DNA from: Trypanosoma brucei gambiense DAL972
Taxonomy: Eukaryota > Euglenozoa > Kinetoplastea > Trypanosomatida > Trypanosomatidae
DNA length: 64,000 bases
Assembly (NCBI RefSeq): GCF_000210295.1
Contig: NC_026744.1
Span: forward strand, 992,001 to 1,056,000
Direction of reading: 5' to 3'
In this document: in pieces, positions 1-64,000 of the stretch
Layout of the letters: every line of letters begins with the position of its first letter
How positions within the stretch are numbered: position 1 is the stretch's first letter
Notes under the pieces: generated by a model
What the model was told of the DNA's origin: nothing
Databases searched by the model: none
Seen by the model: the letters and a program-made list of their open reading frames with translations, nothing else
Made by a program: the position numbers and the translations under genes

Positions 1-840
1 TCCAACGCAGTCGAATTTATTCTCAGTAGCAACAGTGCGGCGTACCATGATGTTATGCAGCGAATCTGCAACAGTAACCAACCCCAATTAGTTGAAGGTA
101 TTCTACGCACTGCACAGTCGCTGCTTCCAACAGAACTCTTCCAAGTATTTGGGAAGTCGGTAGTACCTGTCTTATTGCTCTTTGCTCCTGCCGTACTGCG
201 CAGAGTTGGTGAACTTCTGGCGGCACCAAAAGAAACTCCACTTTCAACATGCGGTGAGTGGGATGCCTTTACTTCTTTTATTACCGGAATTCACTGCAAG
301 CTGCTCGCTTCACCTGAATGTCGCGCCACCAACGTTAGGTCCCTCCCTCCACCACCCGTAGCCGCTCGGCATACACCATCATGGTCGAAAGTGTTCCATG
401 GCGAAGAAAATGTGTCCGAAGGCGTGCCGCCACCTCAACCTTCTACTGATTGTGAAGTTAATGTTACTGCGATTGGAACCGATAATTACGGTTCATTGTT
501 GTGCACGATTGTCTGTGGACTTTCACACCTTCTGGCTTGCGTTGCAACTCCACCGTGTGTCATCGGTGGTCCTGGTTTGACCACATTGTGTAACGAGGTT
601 ATGCGGCTGCTATCGTCGACACCGGTTTTTTGCTACGCTTCAAAAGACGCAAACCTGCAAATTGCATGTGTCTCCCTATTGTTGTCTGTGCTGAATGTGG
701 GGAAGGCAGTGCAGGGGTGTGTGGCATCATCATTCATGCCAACTATGCGACGGTGGTTTGATCTGACATTATATTCAGCTAACGCCGTCTGCATCCAGTT
801 GCTGTTTCCTTATATACTGCACGCGAGGGCGCATCGTTAA
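1..840 (+). CDS. 3' end of an unidentified alpha-helical protein (gene starts before the window)
   Basis: The frame is open from base 1 and ends with TAA at 838-840, giving about 279 C-terminal residues. The first in-frame ATG (55) is probably internal because the frame is open upstream of it. The sequence is rich in Leu, Val and Cys in amphipathic blocks, with a less ordered Pro-rich stretch near residues 110-140. This fits the C-terminal part of a HEAT-like helical-repeat protein; an importin/exportin-type karyopherin is possible, but I see no diagnostic motif. A long T tract and an AG follow directly after the stop codon, so the 3' UTR or the next splice signal lies unusually close. Confidence 0.6.
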   Translation, partial: SNAVEFILSSNSAAYHDVMQRICNSNQPQLVEGILRTAQSLLPTELFQVFGKSVVPVLLLFAPAVLRRVGELLAAPKETPLSTCGEWDAFTSFITGIHCKLLASPECRATNVRSLPPPPVAARHTPSWSKVFHGEENVSEGVPPPQPSTDCEVNVTAIGTDNYGSLLCTIVCGLSHLLACVATPPCVIGGPGLTTLCNEVMRLLSSTPVFCYASKDANLQIACVSLLLSVLNVGKAVQGCVASSFMPTMRRWFDLTLYSANAVCIQLLFPYILHARAHR

Positions 841-1681
841 TTTTTTTTTTTTTGCAGGGGGGAGCACAACACGGTTGGTAGAGGACGAGACAAGGAAGAA
901 AGAGGGGGAAACTGCAGATGCTCATTAAATCTTTTTGGATTATCCTCCGACCCGCTTATTGACGCGTGGGATGTAGTGCAGTGTAGTACAAATGCACGTA
1001 ACAAAACATTGCTGCAGGCCGACTTACTTCCTGCTGGGACTTGATCTGCTGGAAATTGCACCAATGAATTCACACCAGTGCGCATATTACTGCTGTTGGG
1101 CACCACCAGTCATTGTCACTGATTTACTGTCCATCCCAAACGTCACATCAAAGTGGTGTAGTGTTCTTGGTTACTCCTTGTATAGTGGTGATTAACTTCA
1201 ATTGGTGCATACGCACACATAAACACACGCAGGGGCGTGTTACGGCTCTGCACGTGTTGTTTATTTCCTTTTTAAGAAAAAAACCTACCTTGGGATCGGC
1301 ATTAGTTGGCATGCACCAGTTCTTACCGCATCCGTTATGTTCTACGCGCATCATCTTGCTTTGATTTGTTTTCTTGATTCAGTTAGACTTTACGTCAATT
1401 TAACCATACTTCTTACCTCTTAATTGTCTGCGCTAATGCGTACAGAGCGACTGCGGTGTAGAGTGTTTTCTTTTTTTTATTCTTGTTTTCTTCCTCATTC
1501 AGAGGAAGCAAAGTGCGGTTACCGTTAGGTGGCTTTGGGAGGAGGAAAAGAATAATTAGGAATCAGCGGGGGTGACTTAACGTTTATAACCCCGCTAAAC
1601 TAATTCAGTAAAAAAAGGGGGGAAACACGAAACACAAAACGTTAGATCCACAACAGCAATTTTCCTTCGGCACCAAGCAGC
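841..1681. other. Intergenic region before the TM9 gene
   Basis: Non-coding as far as I can see; the short open frames begin without good context and have no recognisable product. A T tract plus CAG (about 842-858) directly follows the upstream stop codon. A second, longer pyrimidine tract (1467-1500) ends in AG and is the likely trans-splice signal for the gene starting at 1682. Confidence 0.5.
1467..1502 (+). promoter_or_regulatory. Putative spliced-leader acceptor of the TM9 gene
   Basis: A T/C-rich tract ends with CAG at 1500-1502, 180 bases before the ATG at 1682. This is the normal layout of a trypanosome trans-splicing acceptor. Not tested by transcript data. Confidence 0.5.
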
Positions 1682-3505
1682 ATGGGCAAGCAGCGAAATG
1701 TTGGGAACATACCTCCCGCAAGTAATAATGTGCGAACATCACTACCGCTGTTATTAGCTGTATTGCTTCCCGTATGCTTTGTGCGTGCGGGTGAGGATAC
1801 AAACACCTATAAAGCTGATGAGCGGGTGCGAGTGTACGCCGGTCAAATTGGGCCACTTCATAACACATTTGAGACGTATAGCTTCTTCCGCACGCCAGGG
1901 TGTCCTCCAGCGTCGTGGAGCCGGAGGTCTTCCACACTCGGTCAAGCACTTACCGGGCGGCAGCTACAGGAAATGGGGGTTAATGTACGGTTTGGTAAAA
2001 ATGTGACAGGCGGTGTTATGTGCACCTTCACACCGAAACAAGCAGACATCAAGCGTTGGCGCAAAATGATTCAAAAGAAATACGTCTATGAGCTATACGT
2101 GGATGAGTTGCCCATATGGGTGCTGCTTGGTGAGGTGACTCCGGCGGGCCCTGTGATTTATCTTCATCGTAGGTTTCATATTGAGACTAACAAGAATCAG
2201 ATCGTTCACGTTACGCTGGAGGCAGAGCAAGGGACAGTGTTAACGCAGGGGCGCGACTACACTTTCACATATTCTGTCATCTTTACGGAATCCCAACTAT
2301 CGTTTGAGGATCGCTTCAAGAAATATGTGGACCAGAAACTATTCGAACCGCGGTTTAGGTGGATTTCGGTTATAAACTCGGTGATCCTCGCTTTGCTACT
2401 TTCCATAATTAACATATTTATCGTCTCACGCGCCATCCACGCTGACTTGAAGGGCGACGAGGATGAGCTGGGCATTGATAGTAGCTATGGCCTCGTAGAG
2501 GGTTCCGGTTGGAAACAACTCAGCGCAGACGTGTATCGCGTGCCGCCGTATCCGATGGCTCTCTGTGCACTCCTCGGCACAGGAGCCCAACTTCTCTTAG
2601 TTTTCGTGGCTATGATTATGTCAGCAGCCTTTTACAATTCGCGGCACAAACCCACGTATGGGGCGGTGACGGTGGTGACGGAGGCGTATGCCCTCACAGG
2701 GTTCGTTGCAGGATACGTTTCAGCTTCAAAGTTCGTCAGCTACACTGTATACAAACCGGCATTAGCAAGCCGGTGGATGCACTGCATGTATCTTACCATC
2801 GCCGCGTTCCCTGCTGCCATTCTCTTCTGCGGTGTTTCAACCAATGCCATCGCATACCTGTACGGATCAGCTCGCGCACTTCACGTGGGCGGGGTGGCGT
2901 ATGTAGCGCTTATATTGGTGTTTCTGTTTTGTCCCACGGTAGTTGTCGGCACCCTAACTGGAAGGTATATTTTCTGGCGTCGGTTTAACGCTGTGAGCAA
3001 TCGCAACAGTTTGCCACACGTAAACCAGATCCCCCGCCTGGTGCCGAGGCCGCCCTATAGATTGTTATCACGACCGTATCTCATTCTTCTTACAGGTGCG
3101 CTGCCCTTTAGCTCTGTGGTCCTCGAGCTCTTCTTAGTGTTTAGTTGTATTTGGATGAACAAACTCTATTATTTGTATTACTTTTTACTAATCGGTTTTA
3201 CCATTTTTCTTGTCATCGCATGTTTTACATCGATCGCCGCCACGTATTTACTGTTGAATATGGAGGATCATCGTTGGCAATGGATGGCATTTGGGTTTGG
3301 GGCATCAACAGGAATTTTTATTTTCATACATGCCACATACTTTTACTTTTTTCAGACGTCGATGAGCGGGATGTTCATGTTGGTGTTTTATTTCGCCTAC
3401 TCGGCCCTATTTTCCCTCGCTATGAGTCTGGCGGGGGGCTGCGTTACATTCCTCGCCAGCTCGCAGTTTGTCCAGAAGATATACACTTCGGTGAAGCTTG
3501 AATAA
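1682..3505 (+). CDS. TM9 superfamily protein (nonaspanin, EMP70)
   Basis: 607 residues, typical length for the TM9SF/EMP70 family. A hydrophobic signal peptide (about residues 19-36, ending before AGEDTNTY) leads into a lumenal domain of roughly 190 residues. Nine membrane segments follow from about residue 227 to the end, the usual nonaspanin plan. The last three residues are Lys-Leu-Glu, matching the KxD/E tail that in other TM9 proteins binds COPI and keeps the protein in the Golgi. Family members act in Golgi/endosome membrane sorting, including placement of proteins with Gly-rich membrane segments, so a Golgi or endosomal location is inferred. The ATG at 1682 is the first after a strong splice signal and immediately precedes the signal peptide. 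No sign of damage. Confidence 0.93.
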   Translation: MGKQRNVGNIPPASNNVRTSLPLLLAVLLPVCFVRAGEDTNTYKADERVRVYAGQIGPLHNTFETYSFFRTPGCPPASWSRRSSTLGQALTGRQLQEMGVNVRFGKNVTGGVMCTFTPKQADIKRWRKMIQKKYVYELYVDELPIWVLLGEVTPAGPVIYLHRRFHIETNKNQIVHVTLEAEQGTVLTQGRDYTFTYSVIFTESQLSFEDRFKKYVDQKLFEPRFRWISVINSVILALLLSIINIFIVSRAIHADLKGDEDELGIDSSYGLVEGSGWKQLSADVYRVPPYPMALCALLGTGAQLLLVFVAMIMSAAFYNSRHKPTYGAVTVVTEAYALTGFVAGYVSASKFVSYTVYKPALASRWMHCMYLTIAAFPAAILFCGVSTNAIAYLYGSARALHVGGVAYVALILVFLFCPTVVVGTLTGRYIFWRRFNAVSNRNSLPHVNQIPRLVPRPPYRLLSRPYLILLTGALPFSSVVLELFLVFSCIWMNKLYYLYYFLLIGFTIFLVIACFTSIAATYLLLNMEDHRWQWMAFGFGASTGIFIFIHATYFYFFQTSMSGMFMLVFYFAYSALFSLAMSLAGGCVTFLASSQFVQKIYTSVKLE

Positions 3506-4435
3506 AACAGTGTGCAGGGTCCAGTAGAAAAACCTGAAGGGCATGTGGAACATGAGACTAAAAGTGGGGCAACAAATGTTTGTTTTGACCACTTCTTATT
3601 TTTTCCTTTTCCCTCCTCATTACCGAAAAGGGAGGGGAGAAGGAATCCACTGCGGGGGTTTGCATATGTGGAATTGTGTGTGCAAACTCAGTGCGGGGTG
3701 TCGGAGGTGGGAATCCCCCAAATGAGAGAGGTGGAACACATATCCCACCGTGTGAAATGAAGAAGGGAGTATCATCTTGTGGGGACTGTAGGTTCAGATG
3801 GAATGCGATTTTGAGACGTGTGTGTGCGTGTGACCCGTCGTAGCCCTCGCATTTACTTGTTGTTGTGGCTTTTAATTTAACTTGCCGTCGTGATGTTTTT
3901 GCTGCTGTTGTCGTTGCAGTTATGTTATGTGAAGTGGGGCAGTGGCCAAGCCCCCATTTTAACCTTTCTTGCATTTTGTTTCTTAACCGAAATGGGTACA
4001 GAGCCGCGGTGGTTTAATTTACGGAGGGGGGGGCAGGATTTCACAAGTCCGTAGCCCATTCAACTTCGTTATTGATGTTGTTAATTTTTGTTGTTGTTGT
4101 TGTTGCTTCCCTGTGCGTACCTTTCACAGTGTCTAGTGCTGCGCAGAAGGTAAAGAGAAAAAACGAAACGGAGATTTGGAAGCTTCCCTCAACGGTGGCT
4201 GCGGTGCTGGGCCTCGACAGGTGGCTGAAAAGCGTAAAGTATCGAGCATAGTAATACACTCCCCAGTGACTGAAGTGCAAGATATAATGTGTACATTAAT
4301 AGTCTTCACAAAGTTCTGTTCCCAACAGCACTTCTCTCTTGTTTGTTTTTTCCTATTACTATTGTTTTCCTGCATCTGTCACGAAAATGTGAAGGGACAG
4401 AGAGCGTGTCTGCATAAAAATCTCTACCTTACGGA
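3506..4435. other. Intergenic region (3' UTR of TM9, 5' UTR of next gene)
   Basis: No convincing gene. Contains an 8-base G run near 4026-4033, a GTT-type simple repeat near 4087-4106 and T/C-rich stretches at about 4330-4372 that could serve the next gene's trans-splicing. Open frames here begin at non-ATG codons or lie on the opposite strand without similarity. Confidence 0.5.
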
Positions 4436-6571
4436 ATGCAGCAGACCGAAAAGCGTGTGGGTGGTAACTGTGACGATGATGAGGTAATAGCTACTTATAA
4501 CGTGTACGCTTCCTCTTTTGCACAGCAGCAGCAGCAGTTACACATATTTCAATTCCCCTTAAGGTGCAGAGCTCGTCCTTATGAAGCTAACGAAGTGCGA
4601 CTCTTTGCAACGGAGGGTCTTATTCACAGCGACGAGGACTCAATTGCCAATAGTGGCTCGAGAGTGGGAGGAACTACGGCCTCCACACCGCGGCAAGAGA
4701 CCTTCGGAGCTGTGGCTCCCGTCATCCATCATTCGTCACGACTGACAATGCACTGTCATATCGATACGTTTGGCTCTAGTTCCTTCACTGAGCCGCAGCA
4801 GGATCATCGACTAGACGAGGACACCCAACGTGCGGAAGAGAGATCTAAGCACTCATACAACTACGCTCTACAGTCGCATCCTTTCAACCCTCACTGTGAC
4901 TACATGGTGGGACTTATCGTGGACGGCGTCGTGCATATCACTCCGGTGACGAGCATCCAGCAATTTACCCCCATTGTGAAGCCGCCTGATGCGAGCTCGA
5001 TGCACCGAGTAGGTGATGGGTTTCTCAGCGTGCCTTCGGTGCCGATAGTTCCCGGTCTTGCCGTTTCGGACCGCATAACCAGAGAAATGCTGCGACAGCG
5101 GAGTGTAATGCTAAACAACGATGCGGACACTGCAAAAGAGCTGCAGTACTTCCCTATACAATCCGTAGAAAGCATGGCAATGCGGCGACGATTGTGGGAC
5201 CGCACGGGCGCGTCGCACTGTTTCGCAGGACCCGCGGGTTGCGTTGGGAGTAACCCTTTTGGTGACAGCAAAGACGGCCATAACAACGGGCCGTACGTCG
5301 GGTCCCGCACGGAAGACTGTTTTTTCCCACCGGAACTTCTTGTATCCGGTGGGATTACAGGTGGCGAGCACGTCGTTAGTGGTGACAAAATGCTCCGGCG
5401 CTACGCCAACAGGCGTAGTCTTGTTGACCAGGTGCATATCTACTTACGTCGCTGTCAGGTGCTAACGCTTGATAAGCTGCGAGAGATGGTTGTTCCCCCT
5501 GACGGGGCCTTCTCTGGTGGTGCTTCTTCAACAAACCAATCAAAGGTACAGGAGAGTGTGACAGATGGACAGCTGCTCGCCGCTTTGCGTGATGGTGCCA
5601 TATGGATGCACGGTGTATGGGTGTCCAAAGTTGATCCAAACATGCGGGGTAACGCAGCTGCCCTACGCGAAGTTGTTTTGCTACACTTCTGCGAGAGCCC
5701 CAGTGGTGCCTTGTCCCGTGCACGGCTTAACGCCCTCGTAAGCAGCAACACGTTAAGACGTACTGTGAAGGAAATACTGGAAAGTATTGCTACGTTGAAT
5801 AGCGGGGAAAAAGACCCAGCACTGCGCGTGTGGCGGCTGCGGTACGTACCAGCCGATCCAATGGAACGAGCCGCATTGCTGGAGGTTGCGCAAAATGCGT
5901 ACAGACAGGAAATAGAATTCCAGACCATGCAGTGCAAAAGGCTTCACTCAAGCATAATGTCCCACCTTGAGGTGATCAACACCGGTAGGTTAGTGACACG
6001 TCTTCACTTTGTCAGTCGGGGAGGGGACAGAGGTGCAGAGGGCCCGACGGGGGCAGTAAACACAGCGGTCAGTACTGCAGCGGCGGCAGCGGCCACCACA
6101 GTGGCAACAAGTTTTACCGATAATGAACTTGCCCCCATCATCGCATTTATCCGACGATTGTTCCTTGAGCACGGAGTGGTGAACAAGCAGCGTGCGAAGG
6201 AGTTAGTATTGAAGGCAAAACAACAGAACTATCCCCATGCGACGAATGCAATGCTCAGCGCGGCGCTCCAGAGATGTGTTCAGCCCTTCACGGACGCAAC
6301 GTGGGTATTGAAGACACTGGAGGAGCCCGATGTGGATCGCCACCGCCCATTGATACTCGAAACCGCGCTGGAGTTGGTCAACTTCGGGATCAGGCCGTTT
6401 AATGCTTTATTAGCGCAAAAGCAACAACAGCAGCAGCCGGATGGAGAAGCAGCTGGTGCCCGGAAGGAGGACATGCAGAAAGTTGTTTCACGTGTGTTAG
6501 CTGAAATCGCGGTGTATCAATCGCACGAGAGGCTGTGGCACCTCAAGAGTGGCAATGTCATTGGACAGTGA
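4436..6571 (+). CDS. RPC5/RPC37-like subunit of RNA polymerase III
   Basis: 711 residues, close to human POLR3E (RPC5, about 708) and much longer than yeast RPC37. Near residues 22-50 there is a block of the form YNVYASSF...LHIFQFPLR, matching the start of the RPC5 dimerisation domain (acidic lead, then 'L.LFQ.P.RP'). Near residues 142-180 there is a second block, YNYALQ...VDGVVHITPV, matching the conserved 'Y..AL...GELHLTPL' segment. The C-terminal 300 residues are helical and could be the winged-helix extension present in human RPC5. The family pairs with RPC4/RPC53 and acts in initiation and termination of tRNA, 5S and U-snRNA synthesis in the nucleus. Assignment rests on my reading of these two blocks only. 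Poly-Q stretches occur near residues 28-32 and 660-665. Confidence 0.65.
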   Translation: MQQTEKRVGGNCDDDEVIATYNVYASSFAQQQQQLHIFQFPLRCRARPYEANEVRLFATEGLIHSDEDSIANSGSRVGGTTASTPRQETFGAVAPVIHHSSRLTMHCHIDTFGSSSFTEPQQDHRLDEDTQRAEERSKHSYNYALQSHPFNPHCDYMVGLIVDGVVHITPVTSIQQFTPIVKPPDASSMHRVGDGFLSVPSVPIVPGLAVSDRITREMLRQRSVMLNNDADTAKELQYFPIQSVESMAMRRRLWDRTGASHCFAGPAGCVGSNPFGDSKDGHNNGPYVGSRTEDCFFPPELLVSGGITGGEHVVSGDKMLRRYANRRSLVDQVHIYLRRCQVLTLDKLREMVVPPDGAFSGGASSTNQSKVQESVTDGQLLAALRDGAIWMHGVWVSKVDPNMRGNAAALREVVLLHFCESPSGALSRARLNALVSSNTLRRTVKEILESIATLNSGEKDPALRVWRLRYVPADPMERAALLEVAQNAYRQEIEFQTMQCKRLHSSIMSHLEVINTGRLVTRLHFVSRGGDRGAEGPTGAVNTAVSTAAAAAATTVATSFTDNELAPIIAFIRRLFLEHGVVNKQRAKELVLKAKQQNYPHATNAMLSAALQRCVQPFTDATWVLKTLEEPDVDRHRPLILETALELVNFGIRPFNALLAQKQQQQQPDGEAAGARKEDMQKVVSRVLAEIAVYQSHERLWHLKSGNVIGQ

Positions 6572-7333
6572 GAGCATCGCTTCGTTTCTACGGAGAGTGG
6601 GTAAGAAGAAAGGGAAGGCGTTATCAGCACAGGGAACCGCGATCGATCACGGTCAGTATTGGCATGGTTAAATGAAAAGGAAACAACTAAAGGGGAGGTG
6701 AAAGTGGTTATAACGGTCTGCGGCTCCTGAACAAGAGGTAATAAGAGGGTATTCGTGTCCGTGATGTTGCTCGTTCATCTTGGTCTATAACTTCTCTCCT
6801 CTACTTCCCCGCCCTTTTGTGGGATGCGTTTAAGCAATGTTGTGCATTTCGGTGCATCTCTTCTCGTTTATATGCGTGCGTGTGTAGGGGGGGTGAAGAT
6901 TGTTGTTCTCCCTCTCTGGAACACTACGTGTTGAATTCGAGGTATATTTCTTCTTAATGAGTACATCCCCCCTGAAGCCCCCCCAAAAAAAAAATAAATG
7001 GTTTTGTTCCTGCTGTATTATCTCTCTTTTTTCCTTTGTTACACCTCGTCACAGTGTGAAAGCGAAGAGTTGAAGAGGGAAAAGAGAAGGACAGACAATA
7101 AGCAGGGGGAAAGAATATCCGTATTTAACCGAAAGGGGAATAGCAAGGGGGAGTTAGTGAATACTGGCTGCGCGTTGCCACAGTTGCGGACACGCACACG
7201 CCCATTTGTACGGATATTTCTACATCCTTTTGCTTAGTTGGGCACTTTTTCGAGTAAAACAAGAGGGGGGTGGCTGGCGTAAAAAGGACCTCTGTTGATA
7301 TCCATCGCGCCTACACATAGGTTTCGAGTGACC
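6572..7333. other. Intergenic region
   Basis: 3' UTR of the RPC5-like gene and 5' UTR of the next gene. Contains C-, A- and G-homopolymer runs (for example around 6978-6995). A small ATG frame at 6998-7237 has low-complexity translation and no recognisable domain, so I do not call it. Confidence 0.5.
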
Positions 7334-9730
7334 ATGGACACCCTTACGTACGTGTGCAGGGAGTGCGAAGCCAGCGCGTTGCGCATTGAGGTGCCGTTGA
7401 TTTCAGTTAAGGCAACCGCTTTTAACGATGACGTACCTGCGCTGATTTCATCCCACCGCCGGCTGCTCTGCATGAACATGAAGCAATCTAACCGCCTTCG
7501 TGTTCTCACACACAGGGGAAGTTACGCGGAGGTGGAAGTGGGCGCTACAGTACTCCGCAACCTCGTCTCCTCTGAGGGGTTACTGGAACACTGCTATTTT
7601 TTCGCAGCCGGTGGTAATGTGGTAGCGCGACTGGCCCCTATCAGGCAGGCGAACGGGGATGTAAAGATCGAGAAACGTGAGGTGCGTCTGCCCGAAGAAG
7701 TATACGGTGTAACTGTGGGTTATGGAGATATCGTGTATGTACTAGGGAGGTCTTGTGCTTTTGAGGTGCATATGGAGTCATCAAAAACGTCACCAATTGG
7801 ACTGGCACCCCGCACTTTTGTAAAACATTCGGTAATTGGATATCATCAGCAGGCGAAATTACTGTTAGCGCCGGCAAAGGCGAACTGCCTCGACCTCGTA
7901 TCAGCAACAGCCGGCGCGAGCGTCTTACCGAAAGTCTGGGAACCGCACGCCAACTCGATGCCAACTGCCGCATTTTTCTTCCAGAGACGCAGTTTTTCGA
8001 ATGAAAATTCGGATAACTTGTTCATTGTTACTGCGTCTCATGGCAACAGGGAACTCCGATTGTGGTCCTACAGCCAACGTACGAAGACATTTACTCTCAA
8101 ACAGGACATATCCATCACTATGGAGGACGATGGAGTGGTGGATGGGGACGAAAATGCTTTTCTTATTAGCTGCACACCCACAGAAGAGTATATAACGCTT
8201 TGCTCAAAACAGCGTCCTCTTGCTGTGGTGCTGGAGCTCAACCGCAGTAGTTTCAAGGTCGATCGTGTTACTTCGTGGAGACTTAATGGCCCCGTACTGG
8301 GAAGTGCGGCAGCGGTTAGCAAGATGACAGAATCGGCGAGCAGCACATCTGTCGAGTACCAGGTGATTTTAACCGTCCGCACGGCGACCGGTTTCTATGG
8401 AGAAGTGCTGGACGTAGAAAAGCCTGCGGAAGCATCCAACACACCTTCACTGAGGACAAACTCCGCCTCCTCGTGGTTTCCGAAAAACGAGGCGGCACAC
8501 ATCGGTGGGACAGAGATTGCTCTGCCCACAGCACTGACATCGGTCTCTTCGTCCGTCTTGGGTGACAAAACGACAAACGCCGTGCCACAGGGAGTTGCAT
8601 CTAACATTGTCCGTCAACAAGCCTCTCAGTTCTGTGAAACGCTGCGAAGCATTGATGAACGAGTTGTCAATTTGCAAAAACATGCATCGGAAGCGATGCG
8701 CCTCCTTCAAGAGGCATGGGAGCGAGAAAAAGCACAGACAATCGGGCGCGAATTTGCCATTCGTAACAAAGGCAGGTTGGAGCAGCAACAACAAGTAGCA
8801 GGACAATCTACCGATAACCTCACCCCCAGGCAGCAGGAACTACTGGAGGAAATCCGTTCTATTGTGGAAAAGTCAGAGCAGCTGGCCGTAGATACTGCCA
8901 CCGAGGTAGTGAAGGCACAACTTTCCCGGCGCCTGAAGGACGCCGTAGCGAAGGGTGCAAAGGAGGCAGATCAGGTTGAGTTGAGCTCCGGAACCCCCAT
9001 TGTTCGTTCCACGGACAGCATGCGCCTGTTCAGCAACGGCGTGGACGCTGCCGTACGCACACTCGTTCGCGCAGTAAAAGGATACCACAAAACGATGAAA
9101 ACTGTCGTGGATTCCTCATCAGCTGCGACAGCTAGTTGTGTTGCTAAAGCCAGGGAGTTCACGGCGTCCCTGAACCGTGAGAAGCAGTTACTTGCATCGG
9201 AATTGATGGCCACAATGGAGGTTGTGAGGCACGGCGGAGCACCGACCCAGCCGGTGGATCCAGACGCTCTTGTGGCGCGGGCAATCGCGCTAGCAGAAGC
9301 AAACGATTGGGTCACCTCCTTTACGACCGTGTTGGAGGCATCTGATATCACCGTCTTGTTGCACTTCCTCGAGAGTGAGGTGTGCGTGAATAACGTGACA
9401 GCTATGGTGAATCCGCAGTCGATTACCTTGCCTACATTTCTTAGCCTCTGTCTCCAGTTATCCTTTGAGCTGAATAATTTGCAGGGGCTCATTCCATCGC
9501 GTGTCAAGGCCCTTCACGCCTTCTTTGTTGAGTGGGATGATACACTGAAGGATATGAAGAGCAGGGCAGCAGATGGTAATAGCAAACACAAGCCGATGTT
9601 TGAGCTGACAAAACGCGAGTTGCGAAATGTATTGGAACAGTTGGAGATTGTCGACGATAAAGCAGTTGACCGATGCAGTCGAAACAATCTCCGGCTGCTG
9701 AAGAAACTCATTCACTTCCTGGTGACCTGA
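7334..9730 (+). CDS. EDC4/Ge-1-like protein (enhancer of mRNA decapping)
   Basis: 798 residues from the ATG at 7334; the frame is open to 7295 but only through a TTG. The N-terminal 360 residues look like a beta-propeller, with one clear WD-like strand around residues 228-245 (FIVTASHGNRELRLWS). EDC4 has the equivalent segment, with the same 'NREL..W' core. Residues about 440-600 are long charged helices. The last 155 residues (643-798) follow the EDC4 C-terminal helical domain: an opening 'A...A..W..SF...LEASDITVLLHFLE' pattern and a final 'RL.K.L..FL' helix. In animals and plants EDC4 scaffolds DCP1/DCP2 in P-bodies. Trypanosomes use the unrelated decapping enzyme ALPH1, so the partner here is unknown. 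Cytoplasmic granule location is inferred. Confidence 0.68.
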   Translation: MDTLTYVCRECEASALRIEVPLISVKATAFNDDVPALISSHRRLLCMNMKQSNRLRVLTHRGSYAEVEVGATVLRNLVSSEGLLEHCYFFAAGGNVVARLAPIRQANGDVKIEKREVRLPEEVYGVTVGYGDIVYVLGRSCAFEVHMESSKTSPIGLAPRTFVKHSVIGYHQQAKLLLAPAKANCLDLVSATAGASVLPKVWEPHANSMPTAAFFFQRRSFSNENSDNLFIVTASHGNRELRLWSYSQRTKTFTLKQDISITMEDDGVVDGDENAFLISCTPTEEYITLCSKQRPLAVVLELNRSSFKVDRVTSWRLNGPVLGSAAAVSKMTESASSTSVEYQVILTVRTATGFYGEVLDVEKPAEASNTPSLRTNSASSWFPKNEAAHIGGTEIALPTALTSVSSSVLGDKTTNAVPQGVASNIVRQQASQFCETLRSIDERVVNLQKHASEAMRLLQEAWEREKAQTIGREFAIRNKGRLEQQQQVAGQSTDNLTPRQQELLEEIRSIVEKSEQLAVDTATEVVKAQLSRRLKDAVAKGAKEADQVELSSGTPIVRSTDSMRLFSNGVDAAVRTLVRAVKGYHKTMKTVVDSSSAATASCVAKAREFTASLNREKQLLASELMATMEVVRHGGAPTQPVDPDALVARAIALAEANDWVTSFTTVLEASDITVLLHFLESEVCVNNVTAMVNPQSITLPTFLSLCLQLSFELNNLQGLIPSRVKALHAFFVEWDDTLKDMKSRAADGNSKHKPMFELTKRELRNVLEQLEIVDDKAVDRCSRNNLRLLKKLIHFLVT

Positions 9731-10645
9731 CATCAGCGAAGGGAAAGGGTCGGAGAGGTTGGAGACTAGTAGGAAAAACGAAGAACGGATTGTGGATGAA
9801 AATGAAAACAAATACAAGGGAGGAAAGAGAAGAAGCAAGGTAAAAAGCAAATATTGTGAAGTTTATAATTGTGGAATGCGCCGCCGCTACCCTTAACCAG
9901 CTAGCAAAAGGTACTTGGGCTGAGGAGCTAGTTTTCATTGAAACAGCAAATCGTGATGATGTGTAAAAAGTAAGTGGCACCGCTGCGAGTCGTGATGGTT
10001 TGGGCATGAGTTCGACGGTGTACGGTTTGCGTGGAAGGGGTGGACTGCATGAGTAAGAGGCTGAAAGTAAGATGATGCAAATTAAGGTAAGTAAACGTGG
10101 TGACTAGGCGTTTGATCGGTGTGTGTATGATCTAATGCCAAACAGGAGGATGGTTCGCGCACGCAAACACATACACGCATGTGCGTATGCAAGTGTATAC
10201 ATCACACGCGTTTGTGTACTAGGGTAAAGAAGGGTGGGACAAGAAGCGATTGGCCACTTGATTTACCTTCCGACTCTTAATCAATTCATCACCATTATTC
10301 TCTCCCTTTAAAGCGCGAGTGTGTTGGCTTGGGTCGTCGGTAATGAGGTAACTTTCCTCTTTGAAGATTTCCGACAAGTCCGGATATCTTGTTGTTTTAA
10401 GCATCTTCCCATCTTTTCTTTTCACTCGGTCCTTGTGCGTGCGGTACGTTCACCTAATCCTGACGGTGTTGTTTGTTTTTTTTGCAGTTAGAGTCCCTAA
10501 AAGGTGAGGAGGAGAACCATTAATAACGGGAAGATAAACAGAACAAAGAGAATATAAATTAGATAGAAGTTTAGGACACATAAAGGATCAGGCAGCTCAA
10601 CGAAGCAAGGAGCAGTGAAAGAGGAGAGATCGCTCTAAATAACAA
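9731..10645. other. Intergenic region
   Basis: No supported gene. AT/purine-rich 3' UTR sequence, a CA/TG-rich stretch near 10155-10215, then a T tract with TTTGCAG (10472-10487) that is the likely spliced-leader acceptor for the AK7-like gene, leaving a 5' UTR of about 158 bases. Confidence 0.5.
10466..10487 (+). promoter_or_regulatory. Putative spliced-leader acceptor of the AK7-like gene
   Basis: A run of T residues broken by G ends in TTTGCAG at 10487. It is the closest good pyrimidine tract plus AG upstream of the ATG at 10646. Confidence 0.45.
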
Positions 10646-13600
10646 ATGAGCGTAGAAGAAGTGTCATGTCTTTCGGAGGACTTCGCTAGCCGCACAACAA
10701 CCAGCGTTCTCATCCTCTACGCTGACACGTACTTTGGTCGGAGGATGTTTCAGCAGTTTTACGGCCGCAAGAGTAAGACGGGTACGTGCTACAGGATTAA
10801 CGCGTGCATGTGGAGTGAGAGCAGCGTGGAAAACTTTATTGATTACTGTGACACGCTACCGTTCCAAATGGGTCACAGTTTCCGGTCCCGTCAGTCACTG
10901 CCAACCGTAATCGACCTCGGAACCCAGGCCGAAAAAGCCAATCTTGGTTCCACTATCGACGGTGGCGCCACACAGGGCCCAGATAATGCGGACGGGACGA
11001 GCCATCAGCTCAATGTCTTCTGGCGCCGAAATGGACCCAAGTTGCACCAGGCCGTGCTGGCATCAGACCTGATAGTAGTTGAGTTGCGCAGTGCACAGGA
11101 TGTATTTGACATTGTGCACCTTCTCACAACAAAGATTTTGCGAAAAACAAAGCGCCTTATTCTCGTCTCGTCACTACTAACGTGGTACGCCACGCCGCCC
11201 CTACAGAGGGAGTCGGTGGAGGAAGTGAACGGCGAAACAGACTCTGTTGAGAATGAAGAGGAGGGAGAACACCATGAGGAGGAACAGGAGGAGGTGCAGC
11301 AGCCCATGAAACCAGATGAAGTGGAGGCTTTGTTGGGACCTCTAGAGGTGGCCGAAGATGATTATGAAAACTCTCCCTTGGAGGGGGAGGCAGAAGGTGA
11401 GTTGGAACTCCTAACAGAAGATCAATACAACCGTCGCATCCCGCATGCCAAGTATTTCAACTGGCGCGAGGCGGAACGAGTTGTGGCTTCAGCGAACAGC
11501 GATGATCGCCATCTGCAGACCTGCGTTGTGTTTGCGGGTCTCACATACGGTGAGGGGGAAGATGTGATGGAGTCCTTCTTTCGCCAGGTGTGGAGCCGGG
11601 AGGAACATGGATTGCCCATATATGGTAGTGGCTCGCAGATTGTGCCATGTGTGCATATTCGCGACCTCGTGACGTTTGCGCAGCGGCTTTTGGAGGCGGC
11701 TGCACCGCCAACAAGCCGCTACGTGTTCGCTACAGATAACAGTAATGTTTCATGGCGGCGGATGGTTCTCGCACTAAACCGGGCGTTCGGTGGGGAGAAA
11801 ACATTCCATGTACCGCCTTCGGAGTACCTGCTTCACAAAAACGTAGAGCTCTTTACGATGAACCTTCGTGTGGAGAATTCCACGATGAATGAAATGATGG
11901 ACGAAAGTGATTGGGCGGCACGGGGCGGTTTCGTGGATTCCATTGATAAGGTTGCCCATGAGTTCATTGAGTCACATAACTTGCAACCGATACGCATCCT
12001 GATTCTCGGGCCACCTCTGTCCGGGAAAACTGCCCTGTCCGGGGCTGTGGCGAAGCGGCACTATCATGTGCCTACTTTCACGATAGAGCAAGTGCGGGAA
12101 GAGTACAAGGAGCACATCGAGATCCTGAAATCTAGACTTGCAAAGTTCCGTCAGTGCCTACATGAACGGGAAAAGACGCGTCGTGAAGAAGCGAAGAAGC
12201 GGGCATTCTTGCGACCGCGCAATAAGCCAGAGGTTAAGGAAGAAGAGGAAGATGACCAAAATGCCATGGGTGAGACACAGCAGCAACCAACAGCGTCCCC
12301 CGACAGCGGCCGGCAGGGAAATATGGAAAGCACCAGGCTAGTGGATTGTTCAACTACCGTTGCTGAGGATGATGTCGATGGTAAGGCGGTTGACTTTTCG
12401 CTGAACGAGGAGGAAATGCAAAACGTGGAGGCACTCGTCGACGATTGGTACCAGGGCAACGAACGTGCTATACAAATACGTGATACTATTGCGTCAATGG
12501 AGCGTGTACTCTCAATGCGGATAAGAGTACAGCCCCCAAGCTCAAATGACCCGTTGGGTTCCAGTAACCCAAAGAAGCGTAAAGAGGGAACGAAGCAGAA
12601 GCGTGTAGCAAAAGTTGTAAACAAGAAGCCAGTCGCTGAAGAAGAAGAACACAATCCTGTACAACAGGAAAGTGCTCCATTTCAGGACAAGGCACTTGCA
12701 TGCATGGTGCGGTGGCGGCTGTCCCGTCCGGATTGCCGTAACCAAGGATACGTGCTTGACGGCTTTCCAGAGACCGTGGAGCAGGCTCGCCTTGTCTTTG
12801 GCCAGACCCCACTGGAGCTTCCCGAAAACAATGAAGACACAGTAATTTCGTTGCCCTCCGCACCAGCCGGTAGTGGAGGGTATGCAAGGACGGCGGTTGT
12901 GCGTCACTCGGCGTCACTCTCGGCGAATGCTCCACCCGAGAGCACGGAGTTGTGTGACGAAGATCGGTTGCCTGATTTTGTCTTCGTCCTTACTGCTCCG
13001 GATAATTACCTCCTTGATCGTCTGACCGCTGTTTCCAAGATATCAGGCGAGACGGGAAGTACTGAGGAAAAGTGTCTGAGGCGGTTCGAGGCAGCGATGG
13101 CAAACTACCAACAACAGTACACGAACGCAGAATACACCCTTCCAAACTTCTTCGAAACTGCCAGCACCGTCGCCAAAGTGCTTACGCCAGGAGGCCGCAC
13201 CCCCACCGTGTTGGCGGTTGATGTGAGTGGTCAGCCCCTACTGCCTCCGCCACCACCGGAGTCCGATTTCGCCGTGCCCGAACCAGGTCAGCTGGAGAAA
13301 CTTCTCTGCGCATACGTCGGACCCTCCCACACGTTGGGGCTCTCTCCAAAGCAACTCTTCGATGAAGAAATACGAGCTCGTAATTTAGAAATGGAAGAAA
13401 GAAAGAAGGAGATGCGTGCCATCACCGAGCAGTACGAACGCGAGTTGCGTGAGTGCATGATGGAGAGCGAGCAGCGATCCGTCGTAGAAGATGCTCGGCG
13501 CGCCATCGACCTCGCGGACCGGGAGGCCCTAGAAGAACGCAAAAGACCGCTGCGGATGTATCTTAACCATAACATCATGCCGTTGCTGAGCAAGGGACTA

Positions 13601-13699
13601 GTAGAGGTGTGTAAAAGGCGACCCGTTGACCCTGTAGACTTCCTCGCCGAGTGGCTTATGCTCCACAACCCTCACGATGATTCGTGTTTTGAACTGTAA
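10646..13699 (+). CDS. Adenylate kinase 7-like protein (epimerase-like domain + kinase + Dpy-30 motif)
   Basis: 1017 residues with the three-part plan of AK7. Residues about 15-440 form a Rossmann/NAD-epimerase-like domain (TSVLILYADTYFGRRMF near the start, VHIRDLV near 335). It is interrupted by an acidic insert at about 190-250. A P-loop, GPPLSGKT, lies at about 455-462 and starts the nucleoside-monophosphate kinase domain. That domain carries a large Lys/Glu-rich insert (about 515-680), then a 'GYVLDGFPETVEQA' segment near 700. The tail, about 968-1005, is a Dpy-30-type dimerisation motif ending in DPVDFLAEWL. AK7 is an axonemal protein of motile cilia, where it recycles AMP/ADP for dynein. 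A flagellar role here is inferred. Human AK7 is about 720 residues; the extra length is in the charged inserts. Kinase activity depends on lid residues I did not map. Confidence 0.85.
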   Translation: MSVEEVSCLSEDFASRTTTSVLILYADTYFGRRMFQQFYGRKSKTGTCYRINACMWSESSVENFIDYCDTLPFQMGHSFRSRQSLPTVIDLGTQAEKANLGSTIDGGATQGPDNADGTSHQLNVFWRRNGPKLHQAVLASDLIVVELRSAQDVFDIVHLLTTKILRKTKRLILVSSLLTWYATPPLQRESVEEVNGETDSVENEEEGEHHEEEQEEVQQPMKPDEVEALLGPLEVAEDDYENSPLEGEAEGELELLTEDQYNRRIPHAKYFNWREAERVVASANSDDRHLQTCVVFAGLTYGEGEDVMESFFRQVWSREEHGLPIYGSGSQIVPCVHIRDLVTFAQRLLEAAAPPTSRYVFATDNSNVSWRRMVLALNRAFGGEKTFHVPPSEYLLHKNVELFTMNLRVENSTMNEMMDESDWAARGGFVDSIDKVAHEFIESHNLQPIRILILGPPLSGKTALSGAVAKRHYHVPTFTIEQVREEYKEHIEILKSRLAKFRQCLHEREKTRREEAKKRAFLRPRNKPEVKEEEEDDQNAMGETQQQPTASPDSGRQGNMESTRLVDCSTTVAEDDVDGKAVDFSLNEEEMQNVEALVDDWYQGNERAIQIRDTIASMERVLSMRIRVQPPSSNDPLGSSNPKKRKEGTKQKRVAKVVNKKPVAEEEEHNPVQQESAPFQDKALACMVRWRLSRPDCRNQGYVLDGFPETVEQARLVFGQTPLELPENNEDTVISLPSAPAGSGGYARTAVVRHSASLSANAPPESTELCDEDRLPDFVFVLTAPDNYLLDRLTAVSKISGETGSTEEKCLRRFEAAMANYQQQYTNAEYTLPNFFETASTVAKVLTPGGRTPTVLAVDVSGQPLLPPPPPESDFAVPEPGQLEKLLCAYVGPSHTLGLSPKQLFDEEIRARNLEMEERKKEMRAITEQYERELRECMMESEQRSVVEDARRAIDLADREALEERKRPLRMYLNHNIMPLLSKGLVEVCKRRPVDPVDFLAEWLMLHNPHDDSCFEL

Positions 13700-14447
13700 G
13701 TGACCTGTTGTCTTTTCGTTTCTTACTTCGTCGGGTTGGGTTGTGAAGAGGGCCACACAGAGACTTAGAGTGCATTGGAACTCGTACAGCGTAGCCGCTA
13801 TTGTCTATAACACCCCTCCCTCCTATTTGCCCCAGTAATAGGGGAAGTTTTGTTTATGTATGTTGTGAGTGTGCGCTATGCATATGCATATATATATATA
13901 TATATATATGGATAATACCCCTTTCCATGTATATTTCATTCCTCAAGTCCACTCCTCTCGCCCCTTTCCTCTGCATGTTTCGGTACTTAGGTTGTTGTGT
14001 TGTGTCTGTGCTCGGCGAAAGGCCTCGGTGCTGTAGGAATGGAGGGAAGATTATCTTTCACGTTGCTCCTCAGCCTGTGTTGAGAAGGGATCTCTCGCCT
14101 GGCGTAAACATGTCATCTACTCGGCGGAATAACATATGCTTTTGTGTGCCAAGGGCGAGACGCCAAATAAGAGTGGTAGGAGGGGATGAAGAGGATTCAA
14201 ATATCATCATTTTGTGGTCGGTCTGCATGAAAGAAAGGTTTTGCGTGGGAAGCACGCTTTTGAATTACGCCACAGCCTGATCTGTCCACTGTTTTCGCCC
14301 ATTATTTCTTTCCCTTGGCTTCCCCTCCTTTGTATGTGTTCGTGTAGTTTACACTTTAGGTTACTTCTGTCAGAAGTTGAGGAGGTGTAGCCGTGGCCCC
14401 GGCTGTGTGTCGCGTGTTCGGGGGTGTGCCTGTGTGTTTTACCCCAA
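13700..14447. other. Intergenic region with a TA microsatellite
   Basis: Contains (TA)n at about 13889-13909. A T/C-rich tract (about 14300-14335) followed by GTGTAG at 14347 probably provides the splice acceptor of the FKBP gene. The long frame from 13801 starts at TTG and has no recognisable protein. Confidence 0.5.
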
Positions 14448-17000
14448 ATGTTTGGTGGTTTGGATTCGTCGGGTGACGAAGGTGAAGGATTGGCTAATCA
14501 GGGTCCATCTGGAAATAGAAACACACGACAAGTAGCGAGCAGAGGTATGAGGTCGATGTTTGCAGAAGATGATATGCAGTCAAGGCAAGGCGTTACATCC
14601 CTGCGTTACGAAGATAAGGGGACTGACAAAGCGGTAGCACGTTCGGTGATGGGTAGTGGAGGCGCCACTGGGCAACAGTCAAATGCTTCGTCGCCACTGC
14701 AAACAGCAGTACAGGCCGTGGTGGTCGCATACAAAGGAGAGGAGGTGATTGGGTCATGCGTTGTGGCCGCATGTGTGCCTCGTACAAGCGCCACGGCTCC
14801 TCCCCTCATTGCAATTATTGACCGGGACAAGCGACCGCAGTGTCGGGTGCGCATGGACGAAAATCTGCAACTCATTCAGAGTGAAGGGGAGCCGCAGTAC
14901 GCCTCGCTGTTCGATCCAAGTTTTGGAGGTCATTGGTCACTGATGTTCAAGGGGCGCCGGGAGTGCACAGAGTTTGTTGCTTCAGTACTTACTGCCCTCA
15001 ACTCTTCGCGTCTGCAAGACAGTGGAGTGACGCCTCCAATTGTTGAGTGGGGAAGCGGCGCGTCGCCATACGAAGAGCTGGGCGCAGCCGCACGCACGGT
15101 AACGCGTGGAGACACGGTAACGATTTCCTTCACGTCTTGGCTGCTACAACGGGTGCCGGGAACGTCCTTTTTTTCGTTAGGGAAAGTGATTGAGGAGGTG
15201 CCACCAGAGGCACCGCGTGAGGTAAGTGTGGGCTCCGGTACAATGATGATTGGTGTAGAAAACGCCCTGACTGGCATGAGGGAAGGTGGTTTCTCACGAC
15301 TGGTGTTTGTGACGCCGCGGTTGACGAAAGTGAACCGCGGCTTGGGGAATCCGGAGGTTCAGCCGTCTGATACGGTCGTTACACACATCACTTGCCACGA
15401 GATTCTGCGGGCCGTGGGAAGAAACAAAGCTTCAAGGCCCGCACACCAAGTGGGGACGGTAGAAGCAGACAATGTTAACTCCGCTTTTGATAACACAACG
15501 GCGGCATTGGGAGCGCCAGCGGTAATAAGTGACCGTAGGGAGTGCCCACCAGGGTCGGTGGAAACTGGAGCCGCGCAAACAGGGTCGTCAGACGTGAATT
15601 CGCTCATGCAAGTCCTTCTGCTACAGACGCTACAACAGCAGCAGCAACAGAAGCAGAGCGTCAGTGCCCCAGTTGCCGAGGGAGGGCAGTTGAGCTCAAT
15701 TGAGCGAAGCGTGGAGCGACTTCACCTTCAGATTGCAACCCTTTATGAGAAGGTTGATCGCCTTGGCATTGATGAGAAGATAGAGAAAAACAACGCAGCG
15801 ATTGAGCGGATCGTCAAAAAAGTTGTAGGGAAGGTGCCGATGGGTGAGGTGGATTTGGAAGATGCGGTAAAAGACCGTGATGGGCTTCTTGCGACTATTG
15901 AAAGACTGAAAGGACGGCTCGAAGAGGAGACGAGTAATTACCATCGGGCCCTGGAGGCAATGAGTCGGCACAAGGATGAGGTGCTCCAGTTACAGAAGGA
16001 CCTGCAGCTGCAACAGGAAACTCACGGAGCGCGCGTGCAGCAACTTGAAGAAGATAGGCGCCTGCGGCTCGTGGAGGCCCATGTTCAGCAGCAACAGGCC
16101 GTAGAACGTGTAGGGGAGGAAAAGTTCCGCGAAGGCTATGAAGCCGGCGTCCGAGCAACTGAGCAAAAGCATAAGGAACAGCGGGCCCTAGACCCCGCCG
16201 CAACCGATGGCTGCACAACACAGGAGTGGAAGGATCGTCTATTTGCCAGTGAACAGCGTGCAGTGCAGCTGGAAACGGCGCTTCAGCAAGCTGAAGGACG
16301 TCACATAGCAGAGAGGCGCCAACTGCAGGAGCATGTCGATGCGCTTACAAGGATGACGACGATGCTGCAGGAACGGGCAGAGGCCAAAGCATCAGCTGTA
16401 GAAATATTGGATGGCCAGCAGACGGCTGAACAGCAAAGTGCTTTCCTCCGCCGAACGATGAATTCGGTCTATGTGAACTTGGAGACCCAACTACGTGCCA
16501 TGGGGAGCGATACGGTTTCCGTGCTAGATGTGTTGCACCTGCTGAGTTCTGTTACTGCCGCCGAGGTCAGCGCGTTCAGCGATGATGCTTCCAAGGAGGC
16601 ACTGCTACAGTGGAATCCAGCAGTGAGTGCGAACTCTGATCCGATGGAACTGCACTCGACACAAGTTGCAAACTACTTGCAAGACGCGAGCGAAATGCGA
16701 GCTGGAGGCACCGAGGGCACGTCGGACACACTCGGGTCGGTGGGTTATGCACATATCTCTGGCATTGACCAGCCGCCAGTTGTGCATGACGAGACAGGCC
16801 AGCTTGGTGTGCCACCGCCACCTGAGGGCGAGTCTCTATTTGCTTTCAACTCTGATGTCGATGGGTTCCCCGAGCCGCCCAATCTCCTGATCGATGCTGA
16901 GGATGGCAACGATGCCGCAGGCGGTGGAGTTGATAACGTGAGGAACCCCGGGGAAATCTTTTTGGAAGGGGCACCAAGAGTAACGGACGGAGATGATTGA
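14448..17000 (+). CDS. FKBP15/WAFL-like protein: WH1-like domain, FKBP domain, coiled coil
   Basis: 850 residues from the ATG at 14448 (MFGGLDSSGDEGEG); upstream in-frame codons reach only a GTG. Residues about 84-190 resemble a WH1/EVH1 domain, as in FKBP15. Residues about 217-323 are an FKBP-type peptidyl-prolyl isomerase domain with GDTVTISFTSW at its start and a VENALTGMREGG segment equal to the family's 'lp.a..GM..G..r'. A poly-Q stretch lies near 394-402, then a long coiled coil (about 410-680) and an acidic Pro-rich tail. In animals FKBP15 (WAFL) sits on early endosomes and binds actin/microtubules. An endosomal or cytoskeletal role is inferred. Several aromatic active-site residues of canonical FKBPs do not stand out, so isomerase activity is uncertain. 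Confidence 0.75.
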   Translation: MFGGLDSSGDEGEGLANQGPSGNRNTRQVASRGMRSMFAEDDMQSRQGVTSLRYEDKGTDKAVARSVMGSGGATGQQSNASSPLQTAVQAVVVAYKGEEVIGSCVVAACVPRTSATAPPLIAIIDRDKRPQCRVRMDENLQLIQSEGEPQYASLFDPSFGGHWSLMFKGRRECTEFVASVLTALNSSRLQDSGVTPPIVEWGSGASPYEELGAAARTVTRGDTVTISFTSWLLQRVPGTSFFSLGKVIEEVPPEAPREVSVGSGTMMIGVENALTGMREGGFSRLVFVTPRLTKVNRGLGNPEVQPSDTVVTHITCHEILRAVGRNKASRPAHQVGTVEADNVNSAFDNTTAALGAPAVISDRRECPPGSVETGAAQTGSSDVNSLMQVLLLQTLQQQQQQKQSVSAPVAEGGQLSSIERSVERLHLQIATLYEKVDRLGIDEKIEKNNAAIERIVKKVVGKVPMGEVDLEDAVKDRDGLLATIERLKGRLEEETSNYHRALEAMSRHKDEVLQLQKDLQLQQETHGARVQQLEEDRRLRLVEAHVQQQQAVERVGEEKFREGYEAGVRATEQKHKEQRALDPAATDGCTTQEWKDRLFASEQRAVQLETALQQAEGRHIAERRQLQEHVDALTRMTTMLQERAEAKASAVEILDGQQTAEQQSAFLRRTMNSVYVNLETQLRAMGSDTVSVLDVLHLLSSVTAAEVSAFSDDASKEALLQWNPAVSANSDPMELHSTQVANYLQDASEMRAGGTEGTSDTLGSVGYAHISGIDQPPVVHDETGQLGVPPPPEGESLFAFNSDVDGFPEPPNLLIDAEDGNDAAGGGVDNVRNPGEIFLEGAPRVTDGDD

Positions 17001-18000
17001 TGAACGTTGTTCGTAGGAAAAATATCTGGTACCTGCTTGATTACACGAAGTTGATTTCTACCCTTTTCCTCCCCATGCACGTTCTGTGAGGTCTGGTTGA
17101 GGGGCCAGGAAGGGTAGGGGGGGGAGGGGTACGTCGAGTGGAAAAGAGGGGGCAAATTTGGTGTGAAAAAAAGCCAAACAATGACAACGCAACTCCAAAC
17201 ACAAAAGTTTCCCCACCCATTTGAGGAAACATGTGCGCTGTACACAACTTTTCGTCGCAGTTGCTTGACGGATTTCGCTTATTTTTATTCTTTTTTTTTT
17301 TCTTCTTCTAATCTGTCTCCTCATTTCGCTTGCTCTGTCATAACTCGTTGTTATTATTTTCCACGGTATACGTGTTTATACCATACTTTGCGGCACTGTG
17401 TAGGCTTGTATGAACCCCCGTAGGTACGCAACTGTTTCACCGGCCCTCCTTCCTCTAGTGCCATAACATATTCAAACCTTCCTGTCAGGGAAAACAAGGT
17501 GTACCAATAAAAAATAGGTTATGGGGTGCTGCACGCAGTTTTCTTAATTTGCTGTGGCGCTTAATGTGGGGGCCAACAACTGCTGGATGACTCCGTTGGC
17601 AACTGTGTCTTTCTTGATGTTGTTGTCGCCCCTGTGAAACGGAATGGAAAAGGTGGGAGATGTCTATGCGAGGCTGAACCCTCGGTGTTTGCTGTTCGTT
17701 TTTTTGAAAAAAAAAAAGAGAGAGATGGAAAAGTTGAGTGTGGGTGAAAGAGGAAAGTGATCACCACTTTGGAAAGTGTTGCGAAATGTTTTTAATAGGG
17801 AAAAGAGAACCCCCTGATTTTTGACCTCTCGTGATCAGCGAATTACGATAAAGATGCCTTCTATCCCTTCACACAATTTGTCCCCCAATTTTCTTCCATA
17901 CGAAACACAAAATTGTACATCGTTGCACGTATATAAATCGGGGGTAAAACAGCGCTTCCCACTGCACGGTGCAGGGCGCCAATAAATAGGCAGAGCACAT
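17001..18000. other. Intergenic region
   Basis: 3' UTR of the FKBP gene with G-runs (17117-17132), then T/C-rich tracts (17286-17312) and A-rich runs near 17705-17718. No frame here has coding character. The 5' UTR of the next gene occupies the right end. Confidence 0.5.
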
Positions 18001-18726
18001 ATGAAGGGGAATAAAGGTGCGAACATCGCCTATCCCGACAAGTACCACAAAGTAACGGAATTTTTTGATCGTGAATATGGTGACCTAGAGACGTGCACGA
18101 AGCTCAACGACTGTCAAAAGCTACTTTTTTACGCACTCAGACAGCAGGTGGAGCACGGCCCGTGCACCAGTGGCGCTCCTTTTATATGGCAGGTTCGGGA
18201 GCGTGCCAAACACGATGCTTGGAAACAACTAGGCGCCATGACGAAGTTTGAGGCGATGGTTCATTTTGTTACGCATCTTGAAGAGTGCATTGGCGGGAAT
18301 GTGGACTGGGGAGAAAAGTTGAGAGACCTCAACGGCATGCGAGACCAGCAGCGCGTCGGGGTGGAAAATGGGACTGGTGAGTCAAATGCTAACGAACAAA
18401 CGGAGCGGGGAGTGAGCGAGGCGCATTGGGACGCTGATGTGCAGGCCCACTTGCAGCCTAGCGCGGAGAATATAGAATATTTGGCGCGGGAAGTAATGCG
18501 GCTGCGCGGCGAGCTCCAACAGGTGCGACCTAACCGGGTGGTGCCCACACCCATCGTCGTTCCGCCACGGAAACCCATTGATTACGTCAGCACAAAAAAT
18601 ATTGTTCCCCCAGCCCGTACACTTGCTACGGTGGCCACGCGCACGGCGTTGTTGAATGCGCAAACAACCAACAATCTTGTGGAGAGGCAACCACAAGGTT
18701 GGAGTGAGTGGCTTGGGCTCATCTAA
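18001..18726 (+). CDS. Acyl-CoA-binding (ACBP) domain protein
   Basis: 241 residues. Residues about 10-105 fit the four-helix ACBP fold: a first helix with YHKVTEFF, then 'LNDCQKLLFYALRQQVEHGPC' in place of the family's 'D.dkL.fYaLyKQat.G.c', and 'KHDAWKQLGAMTKFEAMVHFV' in place of 'rakwdAW..lg.mskeeAm..Yv'. The family binds long-chain acyl-CoA esters and shuttles them for lipid synthesis or remodelling. A short charged coiled-coil-like helix follows (about 155-175), then a Pro-rich basic stretch. No signal peptide or membrane helix is visible, so it is probably cytosolic. It is over twice the length of a minimal ACBP (about 86-90), and the tail is unidentified. Confidence 0.85.
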   Translation: MKGNKGANIAYPDKYHKVTEFFDREYGDLETCTKLNDCQKLLFYALRQQVEHGPCTSGAPFIWQVRERAKHDAWKQLGAMTKFEAMVHFVTHLEECIGGNVDWGEKLRDLNGMRDQQRVGVENGTGESNANEQTERGVSEAHWDADVQAHLQPSAENIEYLAREVMRLRGELQQVRPNRVVPTPIVVPPRKPIDYVSTKNIVPPARTLATVATRTALLNAQTTNNLVERQPQGWSEWLGLI

Positions 18727-19718
18727 AGGAGCTCTTCTCTTTTGCGGCCACAGCGAGATGCGCTGTGGTTGTGGCGTAGTCACTCGTGTAGTCCTCAGAG
18801 GGACGTATGCGGCCGCCGGTTGAGGCGATTACCCGCGTTGTTTGAGAGATTCTACTTGGCATGTGTTATTCGGAATGATGCATCTGGAAGTTGAAAACCA
18901 TTGCTGGATGTTCCTCTCACTTTCATCTTCAATTGCAGCATGCAATCTGATCCTTGTTCGTTAACGCTGCAATAACGAGAAGGAATGCAGTTTTTTTTTT
19001 TTCCTTGCTGTTATCTGCATTCACCCTACACCTTCTTGCACGTTGCTCGTGGCGTGTCTGTGGCGCATGTTTGTGCAAACATATATATACATATGTGTAT
19101 ACCTCATGTGTTTCTCTTGGTCCCATCTCGCTCTTCACTTAAATCCCCTTCTCCCATTCGGTCTGCACACGCGGCGAAATACGCGCTCACCGAGATTATG
19201 GGTCTGCCGTTAGGGTTCATTGCAGGCGCTGTGCCGCTAGCGCCAGCGGTAGAAGAAAACCGAACGAAAGGATTAAAGTGCTCACGTGCTCGTGAATGAA
19301 CCTCACTGCAGACTGGAGGATGTGTGAAGAGGCATGCGCACATAAATTTCCCCCGCTAAAATATGCGTAGCACGCATCGCGAAACGCGTGACGTTGCCGC
19401 AGGTTTCTTGTCGGAACTGACGGGAAAATGGAAGGGCAAATAACGGGTGTGGATCTCGCGGAGTTGTGTGTAGCACACCACCCTGTTGTTGTTTGTGCAA
19501 GGTGTGGCTGATTCGCGCATACTCCACGCGCGCATGTGAATGATTGTTATGTTCTCCCGCTTTCCACATGTGTATCCTATTGAATGCAAATTTCTCCCCC
19601 TTTCTGTGGTTGCCTCTCTGAAATGTATGCGCGGTCGCTTGTCAAGCAAGGGGCCTTCAGTTGCTTCCGGTCTTGTGTACGGGTGGGGTCGGTGGCCATT
19701 ATCGGCGGGGAGGCTCAC
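18727..19718. other. Intergenic region
   Basis: 3' UTR of the ACBP gene and leader of the LYR gene. It has a T tract at 18989-19002 and a TA-rich stretch near 19081-19102. A pyrimidine-rich tract at 19591-19618 probably directs trans-splicing to an AG near 19645, which argues that ATGs at 19584 and 19623 are not used. Confidence 0.45.
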
Positions 19719-20261
19719 ATGTTCAAACAACTCTACAAACGTGACGAGAAGTTGCGCCTGTACAGGTCACTCATCAAAGGGGCGAGCCGATTCCCGCTGC
19801 GTTCCCGCAGGGATATTGTAACGGAAGAAGTACGTAGCAGCTTTCGTCACCCACTAAACGATAGCCTTACAAATGAGGAAGTCGACCGCAAGCTCGTGCT
19901 GGGGTGGGAACGGGCCGAGGCAATTAAGACATATGCGCAAAACATGTACTGGTTTCACTCGCGTGATGAGGTGTCGAAGGAAATGATGCATCACTCGTTG
20001 GAGCGGGACCGCCAACGAGTACGGGAGATGGAAAGATGCAACACTGTTGGAGCGGCACCACGGAAAACACCTGAGGTGACTGAGTTCAAGTCGTCGATGT
20101 ACAACGTACATCCGGACTACTATGAAAAGATTGGGCAGAAACCACTGACGCACACAAGGGACATTTGGAGGGCTCGGGGGCAGTATGGCTCCGATGTTGG
20201 TGGTCCGCGACAGAAATTTTTTGTGCGGCGTTTCAAGGCCCTGTTTCCCCAGGGTTGGTGA
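19719..20261 (+). CDS. LYR-motif mitochondrial protein
   Basis: 180 residues from the ATG at 19719. The start reads MFKQLYKRDEKLRLYRSL, placing a Leu-Tyr-Arg motif within the first 20 residues. It continues with an FPLRSRRDIVTEEVR.SFR helix and a 'GWERAEAI' segment, matching the complex-1 LYR family. LYR proteins are small mitochondrial factors or subunits that bind acylated ACP and take part in Fe-S cluster delivery or respiratory-complex and mitoribosome assembly; I cannot assign a subtype. The frame is open up to 19584 with ATGs at 19584 and 19623, which would add 45 or 32 residues that look like a possible presequence. I prefer 19719 because the pyrimidine tract at 19591-19618 suggests the transcript starts downstream of those ATGs. 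The C-terminal 100 residues are unlike typical LYR proteins. Confidence 0.7.
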   Translation: MFKQLYKRDEKLRLYRSLIKGASRFPLRSRRDIVTEEVRSSFRHPLNDSLTNEEVDRKLVLGWERAEAIKTYAQNMYWFHSRDEVSKEMMHHSLERDRQRVREMERCNTVGAAPRKTPEVTEFKSSMYNVHPDYYEKIGQKPLTHTRDIWRARGQYGSDVGGPRQKFFVRRFKALFPQGW

Positions 20262-20969
20262 AGAAGTGCCGATGCTGGGTGGTGCTTTGTGAGCTGTGGC
20301 ACTCGCTGCCACAGCCGCCATATACATTTTTGCAAAAGAACGCGTATATGTACATGCGTATATTGGCTGAAAAGGATCGTGTGTTGCCACCCGCTTTAAT
20401 GGGAGGTTCCATTGGCACCAGCCGCCTCAACAGGGCCCCAGCTTCTAACGAACCCCTGTTATGAGGTGAAGTGAGGAGCCGGTAACATCTTATATACGGG
20501 AAAAGGCTGTCGCATATGCTTTAGACACGGCAGCTTATGGCACATGCGCCAAGACCGTTTTTCTGTGACTCCGGCTCGCCCCTCTCGGTTACCAGCCGCG
20601 TATCAGCGGCCTATTAGCATCGTCACGAGGGACAATGTGCTGCCAATTTTTGATACCAAAAGTATGGATCAGGCTGTACGTCAGTGGCCGATGCGGGGAC
20701 GTTTCCCACAGGGGCACGGAAAAAGTTTTATCGGTTGTTGTGGGGCGTGCGTTATGGAAAAAAAAAAAGGTCAATTGGATGAGATTGAAGCAACCACATT
20801 ATCGTTGCAAGCGCTGCGAAATCACTCTCAGTTCGTTCCTTGCTTACGGTCCTCCCCGCCAACCAGTGGGGATGGTACCGCATACTCAGTCCTTCTTTAA
20901 CTTACCCGCTTGTAATAGCAACAATAATAGCAAGTATTAGAAACGGTTGACACTCCCCTTGAGAGTTAG
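20262..20969. other. Intergenic region
   Basis: Likely UTR sequence. One ATG frame (20544-20900, 118 codons) is present, but it overlaps another frame of similar length, shows no domain and has no clear preceding splice signal, so it is not called. Confidence 0.45.
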
Positions 20970-21965
20970 ATGAGCGTGCCTCGTTTGCGCGTCCCCGACC
21001 AGAACGACGAACAGTCATCCGCAAAACATTTTCCTGCAGATGACTGTCCAGCGAAGTCGTCAAGTGTAAGGACTACGGCTGCTAACGGACAAAGTACAGC
21101 CCAATCAATCAATGTGAGTGCGCGCTTTTTGCCTTATGATGATATTTGCGGAATCGGACCAACACTTCATAGCAGCCCGACGGAGGAGAACGAGATGAAC
21201 TGGTCTCACGAGCACGGCGCCAATAGGTTCCTATCGGATAGAGAAACGCATGGAACGCGCCGCCTTTGCTTCACAGACGGCAGCAGTGGCGGTGGCACGC
21301 TCAGCGAGTCCCAAGAGACGACGGCGTCGGAGTTTGTGATGGAACTACGGGACGCCCTTAAGCAAACGATGGCGGAAGGCAACTCACCGACGGACTTGGA
21401 GGTTGACGGGAGTGCGGGCCCTGCCATTTGGATGCGCTTGTTTGAGAGGTGGCCCCTGGAGTTGGCCGCCTCGGGGTATGCGGAGTGGTGGTTGCGACAC
21501 CCCAAGTGCGGTGAGGACGCTTCCCAGCTGTTCCAAATGTTCATCGATGGAATTGCGAGAGAGGAGTGCCGGCGTAACCCCCTTGACGGGGAAAAGGATG
21601 GAGAGGAACTGCGTGACGGTGTTCTTCAAGGTGCGCTTGTTATGCTTCAAGCTCTCTACGCTGACCCACCGCAATCGCTTAGGGCGGCCTTCGGGACACC
21701 ACTGTACCACCAACAGTTGTTCTTCCGTACCTGTCGCCTTGGTGCTCTCGGGGATGGACGGGAGTTGGCCCTCTGTCTTTCTCTTGCCGCTGCCATTGCG
21801 CAACGCATCGCAGGGAACAAACTGGCGATGCGCCACGACTTGAGCCGCTTCATTGGGAGAGTGCGCCGCAACTGGCAGGCTCTGCGGGAGAAGTGGTCAG
21901 ACGAGGAAAAACTCGTCTTAGAGGTTGGAAAGGTGGAGGCTCTTCTTGCATTTGCCCTCGACTGA
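20970..21965 (+). CDS. Hypothetical protein, helical C-terminal domain
   Basis: 331 residues that I do not recognise. The first 120 residues are polar, rich in Ser/Thr/Asp/Gly and probably disordered. Residues about 120-331 form a compact Leu/Ala/Arg-rich helical domain, with 'WMRLFERWPLELAASGYAEWW' near 152-172 and paired helices to the end. The long uninterrupted frame, GC-rich third positions and an ATG close to the upstream gene's expected spacing support a real gene. No signal peptide, membrane helix, nucleotide-binding motif or zinc motif is visible. The next gene begins 257 bases downstream. Confidence 0.75.
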   Translation: MSVPRLRVPDQNDEQSSAKHFPADDCPAKSSSVRTTAANGQSTAQSINVSARFLPYDDICGIGPTLHSSPTEENEMNWSHEHGANRFLSDRETHGTRRLCFTDGSSGGGTLSESQETTASEFVMELRDALKQTMAEGNSPTDLEVDGSAGPAIWMRLFERWPLELAASGYAEWWLRHPKCGEDASQLFQMFIDGIAREECRRNPLDGEKDGEELRDGVLQGALVMLQALYADPPQSLRAAFGTPLYHQQLFFRTCRLGALGDGRELALCLSLAAAIAQRIAGNKLAMRHDLSRFIGRVRRNWQALREKWSDEEKLVLEVGKVEALLAFALD

Positions 21966-22222
21966 GGCTTAAGGTTGCGCTTCGCAAGAAGGTTCGTTTC
22001 GTTGCTTCCCACATCACGGCCCTTCCTTACTACATGCGCTCTCATCAGGGTGTCCGGCATTTGGGTGGCATGCTCAGCGCCATCTTCATTCCCTTCTTGT
22101 ACTTAAGGTGTTCCGTTCATCCTAGCCATTACCGCTTCATTCTGCAATGGAAAAGTGATGTTGAGTCTCCGGAGTTTTCTATTACCTTCTTTTCATCAGC
22201 TTGCTTTTAGATTCTGGCTGCG

Positions 22223-23095
22223 ATGTCGACAAAGCCAAAACCTTTAGTCATTTTGGTTGTGGGAATGGCAGGCACCGGCAAGACAACGCTAGTGCACAGG
22301 CTGCAACACTACGCCGAGGAGAAAGGTAAAAAGACGTATTTCATAAATTTGGATCCGGCAGTTGCGGATGTTCCTTACGGCGCCAACATCGACATTCGTG
22401 ACACAGTCAACTACAAGGAAGTTATAAAACAGTATCGACTGGGACCCAACGGTGCTATCATGACATCGTTGAACCTGTTTGCAACGAAGTTTCACCAAGT
22501 CATTGGCATTCTTGAAAAAAAGGAAGGTCTTGAGTGGATCGTTGTGGATACGCCTGGTCAAATCGAAGTTTTCACTTGGTCAGCATCGGGGCAAATAATC
22601 GCCGAGTCCCTGGCGGCCACGTGGCCAACAACACTTTTGTTTGTCGCTGATACAGCCCGCTGCGCAAGTACACAGACATTCATGAGCACCATGCTATATG
22701 CGAGCAGCATCATGCTGAAGCAGCAGCTCCCGCTCGTCCTTCTCTTTAATAAAACGGATGTCGTTTCTTCAGATGCCGCAGTGACTTGGATGAAGGACCC
22801 GAATGCGTTGGCGGAAGCGGTTAACAGCGGTACGGATGGGAGTTACGCAGGGAGTTTAGTCCAATCCCTCTCCCTTTTCACGCACGGCTTCTACGAAAGC
22901 ATTCCTTTTGCCAGCGCATCTGCTGCGTCAGGAAAGGGCATAGAGGAATTGGAGGAGGCCCTCGTAGTTGCGAAAGAACAGTATTTAAGGGACCGCGCGC
23001 CGCGAGTCGGTGAAAGAGAAAAGTTGGCGAATGAGGACGCGATTGCCGCGGAAGGTATGATTCGCGCGTACCGCGAGGACCGGAAGAAGGATTAA
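22223..23095 (+). CDS. GPN1: GPN-loop GTPase 1 (GPN1/XAB1-like)
   Basis: 290 residues. A P-loop GMAGTGKTT lies at about 14-22, the family-defining Gly-Pro-Asn insert at 74-76 (within RLGPNGAIMTSLNLF), the switch motif DTPGQIE at about 109-115 and the guanine-specificity motif NKTD near 176-179. This set is diagnostic of GPN GTPases. The 'GPNGAI.TSLNLF' context and the first-residue pattern 'P.VILVVGMAGTGKTT' point to GPN1 rather than GPN2 or GPN3. The family assembles and imports RNA polymerase II into the nucleus, working as a GPN1/GPN3 pair. At 290 residues it is shorter than human GPN1 (374), lacking most of the acidic C-terminal tail. The start at 22223 leaves 13 residues before the P-loop, as expected. 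Confidence 0.93.
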   Translation: MSTKPKPLVILVVGMAGTGKTTLVHRLQHYAEEKGKKTYFINLDPAVADVPYGANIDIRDTVNYKEVIKQYRLGPNGAIMTSLNLFATKFHQVIGILEKKEGLEWIVVDTPGQIEVFTWSASGQIIAESLAATWPTTLLFVADTARCASTQTFMSTMLYASSIMLKQQLPLVLLFNKTDVVSSDAAVTWMKDPNALAEAVNSGTDGSYAGSLVQSLSLFTHGFYESIPFASASAASGKGIEELEEALVVAKEQYLRDRAPRVGEREKLANEDAIAAEGMIRAYREDRKKD

Positions 23096-23879
23096 ACTAC
23101 CCAGCTGCTAAGTCAATGCATGTGAAGTGGGGTATCGTTTAAGGTGTTTTCATACCACATCCCTCCCTTGAGTCTGTAAAGCTTATGTTCATTTTTTTTT
23201 TTTAACTCGTTTCACTGCACAATTTTCCTGCGGCACAAGGCACGCCGCCTTTTCTCTTCTTTTTTTTCTCGTTTTGTCATAGTGCCGTCTCTCTGCAGTG
23301 GGAATGAAACATTACGAAGCCCAAAAAAGGTGGGAGCTGGTGACGGGCCTTCACGTCAAAGGCAAAGTGTGTTATTTCACTGAAGGTATAGAAAATCAAG
23401 GAATCGGGGAAAAGCAACCGCTTTTTATGGGAATTGGTTGGCGGGGTCCATTCGAGGTCACCTCAACTGCGGGGCAATGCCGGGCGGCTGAAAGAGGACC
23501 GGTACATTAAATGGCGCTAGGCTTCACGTCATGTTGGTCGAGTCTAGGGTCTCGCTATCGAATTCCAACACACCACCACAACCCCACTAGGAACCAAACG
23601 CAGAAATAATGATTATTATTATTATTAAAAGTTCTTGACAAACATTTGGTCGAGAAAAAAAAAACGAACAACATTTAAACGTGTAATGCTGTCGAAGTCC
23701 CGAGTACGGTCACTACAGGTGAAAGGCGAGTTGCCTGTGATTCACATTGCACTAGCGGTCTCCACACACACACGAACACGCAGAAAAAAAAATAGAACGC
23801 TGCGCCGCCATGGGCAGAAGCCGGTGTTGTTGTAAGTTTTCTGTAAGCATGCATAATGATAGGGCGTGTGGACATTTGT
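23096..23879. other. 3' flank of GPN1 with splice-like signal and a small frame
   Basis: Contains T tracts (23192-23204, 23257-23274), a splice-acceptor-like CTCTCTGCAG ending at 23298, a short ATG frame described separately, an ATT microsatellite (about 23608-23627) and A runs. No conserved gene is recognised. The degraded retroposon begins near the right end. Confidence 0.45.
23304..23510 (+). CDS. Possible small ORF (68 codons) after a splice-acceptor-like site
   Basis: An ATG at 23304 lies six bases after a pyrimidine-rich stretch ending in CTGCAG (23298), an ideal layout for a trans-spliced mRNA. The 68-residue product (MKHYEAQKRWELVTG...) is basic with one hydrophobic patch and resembles nothing I know. 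It lies 208 bases after the GPN1 stop. It could equally be chance open frame in a 3' UTR. Confidence 0.2.
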   Translation: MKHYEAQKRWELVTGLHVKGKVCYFTEGIENQGIGEKQPLFMGIGWRGPFEVTSTAGQCRAAERGPVH

Positions 23880-26849
23880 ATATTCCTTTTTTTTCCCCAT
23901 GCTTTTGCTGCACAGATAGCGCTGTGGTGGCACAGCTCATTCAAATGGCTTTCAGGAAGGTTAGGTTGGCCACGGTACCGTTTCCCCCCTCCAATTTCGC
24001 CGCCTGTGACATTTAAGCGGGCGGATGGGGGGCCGTCAGTGCTCTTACCGTAAGTAACTGCGGGTCCTCCTCCCCTCCCTGGCCGCGTGCTCATCTCGGG
24101 TGCCTCACCAGCCCTGCTTTTCCGACAATGCGGCACCTGAGTGCATGGCGCTGGTGCATCATCCAACCATCCTTTTCCACTTCGTTCCTTTCCGCTTGGG
24201 GGCTTTGCAATGGCCGCGTTAGCTCCAAGATGAAGTTTCCTGGCGTGCTGCCATAGTCCCGTCTGTGTCCAGCAGGGCTTTCCACATTAATTCGACGTCA
24301 TATATTTTTACCGAAAGGCCGCTCAGGGGCGTTGCCGTTGCTTCCTCATGTTGTTCTCTTTGCTTCGTTCCTTCTACTGTCTCCTCCGCCCTCCCTAAGA
24401 CCTATTGAGCCGGTCGGTGAATAACCACGCCGCGGCAGCACTCGATCACTGCGGACTCGGTGCTATTTAAAGTGACTGATTTTGTAAACTTCCTGCCGCA
24501 CCTCCCTCGATGCGCCCTGAGCCTACCCTTTTCACCCGTGGGGTCGAGCACACCGTTATCCCGTGTCAGGGATATGGCGACCGTGCTCCATTCGCGGCTC
24601 TTCTCCGCAATCGCCACTCCGTAGGTTTCCCTTCAGTCTCTCCCGTGTTGGCGACACCTCATTGATCAGGAGGAGTTTCCAATCCGCCTGAACTGTTAGT
24701 CGTGCTATGAGTCACCGTTTTCAATTTTTCCGCAAGCCCCTTTTCGGGACTCCGGTGCTCATGTCAAATCACTTCCCTTTCTTTACATAACACGCGGCCG
24801 ACGAGGCTGTGGCGTCATCGTGTGTCGCTCCGCTTTGCGCCCGGTGTCAAGGAAATGCAGCCGCAGCTGAGGATTCCGGACGACACAGGAATGCCTTGCA
24901 ACCCTTCCCTGAGGTGCCATGGGCTTGTGGTCGTATGTTGTTTTGAGAGATCGCCTGCTTTCGCTCGGCCAATTTTCCAGCTTCATTCCGCACCACTGAT
25001 ACGACCGCCTTGCAAATGGTCATCTTGGTGGTGTTAAACAGCTTCCGGACTTCGTTCTGCCTTTTCCCGCTCACCGAACCTCGGGAGCGCCCGTGCGCCA
25101 CATTGAATTACACAAGCCCGAGTACTGACGGGCGGATGCGGCACTGTCCGTGACAGTCATGTTTACAAGGAGGTTTTGGGCGCCTTTTTGCCCTGTGCCA
25201 GCACTGGTGCCCGCACGCGCTTTTCGGCCACATCGTTTGCTGCTGAGTTTCATCCTGACGATAAAAAATGTTTCGGAGCATATGACCGTGCCTCGGATTC
25301 TGGCAGTGCTCCTATTCCGGGGCGGCCGCATTGTGGTTAGTTCGTTGGGAATTATGACGGGCCGGCTGCTCACCACTTCTTCCCCTCGACCGCCTCACCG
25401 TGTGCACCGGTTTCGGCGCTTATTAGGGGCGATCGCTCTTCGGTATCGCCCAAAATGTTTCGTGGTGCGGGCACGGAATGATTCAGAGATAGTTTTTCCT
25501 GCCCTGCTGAACTTCCCCTTCTTCGGTGCAGGCTTATAGTTACCGCGGTTGCCTCTGCGCGTGCTTGGCCCTAATCCGGCTTCGAATGTAGCGTGTGCCT
25601 CTTTGTGCTTCTGCTTTATGTCTCCCACCAAAATATCAACTTTTATATGTTAGGTGTGTTTTTGTGCAGTTGTTTCTTCCACTGCAATCTCATCTGCTAT
25701 TGCACTGTCTTTCCAAACAACGTGGTGGGAGAAATAAGCCGCATAGAAATCACCGCATTCTTTTTACTGATTGTGAAAATCACCCTTCCATACGCGGCTC
25801 GGGATTTCATCCTCCACGCGACTGTCTTTCATTGTTTCCAGTACCGTATTTAGCACCTTTTCAATTGGCACTGCTTCTGCACGATGGTTGCATGCCCATA
25901 TTCAGGTGTCCCTTTAATTCTGTATTTTTCCGTGTTGCCGAAGATTATCATTTCTGCAGTGGACTAACTGCCTAAACTCACCAGTTCATCTGTTGAAACT
26001 TTTCAGTCCTTGTTGTATATCCCTATTTTTTGCGGCGTATGAGCCCTCCTCCATCCGTCTGTTGCGTTTGCTTTTATACCCACCCATGGAGGGCAATTTT
26101 GTGCACACTCTGGGACCAGCGTCCAAGGAGCTTTAAGTGTGGAGTACACCTTGATTTTTGGTGTCGGAGCACCATCCCTCCACTGAATTCAGCCATTCAA
26201 GTATTGGATTGTTTCGCGGACATCACCGGCTTACTATGCTTGAAAAGCGCCCTCTTTTAGCGTTTGACATGGGGCGGTATTCCGTCGTCCTCTTGTTTGC
26301 CGGTTTTCAAACAAATATCAGTCGTGTTCTTTTGAGCATGTCTTGTTTGTTCGAGTCCGAGGAAACCACAGCAATGATTTGCACTGAATCAGCTTGCGCG
26401 CTTTCCGTCTTCCTCCCTTTCAGGTAGAGACATGAGAATCGCCTAAGAGCGACGCCGTAGTTTATCTTTTAGTGGACGATTCCGTAGTGGAAGGCTGTAA
26501 ACGCTTTCTTCCGTGGAGCACCGTTCAGCTAACACTACGGCATTGAGCCTCTCTAAACTTGTTCTTTCTGATTTTGTCGTTTGGTGAGCATGCTTTTCAA
26601 TCCTTCTTTCAATGGGTGCAGTGTGGCCCGCGGGCTTTTGGGTCTTGGCATCGTTGGCCATTTTTCCTCGTCAACATGAGGCCTTGTGGGTTCCAGATGC
26701 CTAATCCAAGTGCTGTGTGCCCCGTCTTTTCCTCCAGCGCTTGCGTATAGCATCTTAGCGGCTGTCGCGCAAACACTCTTTCTCCGCTGCGGCGCACCTC
26801 CCAGTTTGTTTTCGTCCGAATCCGTCGCTTTGAGGATCGGATTCCTGGT

Positions 26850-27420
26850 AAATAAACTATCGTTGGGTCCTGGGGTCTTATTCAGTTCCGTGCTCAACGT
26901 TTCCATCGCTCTAAGAAATAGGATGCAGCCTAACGCCGACACCCGAAGAAACCCACGCGTCAATCCCGCGTTCGTCGAACTCTATAGTCGTTGTCATGAT
27001 CTTTCTTGTTCAGTGAGGCGGGGAGTTGCTTATCCACCATGTTGGATGTGATATCTACTTTGAACCACCCCATCACTCGAGCAACGTAGCTGCGACCCCA
27101 CTCAATTAAGCCCCATCAAAGAGTTTATAAACACTGCTGCAATTAAGGAACTGTTTTCCTTCGATCCGATAGCACTCAGAAATTCTAAAACAGAATTAGC
27201 GCTGCATATTCATCGTTGGAAACCTGACTATTGTAGCTGAAGCGGCTCTCAGAGGCAGTTTTTTTTTCACTCTACCAAGTGCCACTCTTCGGATGACACC
27301 GACCGCGGTGCCGTCTGGCGCCAGCGGTTGGGATGATTCAACGCCTTTAGCTGATTTGTTCTGCTTAAAGAATGGTACTATGGTCCCTCTTGGCTGCTCA
27401 GGGAATTTGTTCAACCTTTG
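26850..27420 (-). pseudogene. Reverse-transcriptase fragments of the degraded ingi
   Basis: Two - strand frames. One carries NKFPEQPRGTIVPFFKQNK at about 27410-27350 (entry to the RT domain). The other carries TRGFLRVSALGCILFL followed by AMETLSTELNKTPG at about 26960-26870, where live elements have 'GVPQGSVLGP' and lead to the catalytic FADD. Here the FADD equivalent is not intact (SLFTRN). Several stops separate the two pieces. Confidence 0.65.
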
Positions 27421-27894
27421 GAAGCGGCTGTTAAACTAAGGTAAGAACCACCTTTAACGCTCCCCGGTATGAATTCCGTTGCATCCAGTCGCCGTCCACA
27501 CTATATAATTTCCCCGTTACTTTCGATTCGCCACGAAGACGCCATGAATACACAACTGCGCGACTTTAAGGGCATTAGTGGAACGATTCGTATACTTGTC
27601 TGCCAAAGCCCGCAGCCGCCGCCCTTTCGTCGGTGGGTGACTGGTCATTACACTGGAATGGGGGCGGATGGCGGTCACAACGCAAATACTGATTTTAGCA
27701 GCGCTCAGGTGTTCTTCAGGGTGGATTGTTTCGAGGCGTCCTGCCTCCCTGTCCCTAGAGCTGTTTCGGTTAGCGGACTCTTTCTTATTTCGGTGAAGAT
27801 AGTTCTCTTGGTCGACTTCCTATACTGGTTCATTCTGCTTTCAGGGGTTATTAGTTCTGCTGCTCTATCGAAGGTCGTTCGGCAGCGGTTGCCG

Positions 27895-27906
27895 TTAGAG
27901 TTTCCC
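27895..27906 (+). repeat. Left target-site duplication of the RIME
   Basis: Twelve bases, TTAGAGTTTCCC, immediately before the element; identical to 28410-28421. Twelve bases is the duplication length known for ingi/RIME. Confidence 0.88.
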
Positions 27907-27982
27907 CCTGGCGATGCCGGCCACCTCAACGTGGTGCCAGGGTCCAGTACCCCGTATCATCGGGGGAAGCCAAGAGCCAGCA
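27906..27982 (+). ncRNA. Pr77/HDV-like self-cleaving ribozyme signature at the RIME 5' end
   Basis: CCCTGGC (27906-27912) can pair with GCCAGGG (27936-27942) as helix P1. CCAC/GTGG (about 27921-27934) closes the small P3 stem-loop. CCCCG (27950-27954) pairs with CGGGG (27961-27965) as P4, and an AAGCCAAG-type strand follows where the catalytic C would lie. In L1Tc this 77-base region is both an internal promoter and an HDV-like ribozyme that frees the 5' end of the transcript. Activity of this copy is not known. Confidence 0.65.
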
Positions 27983-28409
27983 GCGTTCCTTTCATGGGGA
28001 ACACTGCTGTGCTCCGGCTACGGCATCATACAGCACAGGGATCAGCAGCGTCTTGCTGGGACACCGTTTTTCATTTGTCGGTCCCTGGGCACGTGCCAGC
28101 GTGCCATCAGCAGTATCATCCGCACTAAGATGCTGCTGTCCGGTGATGTGGAACTCCAAAAAAGGATTGCTAATTGACATCTTTGGGAGAGTCCAGGGTG
28201 GGAGGCTTCTCGCTCCATCTGCTGTATTCCGTTCATATGCGGAAATACAACAAAAAATTATAGAGGGTGTGTCAGGATGAATGAAAAAGGGAGACTCTGC
28301 CACAGTCGCCAGACCGATAGCATTTCAGGGCTCTACGGTGATGGCTGATGGCCGCGCCAGTGGGGGGAAACTCTCATGAAGGCACGAAGAAAATTTCAAA
28401 AAAAAAATA
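27907..28409 (+). mobile_element. RIME-like short retroposon (about 0.5 kb)
   Basis: 503 bases on the + strand bounded by a perfect 12-base direct repeat and ending in an A-rich tail (28387-28409, ten consecutive A at 28398-28407). The 5' end carries the conserved Pr77-type signature shared by ingi, RIME and L1Tc elements, including the block GCCGGCCACCTCAACGTGGT at 27916-27935. Length, 12-base duplication, signature and poly(A) all match RIME, the non-autonomous partner of ingi in African trypanosomes. It carries no protein of its own. It sits inside, and opposite to, the older degraded ingi. The extra C at 27906 may belong either to the element or to the duplication. Confidence 0.88.
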
Positions 28410-28421
28410 TTAGAGTTTCCC
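28410..28421 (+). repeat. Right target-site duplication of the RIME
   Basis: Twelve bases, TTAGAGTTTCCC, directly after the A-rich tail; identical to 27895-27906. Confidence 0.88.
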
Positions 28422-28680
28422 GACTCTTTCAAATTTACCTCATCGCAATGCTTAAGACATGCGTCCTCTGTGGGAAGATATTTTAATCTAGCTACTCTTT
28501 GCCAGACCGGGGTTTCTTCATTAGCAATTGCTAAGACCAGTTCCATTTGCCAATCCACTATGAGCTCACCGCCCCTCTGAAGCACAGGACTCTCAGCGGC
28601 ACGGCGATGGCCCCGTTTCCACTTCGGTGCCTGGTGGGTTTTGATTCCCGCTCGGTTGCTCCTGCTTCTCACTGATTACG

Positions 28681-29010
28681 TTAAGACTCTTGGGGGAAAC
28701 GCACGGAGGTCACAGCGAGACGTCGGTTGTTTGAAAACACCGGCGCAACGATTGCGCTTTCTAAAAGTCCTGTTGTCTGCGGACTCCTGAAAACAGTTAA
28801 TCTATCTCGAGGGAGTGCTGAAAATCCTCCGCCTTCTGTTTTGGGGCGGGCCGCCCCAGTGCGTTGGTAGTGAATGAGACTGTGTGCCGTACCCTCCCCA
28901 GCTTTCATGGACGCCTCCTGCGCCGGATCGGAACCCGCCGCGCCCACGTGGGCCGCTGTCGGCAAGGGCGGCTGTTCTCCATCTAACGGTGCTTTCGCGT
29001 TCCATTGACT
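28681..29010 (-). pseudogene. Endonuclease-domain fragment of the degraded ingi
   Basis: The - strand translation contains GGGFSALPRDRLTV and then TGLLESAIV.PVFSNNRRLAVTSV. This is the usual spacing of the AP-like endonuclease of ingi/L1Tc elements ('GGGV.ILVRDGL...LLES..V....LTVTSVY'). It is preceded by a 'QWNAK' segment in a neighbouring frame that corresponds to the domain start. Frames shift between these parts. Confidence 0.65.
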
Positions 29011-29400
29011 TCGCCGGAGGATGGGGTATTGTGGTTCATGGGAATCCCAGCCACGAAGGGAAGGGGGCTCGAGAAACAGGGAGCGGCGGAGCTGTGTGTT
29101 TGCAGTTCCGGGGGCGGTTGCTTAAAGGGTGGGTCTTTCCTCCACGTTATCCCTTTCCAAAAAGCCGCTGCCTGGCCGCCGCGGAGGTTACCGGTTCAGG
29201 GTCAGCGAGAGGTTGGCTTTCGGCTTCGTTTTCACTAGCCGGCTGCCGGTGCCAGTTCATCGGATGGGTTGCAGCCTCACGTGAAAGGACGTTCTCTCGC
29301 GTGCGGGAAATCGTCGTGCGAAAAGGTCGGGGGAATGAACCTTGCCAGTGGTATGCCCTCTACCGCTGCCGTCCTTGTGGTCTTGCAATGCTTTGACCTG

Positions 29401-32400
29401 TGGGCACGGTTGTTTTCGTTTGGTTATTGATGACATATGCCCACTTTCATCAATCCGCTTCGAGGTGTGTATGGTTCGCGCGTGGAACGGCTTTGGCTTC
29501 TACATTTTTTAAAAAAGTTTGACACTGTCTTCTCAAGTTACTTGGATTTCGTATTTGGGAAAGACGCTGGTGATATATTGTGGTTGTTGTTATACTGGTT
29601 GGAGATCTAATGCTCAAAGTAACTATTAATTATTACAACTCGATAAAAAAAGATGTCCCGAGGGTGCTAAAGGATATGTATAAATGATGAAGCTTTCAAA
29701 CGATTTCCCTCTGACTTTGTTCGGCCGGTTGTTCAGGCGTTTTGTAAGATTTTCATTGTTGCGAACAACTATGCTTGCTTTCCTATTGGTCTATGAGATG
29801 TGAAGCTATGGGGATACCTTTGCTTGGGATTAATAAAAAAGACTACTATTCCGTCGCAAGATTCTATTTTTTCCCCCCTCTCTTTTGCGTGTATTTTAGC
29901 CCGGTAGGTTGTTTTTCTCGTGGTCATATATGATTTTATCTCAGGGTGGTGTCGCAACCGATTTTGCTTAAATCATATGGTTCATATTTCTTAGTGAAAT
30001 ATTTCTTTTGTTTATTACAGGAATACAGGCCAGTCCGTGGCATGTAGCGCATGCACTGATGAGGTCGCCGTTGTTCCGCCTCCGTGATATTGTGGAGGTA
30101 AGAGTTTCCCAAAATGTCTTCGAACCCTCAATGTAGTTAATGAATATTTGGGAACGGTGCGTTGTTGCTCCTTAGGGTGGATAAGGGCCACCTGGCGAAT
30201 GCTTAGCGGTTTATCTTAAGGGCCTGAGGTTGGGGATGGGGACACACATCTAATTTGTAAGTGTTTTACACACTTTTCTGATTTTGCTTTTGAGGGAAAA
30301 TTGTTTGCGTCCCTCAGTGGGCAAAAAGGCGCTTAAACTCATTAGGCCACCATATTTTAAATATTGTGATCAATGATGTTAAATATAGGTAAACTACTGT
30401 GCCCTCGCTTGACTCAAGGAGTTCAACCAACGATGATTCCACTGCCAATGACAAATGCATGTTCGAAACAAGAGGGGATGCGGTCGTTTTTCCGCGGGCG
30501 GCGTGCAAAAAAAAAAAAAGGACGGCGAAGTGCAGTAACAACAAAACACTTTATAAAAATAATGCCACTCTCAGCGACACGTGCTGCTAATAGAGATGGT
30601 GCTACCCCTTGGATAATTATCCGTTAGCATGGCCACTGTGCCCACTTGTTGTCATGACTCTGTTGGGCTGTCATCTTAACTGTTTGCCTTACCGATAGGT
30701 GCCCGTGAGGCATATCCGTAACAAGCAGTTGCTTATTCCTTTTCGTCTGGGTTACTTTCCAACAAACAAAATTTGGTTGTACAATGCGCATCGTGAGGCT
30801 TCAGCAGAGGAACGACATCATTTCCTATTGAGGATTGTATGCTTGTACATAAAATATGTGAGTGCGTTTGATTTTTTTAAACCTTTAAGGACAAATTAGT
30901 AGCATCCGTAGCAAAGGAGTGAATGTACAAGTGTCGGTGTGAATATAATTTCTCGTTATTCACATCGTTTTTTTGGGATGACTAAACCGCTGCGTGTATT
31001 GGCGTATCGGGTTATGCTGATATAGTTTTGATGTAATGCGGTCTAGTTTGTTGGACACATGTTATTGTGTTGGACTCGAATTTGGTGGTTTACTGTTTCG
31101 GTTCTTTGAATATTTTCATTGTGGTCCGTACAAAAGTTTTGGTCAGTTATATGTGAAGGGGTGTTTAAAAATATTTTCTCTTCGTTACTTTTTTGTTTTA
31201 TTTACAACTGCTATAATCCTATTTCCCCATTTTACCTCTTGATAGAGGTATTTTCAAAGCAATTATTAACGGCGAATACACGACATCACCATCGATTGTT
31301 GACGAGCGAGTGTTTACACTTGGGGTATACTACTAAGTGAGGCCGAGTTTGATTATTTCCCCATGTGCTGTGACGTTTCTATTGTGTTAGTTTTTACACT
31401 GGTCATATACTTAAATATTATACATAAATATATATATATATATTAAATTTTGAACCTGCGTCGCATCTTCTTCAGGAAAAAATTTTCTTACTCCCAATTC
31501 TGATAGTTATTTGCAATAATCGACCAGGCGTTTGTTGTGGAGACTGTTCTTTGGTCCTTGTTAATGGATCTGTGGTCAGGTGTGCGCGTGCATGCTATCT
31601 AAAATTTGATGTTTGCATGAATCTTGGGGGTCATATATTGACGAAGATAAAGATTCTGTTCATGGAATTGAGGTACGTAATTTTTGTGCTTTTCCGATCC
31701 GGTTATTACCAAATGACAGAAACACTGTTGTATTGCCACTTCGCGTAGGGGCGTTCAATTTCTAAATTTATATGTTTTTGTATCTGGTCCCGTGCCTAGC
31801 CAAAATTATCCGACGCTTCCGCTGATAATGTTGACCATTTCCTGTGTGGAATGGAAAGTATTCTCTTAATGCTCAGCCGTCCTAGGGCCCCACCGTACTT
31901 TTCTAAAAAAAAAAAAGAAATGATGGTGACGAGGGGTTGTAGGTTGCGTATGAGGCGAATCGGTTGAGTGCAAAGACCTGTTGTCACTTGAGGAAGACGG
32001 TTTTATGCGTGGCTTTCCTTTAAACTGTTGGGAGGTTTGAGGCAGTCGATGCGATACAGAGCCTTCTGGGTGCTTGTTTGTTGTGAATATATTTTTTAAT
32101 TTGTGTTGGATTGACACGATGGGTCGCCACGGTGCCAAGTGATGTTCCTTCTACTTTTGTGTTAGGAAAATATCCTCTGTTAACTACATGTCTACCGTTG
32201 ACTTTATTAATGGTGTGATGCCTAGCGTCGTCCTAATTGTTCTCTGTGGGTGATGGTTGGAAGAGGGTAAATATGTACGCATAGTTTCGTCGTTGAATTT
32301 GTTTTCCACTGTACGTGACAACAAGTGTACTGTTTTCTCTGATGCAAGGTGAGCAAACTCGGCTGTGCTTTTTATATGTTTTAGCTTCTTCAACATATAC

Positions 32401-32714
32401 ATATATTTAAGGTAAGTACACCTGGAAGAACGTACAATACTTTGCGTATTTTCTTTTTTAATGACTATTCCGATCTTGACATACAACTTGTTTGTCTTTA
32501 CTTGCTACGTTGTTGCGGCGGAACCATCGGGAATGTGGCATATTCTTTTTTACACCCTTTGTTTAGCTAAAAGTGTTGTGTCGTTATCCTATGTCTTGTT
32601 CTTTTGCCTTCTCTACCTGTTCACGCAGTTTATTAGACGGAAAGGAAAGAGAAGGATCACACATATTTGTTGGGCACCGCAAGAATAGGAGCATACGCTG
32701 AAGAGAAAAGTAAG
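29401..32714. other. AT-rich gene-free stretch upstream of the aminopeptidase
   Basis: About 3.3 kb of AT-rich sequence with many stops in all frames, TA runs (about 31429-31442) and A runs (30507-30519, 31904-31916). No protein, tRNA-like cloverleaf or retroposon block was recognised. The base composition changes sharply near 29.4 kb from the GC-richer degraded ingi. The right end carries the splice signal of the aminopeptidase gene. Confidence 0.5.
32591..32628 (+). promoter_or_regulatory. Putative spliced-leader acceptor of the aminopeptidase gene
   Basis: A T/C-rich tract ends with CACGCAG at 32628. The first ATG after it is the chosen start at 32715, giving a 5' UTR of about 86 bases. 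Confidence 0.55.
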
Positions 32715-35330
32715 ATGTCCACGATCGAACGGGATACTCTCCCAAGCGATCCAACACCGCACCACTACAAAGTCAGTATTGTTCCTGACTTCGAAACGTT
32801 CAAGTTCACCGGTCATGTTGACATAAAGATAACCGCCGAAAAACCTCAACAGAAAATCACTCTCAACTATAGTGATTTAACGTTTGTGAAAGTAAGGGTT
32901 ACGCCAGGGGGGAGTGCATCGGAAACAGAGGAACTTCCCGCGGAATCCATAAGCCTCGACAAAACCGGGATGAAGGCAACGTTTTCTTTGCACAAGGCAT
33001 TTCAAGGAGAGGCAACACTCTCGATTGATTACACGGGAATCATAAATGACAAACTGGCAGGATTTTACAGGAGCAAATACACTGTTAACGGAAAGGAGTC
33101 GTATATGGGGACAACACAGTTTGAAGCTGTTGACGCACGCCAGGCAATCCCCTGCTGGGATGAGCCTGCAGTGAAAGCTGTGTTTGAAATAATTATAACT
33201 GCTCCTTCGCACCTAATGGTGCTATCCAACACTCCATCTTACAAGAAGGAGGTGGTTGATGATAAGACACGTTGGTTCTTTGAGCCCACGCCCAAAATGT
33301 CGACTTATCTTCTCGCGTGGACGATAGGTGTGTTCGAGTGTATTGAGAAGCGCATCCAGAAGGTACACAAAGGAGCAGGTGGTCAAACTGAAGAGACCAT
33401 TATACGCGTGTTTACTCCTGAAGGTAAAAAGTCAAAAGCTTCTTTTGCTCTGGATGTGGCTTCTAAAGTGTTGCCATTGTATGAAGAGTTCTTCGGATCA
33501 AATTACGTGCTTCCAAAAGTTGACCTTTTGGCAATTCCTGACTTTGCCGCCGGGGCAATGGAAAATTGGGGGCTTATAACATATCGTGAAACAGCCCTAC
33601 TATGTGATGCCGAATCAAGTGCGGCTCAGAGGTACTATGTCGCTCTAGTGGTTGCCCATGAACTGGCCCACCAGTGGTTTGGAAACCTCGTGACCATGCA
33701 ATGGTGGAAGGAGCTCTGGCTTAACGAATCGTTTGCCACGTACATGGAGTACCGGGCGGTGGATAAGTTGTTCCCAGAGTGGCGTGTCTTCACGCAGTTC
33801 GTCCACGATGAGGTTGCTCGAGCCTTTCAACTGGATTCGATGCGTAGTTCCCATCCCGTTGAAGTGGATGTCAAATACGCTAAGGAGATCGACGACATTT
33901 TTGATGCCATTAGTTACAGCAAGGGTGGGAGCATCATTCGCATGGCAGTTAATTTCATCGGAGAGGAGGCATTCCAAAAGGGAATGTCGGAGTATTTGAA
34001 GCACTTCGCCTATGGTAATGCAACAACGAAGGATCTGTGGAATTTTCTTGGAAATGCTGCAGGCAAACCCTTGGCCCCTATACTGGAGTACTGGACGGGG
34101 CGGCAAGGTTATCCTTACCTTATTGTTACGTCGTCACCTGACAAAAAGACTTTGAACATAACTCAAAAGCGCTTTCTAGCTACAGGTGACGTCACCGCCG
34201 ACGAGGATGAAACAGTGTGGAAGGTACCTTTGCTTATCTCGACTCCGGAAGACGGGGTTCAGCGTTATATTCTTGAGAAACGGGAAAACCCAATACCGGT
34301 AAAGTATAACTCGTGGATAAAGGTAAACAGTGAGCAATCGGCCTTCTGCCGTGTCCACTATCAAGGCAACGGTTTGCTCGAAGGTTTGCTTCCCGCCATT
34401 GCTTCGAAGAACCTCTCTGATATAGACCGATTTTCTATTATTTCCGACTACCACGCCTTTGCTCGTGCCGGTTACTGCAGCACCGTCGACGTGCTCAAGA
34501 TTCTTTCTTCTTATGTTGACGAAGACGATTATACTGTGTGGTGCTCCGTCGTTGGCTTTGAGAAAGAGATACGGATGCTGGTGTCCAGCCAGGGTCGAAG
34601 TGCTGTTGATTCACTGAATGCTTTCTGTCGCAACTTGTACTCGAATGCCATGAAACGACTCGGCTACGCGCAGAAGCCTGGCGACGATAATCGTTTGACT
34701 CAACTGCGCAGCGTTCTCTTCGACAGACTCGTAACATCTGAGGATAAGGAGGCCGTTGCCTATGCTTGCAAGCTTTATGCGGAACGGCAAAAGGTGCCAA
34801 TTCCTTCGGACTTGCGGTACACTGTGTACGCTACGCACGTTAAATTAAACGGCGAGCCCGCGTTTCAGGAGGTGAAGCAACTTGCTGAGGTTACTGTGGA
34901 CGCGATGGAGCGGACTCATTACCTTCGTGCGCTTGCATCTTCCGAAGTTGATGGTGTGGTGAGTCAGCTCTTTCAATACTCTCTCTCCGAAAAAGTTCGG
35001 AGCCAGGACGTTTTGGCCATTCTTGGCGCACTGGCCAGCAACGCTGCGAGGGTTAAAGCATACGCCGAAGAACTGAAGCAGATGTGGCCAAGGTTGGGGA
35101 AGGAGCTTCCCGGACTTATACTCGGGAGGGCGCTAAAATATTTGGAAAATGGTGCTGATGCAGCGGTGGCCGATGAAATGGAACAGTTCTGGAGCCACCT
35201 TGCTGATGAAGCTAAATTCGGGATGACCCGCAGCTTCCAACAGGGTGTGGAGGGACTCCGCAACAACGCAAAATGGGCGGCGCGAGACGTGAAGACTGTG
35301 GTCGAGTTTCTTTCGGTTGCAGCGTTATAG
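32715..35330 (+). CDS. M1 family zinc aminopeptidase
   Basis: 871 residues from the ATG at 32715 (MSTIERDTLP); upstream in-frame sequence reaches only a TTG. The exopeptidase motif GAMENWG lies at about 280-286 and the zinc site HELAHQW at about 315-321. The third ligand Glu lies in NESFATYMEY some 20 residues on. The order is the usual M1 plan: N-terminal beta domain (opening PHHYKVSIVPD), thermolysin-like catalytic domain, small beta domain, C-terminal helical ERAP1_C-like domain. The length matches cytosolic puromycin-sensitive aminopeptidases (about 870-920). No signal peptide is seen, so a cytosolic peptide-trimming role downstream of the proteasome is likely. All catalytic residues I can see are intact. 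Confidence 0.96.
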   Translation: MSTIERDTLPSDPTPHHYKVSIVPDFETFKFTGHVDIKITAEKPQQKITLNYSDLTFVKVRVTPGGSASETEELPAESISLDKTGMKATFSLHKAFQGEATLSIDYTGIINDKLAGFYRSKYTVNGKESYMGTTQFEAVDARQAIPCWDEPAVKAVFEIIITAPSHLMVLSNTPSYKKEVVDDKTRWFFEPTPKMSTYLLAWTIGVFECIEKRIQKVHKGAGGQTEETIIRVFTPEGKKSKASFALDVASKVLPLYEEFFGSNYVLPKVDLLAIPDFAAGAMENWGLITYRETALLCDAESSAAQRYYVALVVAHELAHQWFGNLVTMQWWKELWLNESFATYMEYRAVDKLFPEWRVFTQFVHDEVARAFQLDSMRSSHPVEVDVKYAKEIDDIFDAISYSKGGSIIRMAVNFIGEEAFQKGMSEYLKHFAYGNATTKDLWNFLGNAAGKPLAPILEYWTGRQGYPYLIVTSSPDKKTLNITQKRFLATGDVTADEDETVWKVPLLISTPEDGVQRYILEKRENPIPVKYNSWIKVNSEQSAFCRVHYQGNGLLEGLLPAIASKNLSDIDRFSIISDYHAFARAGYCSTVDVLKILSSYVDEDDYTVWCSVVGFEKEIRMLVSSQGRSAVDSLNAFCRNLYSNAMKRLGYAQKPGDDNRLTQLRSVLFDRLVTSEDKEAVAYACKLYAERQKVPIPSDLRYTVYATHVKLNGEPAFQEVKQLAEVTVDAMERTHYLRALASSEVDGVVSQLFQYSLSEKVRSQDVLAILGALASNAARVKAYAEELKQMWPRLGKELPGLILGRALKYLENGADAAVADEMEQFWSHLADEAKFGMTRSFQQGVEGLRNNAKWAARDVKTVVEFLSVAAL

Positions 35331-35901
35331 CTTTTCTTTCGCCTTCATATACGTTATTACCATTAGAATTGGCTGTTGCTAAATTAGTGGATGCAGCTGT
35401 TGGCTAAAATTAGGTGGGAAAATGAGTAAAAAACTTTAGGGATAGAAGTGAATGTAGTAAAAGGTGGCTCAATCATGGGTAGGAAAGTAAAAACGAGTTG
35501 GATTTTGATGAAGGGGGAATATCGTCGAGGAATGGTCCATTCTTCCTCGTCGCGATGATTTCGTAGTGGGCACGTGCCACAGTGCTTCTGGCGGGAGAGT
35601 GGGTTTGTCAGGAGGTGCGGCGATAAAGGAATAGTTGTATTGGGTGTATACACGTATACTTGCACACTTGTTTCACACCAACGCTTCATCACTTTTAGGT
35701 TGTCGACATTTTTTCGCTTTAGGTAAGTATCCATATTACCTTTAGTGTTCTGCTTTACCTGTGATGCTCATCTACACCTTGCATCCACTTTTTTGTCACT
35801 TCAGTGTGTTGGTACTGTGCTGACCTATATTTGTTTTACTTTGCCTCTCTGTTTGCAAACCTGGGGCGCTGGAGCGAAGAAATAGGGCGGAGGCGTTGAC
35901 C
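35331..35901. other. Intergenic region
   Basis: 3' UTR of the aminopeptidase and 5' UTR of the thiamine pyrophosphokinase gene. T/C-rich tract near 35750-35800 with AG candidates before the ATG at 35902. Nothing else seen. Confidence 0.5.
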
Positions 35902-37209
35902 ATGACACACAACAGGAGCGGGGCTGTTCGAAGGAAAGTCGTTCAACACGACTTTTATGATTCAGCTGACCAGGTTGGTGGAGTGGTGTTGCTGAACAAC
36001 CCTACCAACGGCTCCTGGGAATATGATGAGTACCTTCGGCTGCTCACAACCAAAAGGTACTCTCGTATTCCTTCGTGGGAAGCACATTCCACTGCGCAGT
36101 GCTACTTTGTCTGCGCTGACGGTGTATATCCTAAACTTCAGTCATACGTCAAGGAGCGGCAGGTGAGCCATCCGCATCTTCGGTTGTTTCAATTTTTTCC
36201 TCTATGTGATGCTGTCATCGGTGATATGGACTCTTATGTCACTTCTTACGAAAAGGATGGTTGTGAAAGGCCTTCATCAACTCCAGAGGGCGGTTACGGC
36301 ACTGTGGACGATATCCCTGTTGAGGTACTGGACACGATCCATCACAGGTGCCGCTCTGCGGCCGCGCTTTTTCGGGAGGTGGATGGGAGTGTGCCGGACA
36401 CGCCACTGAATGGATGGAAAATGTTGCATGAAGAGCATTCCCACCCGTTACTTCGTCCGCTTTGGCTGCATATCCAGTGCCAGATTACGACGGACTTCAA
36501 AAAGGCGCTGACACTCCTGAAACGGCTGCGCAAGCGGTACCCTGACGAGAACGCTGTCGTGTTACCTCCTGTTCTGCGTTCACCTGGTGCCGCGCGTATA
36601 CTGGAAACCGGTGGCGGTGTTGTGGACCAAAGAAACTGCGGGTGCGACAACGACCCGATCCAGGAGCGTGAGCTGTGCGTTGCGGCCAGCCAGGTTGAAG
36701 CATTACTTCTGCCCACCGTTGTCGCTGTCGGTGCCTTCGGTGGTCGCTTTGACCACGAGGTGGGAGCCATCTCTACGATGCTTTCTGAGAGTCATGATGC
36801 ACATATAGTGCTTATAAATTTGTTTAATACGGTGTTTGCGTGTCAGGGAGGTGGGTGGACACAGATTGTGCGGCAACCCGAGTATGAAGACAAGACTTGC
36901 GGTCTTGTAAACTACGGAAGAATGACTGAGTGCGAGACGAGTGGTTTGCTCTGGAATGTTGTGAAGGGCAGGGGGAGGCCAAGTGTTACAAACGATTTCG
37001 TTTTCGACTTTGGGGCGTTTATTTCCGTCTGCAACATTGTTCGCCGCGAAGTTATAACGGTTGATTTGCGGTGCCTTTTAACGAGTGTGGGGGAGTCACC
37101 TGCGGATGCGACGACCGCTACAGGCGCTTCTGATTGCGAAGCGCAACGCGGTCGTGGCCCACCTGTAGTGTTCTCCATACTTCGGCGGCAAAAAAAGGAG
37201 GGGGGCTAG
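35902..37209 (+). CDS. Thiamine pyrophosphokinase, extended form
   Basis: 435 residues from the ATG at 35902 (an upstream TTG at 35896 is not needed). Family landmarks occur in order. CADGVYPKL (about 75-83) equals the 'CADGG.NRL' strand. FPLCDAVIGDMDS (about 101-113) carries the catalytic GD.DS Asp pair. QITTDFKKAL (about 194-203) equals 'Q..TDL.KAL'. GAFGGRFDHE (about 276-285) equals 'GA.GGR.DH'. ECETSGLLWN (about 343-352) equals 'ETKGLKWNL'. The enzyme transfers pyrophosphate from ATP to thiamine to make the cofactor ThDP. Two inserts, between GDMDS and TTDFKKAL (about 75 residues) and before GGRFDH (about 60), make it much longer than the usual 220-260. The STSN-like thiamine-binding end is altered (VSVCNIV region), which leaves some doubt about kinetics but not family. 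Confidence 0.88.
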   Translation: MTHNRSGAVRRKVVQHDFYDSADQVGGVVLLNNPTNGSWEYDEYLRLLTTKRYSRIPSWEAHSTAQCYFVCADGVYPKLQSYVKERQVSHPHLRLFQFFPLCDAVIGDMDSYVTSYEKDGCERPSSTPEGGYGTVDDIPVEVLDTIHHRCRSAAALFREVDGSVPDTPLNGWKMLHEEHSHPLLRPLWLHIQCQITTDFKKALTLLKRLRKRYPDENAVVLPPVLRSPGAARILETGGGVVDQRNCGCDNDPIQERELCVAASQVEALLLPTVVAVGAFGGRFDHEVGAISTMLSESHDAHIVLINLFNTVFACQGGGWTQIVRQPEYEDKTCGLVNYGRMTECETSGLLWNVVKGRGRPSVTNDFVFDFGAFISVCNIVRREVITVDLRCLLTSVGESPADATTATGASDCEAQRGRGPPVVFSILRRQKKEGG

Positions 37210-37639
37210 GTGCGTGTTTTCTTTGAGCTCTATTCGTCCTTGTTTTATTTATTCATCGTTTTCCTTGTGTTTGGTTACCCTGCTGTACACGAGAGTCCCA
37301 CCAACATTGTACTGATATTTCCATCTTTTTTAGCGTTTCATTCTTAAACGCACCGTTTCTGGAGTGCGTATCCACGGCAATATAAGAAAACTTCACGAGT
37401 GCTAATGGGTGATCCTATCGATGATTTATTGCACCATTTTTAACGGTCATTTATTCGGGTATTCTGATCTTTTCTGTAAGTGTGTAATCTACTGCTGTCA
37501 ACCGTTCTTAGGTGATAACGTCTGCGATTGTCTTACAGTATACCCATGTACATTTACTTTCAACATTCCCTTGTATATGTGTTACGTGCCTGTGTATGCG
37601 ACATCCATACCATACATAAAACAGAAAGGAACCTGAAAC
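37210..37639. other. Intergenic region
   Basis: T-rich UTR sequence leading to the first RPS4 gene. T/C stretches at about 37235-37270 and 37320-37345 are candidate splice signals. No gene seen. Confidence 0.5.
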
Positions 37640-38461
37640 ATGGCCAAGAAGCACCTAAAGCGCCTGTATGCCCCCAAGGACTGGATGCTGAGCAAACTCA
37701 CTGGTGTGTTTGCCCCTCGTCCACGTGCTGGTCCCCACAAACTACGCGAGTGCCTTTCGCTTCTGATTATTATTCGCAACCGGCTGAAGTATGCACTAAA
37801 TGCCCTCGAAGCGCAGATGATCCTTCGTCAGGGACTCGTGTGTGTAGACGGCAAGCCCCGCAAGGATGGTAAGTACCCAGCCGGTTTCATGGACGTGGTG
37901 GAGATTCCCAAGACGGGCGACCGCTTCCGCATCCTATATGACGTGAAAGGACGCTTTGCGCTTGTCCGCGTGAGCGAGGCTGAGTCGAGCATCAAGATGA
38001 TGAAGGTTGTCAACGTATACACCGGCACGGGACGCATTCCTGTTGCTGTGACACACGACGGCCACCGGATTCGCTATCCCGACCCCCGTACGAGCCGTGG
38101 AGACACTTTGGTGTATGATGTGAAAGAAAAAAAGGTTTTGGACCTAATCAAGATTGGCAACGGCAAGGTTGTGATGGTGACAGGTGGTGCCAACCGTGGT
38201 CGTATTGGAGAAATTGTGTCCATTGAACGTCACCCTGGCGCCTTCGACATCGCCCGCCTCAAGGATGCGTCTGGTCACGAATTCGCAACTCGTGCCACAA
38301 ACATTTTTGTGATTGGCAACGACATGTCGAGTGTTCCAGTTACGTTACCTAAGCAACAGGGTTTGCGTATCAACGTGATTCAGGAGCGTGAGGAAAAACT
38401 CATAGCCGCCGAAACACGCAGAACAACTCAGGCGCACAGCAAGCGAAAGACTAAGGTGTAA
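37640..38461 (+). CDS. RPS4: 40S ribosomal protein S4 (eS4), copy 1
   Basis: 273 residues, normal for eukaryotic eS4. It starts MAKKHLKRLYAPKDWMLSK (the RS4 N-terminal domain). An S4 RNA-binding segment follows (about 40-110, with LRECLSLLIIIRNRLKYAL), then the central domain, then a KOW motif around VVMVTGGANRGRIGEI (about 175-190) and a basic tail. It is a structural protein of the small ribosomal subunit on its solvent face. A second gene with an apparently identical reading frame follows 247 bases later, a common way for trypanosomatids to raise expression without promoter control. Confidence 0.97.
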   Translation: MAKKHLKRLYAPKDWMLSKLTGVFAPRPRAGPHKLRECLSLLIIIRNRLKYALNALEAQMILRQGLVCVDGKPRKDGKYPAGFMDVVEIPKTGDRFRILYDVKGRFALVRVSEAESSIKMMKVVNVYTGTGRIPVAVTHDGHRIRYPDPRTSRGDTLVYDVKEKKVLDLIKIGNGKVVMVTGGANRGRIGEIVSIERHPGAFDIARLKDASGHEFATRATNIFVIGNDMSSVPVTLPKQQGLRINVIQEREEKLIAAETRRTTQAHSKRKTKV

Positions 38462-38708
38462 GTTGGTCTCTTTCTGCTGACTTTTTTTTTACGAAGAAGC
38501 AAGGATTTTGGTTCCATTCATACTAATTTATTTTACGTTTTATAATCTATTGATTTATGTTGATCGAGACCCGTCACTATCACTAACATCAGCAAGGCAA
38601 GTGTGCACATTTGCAGTTCCCCCTTGTCGATAGTGTATAAAAGATACGCATTTCCTCCCCCGAAAACAATGTCTTCCGTTTAAAAAGTGGTTTGTTTAGC
38701 CGTCCCCA

Positions 38709-39530
38709 ATGGCCAAGAAGCACCTAAAGCGCCTGTATGCCCCCAAGGACTGGATGCTGAGCAAACTCACTGGTGTGTTTGCCCCTCGTCCACGTGCTGG
38801 TCCCCACAAACTACGCGAGTGCCTTTCGCTTCTGATTATTATTCGCAACCGGCTGAAGTATGCACTAAATGCCCTCGAAGCGCAGATGATCCTTCGTCAG
38901 GGACTCGTGTGTGTAGACGGCAAGCCCCGCAAGGATGGTAAGTACCCAGCCGGTTTCATGGACGTGGTGGAGATTCCCAAGACGGGCGACCGCTTCCGCA
39001 TCCTATATGACGTGAAAGGACGCTTTGCGCTTGTCCGCGTGAGCGAGGCTGAGTCGAGCATCAAGATGATGAAGGTTGTCAACGTATACACCGGCACGGG
39101 ACGCATTCCTGTTGCTGTGACACACGACGGCCACCGGATTCGCTATCCCGACCCCCGTACGAGCCGTGGAGACACTTTGGTGTATGATGTGAAAGAAAAA
39201 AAGGTTTTGGACCTAATCAAGATTGGCAACGGCAAGGTTGTGATGGTGACAGGTGGTGCCAACCGTGGTCGTATTGGAGAAATTGTGTCCATTGAACGTC
39301 ACCCTGGCGCCTTCGACATCGCCCGCCTCAAGGATGCGTCTGGTCACGAATTCGCAACTCGTGCCACAAACATTTTTGTGATTGGCAACGACATGTCGAG
39401 TGTTCCAGTTACGTTACCTAAGCAACAGGGTTTGCGTATCAACGTGATTCAGGAGCGTGAGGAAAAACTCATAGCCGCCGAAACACGCAGAACAACTCAG
39501 GCGCACAGCAAGCGAAAGACTAAGGTGTAA
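38709..39530 (+). CDS. RPS4: 40S ribosomal protein S4 (eS4), copy 2
   Basis: Encodes the same 273-residue protein as copy 1, and I found no base difference between the two reading frames. The identity begins at the ATG and ends at the TAA. Bases before the start (CGTCCCCA against CTGAAACA) and after the stop (CGGCTAAA against GTTGGTCT) are unrelated. This suggests the two copies have been kept alike by conversion confined to the coding part, or recent conversion between old duplicates. Different UTRs could give the copies different mRNA stability. Confidence 0.97.
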   Translation: MAKKHLKRLYAPKDWMLSKLTGVFAPRPRAGPHKLRECLSLLIIIRNRLKYALNALEAQMILRQGLVCVDGKPRKDGKYPAGFMDVVEIPKTGDRFRILYDVKGRFALVRVSEAESSIKMMKVVNVYTGTGRIPVAVTHDGHRIRYPDPRTSRGDTLVYDVKEKKVLDLIKIGNGKVVMVTGGANRGRIGEIVSIERHPGAFDIARLKDASGHEFATRATNIFVIGNDMSSVPVTLPKQQGLRINVIQEREEKLIAAETRRTTQAHSKRKTKV

Positions 39531-39822
39531 CGGCTAAATTCACATACAGTTACTTTCATTCTTTACACACCACCTTGATCAACTGCACATATTAAATACT
39601 TGCCTGTAAAATGAGCAGTATCATCCCCACTTAAGGAAACTGTAAGCTTAGTCACTTCCCTCCTTTCTCTTTCTTTTTGTACGAAGGTTAAAGCCACAAG
39701 ACTCTCTTACTGAACTCAGGCAAGTGAACAACACCGCACTAAACCAGAATCGCATAAGTTACATCCACTATCCATCCACTCGGGTTTAACTGAATTGCAT
39801 CGCTGGATACCTTTCGTGTGCA

Positions 39823-41130
39823 ATGGCTCTTGGATTTTCCTCTGCGGGGGAAGTGTACATGTACGCAACATGCATCCTTCTTGGAGTGTCCCTTCTAATG
39901 CCCCTTAACGCTCTCGTTTCCGCACCGCGCTTTATGGTGGACTACTACAAGTACGTATCTGGTAAAGAGGATGCCGAACCGAACCTTCCCTTTTTCTGGA
40001 AGAATATTTTCACGTTCTACAATGTTGTATCGCTTGCGTCGCAGGTGATTGCTGGACCGACCGTTCTAACTCGTGCAGCCCGTCGACTTTCATTATCTGT
40101 GCGCTTTGCCCTTTCCATCACGTTGATGATGTCGGAGGTATTTGTAGTTCTCATGATGCCTGTGATCAAGGTACCTCAAACAGTTGCCATTGTTCTTCTC
40201 TGCCTTGTGACAATATTTGCAGGTATTGGGAAATCATACCATGAGGCGACGTGCTACGTTCTGGTGGCGTCGATGCCATCTAAGTTCATGTCTGCTGTTA
40301 TGTTTGGAGTGTCACTATGCGGTGTAATAACGTCCACATTACAGTGCATCATCAAGGCATCAATGGAAGATACCTATGAGTCCGTGCTGACGCAGTCATA
40401 CATTTATTTTTCACTTGGTCTACTGATAATGGCGGGTACACTTGCGATGGCTCTCTGTCTACGATATAATTCCTACGCGCAGGAGCACGTTGCTGAGTAC
40501 CGTATGCTCAAACTACAAGAACAAGGAGTAGATGCTGAGTCTCAAAATGATGAGAATGAACCCGTGGCTGAAGGTAAAGGTGAAGGTGAAGGTAAGAGTG
40601 AGGGTGCCATGACGACAGCAGAGCAACTGACGGCAACTGCTGTTATGCCCGTAGCGAGGATAATCCGTATGATGTTAGTGACAGTCTTCTGCGGCTTCTT
40701 CCTCACCTTATTTATCTTCCCCAGTCTTATTATTCCCATCGATCGTGACCACAATTGGTTTGCGACAATTGCCATTCTGCTATACAACTGTGGGGATGCT
40801 ATTGGACGTTTCTCCACCTCGTTCAAGTGCGTTTGGCCGCCCCGCCGTGCTCTGCTGTACGCCACCTTCGCCCGCTTCATTTTTGTTCTGCCCTTCATGT
40901 TATGCATTTACCAATACATCCCTGGCCATGTCGGTCCGTATATCTTCTCGTTTCTCCTTGGCCTGACCAACTGTGTGGGTGCCATGTCGATGGTGTATGG
41001 CCCAATAACCCCTGGTCTTGAGACTGCGGGTCAGAAATTGATGGCTGGACAGTTGATGGGGATTTCGCTGCTTTCTGGAATTGCCGCTGCATCTGTTCTT
41101 GCGATGATTGTGGTTGTCTTCCTACCATGA
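39823..41130 (+). CDS. NT8: NT8-type purine nucleobase/nucleoside transporter, copy 1
   Basis: 435 residues of the equilibrative nucleoside transporter (ENT, SLC29) family. Hydrophobic segments fit the 11-helix plan with a short N-terminus (MALGFSSAGEVYMYATCILLGVSLLMPLNAL; family 'f.l.G.g.LlPwN'). A charged, Gly/Glu/Lys-rich cytosolic loop lies between helices 6 and 7 (about residues 225-270). C-terminal helices carry the 'FSTSFKCVWPPRRAL' segment ('GR......' of the family). T. brucei cannot make purines and imports them with such proteins. NT8.1 has been described as a purine nucleobase transporter. Assignment to NT8 rests on remembered gene order beside RPS4 and adenylosuccinate synthetase. 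Plasma-membrane location is inferred. Confidence 0.9.
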   Translation: MALGFSSAGEVYMYATCILLGVSLLMPLNALVSAPRFMVDYYKYVSGKEDAEPNLPFFWKNIFTFYNVVSLASQVIAGPTVLTRAARRLSLSVRFALSITLMMSEVFVVLMMPVIKVPQTVAIVLLCLVTIFAGIGKSYHEATCYVLVASMPSKFMSAVMFGVSLCGVITSTLQCIIKASMEDTYESVLTQSYIYFSLGLLIMAGTLAMALCLRYNSYAQEHVAEYRMLKLQEQGVDAESQNDENEPVAEGKGEGEGKSEGAMTTAEQLTATAVMPVARIIRMMLVTVFCGFFLTLFIFPSLIIPIDRDHNWFATIAILLYNCGDAIGRFSTSFKCVWPPRRALLYATFARFIFVLPFMLCIYQYIPGHVGPYIFSFLLGLTNCVGAMSMVYGPITPGLETAGQKLMAGQLMGISLLSGIAAASVLAMIVVVFLP

Positions 41131-42794
41131 GTACGCTTAATGGAGGAGCCGCCTCTCACTAACACCACTTTGTTAGTACGTGACGTGTTTTAAGTGATGG
41201 AGCATCGTTGATGTTTTATCAAAGATACTATCTTAACTTGTATATATATATATATATATATATGTATTAGTTTATATCTTTTTTACATTAACAAGATTAT
41301 TTTATTTTAATTATTTATTTTTTTTTGATTTTCCTTTAACTGAAGGCATGTGCGGGTAAGGCAGCATAAACTATTTTGGACTGCCTCAGTACGCTAGCCC
41401 CTTTATAACATACGTTTTTGTTTATTTTTTTTGTCTTAGGACTGCTTCCCCGCTACTGGGTATGTTGAGGGAAAAAACGTCAGACACTTTCTCTCGGCAC
41501 CTGGTGCGGTATGTCCGGCATTTACTTCCCTTCCTTTTTTTTTTATGATGCACATTACGTTGCCTGCTGAAGATATTGTTTGGAGCAATGTGCCTGTGGT
41601 GTTTGGGTGTACTGAAATTTGTGGTGAGACGGTGCGACTCTTGTGTGGTTAAGTAAAGGAATGTGAACTGATTGTACGATATGCCACTGGTGTCGCTACC
41701 ATTCACTGTCAACGAGCTTCAACCATTATTAGTGGTGTGATTTTAGTGGATATAAATAAGAAATAAATTTCTAGTGTGTGTTTTCTCCCGTTTCCTCCTT
41801 CTTTCATGTAGGCCAACTTTAGTGCGTATGTACGGAGGGATAATATTAGTGTTTAGTAATTTCTGCGTAAATACCTGCGGTTTCCTTGTTTGCAGCAACA
41901 CGTTACCTTTCAACTATAGACCTCCGTTGCGTGCTACAATCGTTATTTGTGTATTATAATTATCTATTTTTTAAAAATTATATATATATATGTTTGTTTG
42001 TTGTATAACTTCGGGGAAGCGCTGTTTTGTAAGGCCGTGTTAGGAAATCTGTATTACTGGTAACAGTAGTAATAAATGGGAGATCGTCTAATTTGTGTGC
42101 GTCACGGGGTTTAATGATTATTGTGATGTGCGGTTGTATTGCTGTTATTTTCTGCATCTGATATGCTTTAGGTTTAAGTACTCAATACCTTCTCCATCCA
42201 TATAGATATTGTTTCCTTCTCTTTCTCTTTCTCCTTTTCTTTCCTTTCTTATATCTTATTCCTACTGCCCCATTGCGGTAGTGATAGCGTCAAGTTTATG
42301 TATGTTGTTGTAGTTGTACTTGCCGCGCTGCTTCGAAGCTGTTGGCTCACCAATGGTTTTACTGGATATGGTGTTCCGAAGTTTTTGGAGGACCTATTGC
42401 ATATGTCCATGTTGCTGTACCGTTGTGTTTGCCTTTCGATGAACTCCCGTGGATTTGCGTGCTCGTGTTTTTGCTTTTTGCTTCTGTTATGTGGTAATGG
42501 CGGATGTGTATACGATGGCGATATTCACATATATGTGATAAGGATGGTGCAGAACCGCAACCACTAAATACTTGCCTGTAAAATGAGCAGTATCATCCCC
42601 ACTTAAGGAAACTGTAAGCTTAGTCACTTCCCTCCTTTCTCTTTCTTTTTGTACGAAGGTTAAAGCCACAAGACTCTCTTACTGAACTCAGGCAAGTGAA
42701 CAACACCGCACTAAACCAGAATCGCATAAGTTACATCCACTATCCATCCACTCGGGTTTAACTGAATTGCATCGCTGGATACCTTTTGTGTGCA
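41131..42794. other. Array spacer 1 (3' UTR and next leader)
   Basis: Holds the 3' UTR of copy 1 with (TA)n at about 41240-41263, a stem-loop at 41359-41386, T/C-rich tracts (42206-42248, 42627-42648) and the leader of copy 2. An 89-codon ATG frame (42298-42567) recurs in every spacer because the unit is repeated; its Val/Leu/Cys-rich product has no similarity I know. Confidence 0.6.
41359..41386 (+). promoter_or_regulatory. 3' UTR stem-loop of NT8 copy 1 (candidate purine-response element)
   Basis: AGGCAG (41359-41364) pairs with CTGCCT (41381-41386) around a 16-base loop. The same sequence is found in copies 2, 3 and 4. A stem-loop of about 35 nt in the NT8 3' UTR has been reported to repress expression when purines are plentiful; this hairpin is a candidate for it. 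Confidence 0.6.
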
Positions 42795-44102
42795 ATGGCT
42801 CTTGGATTTTCCTCTGCGGGGGAAGTGTACATGTACGCAACATGCATCCTTCTTGGAGTGTCCCTTCTAATGCCCCTTAACGCTCTCGTTTCCGCACCGC
42901 GCTTTATGGTGGACTACTACAAGTACGTATCTGGTAAAGAGGATGCCGAACCGAACCTTCCCTTTTTCTGGAAAAATATTTTCACGTTCTACAATGTTGT
43001 ATCGCTTGCGTCGCAGGTGATTGCTGGACCGACCGTTCTAACTCGTGCAGCCCGTCGACTTTCATTATCTGTGCGCTTTGCCCTTTCCATCACGTTGATG
43101 ATGTCGGAGGTATTTGTAGTTCTCATGATGCCTGTGATCAAGGTACCTCAAACAGTTGCCATTGTTCTTCTCTGCCTTGTGACAATATTTGCAGGTATTG
43201 GGAAATCATACCATGAGGCGACGTGCTACGTTCTGGTGGCGTCGATGCCATCTAAGTTCATGTCTGCTGTTATGTTTGGAGTGTCACTATGCGGTGTAAT
43301 AACGTCCACATTACAGTGCATCATCAAGGCATCAATGGAAGATACCTATGAGTCCGTGCTGACGCAGTCATACATTTATTTTTCACTTGGTCTACTGATA
43401 ATGGCGGGTACACTTGCGATGGCTCTCTGTCTACGATATAATTCCTACGCGCAGGAGCACGTTGCTGAGTACCGTATGCTCAAACTACAAGAACAAGGAG
43501 TAGATGCTGAGTCTCAAAATGATGAGAATGAACCCGTGGCTGAAGGTAAAGGTGAAGGTGAAGGTAAGAGTGAGGGTGCCATGACGACAGCAGAGCAACT
43601 GACGGCAACTGCTGTTATGCCCGTAGCGAGGATAATCCGTATGATGTTAGTGACAGTCTTCTGCGGCTTCTTCCTCACCTTATTTATCTTCCCCAGTCTT
43701 ATTATTCCCATCGATCGTGACCACAATTGGTTTGCGACAATTGCCATTCTGCTATACAACTGTGGGGATGCTATTGGACGTTTCTCCACCTCGTTCAAGT
43801 GCGTTTGGCCGCCCCGCCGTGCTCTGCTGTACGCCACCTTCGCCCGCTTCATTTTTGTTCTGCCCTTCATGTTATGCATTTACCAATACATCCCTGGCCA
43901 TGTCGGTCCGTATATCTTCTCGTTTCTCCTTGGCCTGACCAACTGTGTGGGTGCCATGTCGATGGTGTATGGCCCAATAACCCCTGGTCTTGAGACTGCG
44001 GGTCAGAAATTGATGGCTGGACAGTTGATGGGGATTTCGCTGCTTTCTGGAATTGCCGCTGCATCTGTGCTTGCGATGATTGTGGTTGTCTTCCTACCAT
44101 GA
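42795..44102 (+). CDS. NT8: NT8-type purine transporter, copy 2
   Basis: 435 residues, the same protein as copy 1. The frame is open nine bases upstream through TTG, but the ATG at 42795 corresponds to the start of copy 1. Silent differences from copy 1 include an A for G in the Lys-Asn codons after FFW and G for T near the 3' end (codon GTG for GTT in SVLAM). These markers are shared with other copies in mixed combinations. Confidence 0.9.
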   Translation: MALGFSSAGEVYMYATCILLGVSLLMPLNALVSAPRFMVDYYKYVSGKEDAEPNLPFFWKNIFTFYNVVSLASQVIAGPTVLTRAARRLSLSVRFALSITLMMSEVFVVLMMPVIKVPQTVAIVLLCLVTIFAGIGKSYHEATCYVLVASMPSKFMSAVMFGVSLCGVITSTLQCIIKASMEDTYESVLTQSYIYFSLGLLIMAGTLAMALCLRYNSYAQEHVAEYRMLKLQEQGVDAESQNDENEPVAEGKGEGEGKSEGAMTTAEQLTATAVMPVARIIRMMLVTVFCGFFLTLFIFPSLIIPIDRDHNWFATIAILLYNCGDAIGRFSTSFKCVWPPRRALLYATFARFIFVLPFMLCIYQYIPGHVGPYIFSFLLGLTNCVGAMSMVYGPITPGLETAGQKLMAGQLMGISLLSGIAAASVLAMIVVVFLP

Positions 44103-45768
44103 GTACGCTTAATGGAGGAGCCGCCTCTCACTAACACCACTTTGTTAGTACGTGACGTGTTTTAAGTGATGGAGCATCGTTGATGTTTTATCAAAGATAC
44201 TATCTTAACTTGTATATATATATATAAATATATATATATGTATTAGTTTATATCTTTTTTACATTAACAAGATTATTTTATTTTAATTAATTTTTTTTTT
44301 GATTTTCCTTTAACTGAAGGCATGTGCGGGTAAGGCAGCATAAACTATTTTGGACTGCCTCAGTACGCTAGCCCCTTTATAACATACGTTTTTGTTTATT
44401 TTTTTGTCTTAGGACTGCTTCCCCGCTACTGGGTATGTTGAGGGAAAAAACGTCAGACACTTTCTCTCGGTACCTGGTGCGGTGTGTCCGGCATTTACTT
44501 CCCTTCCTTCCTTTTTTTATGATGCACATTACGTTGCCTGCTGAAGATATTGTTTGGAGCAATGTGCCTGTGGTGTTTGGGTGTACTGAAATTTGTGGTG
44601 AGACGGTGCGACTCTTGTGTGGTTAAGTAAAGGAATGTGAACTGATTGTACGATATGCCACTGGTGTCGCTACCATTCACTGTCAACGAGCTTCAACCAT
44701 TATTAGTGGTGTGATTTTAGTGGATATAAATAAGAAATAAATTTCTAGTGTGTGTTTTCTCCCGTTTCCTCCTTCTTTCATGTAGGCCAACTTTAGTGCG
44801 TATGTACGGAGGGATAATATTAGTGTTTAGTAATTTCTGCGTAAATACCTGCGGTTTCCTTGTTTGCAGCAACACGTTACCTTTCAACTATAGACCTCCG
44901 TTGCGTGCTACAATCGTTATTTGTGTATTATAATTATCTATTTTTTAAAAATTATATATATATATGTTTGTTTGTTGTATAACTTCGGGGAAGCGCTGTT
45001 TTGTAAGGCCGTGTTAGGAAATCTGTATTACTGGTAACAGTAGTAATAAATGGGAGATCGTCTAATTTGTGTGCGTCACGGGGTTTAATGATTATTGTGA
45101 TGTGCGGTTGTATTGCTGTTATTTTCTGCATCTGATATGCTTTAGGTTTAAGTACTCAATACCTTCTCCATCCATATAGATATTGTTTCCTTCTCTTTCT
45201 CTTTCTCCTTTTCTTTCCTTTCTTATATCTTATTCCTACTGCCCCATTGCGGTAGTGATAGCGTCAAGTTTATGTATGTTGTTGTAGTTGTACTTGCCGC
45301 GCTGCTTCGAAGCTGTTGGCTCACCAATGGTTTTACTGGATATGGTGTTCCGAAGTTTTTGGAGGACCTATTGCATATGTCCATGTTGCTGTACCGTTGT
45401 GTTTGCCTTTCGATGAACTCCCGTGGATTTGCGTGCTCGTGTTTTTGCTTTTTGCTTCTGTTATGTGGTAATGGCGGATGTGTATACGATGGCGATATTC
45501 ACATATATGTGATAAGGATGGTGCAGAACCGCAACCACTAAATACTTGCCTGTAAAATGAGCAGTATCATCCCCACTTAAGGAAACTGTAAGCTTAGTCA
45601 CTTCCCTCCTTTCTCTTTCTTTTTGTACGAAGGTTAAAGCCACAAGACTCTCTTACTGAACTCAGGCAAGTGAACAACACCGCACTAAACCAGAATCGCA
45701 TAAGTTACATCCACTATCCATCCACTCGGGTTTAACTGAATTGCATCGCTGGATACCTTTTGTGTGCA
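44103..45768. other. Array spacer 2
   Basis: As spacer 1, but the TA microsatellite is interrupted by an extra A (about 44213-44240) and the T tracts differ in length. Includes the stem-loop at 44333-44360 and the leader of copy 3. Confidence 0.6.
44333..44360 (+). promoter_or_regulatory. 3' UTR stem-loop of NT8 copy 2
   Basis: Same AGGCAG/CTGCCT hairpin and loop as copy 1. Confidence 0.6.
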
Positions 45769-47076
45769 ATGGCTCTTGGATTTTCCTCTGCGGGGGAAGT
45801 GTACATGTACGCAACATGCATCCTTCTTGGAGTGTCCCTTCTAATGCCCCTTAACGCTCTCGTTTCCGCGCCGCGCTTTATGGTGGACTACTACAAGTAC
45901 GTATCTGGTAAAGAGGATGCCGAACCGAACCTTCCCTTTTTCTGGAAGAATATTTTCACGTTCTACAATGTTGTATCGCTTGCGTCGCAGGTGATTGCTG
46001 GACCGACCGTTCTAACTCGTGCAGCCCGTCGACTTTCATTATCTGTGCGCTTTGCCCTTTCCATCACGTTGATGATGTCGGAGGTATTTGTAGTTCTCAT
46101 GATGCCTGTGATCAAGGTACCTCAAACAGTTGCCATTGTTCTTCTCTGCCTTGTGACAATATTTGCAGGTATTGGGAAATCATACCATGAGGCGACGTGC
46201 TACGTTCTGGTGGCGTCGATGCCATCTAAGTTCATGTCTGCTGTTATGTTTGGAGTGTCACTATGCGGTGTAATAACGTCCACACTACAGTGCATCATCA
46301 AGGCATCGATGGAAGATACCTATGAGTCCGTGCTGACGCAGTCATACATTTATTTTTCACTTGGTCTACTGATAATGGCGGGTACACTTGCGATGGCTCT
46401 CTGTCTACGATATAATTCCTACGCGCAGGAGCACGTTGCTGAGTACCGTATGCTCGAACTACAAGAACAAGGAGTAGATGCTGAGTCTCAAAATGATGAG
46501 AATGAACCCGTGGCTGAAGGTAAAGGTGAAGGTGAAGGTAAGAGTGAGGGTGCCATGACGACAGCAGAGCAACTGACGGCAACTGCTGTTATGCCCGTAG
46601 CGAGGATAATCCGTATGATGTTAGTGACAGTCTTCTGCGGCTTCTTCCTCACCTTATTTATCTTCCCCAGTCTTATTATTCCCATCGATCGTGACCACAA
46701 TTGGTTTGCGACAATTGCCATTCTGCTATACAACTGTGGGGATGCTATTGGACGTTTCTCCACCTCGTTCAAGTGCGTTTGGCCGCCCCGCCGTGCTCTG
46801 CTGTACGCCACCTTCGCCCGCTTCATTTTTGTTCTGCCCTTCATGTTATGCATTTACCAATACATCCCTGGCCATGTCGGTCCGTATATCTTCTCGTTTC
46901 TCCTTGGCCTGACCAACTGTGTGGGTGCCATGTCGATGGTGTATGGCCCAATAACCCCTGGTCTTGAGACTGCGGGTCAGAAATTGATGGCTGGACAGTT
47001 GATGGGGATTTCGCTGCTTTCTGGAATTGCCGCTGCATCTGTTCTTGCGATGATTGTGGTTGTCTTCCTACCATGA
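45769..47076 (+). CDS. NT8: NT8-type purine transporter, copy 3
   Basis: 435 residues. Differs from copy 1 by one residue in the cytosolic loop (Lys to Glu in YRMLxLQEQ) and by silent changes, among them CACACTACAG and GCATCGATG, both shared with the last copy. It keeps the standard middle section (LLIMAGTLAMALC). Its far 3' flank, however, is that of the array end rather than a spacer, so in this contig it behaves as the last gene. Confidence 0.9.
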   Translation: MALGFSSAGEVYMYATCILLGVSLLMPLNALVSAPRFMVDYYKYVSGKEDAEPNLPFFWKNIFTFYNVVSLASQVIAGPTVLTRAARRLSLSVRFALSITLMMSEVFVVLMMPVIKVPQTVAIVLLCLVTIFAGIGKSYHEATCYVLVASMPSKFMSAVMFGVSLCGVITSTLQCIIKASMEDTYESVLTQSYIYFSLGLLIMAGTLAMALCLRYNSYAQEHVAEYRMLELQEQGVDAESQNDENEPVAEGKGEGEGKSEGAMTTAEQLTATAVMPVARIIRMMLVTVFCGFFLTLFIFPSLIIPIDRDHNWFATIAILLYNCGDAIGRFSTSFKCVWPPRRALLYATFARFIFVLPFMLCIYQYIPGHVGPYIFSFLLGLTNCVGAMSMVYGPITPGLETAGQKLMAGQLMGISLLSGIAAASVLAMIVVVFLP

Positions 47077-48096
47077 GTACGCTTAATGGAGGAGCCGCCT
47101 CTCACTAACACCACTTTGTTAGTACGTGACGTGTTTTAAGTGATGGAGCATCGTTGATGTTTTATCAAAGATACTATCTTAACTTGTATATATATATATA
47201 TATATGTATTAGTTTATATCTTTTTTACATTAACAAGATTATTTTATTTTAATTATTTATTTTTTTTTGATTTTCCTTTAACTGAAGGCATGTGCGGGTA
47301 AGGCAGCATAAACTATTTTGGACTGCCTCAGTACGCTAGCCCCTTTATAACATACGTTTTTGTTTATTTTTTTTGTCTTAGGACTGCTTCCCCGCTACTG
47401 GGTATGTTGAGGGAAAAAACGTCAGACACTTTCTCTCGGCACCTGGTGCGGTGTGTCCGGCATTTACTTCCCTTCCTTCCTTTTTTTATGATGCACATTA
47501 CGTTGCCTGCTGAAGATATTGTTTGGAGCAATGTGCCTGTGGTGTTTGGGTGTACTGAAATTTGTGGTGAGATGGTGCGACTCTTGTGTGGTTAAGTAAA
47601 GGAATGTGAACTGATTGTACGATATGCCACTGGTGTCGCTACTATTCACCGTTAATGGCCTCGACCATTTTTTTTTTTTGACATTAATGGGGTAAATTTT
47701 TGTTTTTGTAAAAAGGCATGAAGAAAGTAATAATACTGGTATCAGTTGTAATAAACAGGGATTCACCTAACTCTCGTGTAGTTTGCGGTTATTCTGCTTG
47801 TTGTTGTACCTACTGTGCTTTAATGCAATGTGGTTGGTGGGTCCTTCATTTCTCTATCTTTCTCTGCTTCTTCTTTAATTTTTTTCTTATCTCTTATCCT
47901 TAATGTTTAACTGCGGCAGTTATTGCTCCAAGCTTGTGTATGTTGTAGCTGTACTTGGTGAGTTGTTCTTCTTTGTGTTTTACCTTTTTATTTGTTCCTT
48001 TATATTGTTTGATTTCCCATTTCCCATTTCCCATTTCTTTTCTTCTTTTCTTATTTTTTTGTTATTTTGTTTCATATTCATTAGTATTTTTGTGTA
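47077..48096. other. 3' flank of copy 3: standard 3' UTR switching to the array-end flank
   Basis: The first part matches the other copies (short TA repeat at about 47187-47203, stem-loop at 47301-47328). From about 47640 (TACTATTCACCGTTAATGG) it leaves the spacer sequence and matches 52580-53027, the flank preceding bL27m. Two small sequence differences are visible, such as an extra CCCATTT unit near 48018-48035. Confidence 0.7.
47301..47328 (+). promoter_or_regulatory. 3' UTR stem-loop of NT8 copy 3
   Basis: Same AGGCAG/CTGCCT hairpin and loop as copy 1. Confidence 0.6.
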
Positions 48097-48236
48097 ATGT
48101 TAAAGTGCTCCTTGTGCTATCTAGCAAGCAAGGTGACTGCGGGTAATGCGAAAAATCAAGCCGGCCACCCAAGGCGGAAGGCTAAACTATTTCATGTTGT
48201 TCCTGGTACTCCAGTTACTCCATTTGAGAAGCTAAA
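48097..48236 (+). CDS. Mitochondrial ribosomal protein bL27m, 5' part cut by the gap
   Basis: First 46 codons (MLKCSLCYLASKV...FEKLK) of the bL27m frame found complete at 53028, apparently identical to it. It stops at the 100-N gap. Most likely this is the same gene (or its other allele) placed here by assembly rather than a second gene. Confidence 0.6.
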
Positions 48237-48336
48237 NNNNNNNNNNNNNNNNNNNNNNNNNNNNNNNNNNNNNNNNNNNNNNNNNNNNNNNNNNNNNNNN
48301 NNNNNNNNNNNNNNNNNNNNNNNNNNNNNNNNNNNN
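48237..48336. other. Assembly gap (100 N)
   Basis: Exactly 100 N, a conventional placeholder of unknown size. It joins a contig ending inside bL27m to one starting inside an NT8 gene, which cannot be a simple missing stretch of a regular array. Confidence 0.98.
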
Positions 48337-49108
48337 ATCGATGGAAGATACCTATGAGTCCGGGCTGACGCAGTCATACATTTATTTTTCACTTGGTCTA
48401 CTGATAATGGCGGGTACACTTGCGATGGCTCTCTGTCTACGATATAATTCCTACGCGCAGGAGCACGTTGCTGAGTACCGTATGCTCAAACTACAAGAAC
48501 AAGGAGTAGATGCTGAGTCTCAAAATGATGAGAATGAACCCGTGGCTGAAGGTAAAGGTGAAGGTGAAGGTAAGAGTGAGGGTGCCATGACGACAGCAGA
48601 GCAACTGACGGCAACTGCTGTTATGCCCGTAGCGAGGATAATCCGTATGATGTTAGTGACAGTCTTCTGCGGCTTCTTCCTCACCTTATTTATCTTCCCC
48701 AGTCTTATTATTCCCATCGATCGTGACCACAATTGGTTTGCGACAATTGCCATTCTGCTATACAACTGTGGGGATGCTATTGGACGTTTCTCCACCTCGT
48801 TCAAGTGCGTTTGGCCGCCCCGCCGTGCTCTGCTGTACGCCACCTTCGCCCGCTTCATTTTTGTTCTGCCCTTCATGTTATGCATTTACCAATACATCCC
48901 TGGCCATGTCGGTCCGTATATCTTCTCGTTTCTCCTTGGCCTGACCAACTGTGTGGGTGCCATGTCGATGGTGTATGGCCCAATAACCCCTGGTCTTGAG
49001 ACTGCGGGTCAGAAATTGATGGCTGGACAGTTGATGGGGATTTCGCTGCTTTCTGGAATTGCCGCTGCATCTGTGCTTGCGATGATTGTGGTTGTCTTCC
49101 TACCATGA
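48337..49108 (+). CDS. NT8: NT8-type purine transporter, 3' part after the gap (copy 4)
   Basis: The final 257 codons of an NT8 gene, from SMEDTYES to the stop, with the 5' half lost in the gap. One residue differs from the other copies at the very start (YESGLTQ against YESVLTQ), three codons after the gap edge, which may be a low-quality read end rather than a real variant. The rest carries the standard middle section and the GTG marker codon near the end. Confidence 0.85.
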
Positions 49109-50773
49109 GTACGCTTAATGGAGGAGCCGCCTCTCACTAACACCACTTTGTTAGTACGTGACGTGTTTTAAGTGATGGAGCATCGTTGATGTTTTATCAA
49201 AGATACTATCTTAACTTGTATATATATATATATATATATATGTATTAGTTTATATCTTTTTTACATTAACAAGATTATTTTATTTTAATTATTTATTTTT
49301 TTTTGATTTTCCTTTAACTGAAGGCATGTGCGGGTAAGGCAGCATAAACTATTTTGGACTGCCTCAGTACGCTAGCCCCTTTATAACATACGTTTTTGTT
49401 TATTTTTTTTGTCTTAGGACTGCTTCCCCGCTACTGGGTATGTTGAGGGAAAAAACGTCAGACACTTTCTCTCGGCACCTGGTGCGGTATGTCCGGCATT
49501 TACTTCCCTTCCTTTTTTTTTTTATGATGCACATTACGTTGCCTGCTGAAGATATTGTTTGGAGCAATGTGCCTGTGGTGTTTGGGTGTACTGAAATTTG
49601 TGGTGAGACGGTGCGACTCTTGTGTGGTTAAGTAAAGGAATGTGAACTGATTGTACGATATGCCACTGGTGTCGCTACCATTCACTGTCAACGAGCTTCA
49701 ACCATTATTAGTGGTGTGATTTTAGTGGATATAAATAAGAAATAAATTTCTAGTGTGTGTTTTCTCCCGTTTCCTCCTTCTTTCATGTAGGCCAACTTTA
49801 GTGCGTATGTACGGAGGGATAATATTAGTGTTTAGTAATTTCTGCGTAAATACCTGCGGTTTCCTTGTTTGCAGCAACACGTTACCTTTCAACTATAGAC
49901 CTCCGTTGCGTGCTACAATCGTTATTTGTGTATTATAATTATCTATTTTTTAAAAATTATATATATATATGTTTGTTTGTTGTATAACTTCGGGGAAGCG
50001 CTGTTTTGTAAGGCCGTGTTAGGAAATCTGTATTACTGGTAACAGTAGTAATAAATGGGAGATCGTCTAATTTGTGTGCGTCACGGGGTTTAATGATTAT
50101 TGTGATGTGCGGTTGTATTGCTGTTATTTTCTGCATCTGATATGCTTTAGGTTTAAGTACTCAATACCTTCTCCATCCATATAGATATTGTTTCCTTCTC
50201 TTTCTCTTTCTCCTTTTCTTTCCTTTCTTATATCTTATTCCTACTGCCCCATTGCGGTAGTGATAGCGTCAAGTTTATGTATGTTGTTGTAGTTGTACTT
50301 GCCGCGCTGCTTCGAAGCTGTTGGCTCACCAATGGTTTTACTGGATATGGTGTTCCGAAGTTTTTGGAGGACCTATTGCATATGTCCATGTTGCTGTACC
50401 GTTGTGTTTGCCTTTCGATGAACTCCCGTGGATTTGCGTGCTCGTGTTTTTGCTTTTTGCTTCTGTTATGTGGTAATGGCGGATGTGTATACGATGGCGA
50501 TATTCACATATATGTGATAAGGATGGTGCAGAACCGCAACCACTAAATACTTGCCTGTAAAATGAGCAGTATCATCCCCACTTAAGGAAACTGTAAGCTT
50601 AGTCACTTCCCTCCTTTCTCTTTCTTTTTGTACGAAGGTTAAAGCCACAAGACTCTCTTACTGAACTCAGGCAAGTGAACAACACCGCACTAAACCAGAA
50701 TCGCATAAGTTACATCCACTATCCATCCACTCGGGTTTAACTGAATTGCATCGCTGGATACCTTTTGTGTGCA
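49109..50773. other. Array spacer 4
   Basis: Same content as spacers 1 and 2: TA repeat (about 49219-49241), stem-loop (49337-49364), T/C-rich tracts and the leader of copy 5. Confidence 0.6.
49337..49364 (+). promoter_or_regulatory. 3' UTR stem-loop of NT8 copy 4
   Basis: Same AGGCAG/CTGCCT hairpin and loop as copy 1. Confidence 0.6.
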
Positions 50774-52081
50774 ATGGCTCTTGGATTTTCCTCTGCGGGG
50801 GAAGTGTACATGTACGCAACATGCATCCTTCTTGGAGTGTCCCTTCTAATGCCCCTTAACGCTCTCGTTTCCGCACCGCGCTTTATGGTGGACTACTACA
50901 AGTACGTATCTGGTAAAGAGGATGCCGAACCGAACCTTCCCTTTTTCTGGAAAAATATTTTCACGTTCTACAATGTTGTATCGCTTGCGTCGCAGGTGAT
51001 TGCTGGACCGACCGTTCTAACTCGTGCAGCCCGTCGACTTTCATTATCTGTGCGCTTTGCCCTTTCCATCACGTTGATGATGTCGGAGGTATTTGTAGTT
51101 CTCATGATGCCTGTGATCAAGGTACCTCAAACAGTTGCCATTGTTCTTCTCTGCCTTGTGACAATATTTGCAGGTATTGGGAAATCATACCATGAGGCGA
51201 CGTGCTACGTTCTGGTGGCGTCGATGCCATCTAAGTTCATGTCTGCTGTTATGTTTGGAGTGTCACTATGCGGTGTAATAACGTCCACACTACAGTGCAT
51301 CATCAAGGCATCGATGGAAGATACCTATGAGTCCGTGCTGACGCAGTCATACATTTATTTTTCACTTGGTATTTTGATAATGTCCGCAACACTTGCGATG
51401 GTTCTCTGTCTACGATATAATTCCTACGCGCAGGAGCACGTTGCTGAGTACCGTATGCTCAAACTACAAGAACAAGGAGTAGATGCTGAGTCTCAAAATG
51501 ATGAGAATGAACCCGTGGCTGAAGGTAAAGGTGAAGGTGAAGGTAAGAGTGAGGGTGCCATGACGACAGCAGAGCAACTGACGGCAACTGCTGTTATGCC
51601 TGTCGTGAAGATTATCCGTATGATGTTAGTGACAGTCTTCTGCGGCTTCTTCCTCACCTTATTTATCTTCCCCAGTCTTATTATTCCCATCGATCGTGAC
51701 CACAATTGGTTTGCGACAATTGCCATTCTGCTATACAACTGTGGGGATGCTATTGGACGTTTCTCCACCTCGTTCAAGTGCGTTTGGCCGCCCCGCCGTG
51801 CTCTGCTGTACGCCACCTTCGCCCGCTTCATTTTTGTTCTGCCCTTCATGTTATGCATTTACCAATACATCCCTGGCCATGTCGGTCCGTATATCTTCTC
51901 GTTTCTCCTTGGCCTGACCAACTGTGTGGGTGCCATGTCGATGGTGTATGGCCCAATAACCCCTGGTCTTGAGACTGCGGGTCAGAAATTGATGGCTGGA
52001 CAGTTGATGGGGATTTCGCTGCTTTCTGGAATTGCCGCTGCATCTGTGCTCGCGATGATTGTGGTTATCTTCCTACCATGA
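50774..52081 (+). CDS. NT8: NT8-type purine transporter, diverged last copy (copy 5)
   Basis: 435 residues. It differs from the others in small clusters: ILIMSATLAMVLC for LLIMAGTLAMALC (a membrane helix, about residues 203-215), VVKIIRMM for VARIIRMM just before helix 7, and VVIFLP for VVVFLP at the end. Base changes are also clustered (51371-51405 and 51600-51615), while the rest is almost identical to the other copies. The pattern is that of an older, distinct gene largely overwritten by conversion. Changes in a helix could affect substrate choice, though this is not shown. Confidence 0.9.
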   Translation: MALGFSSAGEVYMYATCILLGVSLLMPLNALVSAPRFMVDYYKYVSGKEDAEPNLPFFWKNIFTFYNVVSLASQVIAGPTVLTRAARRLSLSVRFALSITLMMSEVFVVLMMPVIKVPQTVAIVLLCLVTIFAGIGKSYHEATCYVLVASMPSKFMSAVMFGVSLCGVITSTLQCIIKASMEDTYESVLTQSYIYFSLGILIMSATLAMVLCLRYNSYAQEHVAEYRMLKLQEQGVDAESQNDENEPVAEGKGEGEGKSEGAMTTAEQLTATAVMPVVKIIRMMLVTVFCGFFLTLFIFPSLIIPIDRDHNWFATIAILLYNCGDAIGRFSTSFKCVWPPRRALLYATFARFIFVLPFMLCIYQYIPGHVGPYIFSFLLGLTNCVGAMSMVYGPITPGLETAGQKLMAGQLMGISLLSGIAAASVLAMIVVIFLP

Positions 52082-53027
52082 GTACGCTTAATGGAGGAGC
52101 CGCTTCTCGCTCTAACTTTCTTTTTTATGTATTAATTTTTTGTAATTTCTTTTTTGTTTTTAATATATAAAAGTATCTAACGTAATATTTTAGGTATTTA
52201 ATTATTTTGTGGCTTTTGGTGATTTTATTTTATTGAAGGCAAGTGCGGGTGAGGCAGCATAAACTATTTTGGGCTGCCTCAGTACGCTAGTCGGTTACTA
52301 AATTTGAAAATTTTGTCTTAGGACTGCTTCCCCGCTACTGGGTATGTTGAGGGAAAAAACGTCAGACACTTTCTCTCGGTACCTGGTGCGGTGTGTCCGG
52401 CATTTACTTCCCTTCCTTTTTTTTTATGATGCACATTACGTTGCCTGCTGAAGATATTGTTTGGAGCAATGTGCTTGTGGTGTTTGGGTGTACTGAAATT
52501 TGTGGTGAGATGGTGCGACTCTTGTGTGGTTAAGTAAAGGAATGTGAACTGATTGTACGATATGCCACTGGTGTCGCTACTATTCACCGTTAATGGCCTC
52601 GACCATTTTTTTTTTTTGACATTAATGGGGTAAATTTTTGTTTTTGTAAAAAGGCATGAAGAAAGTAATAATACTGGTATCAGTTGTAATAAACAGGGAT
52701 TCACCTAACTCTCGTGTAGTTTGCGGTTATTCTGCTTGTTGTTGTACCTACTGTGCTTTAATGCAATGTGGTTGGTGGGTCCTTCATTTCTCTATCTTTC
52801 TCTGCTTCTTCTTTAATTTTTTTCTTATCTCTTATCCTTAATGTTTAACTGCGGCAGTTATTGCTCCAAGCTTGTGTATGTTGTAGCTGTACTTGGTGAG
52901 TTGTTCTTCTTTGTGTTTTACCTTTTTATTTGTTCCTTTATATTGTTTGATTTCCCATTTCCCATTTCTTTTCTTCTTTTCTTATTTTTTTGTTATTTTG
53001 TTTCATATTCATTAGTATTTTTGTGTA
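52082..53027. other. 3' UTR of the last NT8 copy and leader of bL27m
   Basis: After a short shared stretch, the early 3' UTR (about 52105-52240) is unlike the other copies and lacks the TA repeat. Shared sequence resumes with the stem-loop, runs to about 52580, and then gives way to the flank before bL27m. T/C-rich tracts at 52790-52830 and 52948-53000 probably provide the bL27m splice signal. Confidence 0.6.
52250..52281 (+). promoter_or_regulatory. 3' UTR stem-loop of NT8 copy 5, longer stem
   Basis: TGAGGCAGC (52250-52258) pairs perfectly with GCTGCCTCA (52273-52281) around a 14-base loop. Compared with copies 1-4, the stem grows from six to nine pairs through an A-to-G change on each side, while the surrounding 3' UTR is strongly diverged. 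That supports selection on the structure. Confidence 0.65.
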
Positions 53028-53585
53028 ATGTTAAAGTGCTCCTTGTGCTATCTAGCAAGCAAGGTGACTGCGGGTAATGCGAAAAATCAAGCCGGCCACC
53101 CAAGGCGGAAGGCTAAACTATTTCATGTTGTTCCTGGTACTCCAGTTACTCCATTTGAGAAGCTAAAGGAACAGAGGCGGCGGTTTGGTCAGGATCGTCA
53201 TTCGCGTTTACCTGAATATCGACCAGGGAATAATGTTCGTATGGATCCTAATACATACACGTTGTACGCCACAAAGAAGGGTGTGATGACGATACGTGAG
53301 AGCCGCATTAATCCCAAGTATAAATGGCTTGATGTGGAACCTGACATTCAAAAGGTTTATCGCAGTAGAGAATTGCGACGGGCACTTCAGGAAAGGGAAA
53401 TGGCCTCTATGGCGGTTGGTGAAAACTCGAACTACCGGGTAGAGCTGGACTTGTTGCTGGAACCGGATTGGCGTGAGCGTGTCATGCATGTGCCGAAGGC
53501 TACGGAACGCTTCAAGGACCCCAATCTCTTTACCCGTGGTGTTGTTAACGAGCTGTCACCCTTGGATAGGTACAGTTACACATGA
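53028..53585 (+). CDS. Mitochondrial large-subunit ribosomal protein bL27m
   Basis: 185 residues. After a short hydrophobic N-terminus (MLKCSLCYLASKV, a possible minimal targeting sequence) comes AGNAKNQAGHPRRKAKLFH. This equals the bL27 'AGSSKNGRDS..KRLGVK' start that reaches toward the peptidyl-transferase centre. Then comes YRPGNNVRMDPNTYTLYATKKGVM, which equals 'HPGNNVG.GKDHTLFAL..G.V'. bL27 is about 85 residues in bacteria; the C-terminal 100 residues here (charged helices) are an extension of the kind common in trypanosome mitoribosomes. Location in the mitochondrial matrix is inferred. The 5' part is duplicated before the assembly gap. Confidence 0.85.
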   Translation: MLKCSLCYLASKVTAGNAKNQAGHPRRKAKLFHVVPGTPVTPFEKLKEQRRRFGQDRHSRLPEYRPGNNVRMDPNTYTLYATKKGVMTIRESRINPKYKWLDVEPDIQKVYRSRELRRALQEREMASMAVGENSNYRVELDLLLEPDWRERVMHVPKATERFKDPNLFTRGVVNELSPLDRYSYT

Positions 53586-55658
53586 AATAGGTAGATGGCA
53601 GTAGGTTTTTACCTTGCGTTTGCTCGCTCTCTCACATGCCTCTATGGGTTTGATCTTTATGTGAGGAAAGCAGGGGACTTAGTCCGTATGGACGGTGTCT
53701 GTATGCGCTCTTAAAGTTGCGAGGCGGACCTGCGACAGTTGTGGGAGACACACTTCGTTTTCCCGTAGTGTTCCACTGTGAGGAGTCAGTAATTAACACA
53801 AATCGTGAAATAATAGCAATGACTATACTTATAGTTGATTGCCGACAAATATCGACCAGGAGCTAAACATTTTTTTTGCAAGACTGCACTGTATGCAGAG
53901 TTTGCTTCTCTTTCTGTCGTTCTCGTGCATTTGTGCGTATTATTACAGGTTAAACATTGGTGGACTATGGGTTGCCGCAGTTTTTGGTACTGTTTCATAT
54001 TGAACGCACGTGGTTCGGTTGGGCTGCGCATATGTGTATCGTGTCAGCTAACGTTGCATTGCTAGTTAATGGGGCTCCTGCGATGGCAGTGGTTAACGCA
54101 GGTTATGAAGCAGGAATTGACGACTAACAAAACCATCTGGTCCGGAATGTAAGCCAAAGTTACTACTGAGTGCATGGGTCGGAAGGGTACGAGCCAAACT
54201 GCTTTGTGACTGCGTTGGTGGTTACTTTACCATCTATTCTCTGGAGTGCTGTCCATGGTGACGCCGGAAACGCTGCGTTACCAGCGGTTCACCATGGCGC
54301 CCTACCACAAATCCGTACCAAAGAAATATATGATACTAACCAACTTAACGGGCTCCCGTGCTGTGGCACTACACTGAACCATGTGAGTGGCCCACTGAGT
54401 TATGTTGGGGGAGTTACAAAATCTAGAGGTCATCGGTGCCGAAGTGTAACCGAAAGCCTTTGCAATCTTCCTCGTTTGGTGGCAGCGTATCGTAGCGCCA
54501 CACATCACTGCACCGACCGGCACCAGTGTGAATAAGTAGGGCCTGTACGCGAAACCCCGTGTTGTAGCGGAGTGGGTTGTACGCGGTTGGGCGCGTTTGC
54601 AGTTGGCTGGACTCGCAGCGATATCTGTTCGCCTCCCATTCCTGTTATTTATCGTCCCTGTAGCCGCTGTTGTGTCATGTGTATGTGTGAAGTCTCATTT
54701 CTGCGCGGACGTTTGGTGATGCTTCCGCCAGAGAAAGGGGTGTTAAGGTGCCACATTCCTCAAATCATGGAATGTTAGCGCTGCTTGTTGTATAAAAGGC
54801 TGTTGCTCTTCATTCCCGTCCTGTAGCGAAATTTAGAACTGATGGCGGCAAACATCCCTCGAGCTGTGATACGTGCCCCATGTTGCACCGAAGGCTTTCA
54901 GTGAGGTATAACGGATCGGTTGAATGTGGATGAGCTCGACCTGCTTGTCTCTTCGGGTGAATGAATGGGGTGGTATGGTATTTTTTCGCAGTAGGAATAC
55001 ATTCCAAAATGATCCCCTTTTCACTCAGCCCCTTTCTTTTTGTTGTGTCATTTATTATTATTGTTATCGATGCCAGTTTTTCTTGTCGGGGTTGCTGATA
55101 CGAATTTTAGCTGCCGCCACCTCTGTGTATGTGTACACCAGGTGGGCGTGGTGGCGTTGCGCTGTTGGTTACTTTTCATGTTGTTTCCCGTCTATTACGT
55201 TGGTTCAATCGGCGAAGCGTCGCTACTCTCAAGAAGAAAAAATTTTGTCAAACCAAACGAACCAAAGAAAAGGGCCGAAAAGGAGGAGGAGGGTTTGGCA
55301 GGGAAGTGGGGTCGCGGGTTGGAAACAGAGATGATGAGGAGGAGCGAAGCAAGTTCAAGAGGAAAAGAAACAGAACGAAGCGTGGAGGGGGAGGGAACCG
55401 TATTAAATAACTTAAGAGTGCGGCCGGGAACTCGGAAAGGACGGGGGAACTCATTTGTAACGAAGAAAGAAGCTCCGCTTTATTTTTTTACCCTTCGTTA
55501 TTCCCAGTTAAGTAAGAGCGTACACACATCCAAGCAAGTAGGTTAGATATAGGAAGTTAAGAGCTGGTGAAGAAGAAACTGAGACGAAGTACAGAGAAGA
55601 TACCGAAGGAAAGGGATATCATTTGCATCTGCTCTTTACTGCGAGGCTACAGTGAAAC
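53586..55658. other. Two-kilobase intergenic region before adenylosuccinate synthetase
   Basis: No supported gene. Open frames at 54170-54535 (starts at GTG) and 55040-55546 (starts at TTG) have low-complexity or unremarkable products. A purine-rich block (55245-55460) resembles UTR sequence. I found no tRNA or repeat. Confidence 0.45.
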
Positions 55659-57467
55659 ATGGCCGCGGCTCCAAGTGCGACAGCACCTAAGCATAACTAC
55701 ACACTCGGAACAAATGCTTCGCAACTCGAGCTGTACAAGTACCTCAAGACTGTTCCTCCCATCCCAGAGCTGCGACAGGCGGTAACAATTAAGAAGTACG
55801 AAGAGGCTTCTGTTGATGATACCTTGTACCCGTTGATTGATGAGCACCAGATCATCATGGTGGTCGGTGCTTTCTTCGGAGATGAGGGAAAGGGGAAGAC
55901 AGTGGATGCCGTTGCTCGCCACCCCGCATGCACGTGCGTCGCCCGAGTTAACAGCGGAGAAAATGCTGGACACACAGTCTTTGATGACATTGGCCGCAAG
56001 TATGTGTTTAACCTTGCCCCATCCAGCCTTCTCACGCCCAACACGCGCAACTACGTGAGCTCGGAGTGTGTTATGGATCCCATTAGCTTCATGGAGAGGG
56101 AGATAGGACAATTTATCAAATCAAATATGCCCTACAAGGACAAGCTCTTTGTTGGCAATGTTTTTGTGGTTACACCCTACCACAAGTTGCTTGATTTGCT
56201 TGGATCCGCACCAAACTCCTCAACCTTGAAGGGCATGTCCCCCATCCATGCCTCAAAGGTGACGAAGCGTGGCATCCGCCTGGACCACATTTTCAATGAT
56301 GAGGGGGTTCTCCGAGCCCGGCTTGCTAAGGACATGGACACATACTATGGATTGCTAAAAGTTAAGGGACTAACCGATAAGGATGTGGTCCGCCGCTGTG
56401 AAGAGGAGAATGCTGATGGTGTGGAGCGTGTGCCAGGTTATGTGGTAGACTTTGCGCGGGCGGAGAATAAGATCGACTATTTGGTGAAACTCTACACTGA
56501 GCGAGTGAAGAACAACAAGGACTTCCCACGGCGTTGTGACGTGACCCATGAATTACGCGCGGCACTTGCCAGGGGTGAGAAATTGCTGTTGGAGGGCCCG
56601 CAGTCCTACTGGCTGAGTAACGCCCGTGAGAAATTCTGGGAGAGCACCACCTCCGCGGACACGACGGCAGGTGGACTACTGGCCTCTGCTCAGTTCAACT
56701 TTCAGCGGTATAAAGTTTTGGTGATTAATGTGCACAAGGCACCGGGAAGCAGCCGTGTTGGAATTGGCGCAAACCCCAGTAGCTTTGTCCCGCAAGATTA
56801 TTACTCCGCCCAGGACATAAAGACCCTTGAGGCGCTACCCAAGGGTGGGTGCGTTGACTTCGACAAGATTCAAAACTTCTTTTACACTAAGGCGTTTAAC
56901 ACCGAGTCGAAAACCTTTAACGGCATATATGAGCCGCTGGAGTACGAGGATGCCACTGGGAAGTATAACATTGGCGTCGCGATGTCCATCGCTTCTGCCC
57001 GCCATCATGGGGAATGCGGTGCAGTCACCAAAAAACCGCGCGTCTGCGGGTTCTTCGACTGCGTGTTGCACTTTGAGGTTAACGCGGTCCAGGGGCCGTA
57101 CCTTTCCATCTCTGCAGTCGACCGTGGTGACGACTACGATAGGATTGGTATTACAATTGCATATGTTTACTACGATGTGGGAAATAAGATGGTGGACGCG
57201 AACGGCCGTGTGTACAAGAATGGAGATATCATCAAAGCCGGAGACCCGGTGCCTTGCGAGATGGCGTTGTACCACTGCTATCCAATTGTGAAAGTTATCA
57301 ACGGATGGAAAGGCGCTCCCATTGCGGCTTCGAAGCGTCGTCCTAACGAGCCACTGCCGAAGGGCGTGTGTGAATTCATCGCAAATGTGGAATTCTTCAC
57401 TGGCGCAAAAGTTATTTCCATTGGCAACGGCCCGAGGGGTTCAGACATTATATACCTCAAGCAATAA
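55659..57467 (+). CDS. ADSS: Adenylosuccinate synthetase
   Basis: 602 residues. The nucleotide loop GDEGKGK lies at about 74-80, with the catalytic Asp as its second residue. NSGENAGHTV at about 97-106 holds the catalytic His (family 'N.GGNAGHT'). The C-terminal GNGPRGSDII equals the nucleotide-contacting 'S.GP.R...I' end. It joins IMP and aspartate using GTP, the first committed step from IMP to AMP in purine salvage. The protein is longer than bacterial or mammalian enzymes (about 430-455), with an N-terminal extension of about 60 residues and insertions after residue 190 and around 260-300, as in other kinetoplastid enzymes. It may be glycosomal or cytosolic; I see no clear C-terminal SKL-type signal. 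The upstream neighbours are purine transporters. Confidence 0.95.
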   Translation: MAAAPSATAPKHNYTLGTNASQLELYKYLKTVPPIPELRQAVTIKKYEEASVDDTLYPLIDEHQIIMVVGAFFGDEGKGKTVDAVARHPACTCVARVNSGENAGHTVFDDIGRKYVFNLAPSSLLTPNTRNYVSSECVMDPISFMEREIGQFIKSNMPYKDKLFVGNVFVVTPYHKLLDLLGSAPNSSTLKGMSPIHASKVTKRGIRLDHIFNDEGVLRARLAKDMDTYYGLLKVKGLTDKDVVRRCEEENADGVERVPGYVVDFARAENKIDYLVKLYTERVKNNKDFPRRCDVTHELRAALARGEKLLLEGPQSYWLSNAREKFWESTTSADTTAGGLLASAQFNFQRYKVLVINVHKAPGSSRVGIGANPSSFVPQDYYSAQDIKTLEALPKGGCVDFDKIQNFFYTKAFNTESKTFNGIYEPLEYEDATGKYNIGVAMSIASARHHGECGAVTKKPRVCGFFDCVLHFEVNAVQGPYLSISAVDRGDDYDRIGITIAYVYYDVGNKMVDANGRVYKNGDIIKAGDPVPCEMALYHCYPIVKVINGWKGAPIAASKRRPNEPLPKGVCEFIANVEFFTGAKVISIGNGPRGSDIIYLKQ

Positions 57468-60400
57468 AGTGGAGGTGAATAATGTGATGCGGTGAATATG
57501 TTTGCATGTGTGTTTGCTGTAGCTTTATGGATTGTGTTGGGTGGGGGGGGGGTGGGAGCAATAAAGCAAAGAAGGAATGTAATTTATTTTAAGAGTGTAA
57601 TGGTATTTTGTTAACGACGCAAAGCAAGGTGAGCAGCAACGGGGCTCAAGTGAAGGAAATGCATGAAAGGTCCATACGAGTTGCCAGCAATGACTGGACG
57701 TGCAAGAGGGGAGAAGGAGGGTAGTGGGATTGGTGTGAAGACAATGCAGTAAGGTGCATTGTACTATGAAGAAGGATAAGGAATAGGGAATCACTTTTTT
57801 CTTTCTTTTTTATCTTTTTTTTTTCTGACTAATTTAGCCCATTCCTTATTTTGCTTTTATTATTATTATTATTTTGCGCCACCGCCTCTCCTCCCTGCAC
57901 TCGTTTCGAACGTCCGCAATAGCGGCAACACCACCAAAAAGCAAGAAAAATCTGAAAGAGGGGTTGAAGGGATGAAAAAAAATTAAAGAAAAAAAAAAGA
58001 GAAATGTGTGTTAACGGACCGTGAGGGCGGAGAATGGCCGATAACCTTCCATTGATATTAATCTTTTATTATATCATTATTATACTGAAAATAAAAGGAA
58101 GGAAAAAAAAAACAACAACAAAAAAAAAGAAGGTGATTTCCCAATGGTTTTTGTATATTTCAACCCTTTGTCTTTTCTTTCTTTTTTGTTTTGTTTCATT
58201 CTCGTTATATACGCACATGCAGAGAGAGAGAGAGGAAAGAAAGGAAGAAAGGAAAGCAAAAAAAAAAAAAAGATAATTTGGGGAGTTTGGGGATCCGAAG
58301 CGGGAAATTTATATTACGCCAAGCGGAAAAGAGAGGTTAAGATATTATGATAATATTTTTATAATATAATTTGAGGGGGAAAAAAAAAGAGAAGAGAGAG
58401 GGGAAGTAAACCATTTAACAAAAAAAAAGAAGAAACAATAAGTAAAGCATAAAACGAAACAAAAACAAAGCCAAAGAAAAAGAAACAAAAAGTGAAAATA
58501 AATGTGGAGATGGGAGAAGGAGTGGGATCGAAATGAGTGTTTTGGCACTGGTGGGGACTGCGGGGTCAGGAGAGAAAAGAGAAACTAAAATATTTTGTGA
58601 TAATTTATATGGATTGTGTTTAATTGCTCTGCCCCATTCCATCATTGCGCGTGTTTTTTTTTGTTTTTTTTTCTTCAGAAAGAAAGGAACAAAATGAATA
58701 GCTATAGGGGCAAAAGGGAAGGAGTGAGGAGGGAGAGAGAAATAAAGGTAAAGGTAAAGACAGAAGAAACGCTGCGCGTACTCGTGTTGTTGTAATTTGA
58801 GAGGGGTAACTGATGTGCAGGTTTTTATTCCATCGGCTCGCTGTGCAGTTGATGAACGAATAAATCGGAAATAAAATACACACGCCCATTAAAAAAAAAA
58901 AAGAAAAAAAGAAAGAAAGAAAGGGATGAAAAAAAAAAATAATTAAAACATTTACTGATGCAGCAGTTTTCTTCCCTTTTTGTTTCGTTTTTCGTCTTGT
59001 GGAGATTGTCTATGTTTGGTTGCTTTTATGGATATAGTGAGGAAGAAAGGCAAAAAGTTTTTCTTGTACTTTTTCGTCTTGTCTTTTGTTTTTAAAGGGG
59101 GGGGGAAAAAATGGTCGAAGTAATATTAGGCTGGTGGGGGAGGGAAACTAATGGAAAACAAAAAGAAAAAAGGAAAAAAAACAAGGAGGGAAGATGAGGA
59201 AAAGGGGATGAAATGGGAGGGACGCGACAGAAGGCAAATTATGTGAGTAATAAAAGCAATATTATTATTTATAATCGTAGGAACGATACTGATAGAAATA
59301 GTAATAATTGTTTTGGGGACCACGTGATGGTGCTGTTGGGTTAATATGGAGAAGAATATAAGGGAGGACGAAGGAAAAAGAAAGGAAAGTGTGGTTGAAT
59401 TTAAGGAAGTGAGAGAGGTGTTTTCTTTTTTTTTTTTTAAACCTCGTACCGATTCTTTTTTGTCCCTAATTTTTCTTTGCTTGTACATTTTGCCGGTAAC
59501 GCTTTTTTTTTCTTTTTATTTTTCCTTTAACTGCTATTGTTACTATTGTTAATATTATTCGCTGAGTCTCCTTGGGGCGCCAGTATATATATATATATAT
59601 ATATATATATCTCCAAATTTGTGTGTGAATGTGTGCATAAGGCGCGGACTTTATGTAGTCGAACCCATTCATTTATTTAGTGCCGTGGTGCATTTGGGTG
59701 TGAGGAGGGTTTCAAGGGAAGGCATTTTTTTTTTTTTGCAAAATTTGGTTTTCTTTTCCTCTTTTTTTCTTTCTTTTGGATGTTGTTTTCTCACTCTCCT
59801 TCTCTCCACATATATATTTTTTCCATTTCTGTTTTCATTCTTCTTTTCCTTTTTTTCCCCCTTTATGACCCTGGCACACGCGCACACAAGCATCATACGC
59901 TTACAGGATGGTTCCTTCTTTTACAATTGGTAGACGAATGTGTACTTTTTTTTTTTAAAAAAAAATGTTGATTGACCGTTGATAATCATCATGTTTGCCT
60001 CATTTTTTCCCCTCCCCCATGTGTGTACTTCCCCCCTTTTTTTGTGGCAGTAAGAAATGAACCAGATAAAGAGAAACACAAACAGCACAAAAAGACGGAT
60101 GTTTGTTTGTGTTTGTGTTTGTGTTTGTGTGGATCATGCCACCTGTTTGCCGTAAGGTGAAGCGCACACTTCCTTCCGTGTTTCCACGTCTTTTCACATC
60201 GAATGGACAGTGACATGTTAGTAGTTGCCAGCTTCCTTTTCATCTAATTGTAGGGAAATCCAATATATATTTATATGTTTATATAATTCGGTTGTGTGCG
60301 GGTACCCACTGGCTCTCAGTTTTGTTTCGTTTTTCTGTTTTTTTTTTTGTGTTCTATGTTTCTTCCGGTTGCATACTCCCAATCCACCCTTCTCCACATA

Positions 60401-61041
60401 TCTGTGTGCCGGGACCTGCGACCGCAGCCATTCGGCGCACTAGGAGGTTCAAATGTTTGCTGAATATTCTCATATCTGTTAATTTACCAGCAGTGAACAT
60501 TTTTTTTTTTTTTTTAAAGAGAGGAATAGTAATAATAAAATGAGAGAACAACAGGCGGCAAAAGTAACCTGGTGACCCGTCCGTCTCCACCCTCTCCCTT
60601 TTTTCCCTTTTCCCTCCGTGGCTGAAGGTTTTTGGTGACTGATGAGGGCGGAGGTGGCTGGTAGCCGTTCCGCCTGCATTAACTCGGGAAGTAAAAAATA
60701 AAAAGTAAAAAAGGAAAGGAAAGTCAATGGACGGTACTCCGCATTCCACTCGCTGAGCGGAGCTGAACTTCACTTTGCATCCTTCTTCTTTTCCTTTCTT
60801 ATTCTTATTCTTTTTCTGCTTTCATACATTTTTCTCATTTTTGTAATTTATGCTTCGCTGCGGTTGCGTTTTACCGATTATGCCTTCCGCCGTTCTTTGT
60901 GGCAGAGTGCAAACGGTGCGAAGGCCATTGAAAACAAGGTTGGGGGTTCGTACCGTATAAATTAGAGTTTTCGTACTTGATAGATAAAATAAGGAAGCCA
61001 AAACTGTATTGTGGAAAGAAACTGGAGAGCGTGCTGAAACA
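57468..61041. other. 3.5 kb low-complexity intergenic region with poly(G) tracts
   Basis: Very rich in A and T homopolymers on alternating strands, with a 10-base G run at 57543-57552, a 9-base G run at 59097-59105, (ATT)n near 57859-57873, (TA)n at about 59583-59611 and a (TTTGTG)-type repeat at about 60102-60130. No gene is recognised. The length and the G runs stand out from other spacers in this window. Confidence 0.55.
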
Positions 61042-61392
61042 ATGGCAGATAACCACGAAGAACCCCATGAAGATGTGACTGTCAACAGCGATGTTATCCA
61101 GGAAGAGGTGGCAACGCTGCTCCGCATGAAGTTTGGGCAGGAGGTATGGAATCCACGCAAGGTGGACAGTTGGGTCGACGATGTTGTCGACAGTGTTCTA
61201 AAGAACCTCACGGACTTGAAGAAACCCTTTAAATTTGTCGTCAGTTGTGTGATTATGCAGCGCACCGGGGCTGCCATTTCCACCGGCTTCATTAGTTTAT
61301 GGGACAACACCTTTGATGGTGTTGTGCATGTGCCCTACGAGAACGAAACACTTCACTGCTTCGTGACTGTCTTCTTCGTTAAACTGGATTAG
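61042..61392 (+). CDS. Tctex-type dynein light chain
   Basis: 116 residues from the ATG at 61042; the frame extends upstream only to a TTG. The fold signature of the Tctex1/DYNLT family is clear: two N-terminal helices (VIQEEVATLLRMKFG, WVDDVVDSVLKNL), then strands FKFVVSCVIMQRTGAAISTG and 'SLWDNTFDGVVHVPYENETLHCFVTVFFV', where the family reads 'YK..V...I.q..G.g......CyWD...D.......n..l.ciVtVf'. Members link cargo or intermediate chains in cytoplasmic and flagellar dyneins. The protein could belong to an axonemal, intraflagellar-transport or cytoplasmic dynein; the sequence does not decide which. Confidence 0.92.
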   Translation: MADNHEEPHEDVTVNSDVIQEEVATLLRMKFGQEVWNPRKVDSWVDDVVDSVLKNLTDLKKPFKFVVSCVIMQRTGAAISTGFISLWDNTFDGVVHVPYENETLHCFVTVFFVKLD

Positions 61393-61509
61393 TGGGTATC
61401 ATATCCTCGGGCACTGCGTTTCGCCGCCCCCACCGGCATAAGCCACATGTAAAGATTTGAGAGGGAAGATAACAGCGATGAATACCAAAGGAAAGGAGAG
61501 TGGAGAGGA

Positions 61510-61534
61510 GGGGAGGGGAGGGGAGGGGAGGGGG
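61510..61534 (+). repeat. (GGGGA)n tract with G-quadruplex potential
   Basis: Five consecutive runs of four or five G separated by single A bases on the + (transcript) strand. This meets the usual pattern for a very stable quadruplex in RNA. Confidence 0.7.
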
Positions 61535-62515
61535 AGCAACAAATGCCGCACCGTGCACATACGGGAAAAGTGATATATATATATATATATATTTATTTAT
61601 TTATTTATTTTATACGTACGTGTTTGTGTGTGTGCTTGTTGGTTTGCGATTGGTTATTTGTGTACGTGGAGTGTGGTGAAATAGACAGGTTGCGTGCGTG
61701 CGTGTTTTCAAATAGACGAGTAGAGGAGTGTGTGTGGAAAGCGATTGGGAAGGACGAAAAGGGCATCAGGGGGTTTGGATTGCTTATGTTCTACTGGACT
61801 CGAGAGGTTTCTTTCACCCCCACTCAATTTATCTACTTTCCTACCTTTTTCGGAATTTGGGCGCTTCTGCGCCGTCCACTTGGAAAGATGCTGCAGCATA
61901 CACATCCATGGGAATGTTCGCACTGCATTCCCCCCTTTTCCCACCTGTGGTCTGTTCCCCTGCATACTGTCTTATACCCGTTCTACCTTAGATTTCTTTC
62001 CCTTCGACCACACATTTGCGCAAGTGTAACCTTTACGTTCTCGCCCCACCCTTCTGTTTTTTTTTTACTCTTCACTCGACTCTCCCGTGTGCTGAAGGTG
62101 CGTGAATTTATCTTTGTTCGAGCTGCACGGTATTGAAGTGGCGTGCCCGCATGTATCTGTGTGTGAAGTTTTTTGGCGTTTCTGCCACTTTATTCCCATC
62201 CGTCATCGTACTCTTTGCCCCAGCCCTGTCACAATTTTTCTTTACCACTATAACTCTCTCGGTTTTCTTCCTTTATAATGTTTTCTTCCCTTCTTATGCA
62301 TACCATTTATCAGGCATTATCCGCACCTGTGTTCTCACCCAGCCGCTGTAATCCCACTGCTGGTAGGCGTGTGTGTGTGTGGGGCAGCAAGGGGGAGGAG
62401 ACACACCACCGTGGGCGGTTACAAAATAAGTGGGAATAACAATACCGAGTACATAAAAGCTGGCGACGCGTTGTTGTTGTTTTTTTTTTTTTTGCACCCA
62501 CGCGCATTGGCACTC

Positions 62516-62532
62516 ACGGCTTTTTTCTTTCA
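62516..62532 (+). promoter_or_regulatory. Putative spliced-leader acceptor of the p22-like gene
   Basis: Tract CGGCTTTTTTCTTTCAG ends at 62532, 39 bases before the ATG at 62571. It decides the start choice: the GTG at 62556 is not needed and 62571 is the first ATG in the mRNA. Confidence 0.6.
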
Positions 62533-62570
62533 GCGTTGTCGCCTCCACTTTTGCAGTGCATATCTTTTCT

Positions 62571-63944
62571 ATGCTCGTATGTTGTCGAAGCAGCTTATCT
62601 CTCCTTGCGCGCGCGACCATGCCGTTGTGCTGTTCTCGGCGTTTTTTGACCCATCAGAATAACATTGATGATATCAGCGGTCCCGTAGACACTAACAGCA
62701 ACTCTGTTAGTGACGGGCGGCTGCATTGCAGCACGGGGGAAGGTGGAAAGGCTTCGACGTGTGAGCGCGTATCGTTGCGGACCATCGCCGAATCGCTGGG
62801 AGCAGCGGCAGCGGCTGAACTGCGAGCCGAGGTGGAACGTGACACGCGAGATGGCGTTGCGGCGATTCCACCGCTACCGCCACTTGGCTGGAGGGTTCGC
62901 CATCCTTCAGGGTCTAATTATTTCGTTATGACGCGCACTTTAAAGAACGGCGTCCAGTCTGCGGAGCTGAACAATAGGCGTTATCGTAGCGTTCACGATA
63001 TTTTTTTGCAGTCTTTACAAAAAGGTGGGCACAAGTATGCGCAAAAGGGGAAAGGGAGCGAAGGTAGGCAGAAACATGCCAAAGAGGAGGAGGAACCACC
63101 CTCACAGGAAGACGGCAAGTCGTCACCGAAGGTTACTGTTGGGTACGACCGGGAGGGGCGCGGTCACCGCGCCACACTTCAACGAATGGACGAGTTGCAC
63201 GACTCCCCCAAGCTGAGTCGTGCTGATGTGCACCTGACGGTATTTGCACCTTTCCGCGTGTACGACCCGTCATTACATGACCCCACGGTGGACATTTGCG
63301 AGTGGTCCTCTTTTGACTTAGTTGTGCAAAAAACAGTGCCTGACAACAGGGTTGCAAACAAGCTTCTTCAGCCACTCTCGTGTACCCCACAGGACGGTGC
63401 TCTCAGCATGTACGTATGTCTCGCCAGTGTTAACAGTGAGATGCGCATTCGATCCATACAGCTTCTTTCCATGAAGGAAGCGCAGGCTCTTGTTGAGCAC
63501 GCATGTTTCGGGAATGGTGAGCCGCTCTTCTTGGAACTCCTTCGGCGAAGGGGACGGCGTCGGCCGCTGGTGGAGAGACGCTTTGATGATCCTCGACTGC
63601 GATATGAGGAAGTTGCGCAACCTCAACAAGTAGCTGATGAGGCCGCCGTGGCGTGTTCTTCTTCGTGTTACGGACCTTATTATCCTGCATTTGAGATGCT
63701 CATGGACTCCTGTGGTAGTGCGGGTGAGTACAGTCGTGCTCTTTGCTACGGAGGTCCCTACGTGAGTGAATTGTCAAGGGAGTTGTGTGACGCTTTATTG
63801 GACTACATCAAAGGCGACTTGGGTGTATCAGATCAACTGTGCGAGTATGTGTGTCAAATGCAATTCTTCCTAGAGCAGGAGGAGTACATGACGTGGCTGG
63901 GACAAGTACAGCATGTGGCAAATGCTGTATCGCGAACTGCATAG
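62571..63944 (+). CDS. p22/p32 (MAM33, C1QBP) family mitochondrial protein with a long N-terminal part
   Basis: 457 residues. The start MLVCCRSSLSLLARATMPLCCSRRFL is basic, Ser/Arg-rich and without acids, a likely mitochondrial presequence. The C-terminal half follows the MAM33 fold: 'LTVFAPFRVYDP', a central beta sheet with FDLVV, then YYPAF (near 366), YGGPYVSELSRELCDALLDYIKGDLGVSDQLCEYV and a closing EEYMTWLGQVQHVANAV helix. These equal 'Y.GP.F..L...LQ..l..yL..rGi...l..fl......K...Y..WL..l..f' of the family. MAM33/p32 forms acidic doughnut trimers in the matrix; in T. brucei p22 is linked to RNA editing of one mRNA. This protein is about twice as long as p22, with a Lys/Glu-rich linker at about 155-205. 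Its specific role is unknown. Confidence 0.72.
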   Translation: MLVCCRSSLSLLARATMPLCCSRRFLTHQNNIDDISGPVDTNSNSVSDGRLHCSTGEGGKASTCERVSLRTIAESLGAAAAAELRAEVERDTRDGVAAIPPLPPLGWRVRHPSGSNYFVMTRTLKNGVQSAELNNRRYRSVHDIFLQSLQKGGHKYAQKGKGSEGRQKHAKEEEEPPSQEDGKSSPKVTVGYDREGRGHRATLQRMDELHDSPKLSRADVHLTVFAPFRVYDPSLHDPTVDICEWSSFDLVVQKTVPDNRVANKLLQPLSCTPQDGALSMYVCLASVNSEMRIRSIQLLSMKEAQALVEHACFGNGEPLFLELLRRRGRRRPLVERRFDDPRLRYEEVAQPQQVADEAAVACSSSCYGPYYPAFEMLMDSCGSAGEYSRALCYGGPYVSELSRELCDALLDYIKGDLGVSDQLCEYVCQMQFFLEQEEYMTWLGQVQHVANAVSRTA

Positions 63945-64000
63945 GGAAGAAATTATGCAGACGAATGTGTTGGCGGGTTTCTGGTAACGGATTGATTTGT
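63945..64000. other. Start of the 3' UTR of the p22-like gene
   Basis: 56 bases to the window end; nothing recognisable. Confidence 0.5.

What the first reader, a model, noticed from the sequence alone, without database searches (positions are those of the whole stretch)
7334..9730. EDC4/Ge-1-like scaffold in an organism that lacks DCP2
The N-terminal propeller-like half (with the 'NREL..W' strand) and the C-terminal 155-residue helical domain follow animal and plant EDC4, and a coiled region joins them. From general knowledge, trypanosomes decap mRNA with the phosphatase ALPH1 and have no DCP1/DCP2, and an EDC4 equivalent is, as far as I recall, not established. A conserved scaffold that has outlived its usual enzyme would be notable: either it now holds ALPH1 or it has another granule role.
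Basis: partly seen in the sequence, partly recalled or inferred. Interest (0 to 1): 0.75.

Follow-up and report, generated by a model that had tools for sequence, protein, structure and literature searches.

The report
Trypanosome EDC4 scaffold holding ALPH1 enzyme
Trypanosomes lost the usual enzyme that removes the mRNA cap, but this gene looks like the old scaffold protein (EDC4) that used to carry that enzyme, and published data place its product in the complex of the replacement enzyme.

Summary

Gene order and mass identify T. brucei Tb927.11.3490, published as an ALPH1 decapping-complex core subunit with 'no predicted domains'; that paper calls Edc1-4 absent and the complex convergent (PMC10415143). 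Its EDC4 query, human residues 463-1043, holds neither conserved region. So the scaffold probably outlived DCP2 and now carries ALPH1. Family membership is well supported by computation; the scaffolding mechanism is inferred. None of the papers found here names it EDC4; preprints were not searchable.

The parts
7334..9730 (+). Gene for the EDC4/Ge-1-like protein, 798 aa; by gene order Tb927.11.3490
7466..8413 (+). WD40-like beta-propeller, residues about 45-360
7937..8065 (+). Ge-1-type WD40 signature WxPH...NxE[LI]xxW, residues 202-244
   Evidence: 17 of 17 family members and 112 of 120 EDC4 records; inside the hhalign match 201-327
8414..8587 (+). Low-confidence linker, residues 361-418; 27% Ser+Thr over 361-420
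8588..9232 (+). Long predicted helices, residues 419-633, placed like the EDC4 proximal coiled coil
   Evidence: low pLDDT; coiled coil inferred, not shown
9260..9724 (+). Ge-1 C-terminal (distal) domain, residues 643-797
9692..9694 (+). Codon of R787, likely counterpart of Ge-1 R1340
   Evidence: R in 17 of 17; match by end offset of the structural alignment and NVRLL/NLRLL; R1340E effect cited in PMC10756542
4436..6571 (+). Neighbour used as anchor: RPC5/C37, 78.6 kDa = Tb927.11.3480
   Evidence: Pfam RPC5 5.5e-70; mass; PMC11894013 table

Best explanation
The gene encodes a divergent EDC4/Ge-1, the Trypanosoma brucei protein Tb927.11.3490. It works as a decapping scaffold: the C-terminal Ge-1 domain (with R787) helps to place it in RNA granules, the long helices probably self-associate, and the propeller and/or helices hold the ApaH-like decapping phosphatase ALPH1 next to the exonuclease XRNA. 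In kinetoplastids the enzyme DCP2 was replaced while its scaffold was kept. Shown here by computation: fold, family relationship, gene identity. Shown by others: presence with ALPH1 and XRNA, and localisation. Inferred: direct binding, oligomerisation, bridging, and the order of evolutionary events.
Confidence: 0.8

Rival explanations
1. It is an EDC4 homologue, but no longer a decapping scaffold: it acts in posterior-pole or stress-granule organisation or mRNA storage and meets ALPH1 only because both are in the same granules.
For: No mRNA enrichment was seen at posterior-pole granules, and ALPH1 localisation there is non-essential (PMC10415143). The protein is a possible TbDYRK substrate found near Alba 4 in cells lacking TbDYRK (PMC10998879).
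Against: ALPH1 affinity capture kept it when most partners, XRNA included, were lost, and XRNA capture found it in two species.
Confidence: 0.13
2. It belongs to the wider WD40-plus-helical-domain class, such as a katanin p80 relative, and not to EDC4.
For: Katanin p80 is also WD40-containing and has a C-terminal domain of the same fold (PMC10756542); Foldseek ranks katanin first, though at E 0.44.
Confidence: 0.03
3. Convergence: an unrelated kinetoplastid protein came to the same layout, as the published 'convergent complex' view would have it.
For: Sequence identity is low (17% over the C domain), and published HMMER searches saw no homologue outside kinetoplastids.
Against: Two separate domains match the same family in the same order; a specific motif and probably the functional arginine are kept.
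Confidence: 0.04

Closest known systems
Metazoan EDC4/Ge-1 (plant VARICOSE named from general knowledge, not compared)
   Same: N-terminal WD40 propeller, linker, long helices, distal Ge-1 domain with the conserved arginine; part of a decapping complex with XRN1; RNA-granule localisation
   Different: 798 aa against about 1400; short linker; no DCP1 or DCP2 model match in the genome; serves ALPH1; Pfam models below cut-off
S. pombe Pdc1
   Different: Interacts with Edc3 in a Dcp2 organism (PMC8984151)
Tb927.11.3490 of the ALPH1 decapping complex (PMC10415143)
   Same: The same gene, by neighbour, mass and gene count
   Different: Published as a protein without predicted domains, not detected beyond kinetoplastids; EDC4 reported absent
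Katanin p80 and SPIRAL2
   Same: C-terminal domain of the same general fold; p80 is also WD40-containing
   Different: Lower structural Z; no con80 match here; separate p80 gene at C9

Membership tests
EDC4/Ge-1 | N-terminal WD40 beta-propeller | tested here: met
EDC4/Ge-1 | The WD40 region is of the Ge-1 type | tested here: inconclusive
   Pfam below cut-off in all members, matched by 10 of 17. For it: hhalign to EDC4 residues 330-470 P 8.1e-7 with three controls at 0.0075-0.26, 0 of 100 shuffles as high on the whole N half, WxPH...NxE[LI]xxW in 17 of 17.
EDC4/Ge-1 | Distal C-terminal Ge-1 helical domain | tested here: met
EDC4/Ge-1 | Conserved arginine on the last helix (R1340 in Drosophila) | tested here: met
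   R787, 17 of 17; assigned by alignment-end offset and local similarity, not by a residue-level superposition.
EDC4/Ge-1 | Proximal helical region forming a coiled-coil oligomer | tested here: inconclusive
   Helices 419-633 predicted at pLDDT about 35-60; middle-to-middle hhalign P 0.025.
EDC4/Ge-1 | Low-complexity linker between propeller and helices | tested here: inconclusive
   About 58 low-confidence residues, 27% Ser+Thr over 361-420.
EDC4/Ge-1 | Association with the decapping enzyme, XRN1 and RNA granules | not testable with these tools
   Published for Tb927.11.3490 with ALPH1 and XRNA (PMC10415143).
EDC4/Ge-1 | Binding of DCP1 (propeller) and DCP2 (proximal helices) | not testable with these tools
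   No DCP1 or DCP2 model match in this genome, so these partners cannot be the ones used, as far as those searches see.
Katanin p80 | con80 domain by profile | tested here: not met
   PF13925 finds only C9:1250707-1251192.
ALPH1 decapping complex, subunit Tb927.11.3490 | Gene next to RPC5 (Tb927.11.3480), about 87 kDa | tested here: met
   RPC5 neighbour 78.6 kDa, protein 87.8 kDa.3480 is C37/RPC5, 78.6 kDa. Two papers attach labels to .3490 or .3500 that do not fit.

The most novel reading that the evidence does not exclude
Enzyme swap by domain capture: kinetoplastids kept the ancestral EDC4-XRN1 platform, and the ApaH-like phosphatase became the decapping enzyme when it gained its own Ge-1-like C-terminal domain (reported by structure in PMC10415143), letting it dock on, or co-assemble with, the EDC4 scaffold in place of DCP2. 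My single-sequence test found no sequence link between ALPH1's C-terminal domain and either Ge-1 family, so the capture step is neither supported nor excluded.
Probability: 0.2. Interest if true: 0.92.

Novelty: new variant of a known kind. Interest (0 to 1): 0.78.

Why it matters
The ALPH1 complex has been presented as a kinetoplastid innovation that converged on the DCP2 complex (PMC10415143), and EDC4 is called metazoan-specific as late as 2026 (PMC13103063, passages). If one core subunit is EDC4, the platform is shared and only the enzyme was exchanged. That changes the evolutionary story and turns a 'no predicted domains' protein into one with testable surfaces. It also separates what EDC4 does for any decapping enzyme (localise, cluster, couple to XRN1) from what is special to DCP1/DCP2.

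Tried and rejected
Single-sequence phmmer against PDB sequences gave nothing, and the family profile only 6 weak unrelated hits, best E 0.039. The family profile against 5.8 billion proteins returned only the same 17 proteins, with 7,993 candidates scored. Pfam EDC4_C: no match. Plain HMM searches between the families are weak. Foldseek on the C domain gave nothing below E 0.44 and did not list 2vxg in its top 50 rows; the result comes from VIA-align re-aligning 993 of Foldseek's first 1000 chains. ALPH1 C-terminal domain against both Ge-1 profiles: no signal (40 and 15 of 100 shuffles as high). Weak Pfam hits (Med11 in 8 of 17, DMPK_coil in 3, AAA_25 in 1 and others) were set aside as below cut-off and inconsistent. 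No EDC4 propeller appears among the 50 rows listed in either. PMC12589498 seems to list Tb927.11.3490 as a metallopeptidase, and PMC4696300 counts Tb927.11.3500 among RNA-binding-domain proteins. The present gene shows no peptidase domain, the window's M1 peptidase lies at 32667-35330, and the next gene has Dpy-30 and weak kinase matches. I treat both labels as ambiguous or mistaken, but they speak against my gene count.

Literature: Tb927.11.3490 occurs in 3 held papers (sections and passages read). Searches ALPH1+EDC4+trypanosom (1 paper), EDC4+trypanosom (13), EDC4+Leishmania (7), Ge-1+kinetoplastid+decapping (2), ALPH1+trypanosom since 2023 (5) and a five-term search (15 of 183 listed) showed no listing that names a kinetoplastid EDC4. 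Most listed papers were seen as listings only; preprints and most subscription papers are not held. The T. vivax orthologue does carry a precomputed Ge1_WD40 label in a database record, so automatic annotation may already hint at it.

Full report
What was claimed. I checked the sequence, its structure, its relatives, its genomic place and the literature.

The gene and its identity. The ORF is 798 codons without internal stops, 87.8 kDa. The window lies at 992001-1056000 of contig 11 of an unnamed 22.1-Mb, 11-contig genome, where one place matches the protein. The gene directly upstream (4436-6571) is the RNA polymerase III subunit RPC5/C37 by Pfam (5.5e-70) and weighs 78.6 kDa; a published table lists Tb927.11.3480 as C37/RPC5, 78.6 kDa (PMC11894013, passage). 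Counting the larger plus-strand ORFs in steps of ten from there (the choice of ORFs is mine; small ones at 13801 and 28884 were not counted) brings the transporter array at 39823 onward to Tb927.11.3610, the start of the published nucleobase transporter locus .3610-.3630 (Pfam). The gene in question is therefore Tb927.11.3490 of Trypanosoma brucei, which PMC10415143 describes as an 87 kDa protein with no predicted domains. Two labels in other papers do not fit this count (see Tried and rejected).

Family. A search of 5.8 billion proteins gave 17 members including the query; those with a named organism are trypanosomatids, 37-64% identical to it (7,994 candidates scored). A profile search reached nothing further. 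W202, P204, H205, N238, E240 and W244 are invariant in 17 of 17.

A functional residue. The R1340E mutation in Drosophila Ge-1 affects P-body localisation (PMC10756542, passage, citing Jinek 2008, which is not held). The structural alignment ends with model residue 158 and Ge-1 residue 1350; ten residues before those ends lie R787 (model residue 148) and R1340, in the similar strings NLRLL and NVRLL, taking the PDB chain to begin at 1216. R787 is invariant in 17 of 17, and the two candidate EDC4 positions, 1386 and 1387, are R in 12 of 12. The pairing rests on end offset and local similarity; sequence alignment is uncertain there.

Middle. Helices at 419-633 are predicted with low confidence. 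The C. elegans EDC4 C-terminal region is tetrameric, human and Arabidopsis homologues are predicted to be alike, and DCP2 binds there (PMC13103063, passages). Whether the trypanosome region does the same is open.

Rival architecture. Katanin p80 is also WD40-containing, with a C-terminal domain of this fold. T. brucei has its own p80 (con80 6e-27, C9:1250707-1251192), and neither profile of the present family matches it (P 0.034 and 0.77).

What the literature says. PMC10415143 (abstract, sections 20, 22, 27-32, 37, 38 and passages read) defines the core complex as ALPH1, XRNA, a CMGC kinase, Tb927.11.3490, Tb927.9.12070 and the Tc40-like protein. Tb927.11.3490 is labelled by all ALPH1 truncations, is captured with XRNA in T. 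brucei and T. cruzi, is one of only two proteins kept when C-terminally tagged ALPH1 is captured (one of three with the N-terminal tag), associates with mRNA, and moves to the posterior pole and to starvation granules. The paper states that Edc1-4 are absent from Discoba and Metamonada, that HMMER finds Tb927.11.3490 only in kinetoplastids, and proposes convergence. Its EDC4 query was human residues 463-1043. In the EDC4 records aligned here the Ge-1 domain begins near residue 1268 and the Ge-1-type WD40 signature is at 340-383, so the query held neither region that is conserved in the trypanosome protein. The paper also reports that the C-terminal domain of ALPH1 itself resembles 2VXG; by single sequence I found no link.

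Absent partners. DCP1, DCP2 and PAT1 models give no match in this genome at E up to 1; LSM14 (4.3e-26) and XRN_N (1.5e-94) do. The tool's control genomes are prokaryotes and rang for none of the first three, so their absence rests mainly on the published work.

Mechanism. Most likely: an oligomeric EDC4 platform concentrated in RNA granules through its Ge-1 domain, binding ALPH1 and XRNA so that decapping and 5'-3' decay are coupled. Family and fold are shown here by computation; complex membership and localisation are published; direct contacts, oligomerisation and the effect on decapping are inferred. [quoted passage not shown] The propeller, which binds DCP1 in animals (PMC8984151), must have another partner.

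Verdict. The protein is very probably an EDC4 (about 0.92) and probably a scaffold for ALPH1 (0.8 for the full statement). I found no held paper that says so, within the searches named in Tried and rejected.

Noticed in passing
39823-52081: Four nucleoside/nucleobase transporter ORFs (435, 438, 438, 438 aa) lie in this window, while a paper on a knock-out of the locus names three genes (.3610-.3630); there may be an extra copy in this assembly or a differently named fourth gene.
   Followed up: partly
L026 571-2787 (-): ALPH1 itself (738 aa) is reported to carry a Ge-1-like C-terminal domain; no sequence link to either Ge-1 profile was found from the single sequence.
   Followed up: partly
32667-35330: M1-family aminopeptidase; a 2025 paper appears to call Tb927.11.3490 a metallopeptidase, which does not fit the domains found in the present gene.
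   Followed up: partly
10646-13699: 1017-aa protein with a C-terminal Dpy-30 motif and weak adenylate-kinase matches, next to the EDC4-like gene.
   Followed up: no
37640-39530: Two tandem ribosomal protein S4e genes of 273 aa with the same Pfam scores.
   Followed up: no
L005 (C11:112918-113145): The LSM14 (SCD6-type) domain match lies on the same contig.
   Followed up: no
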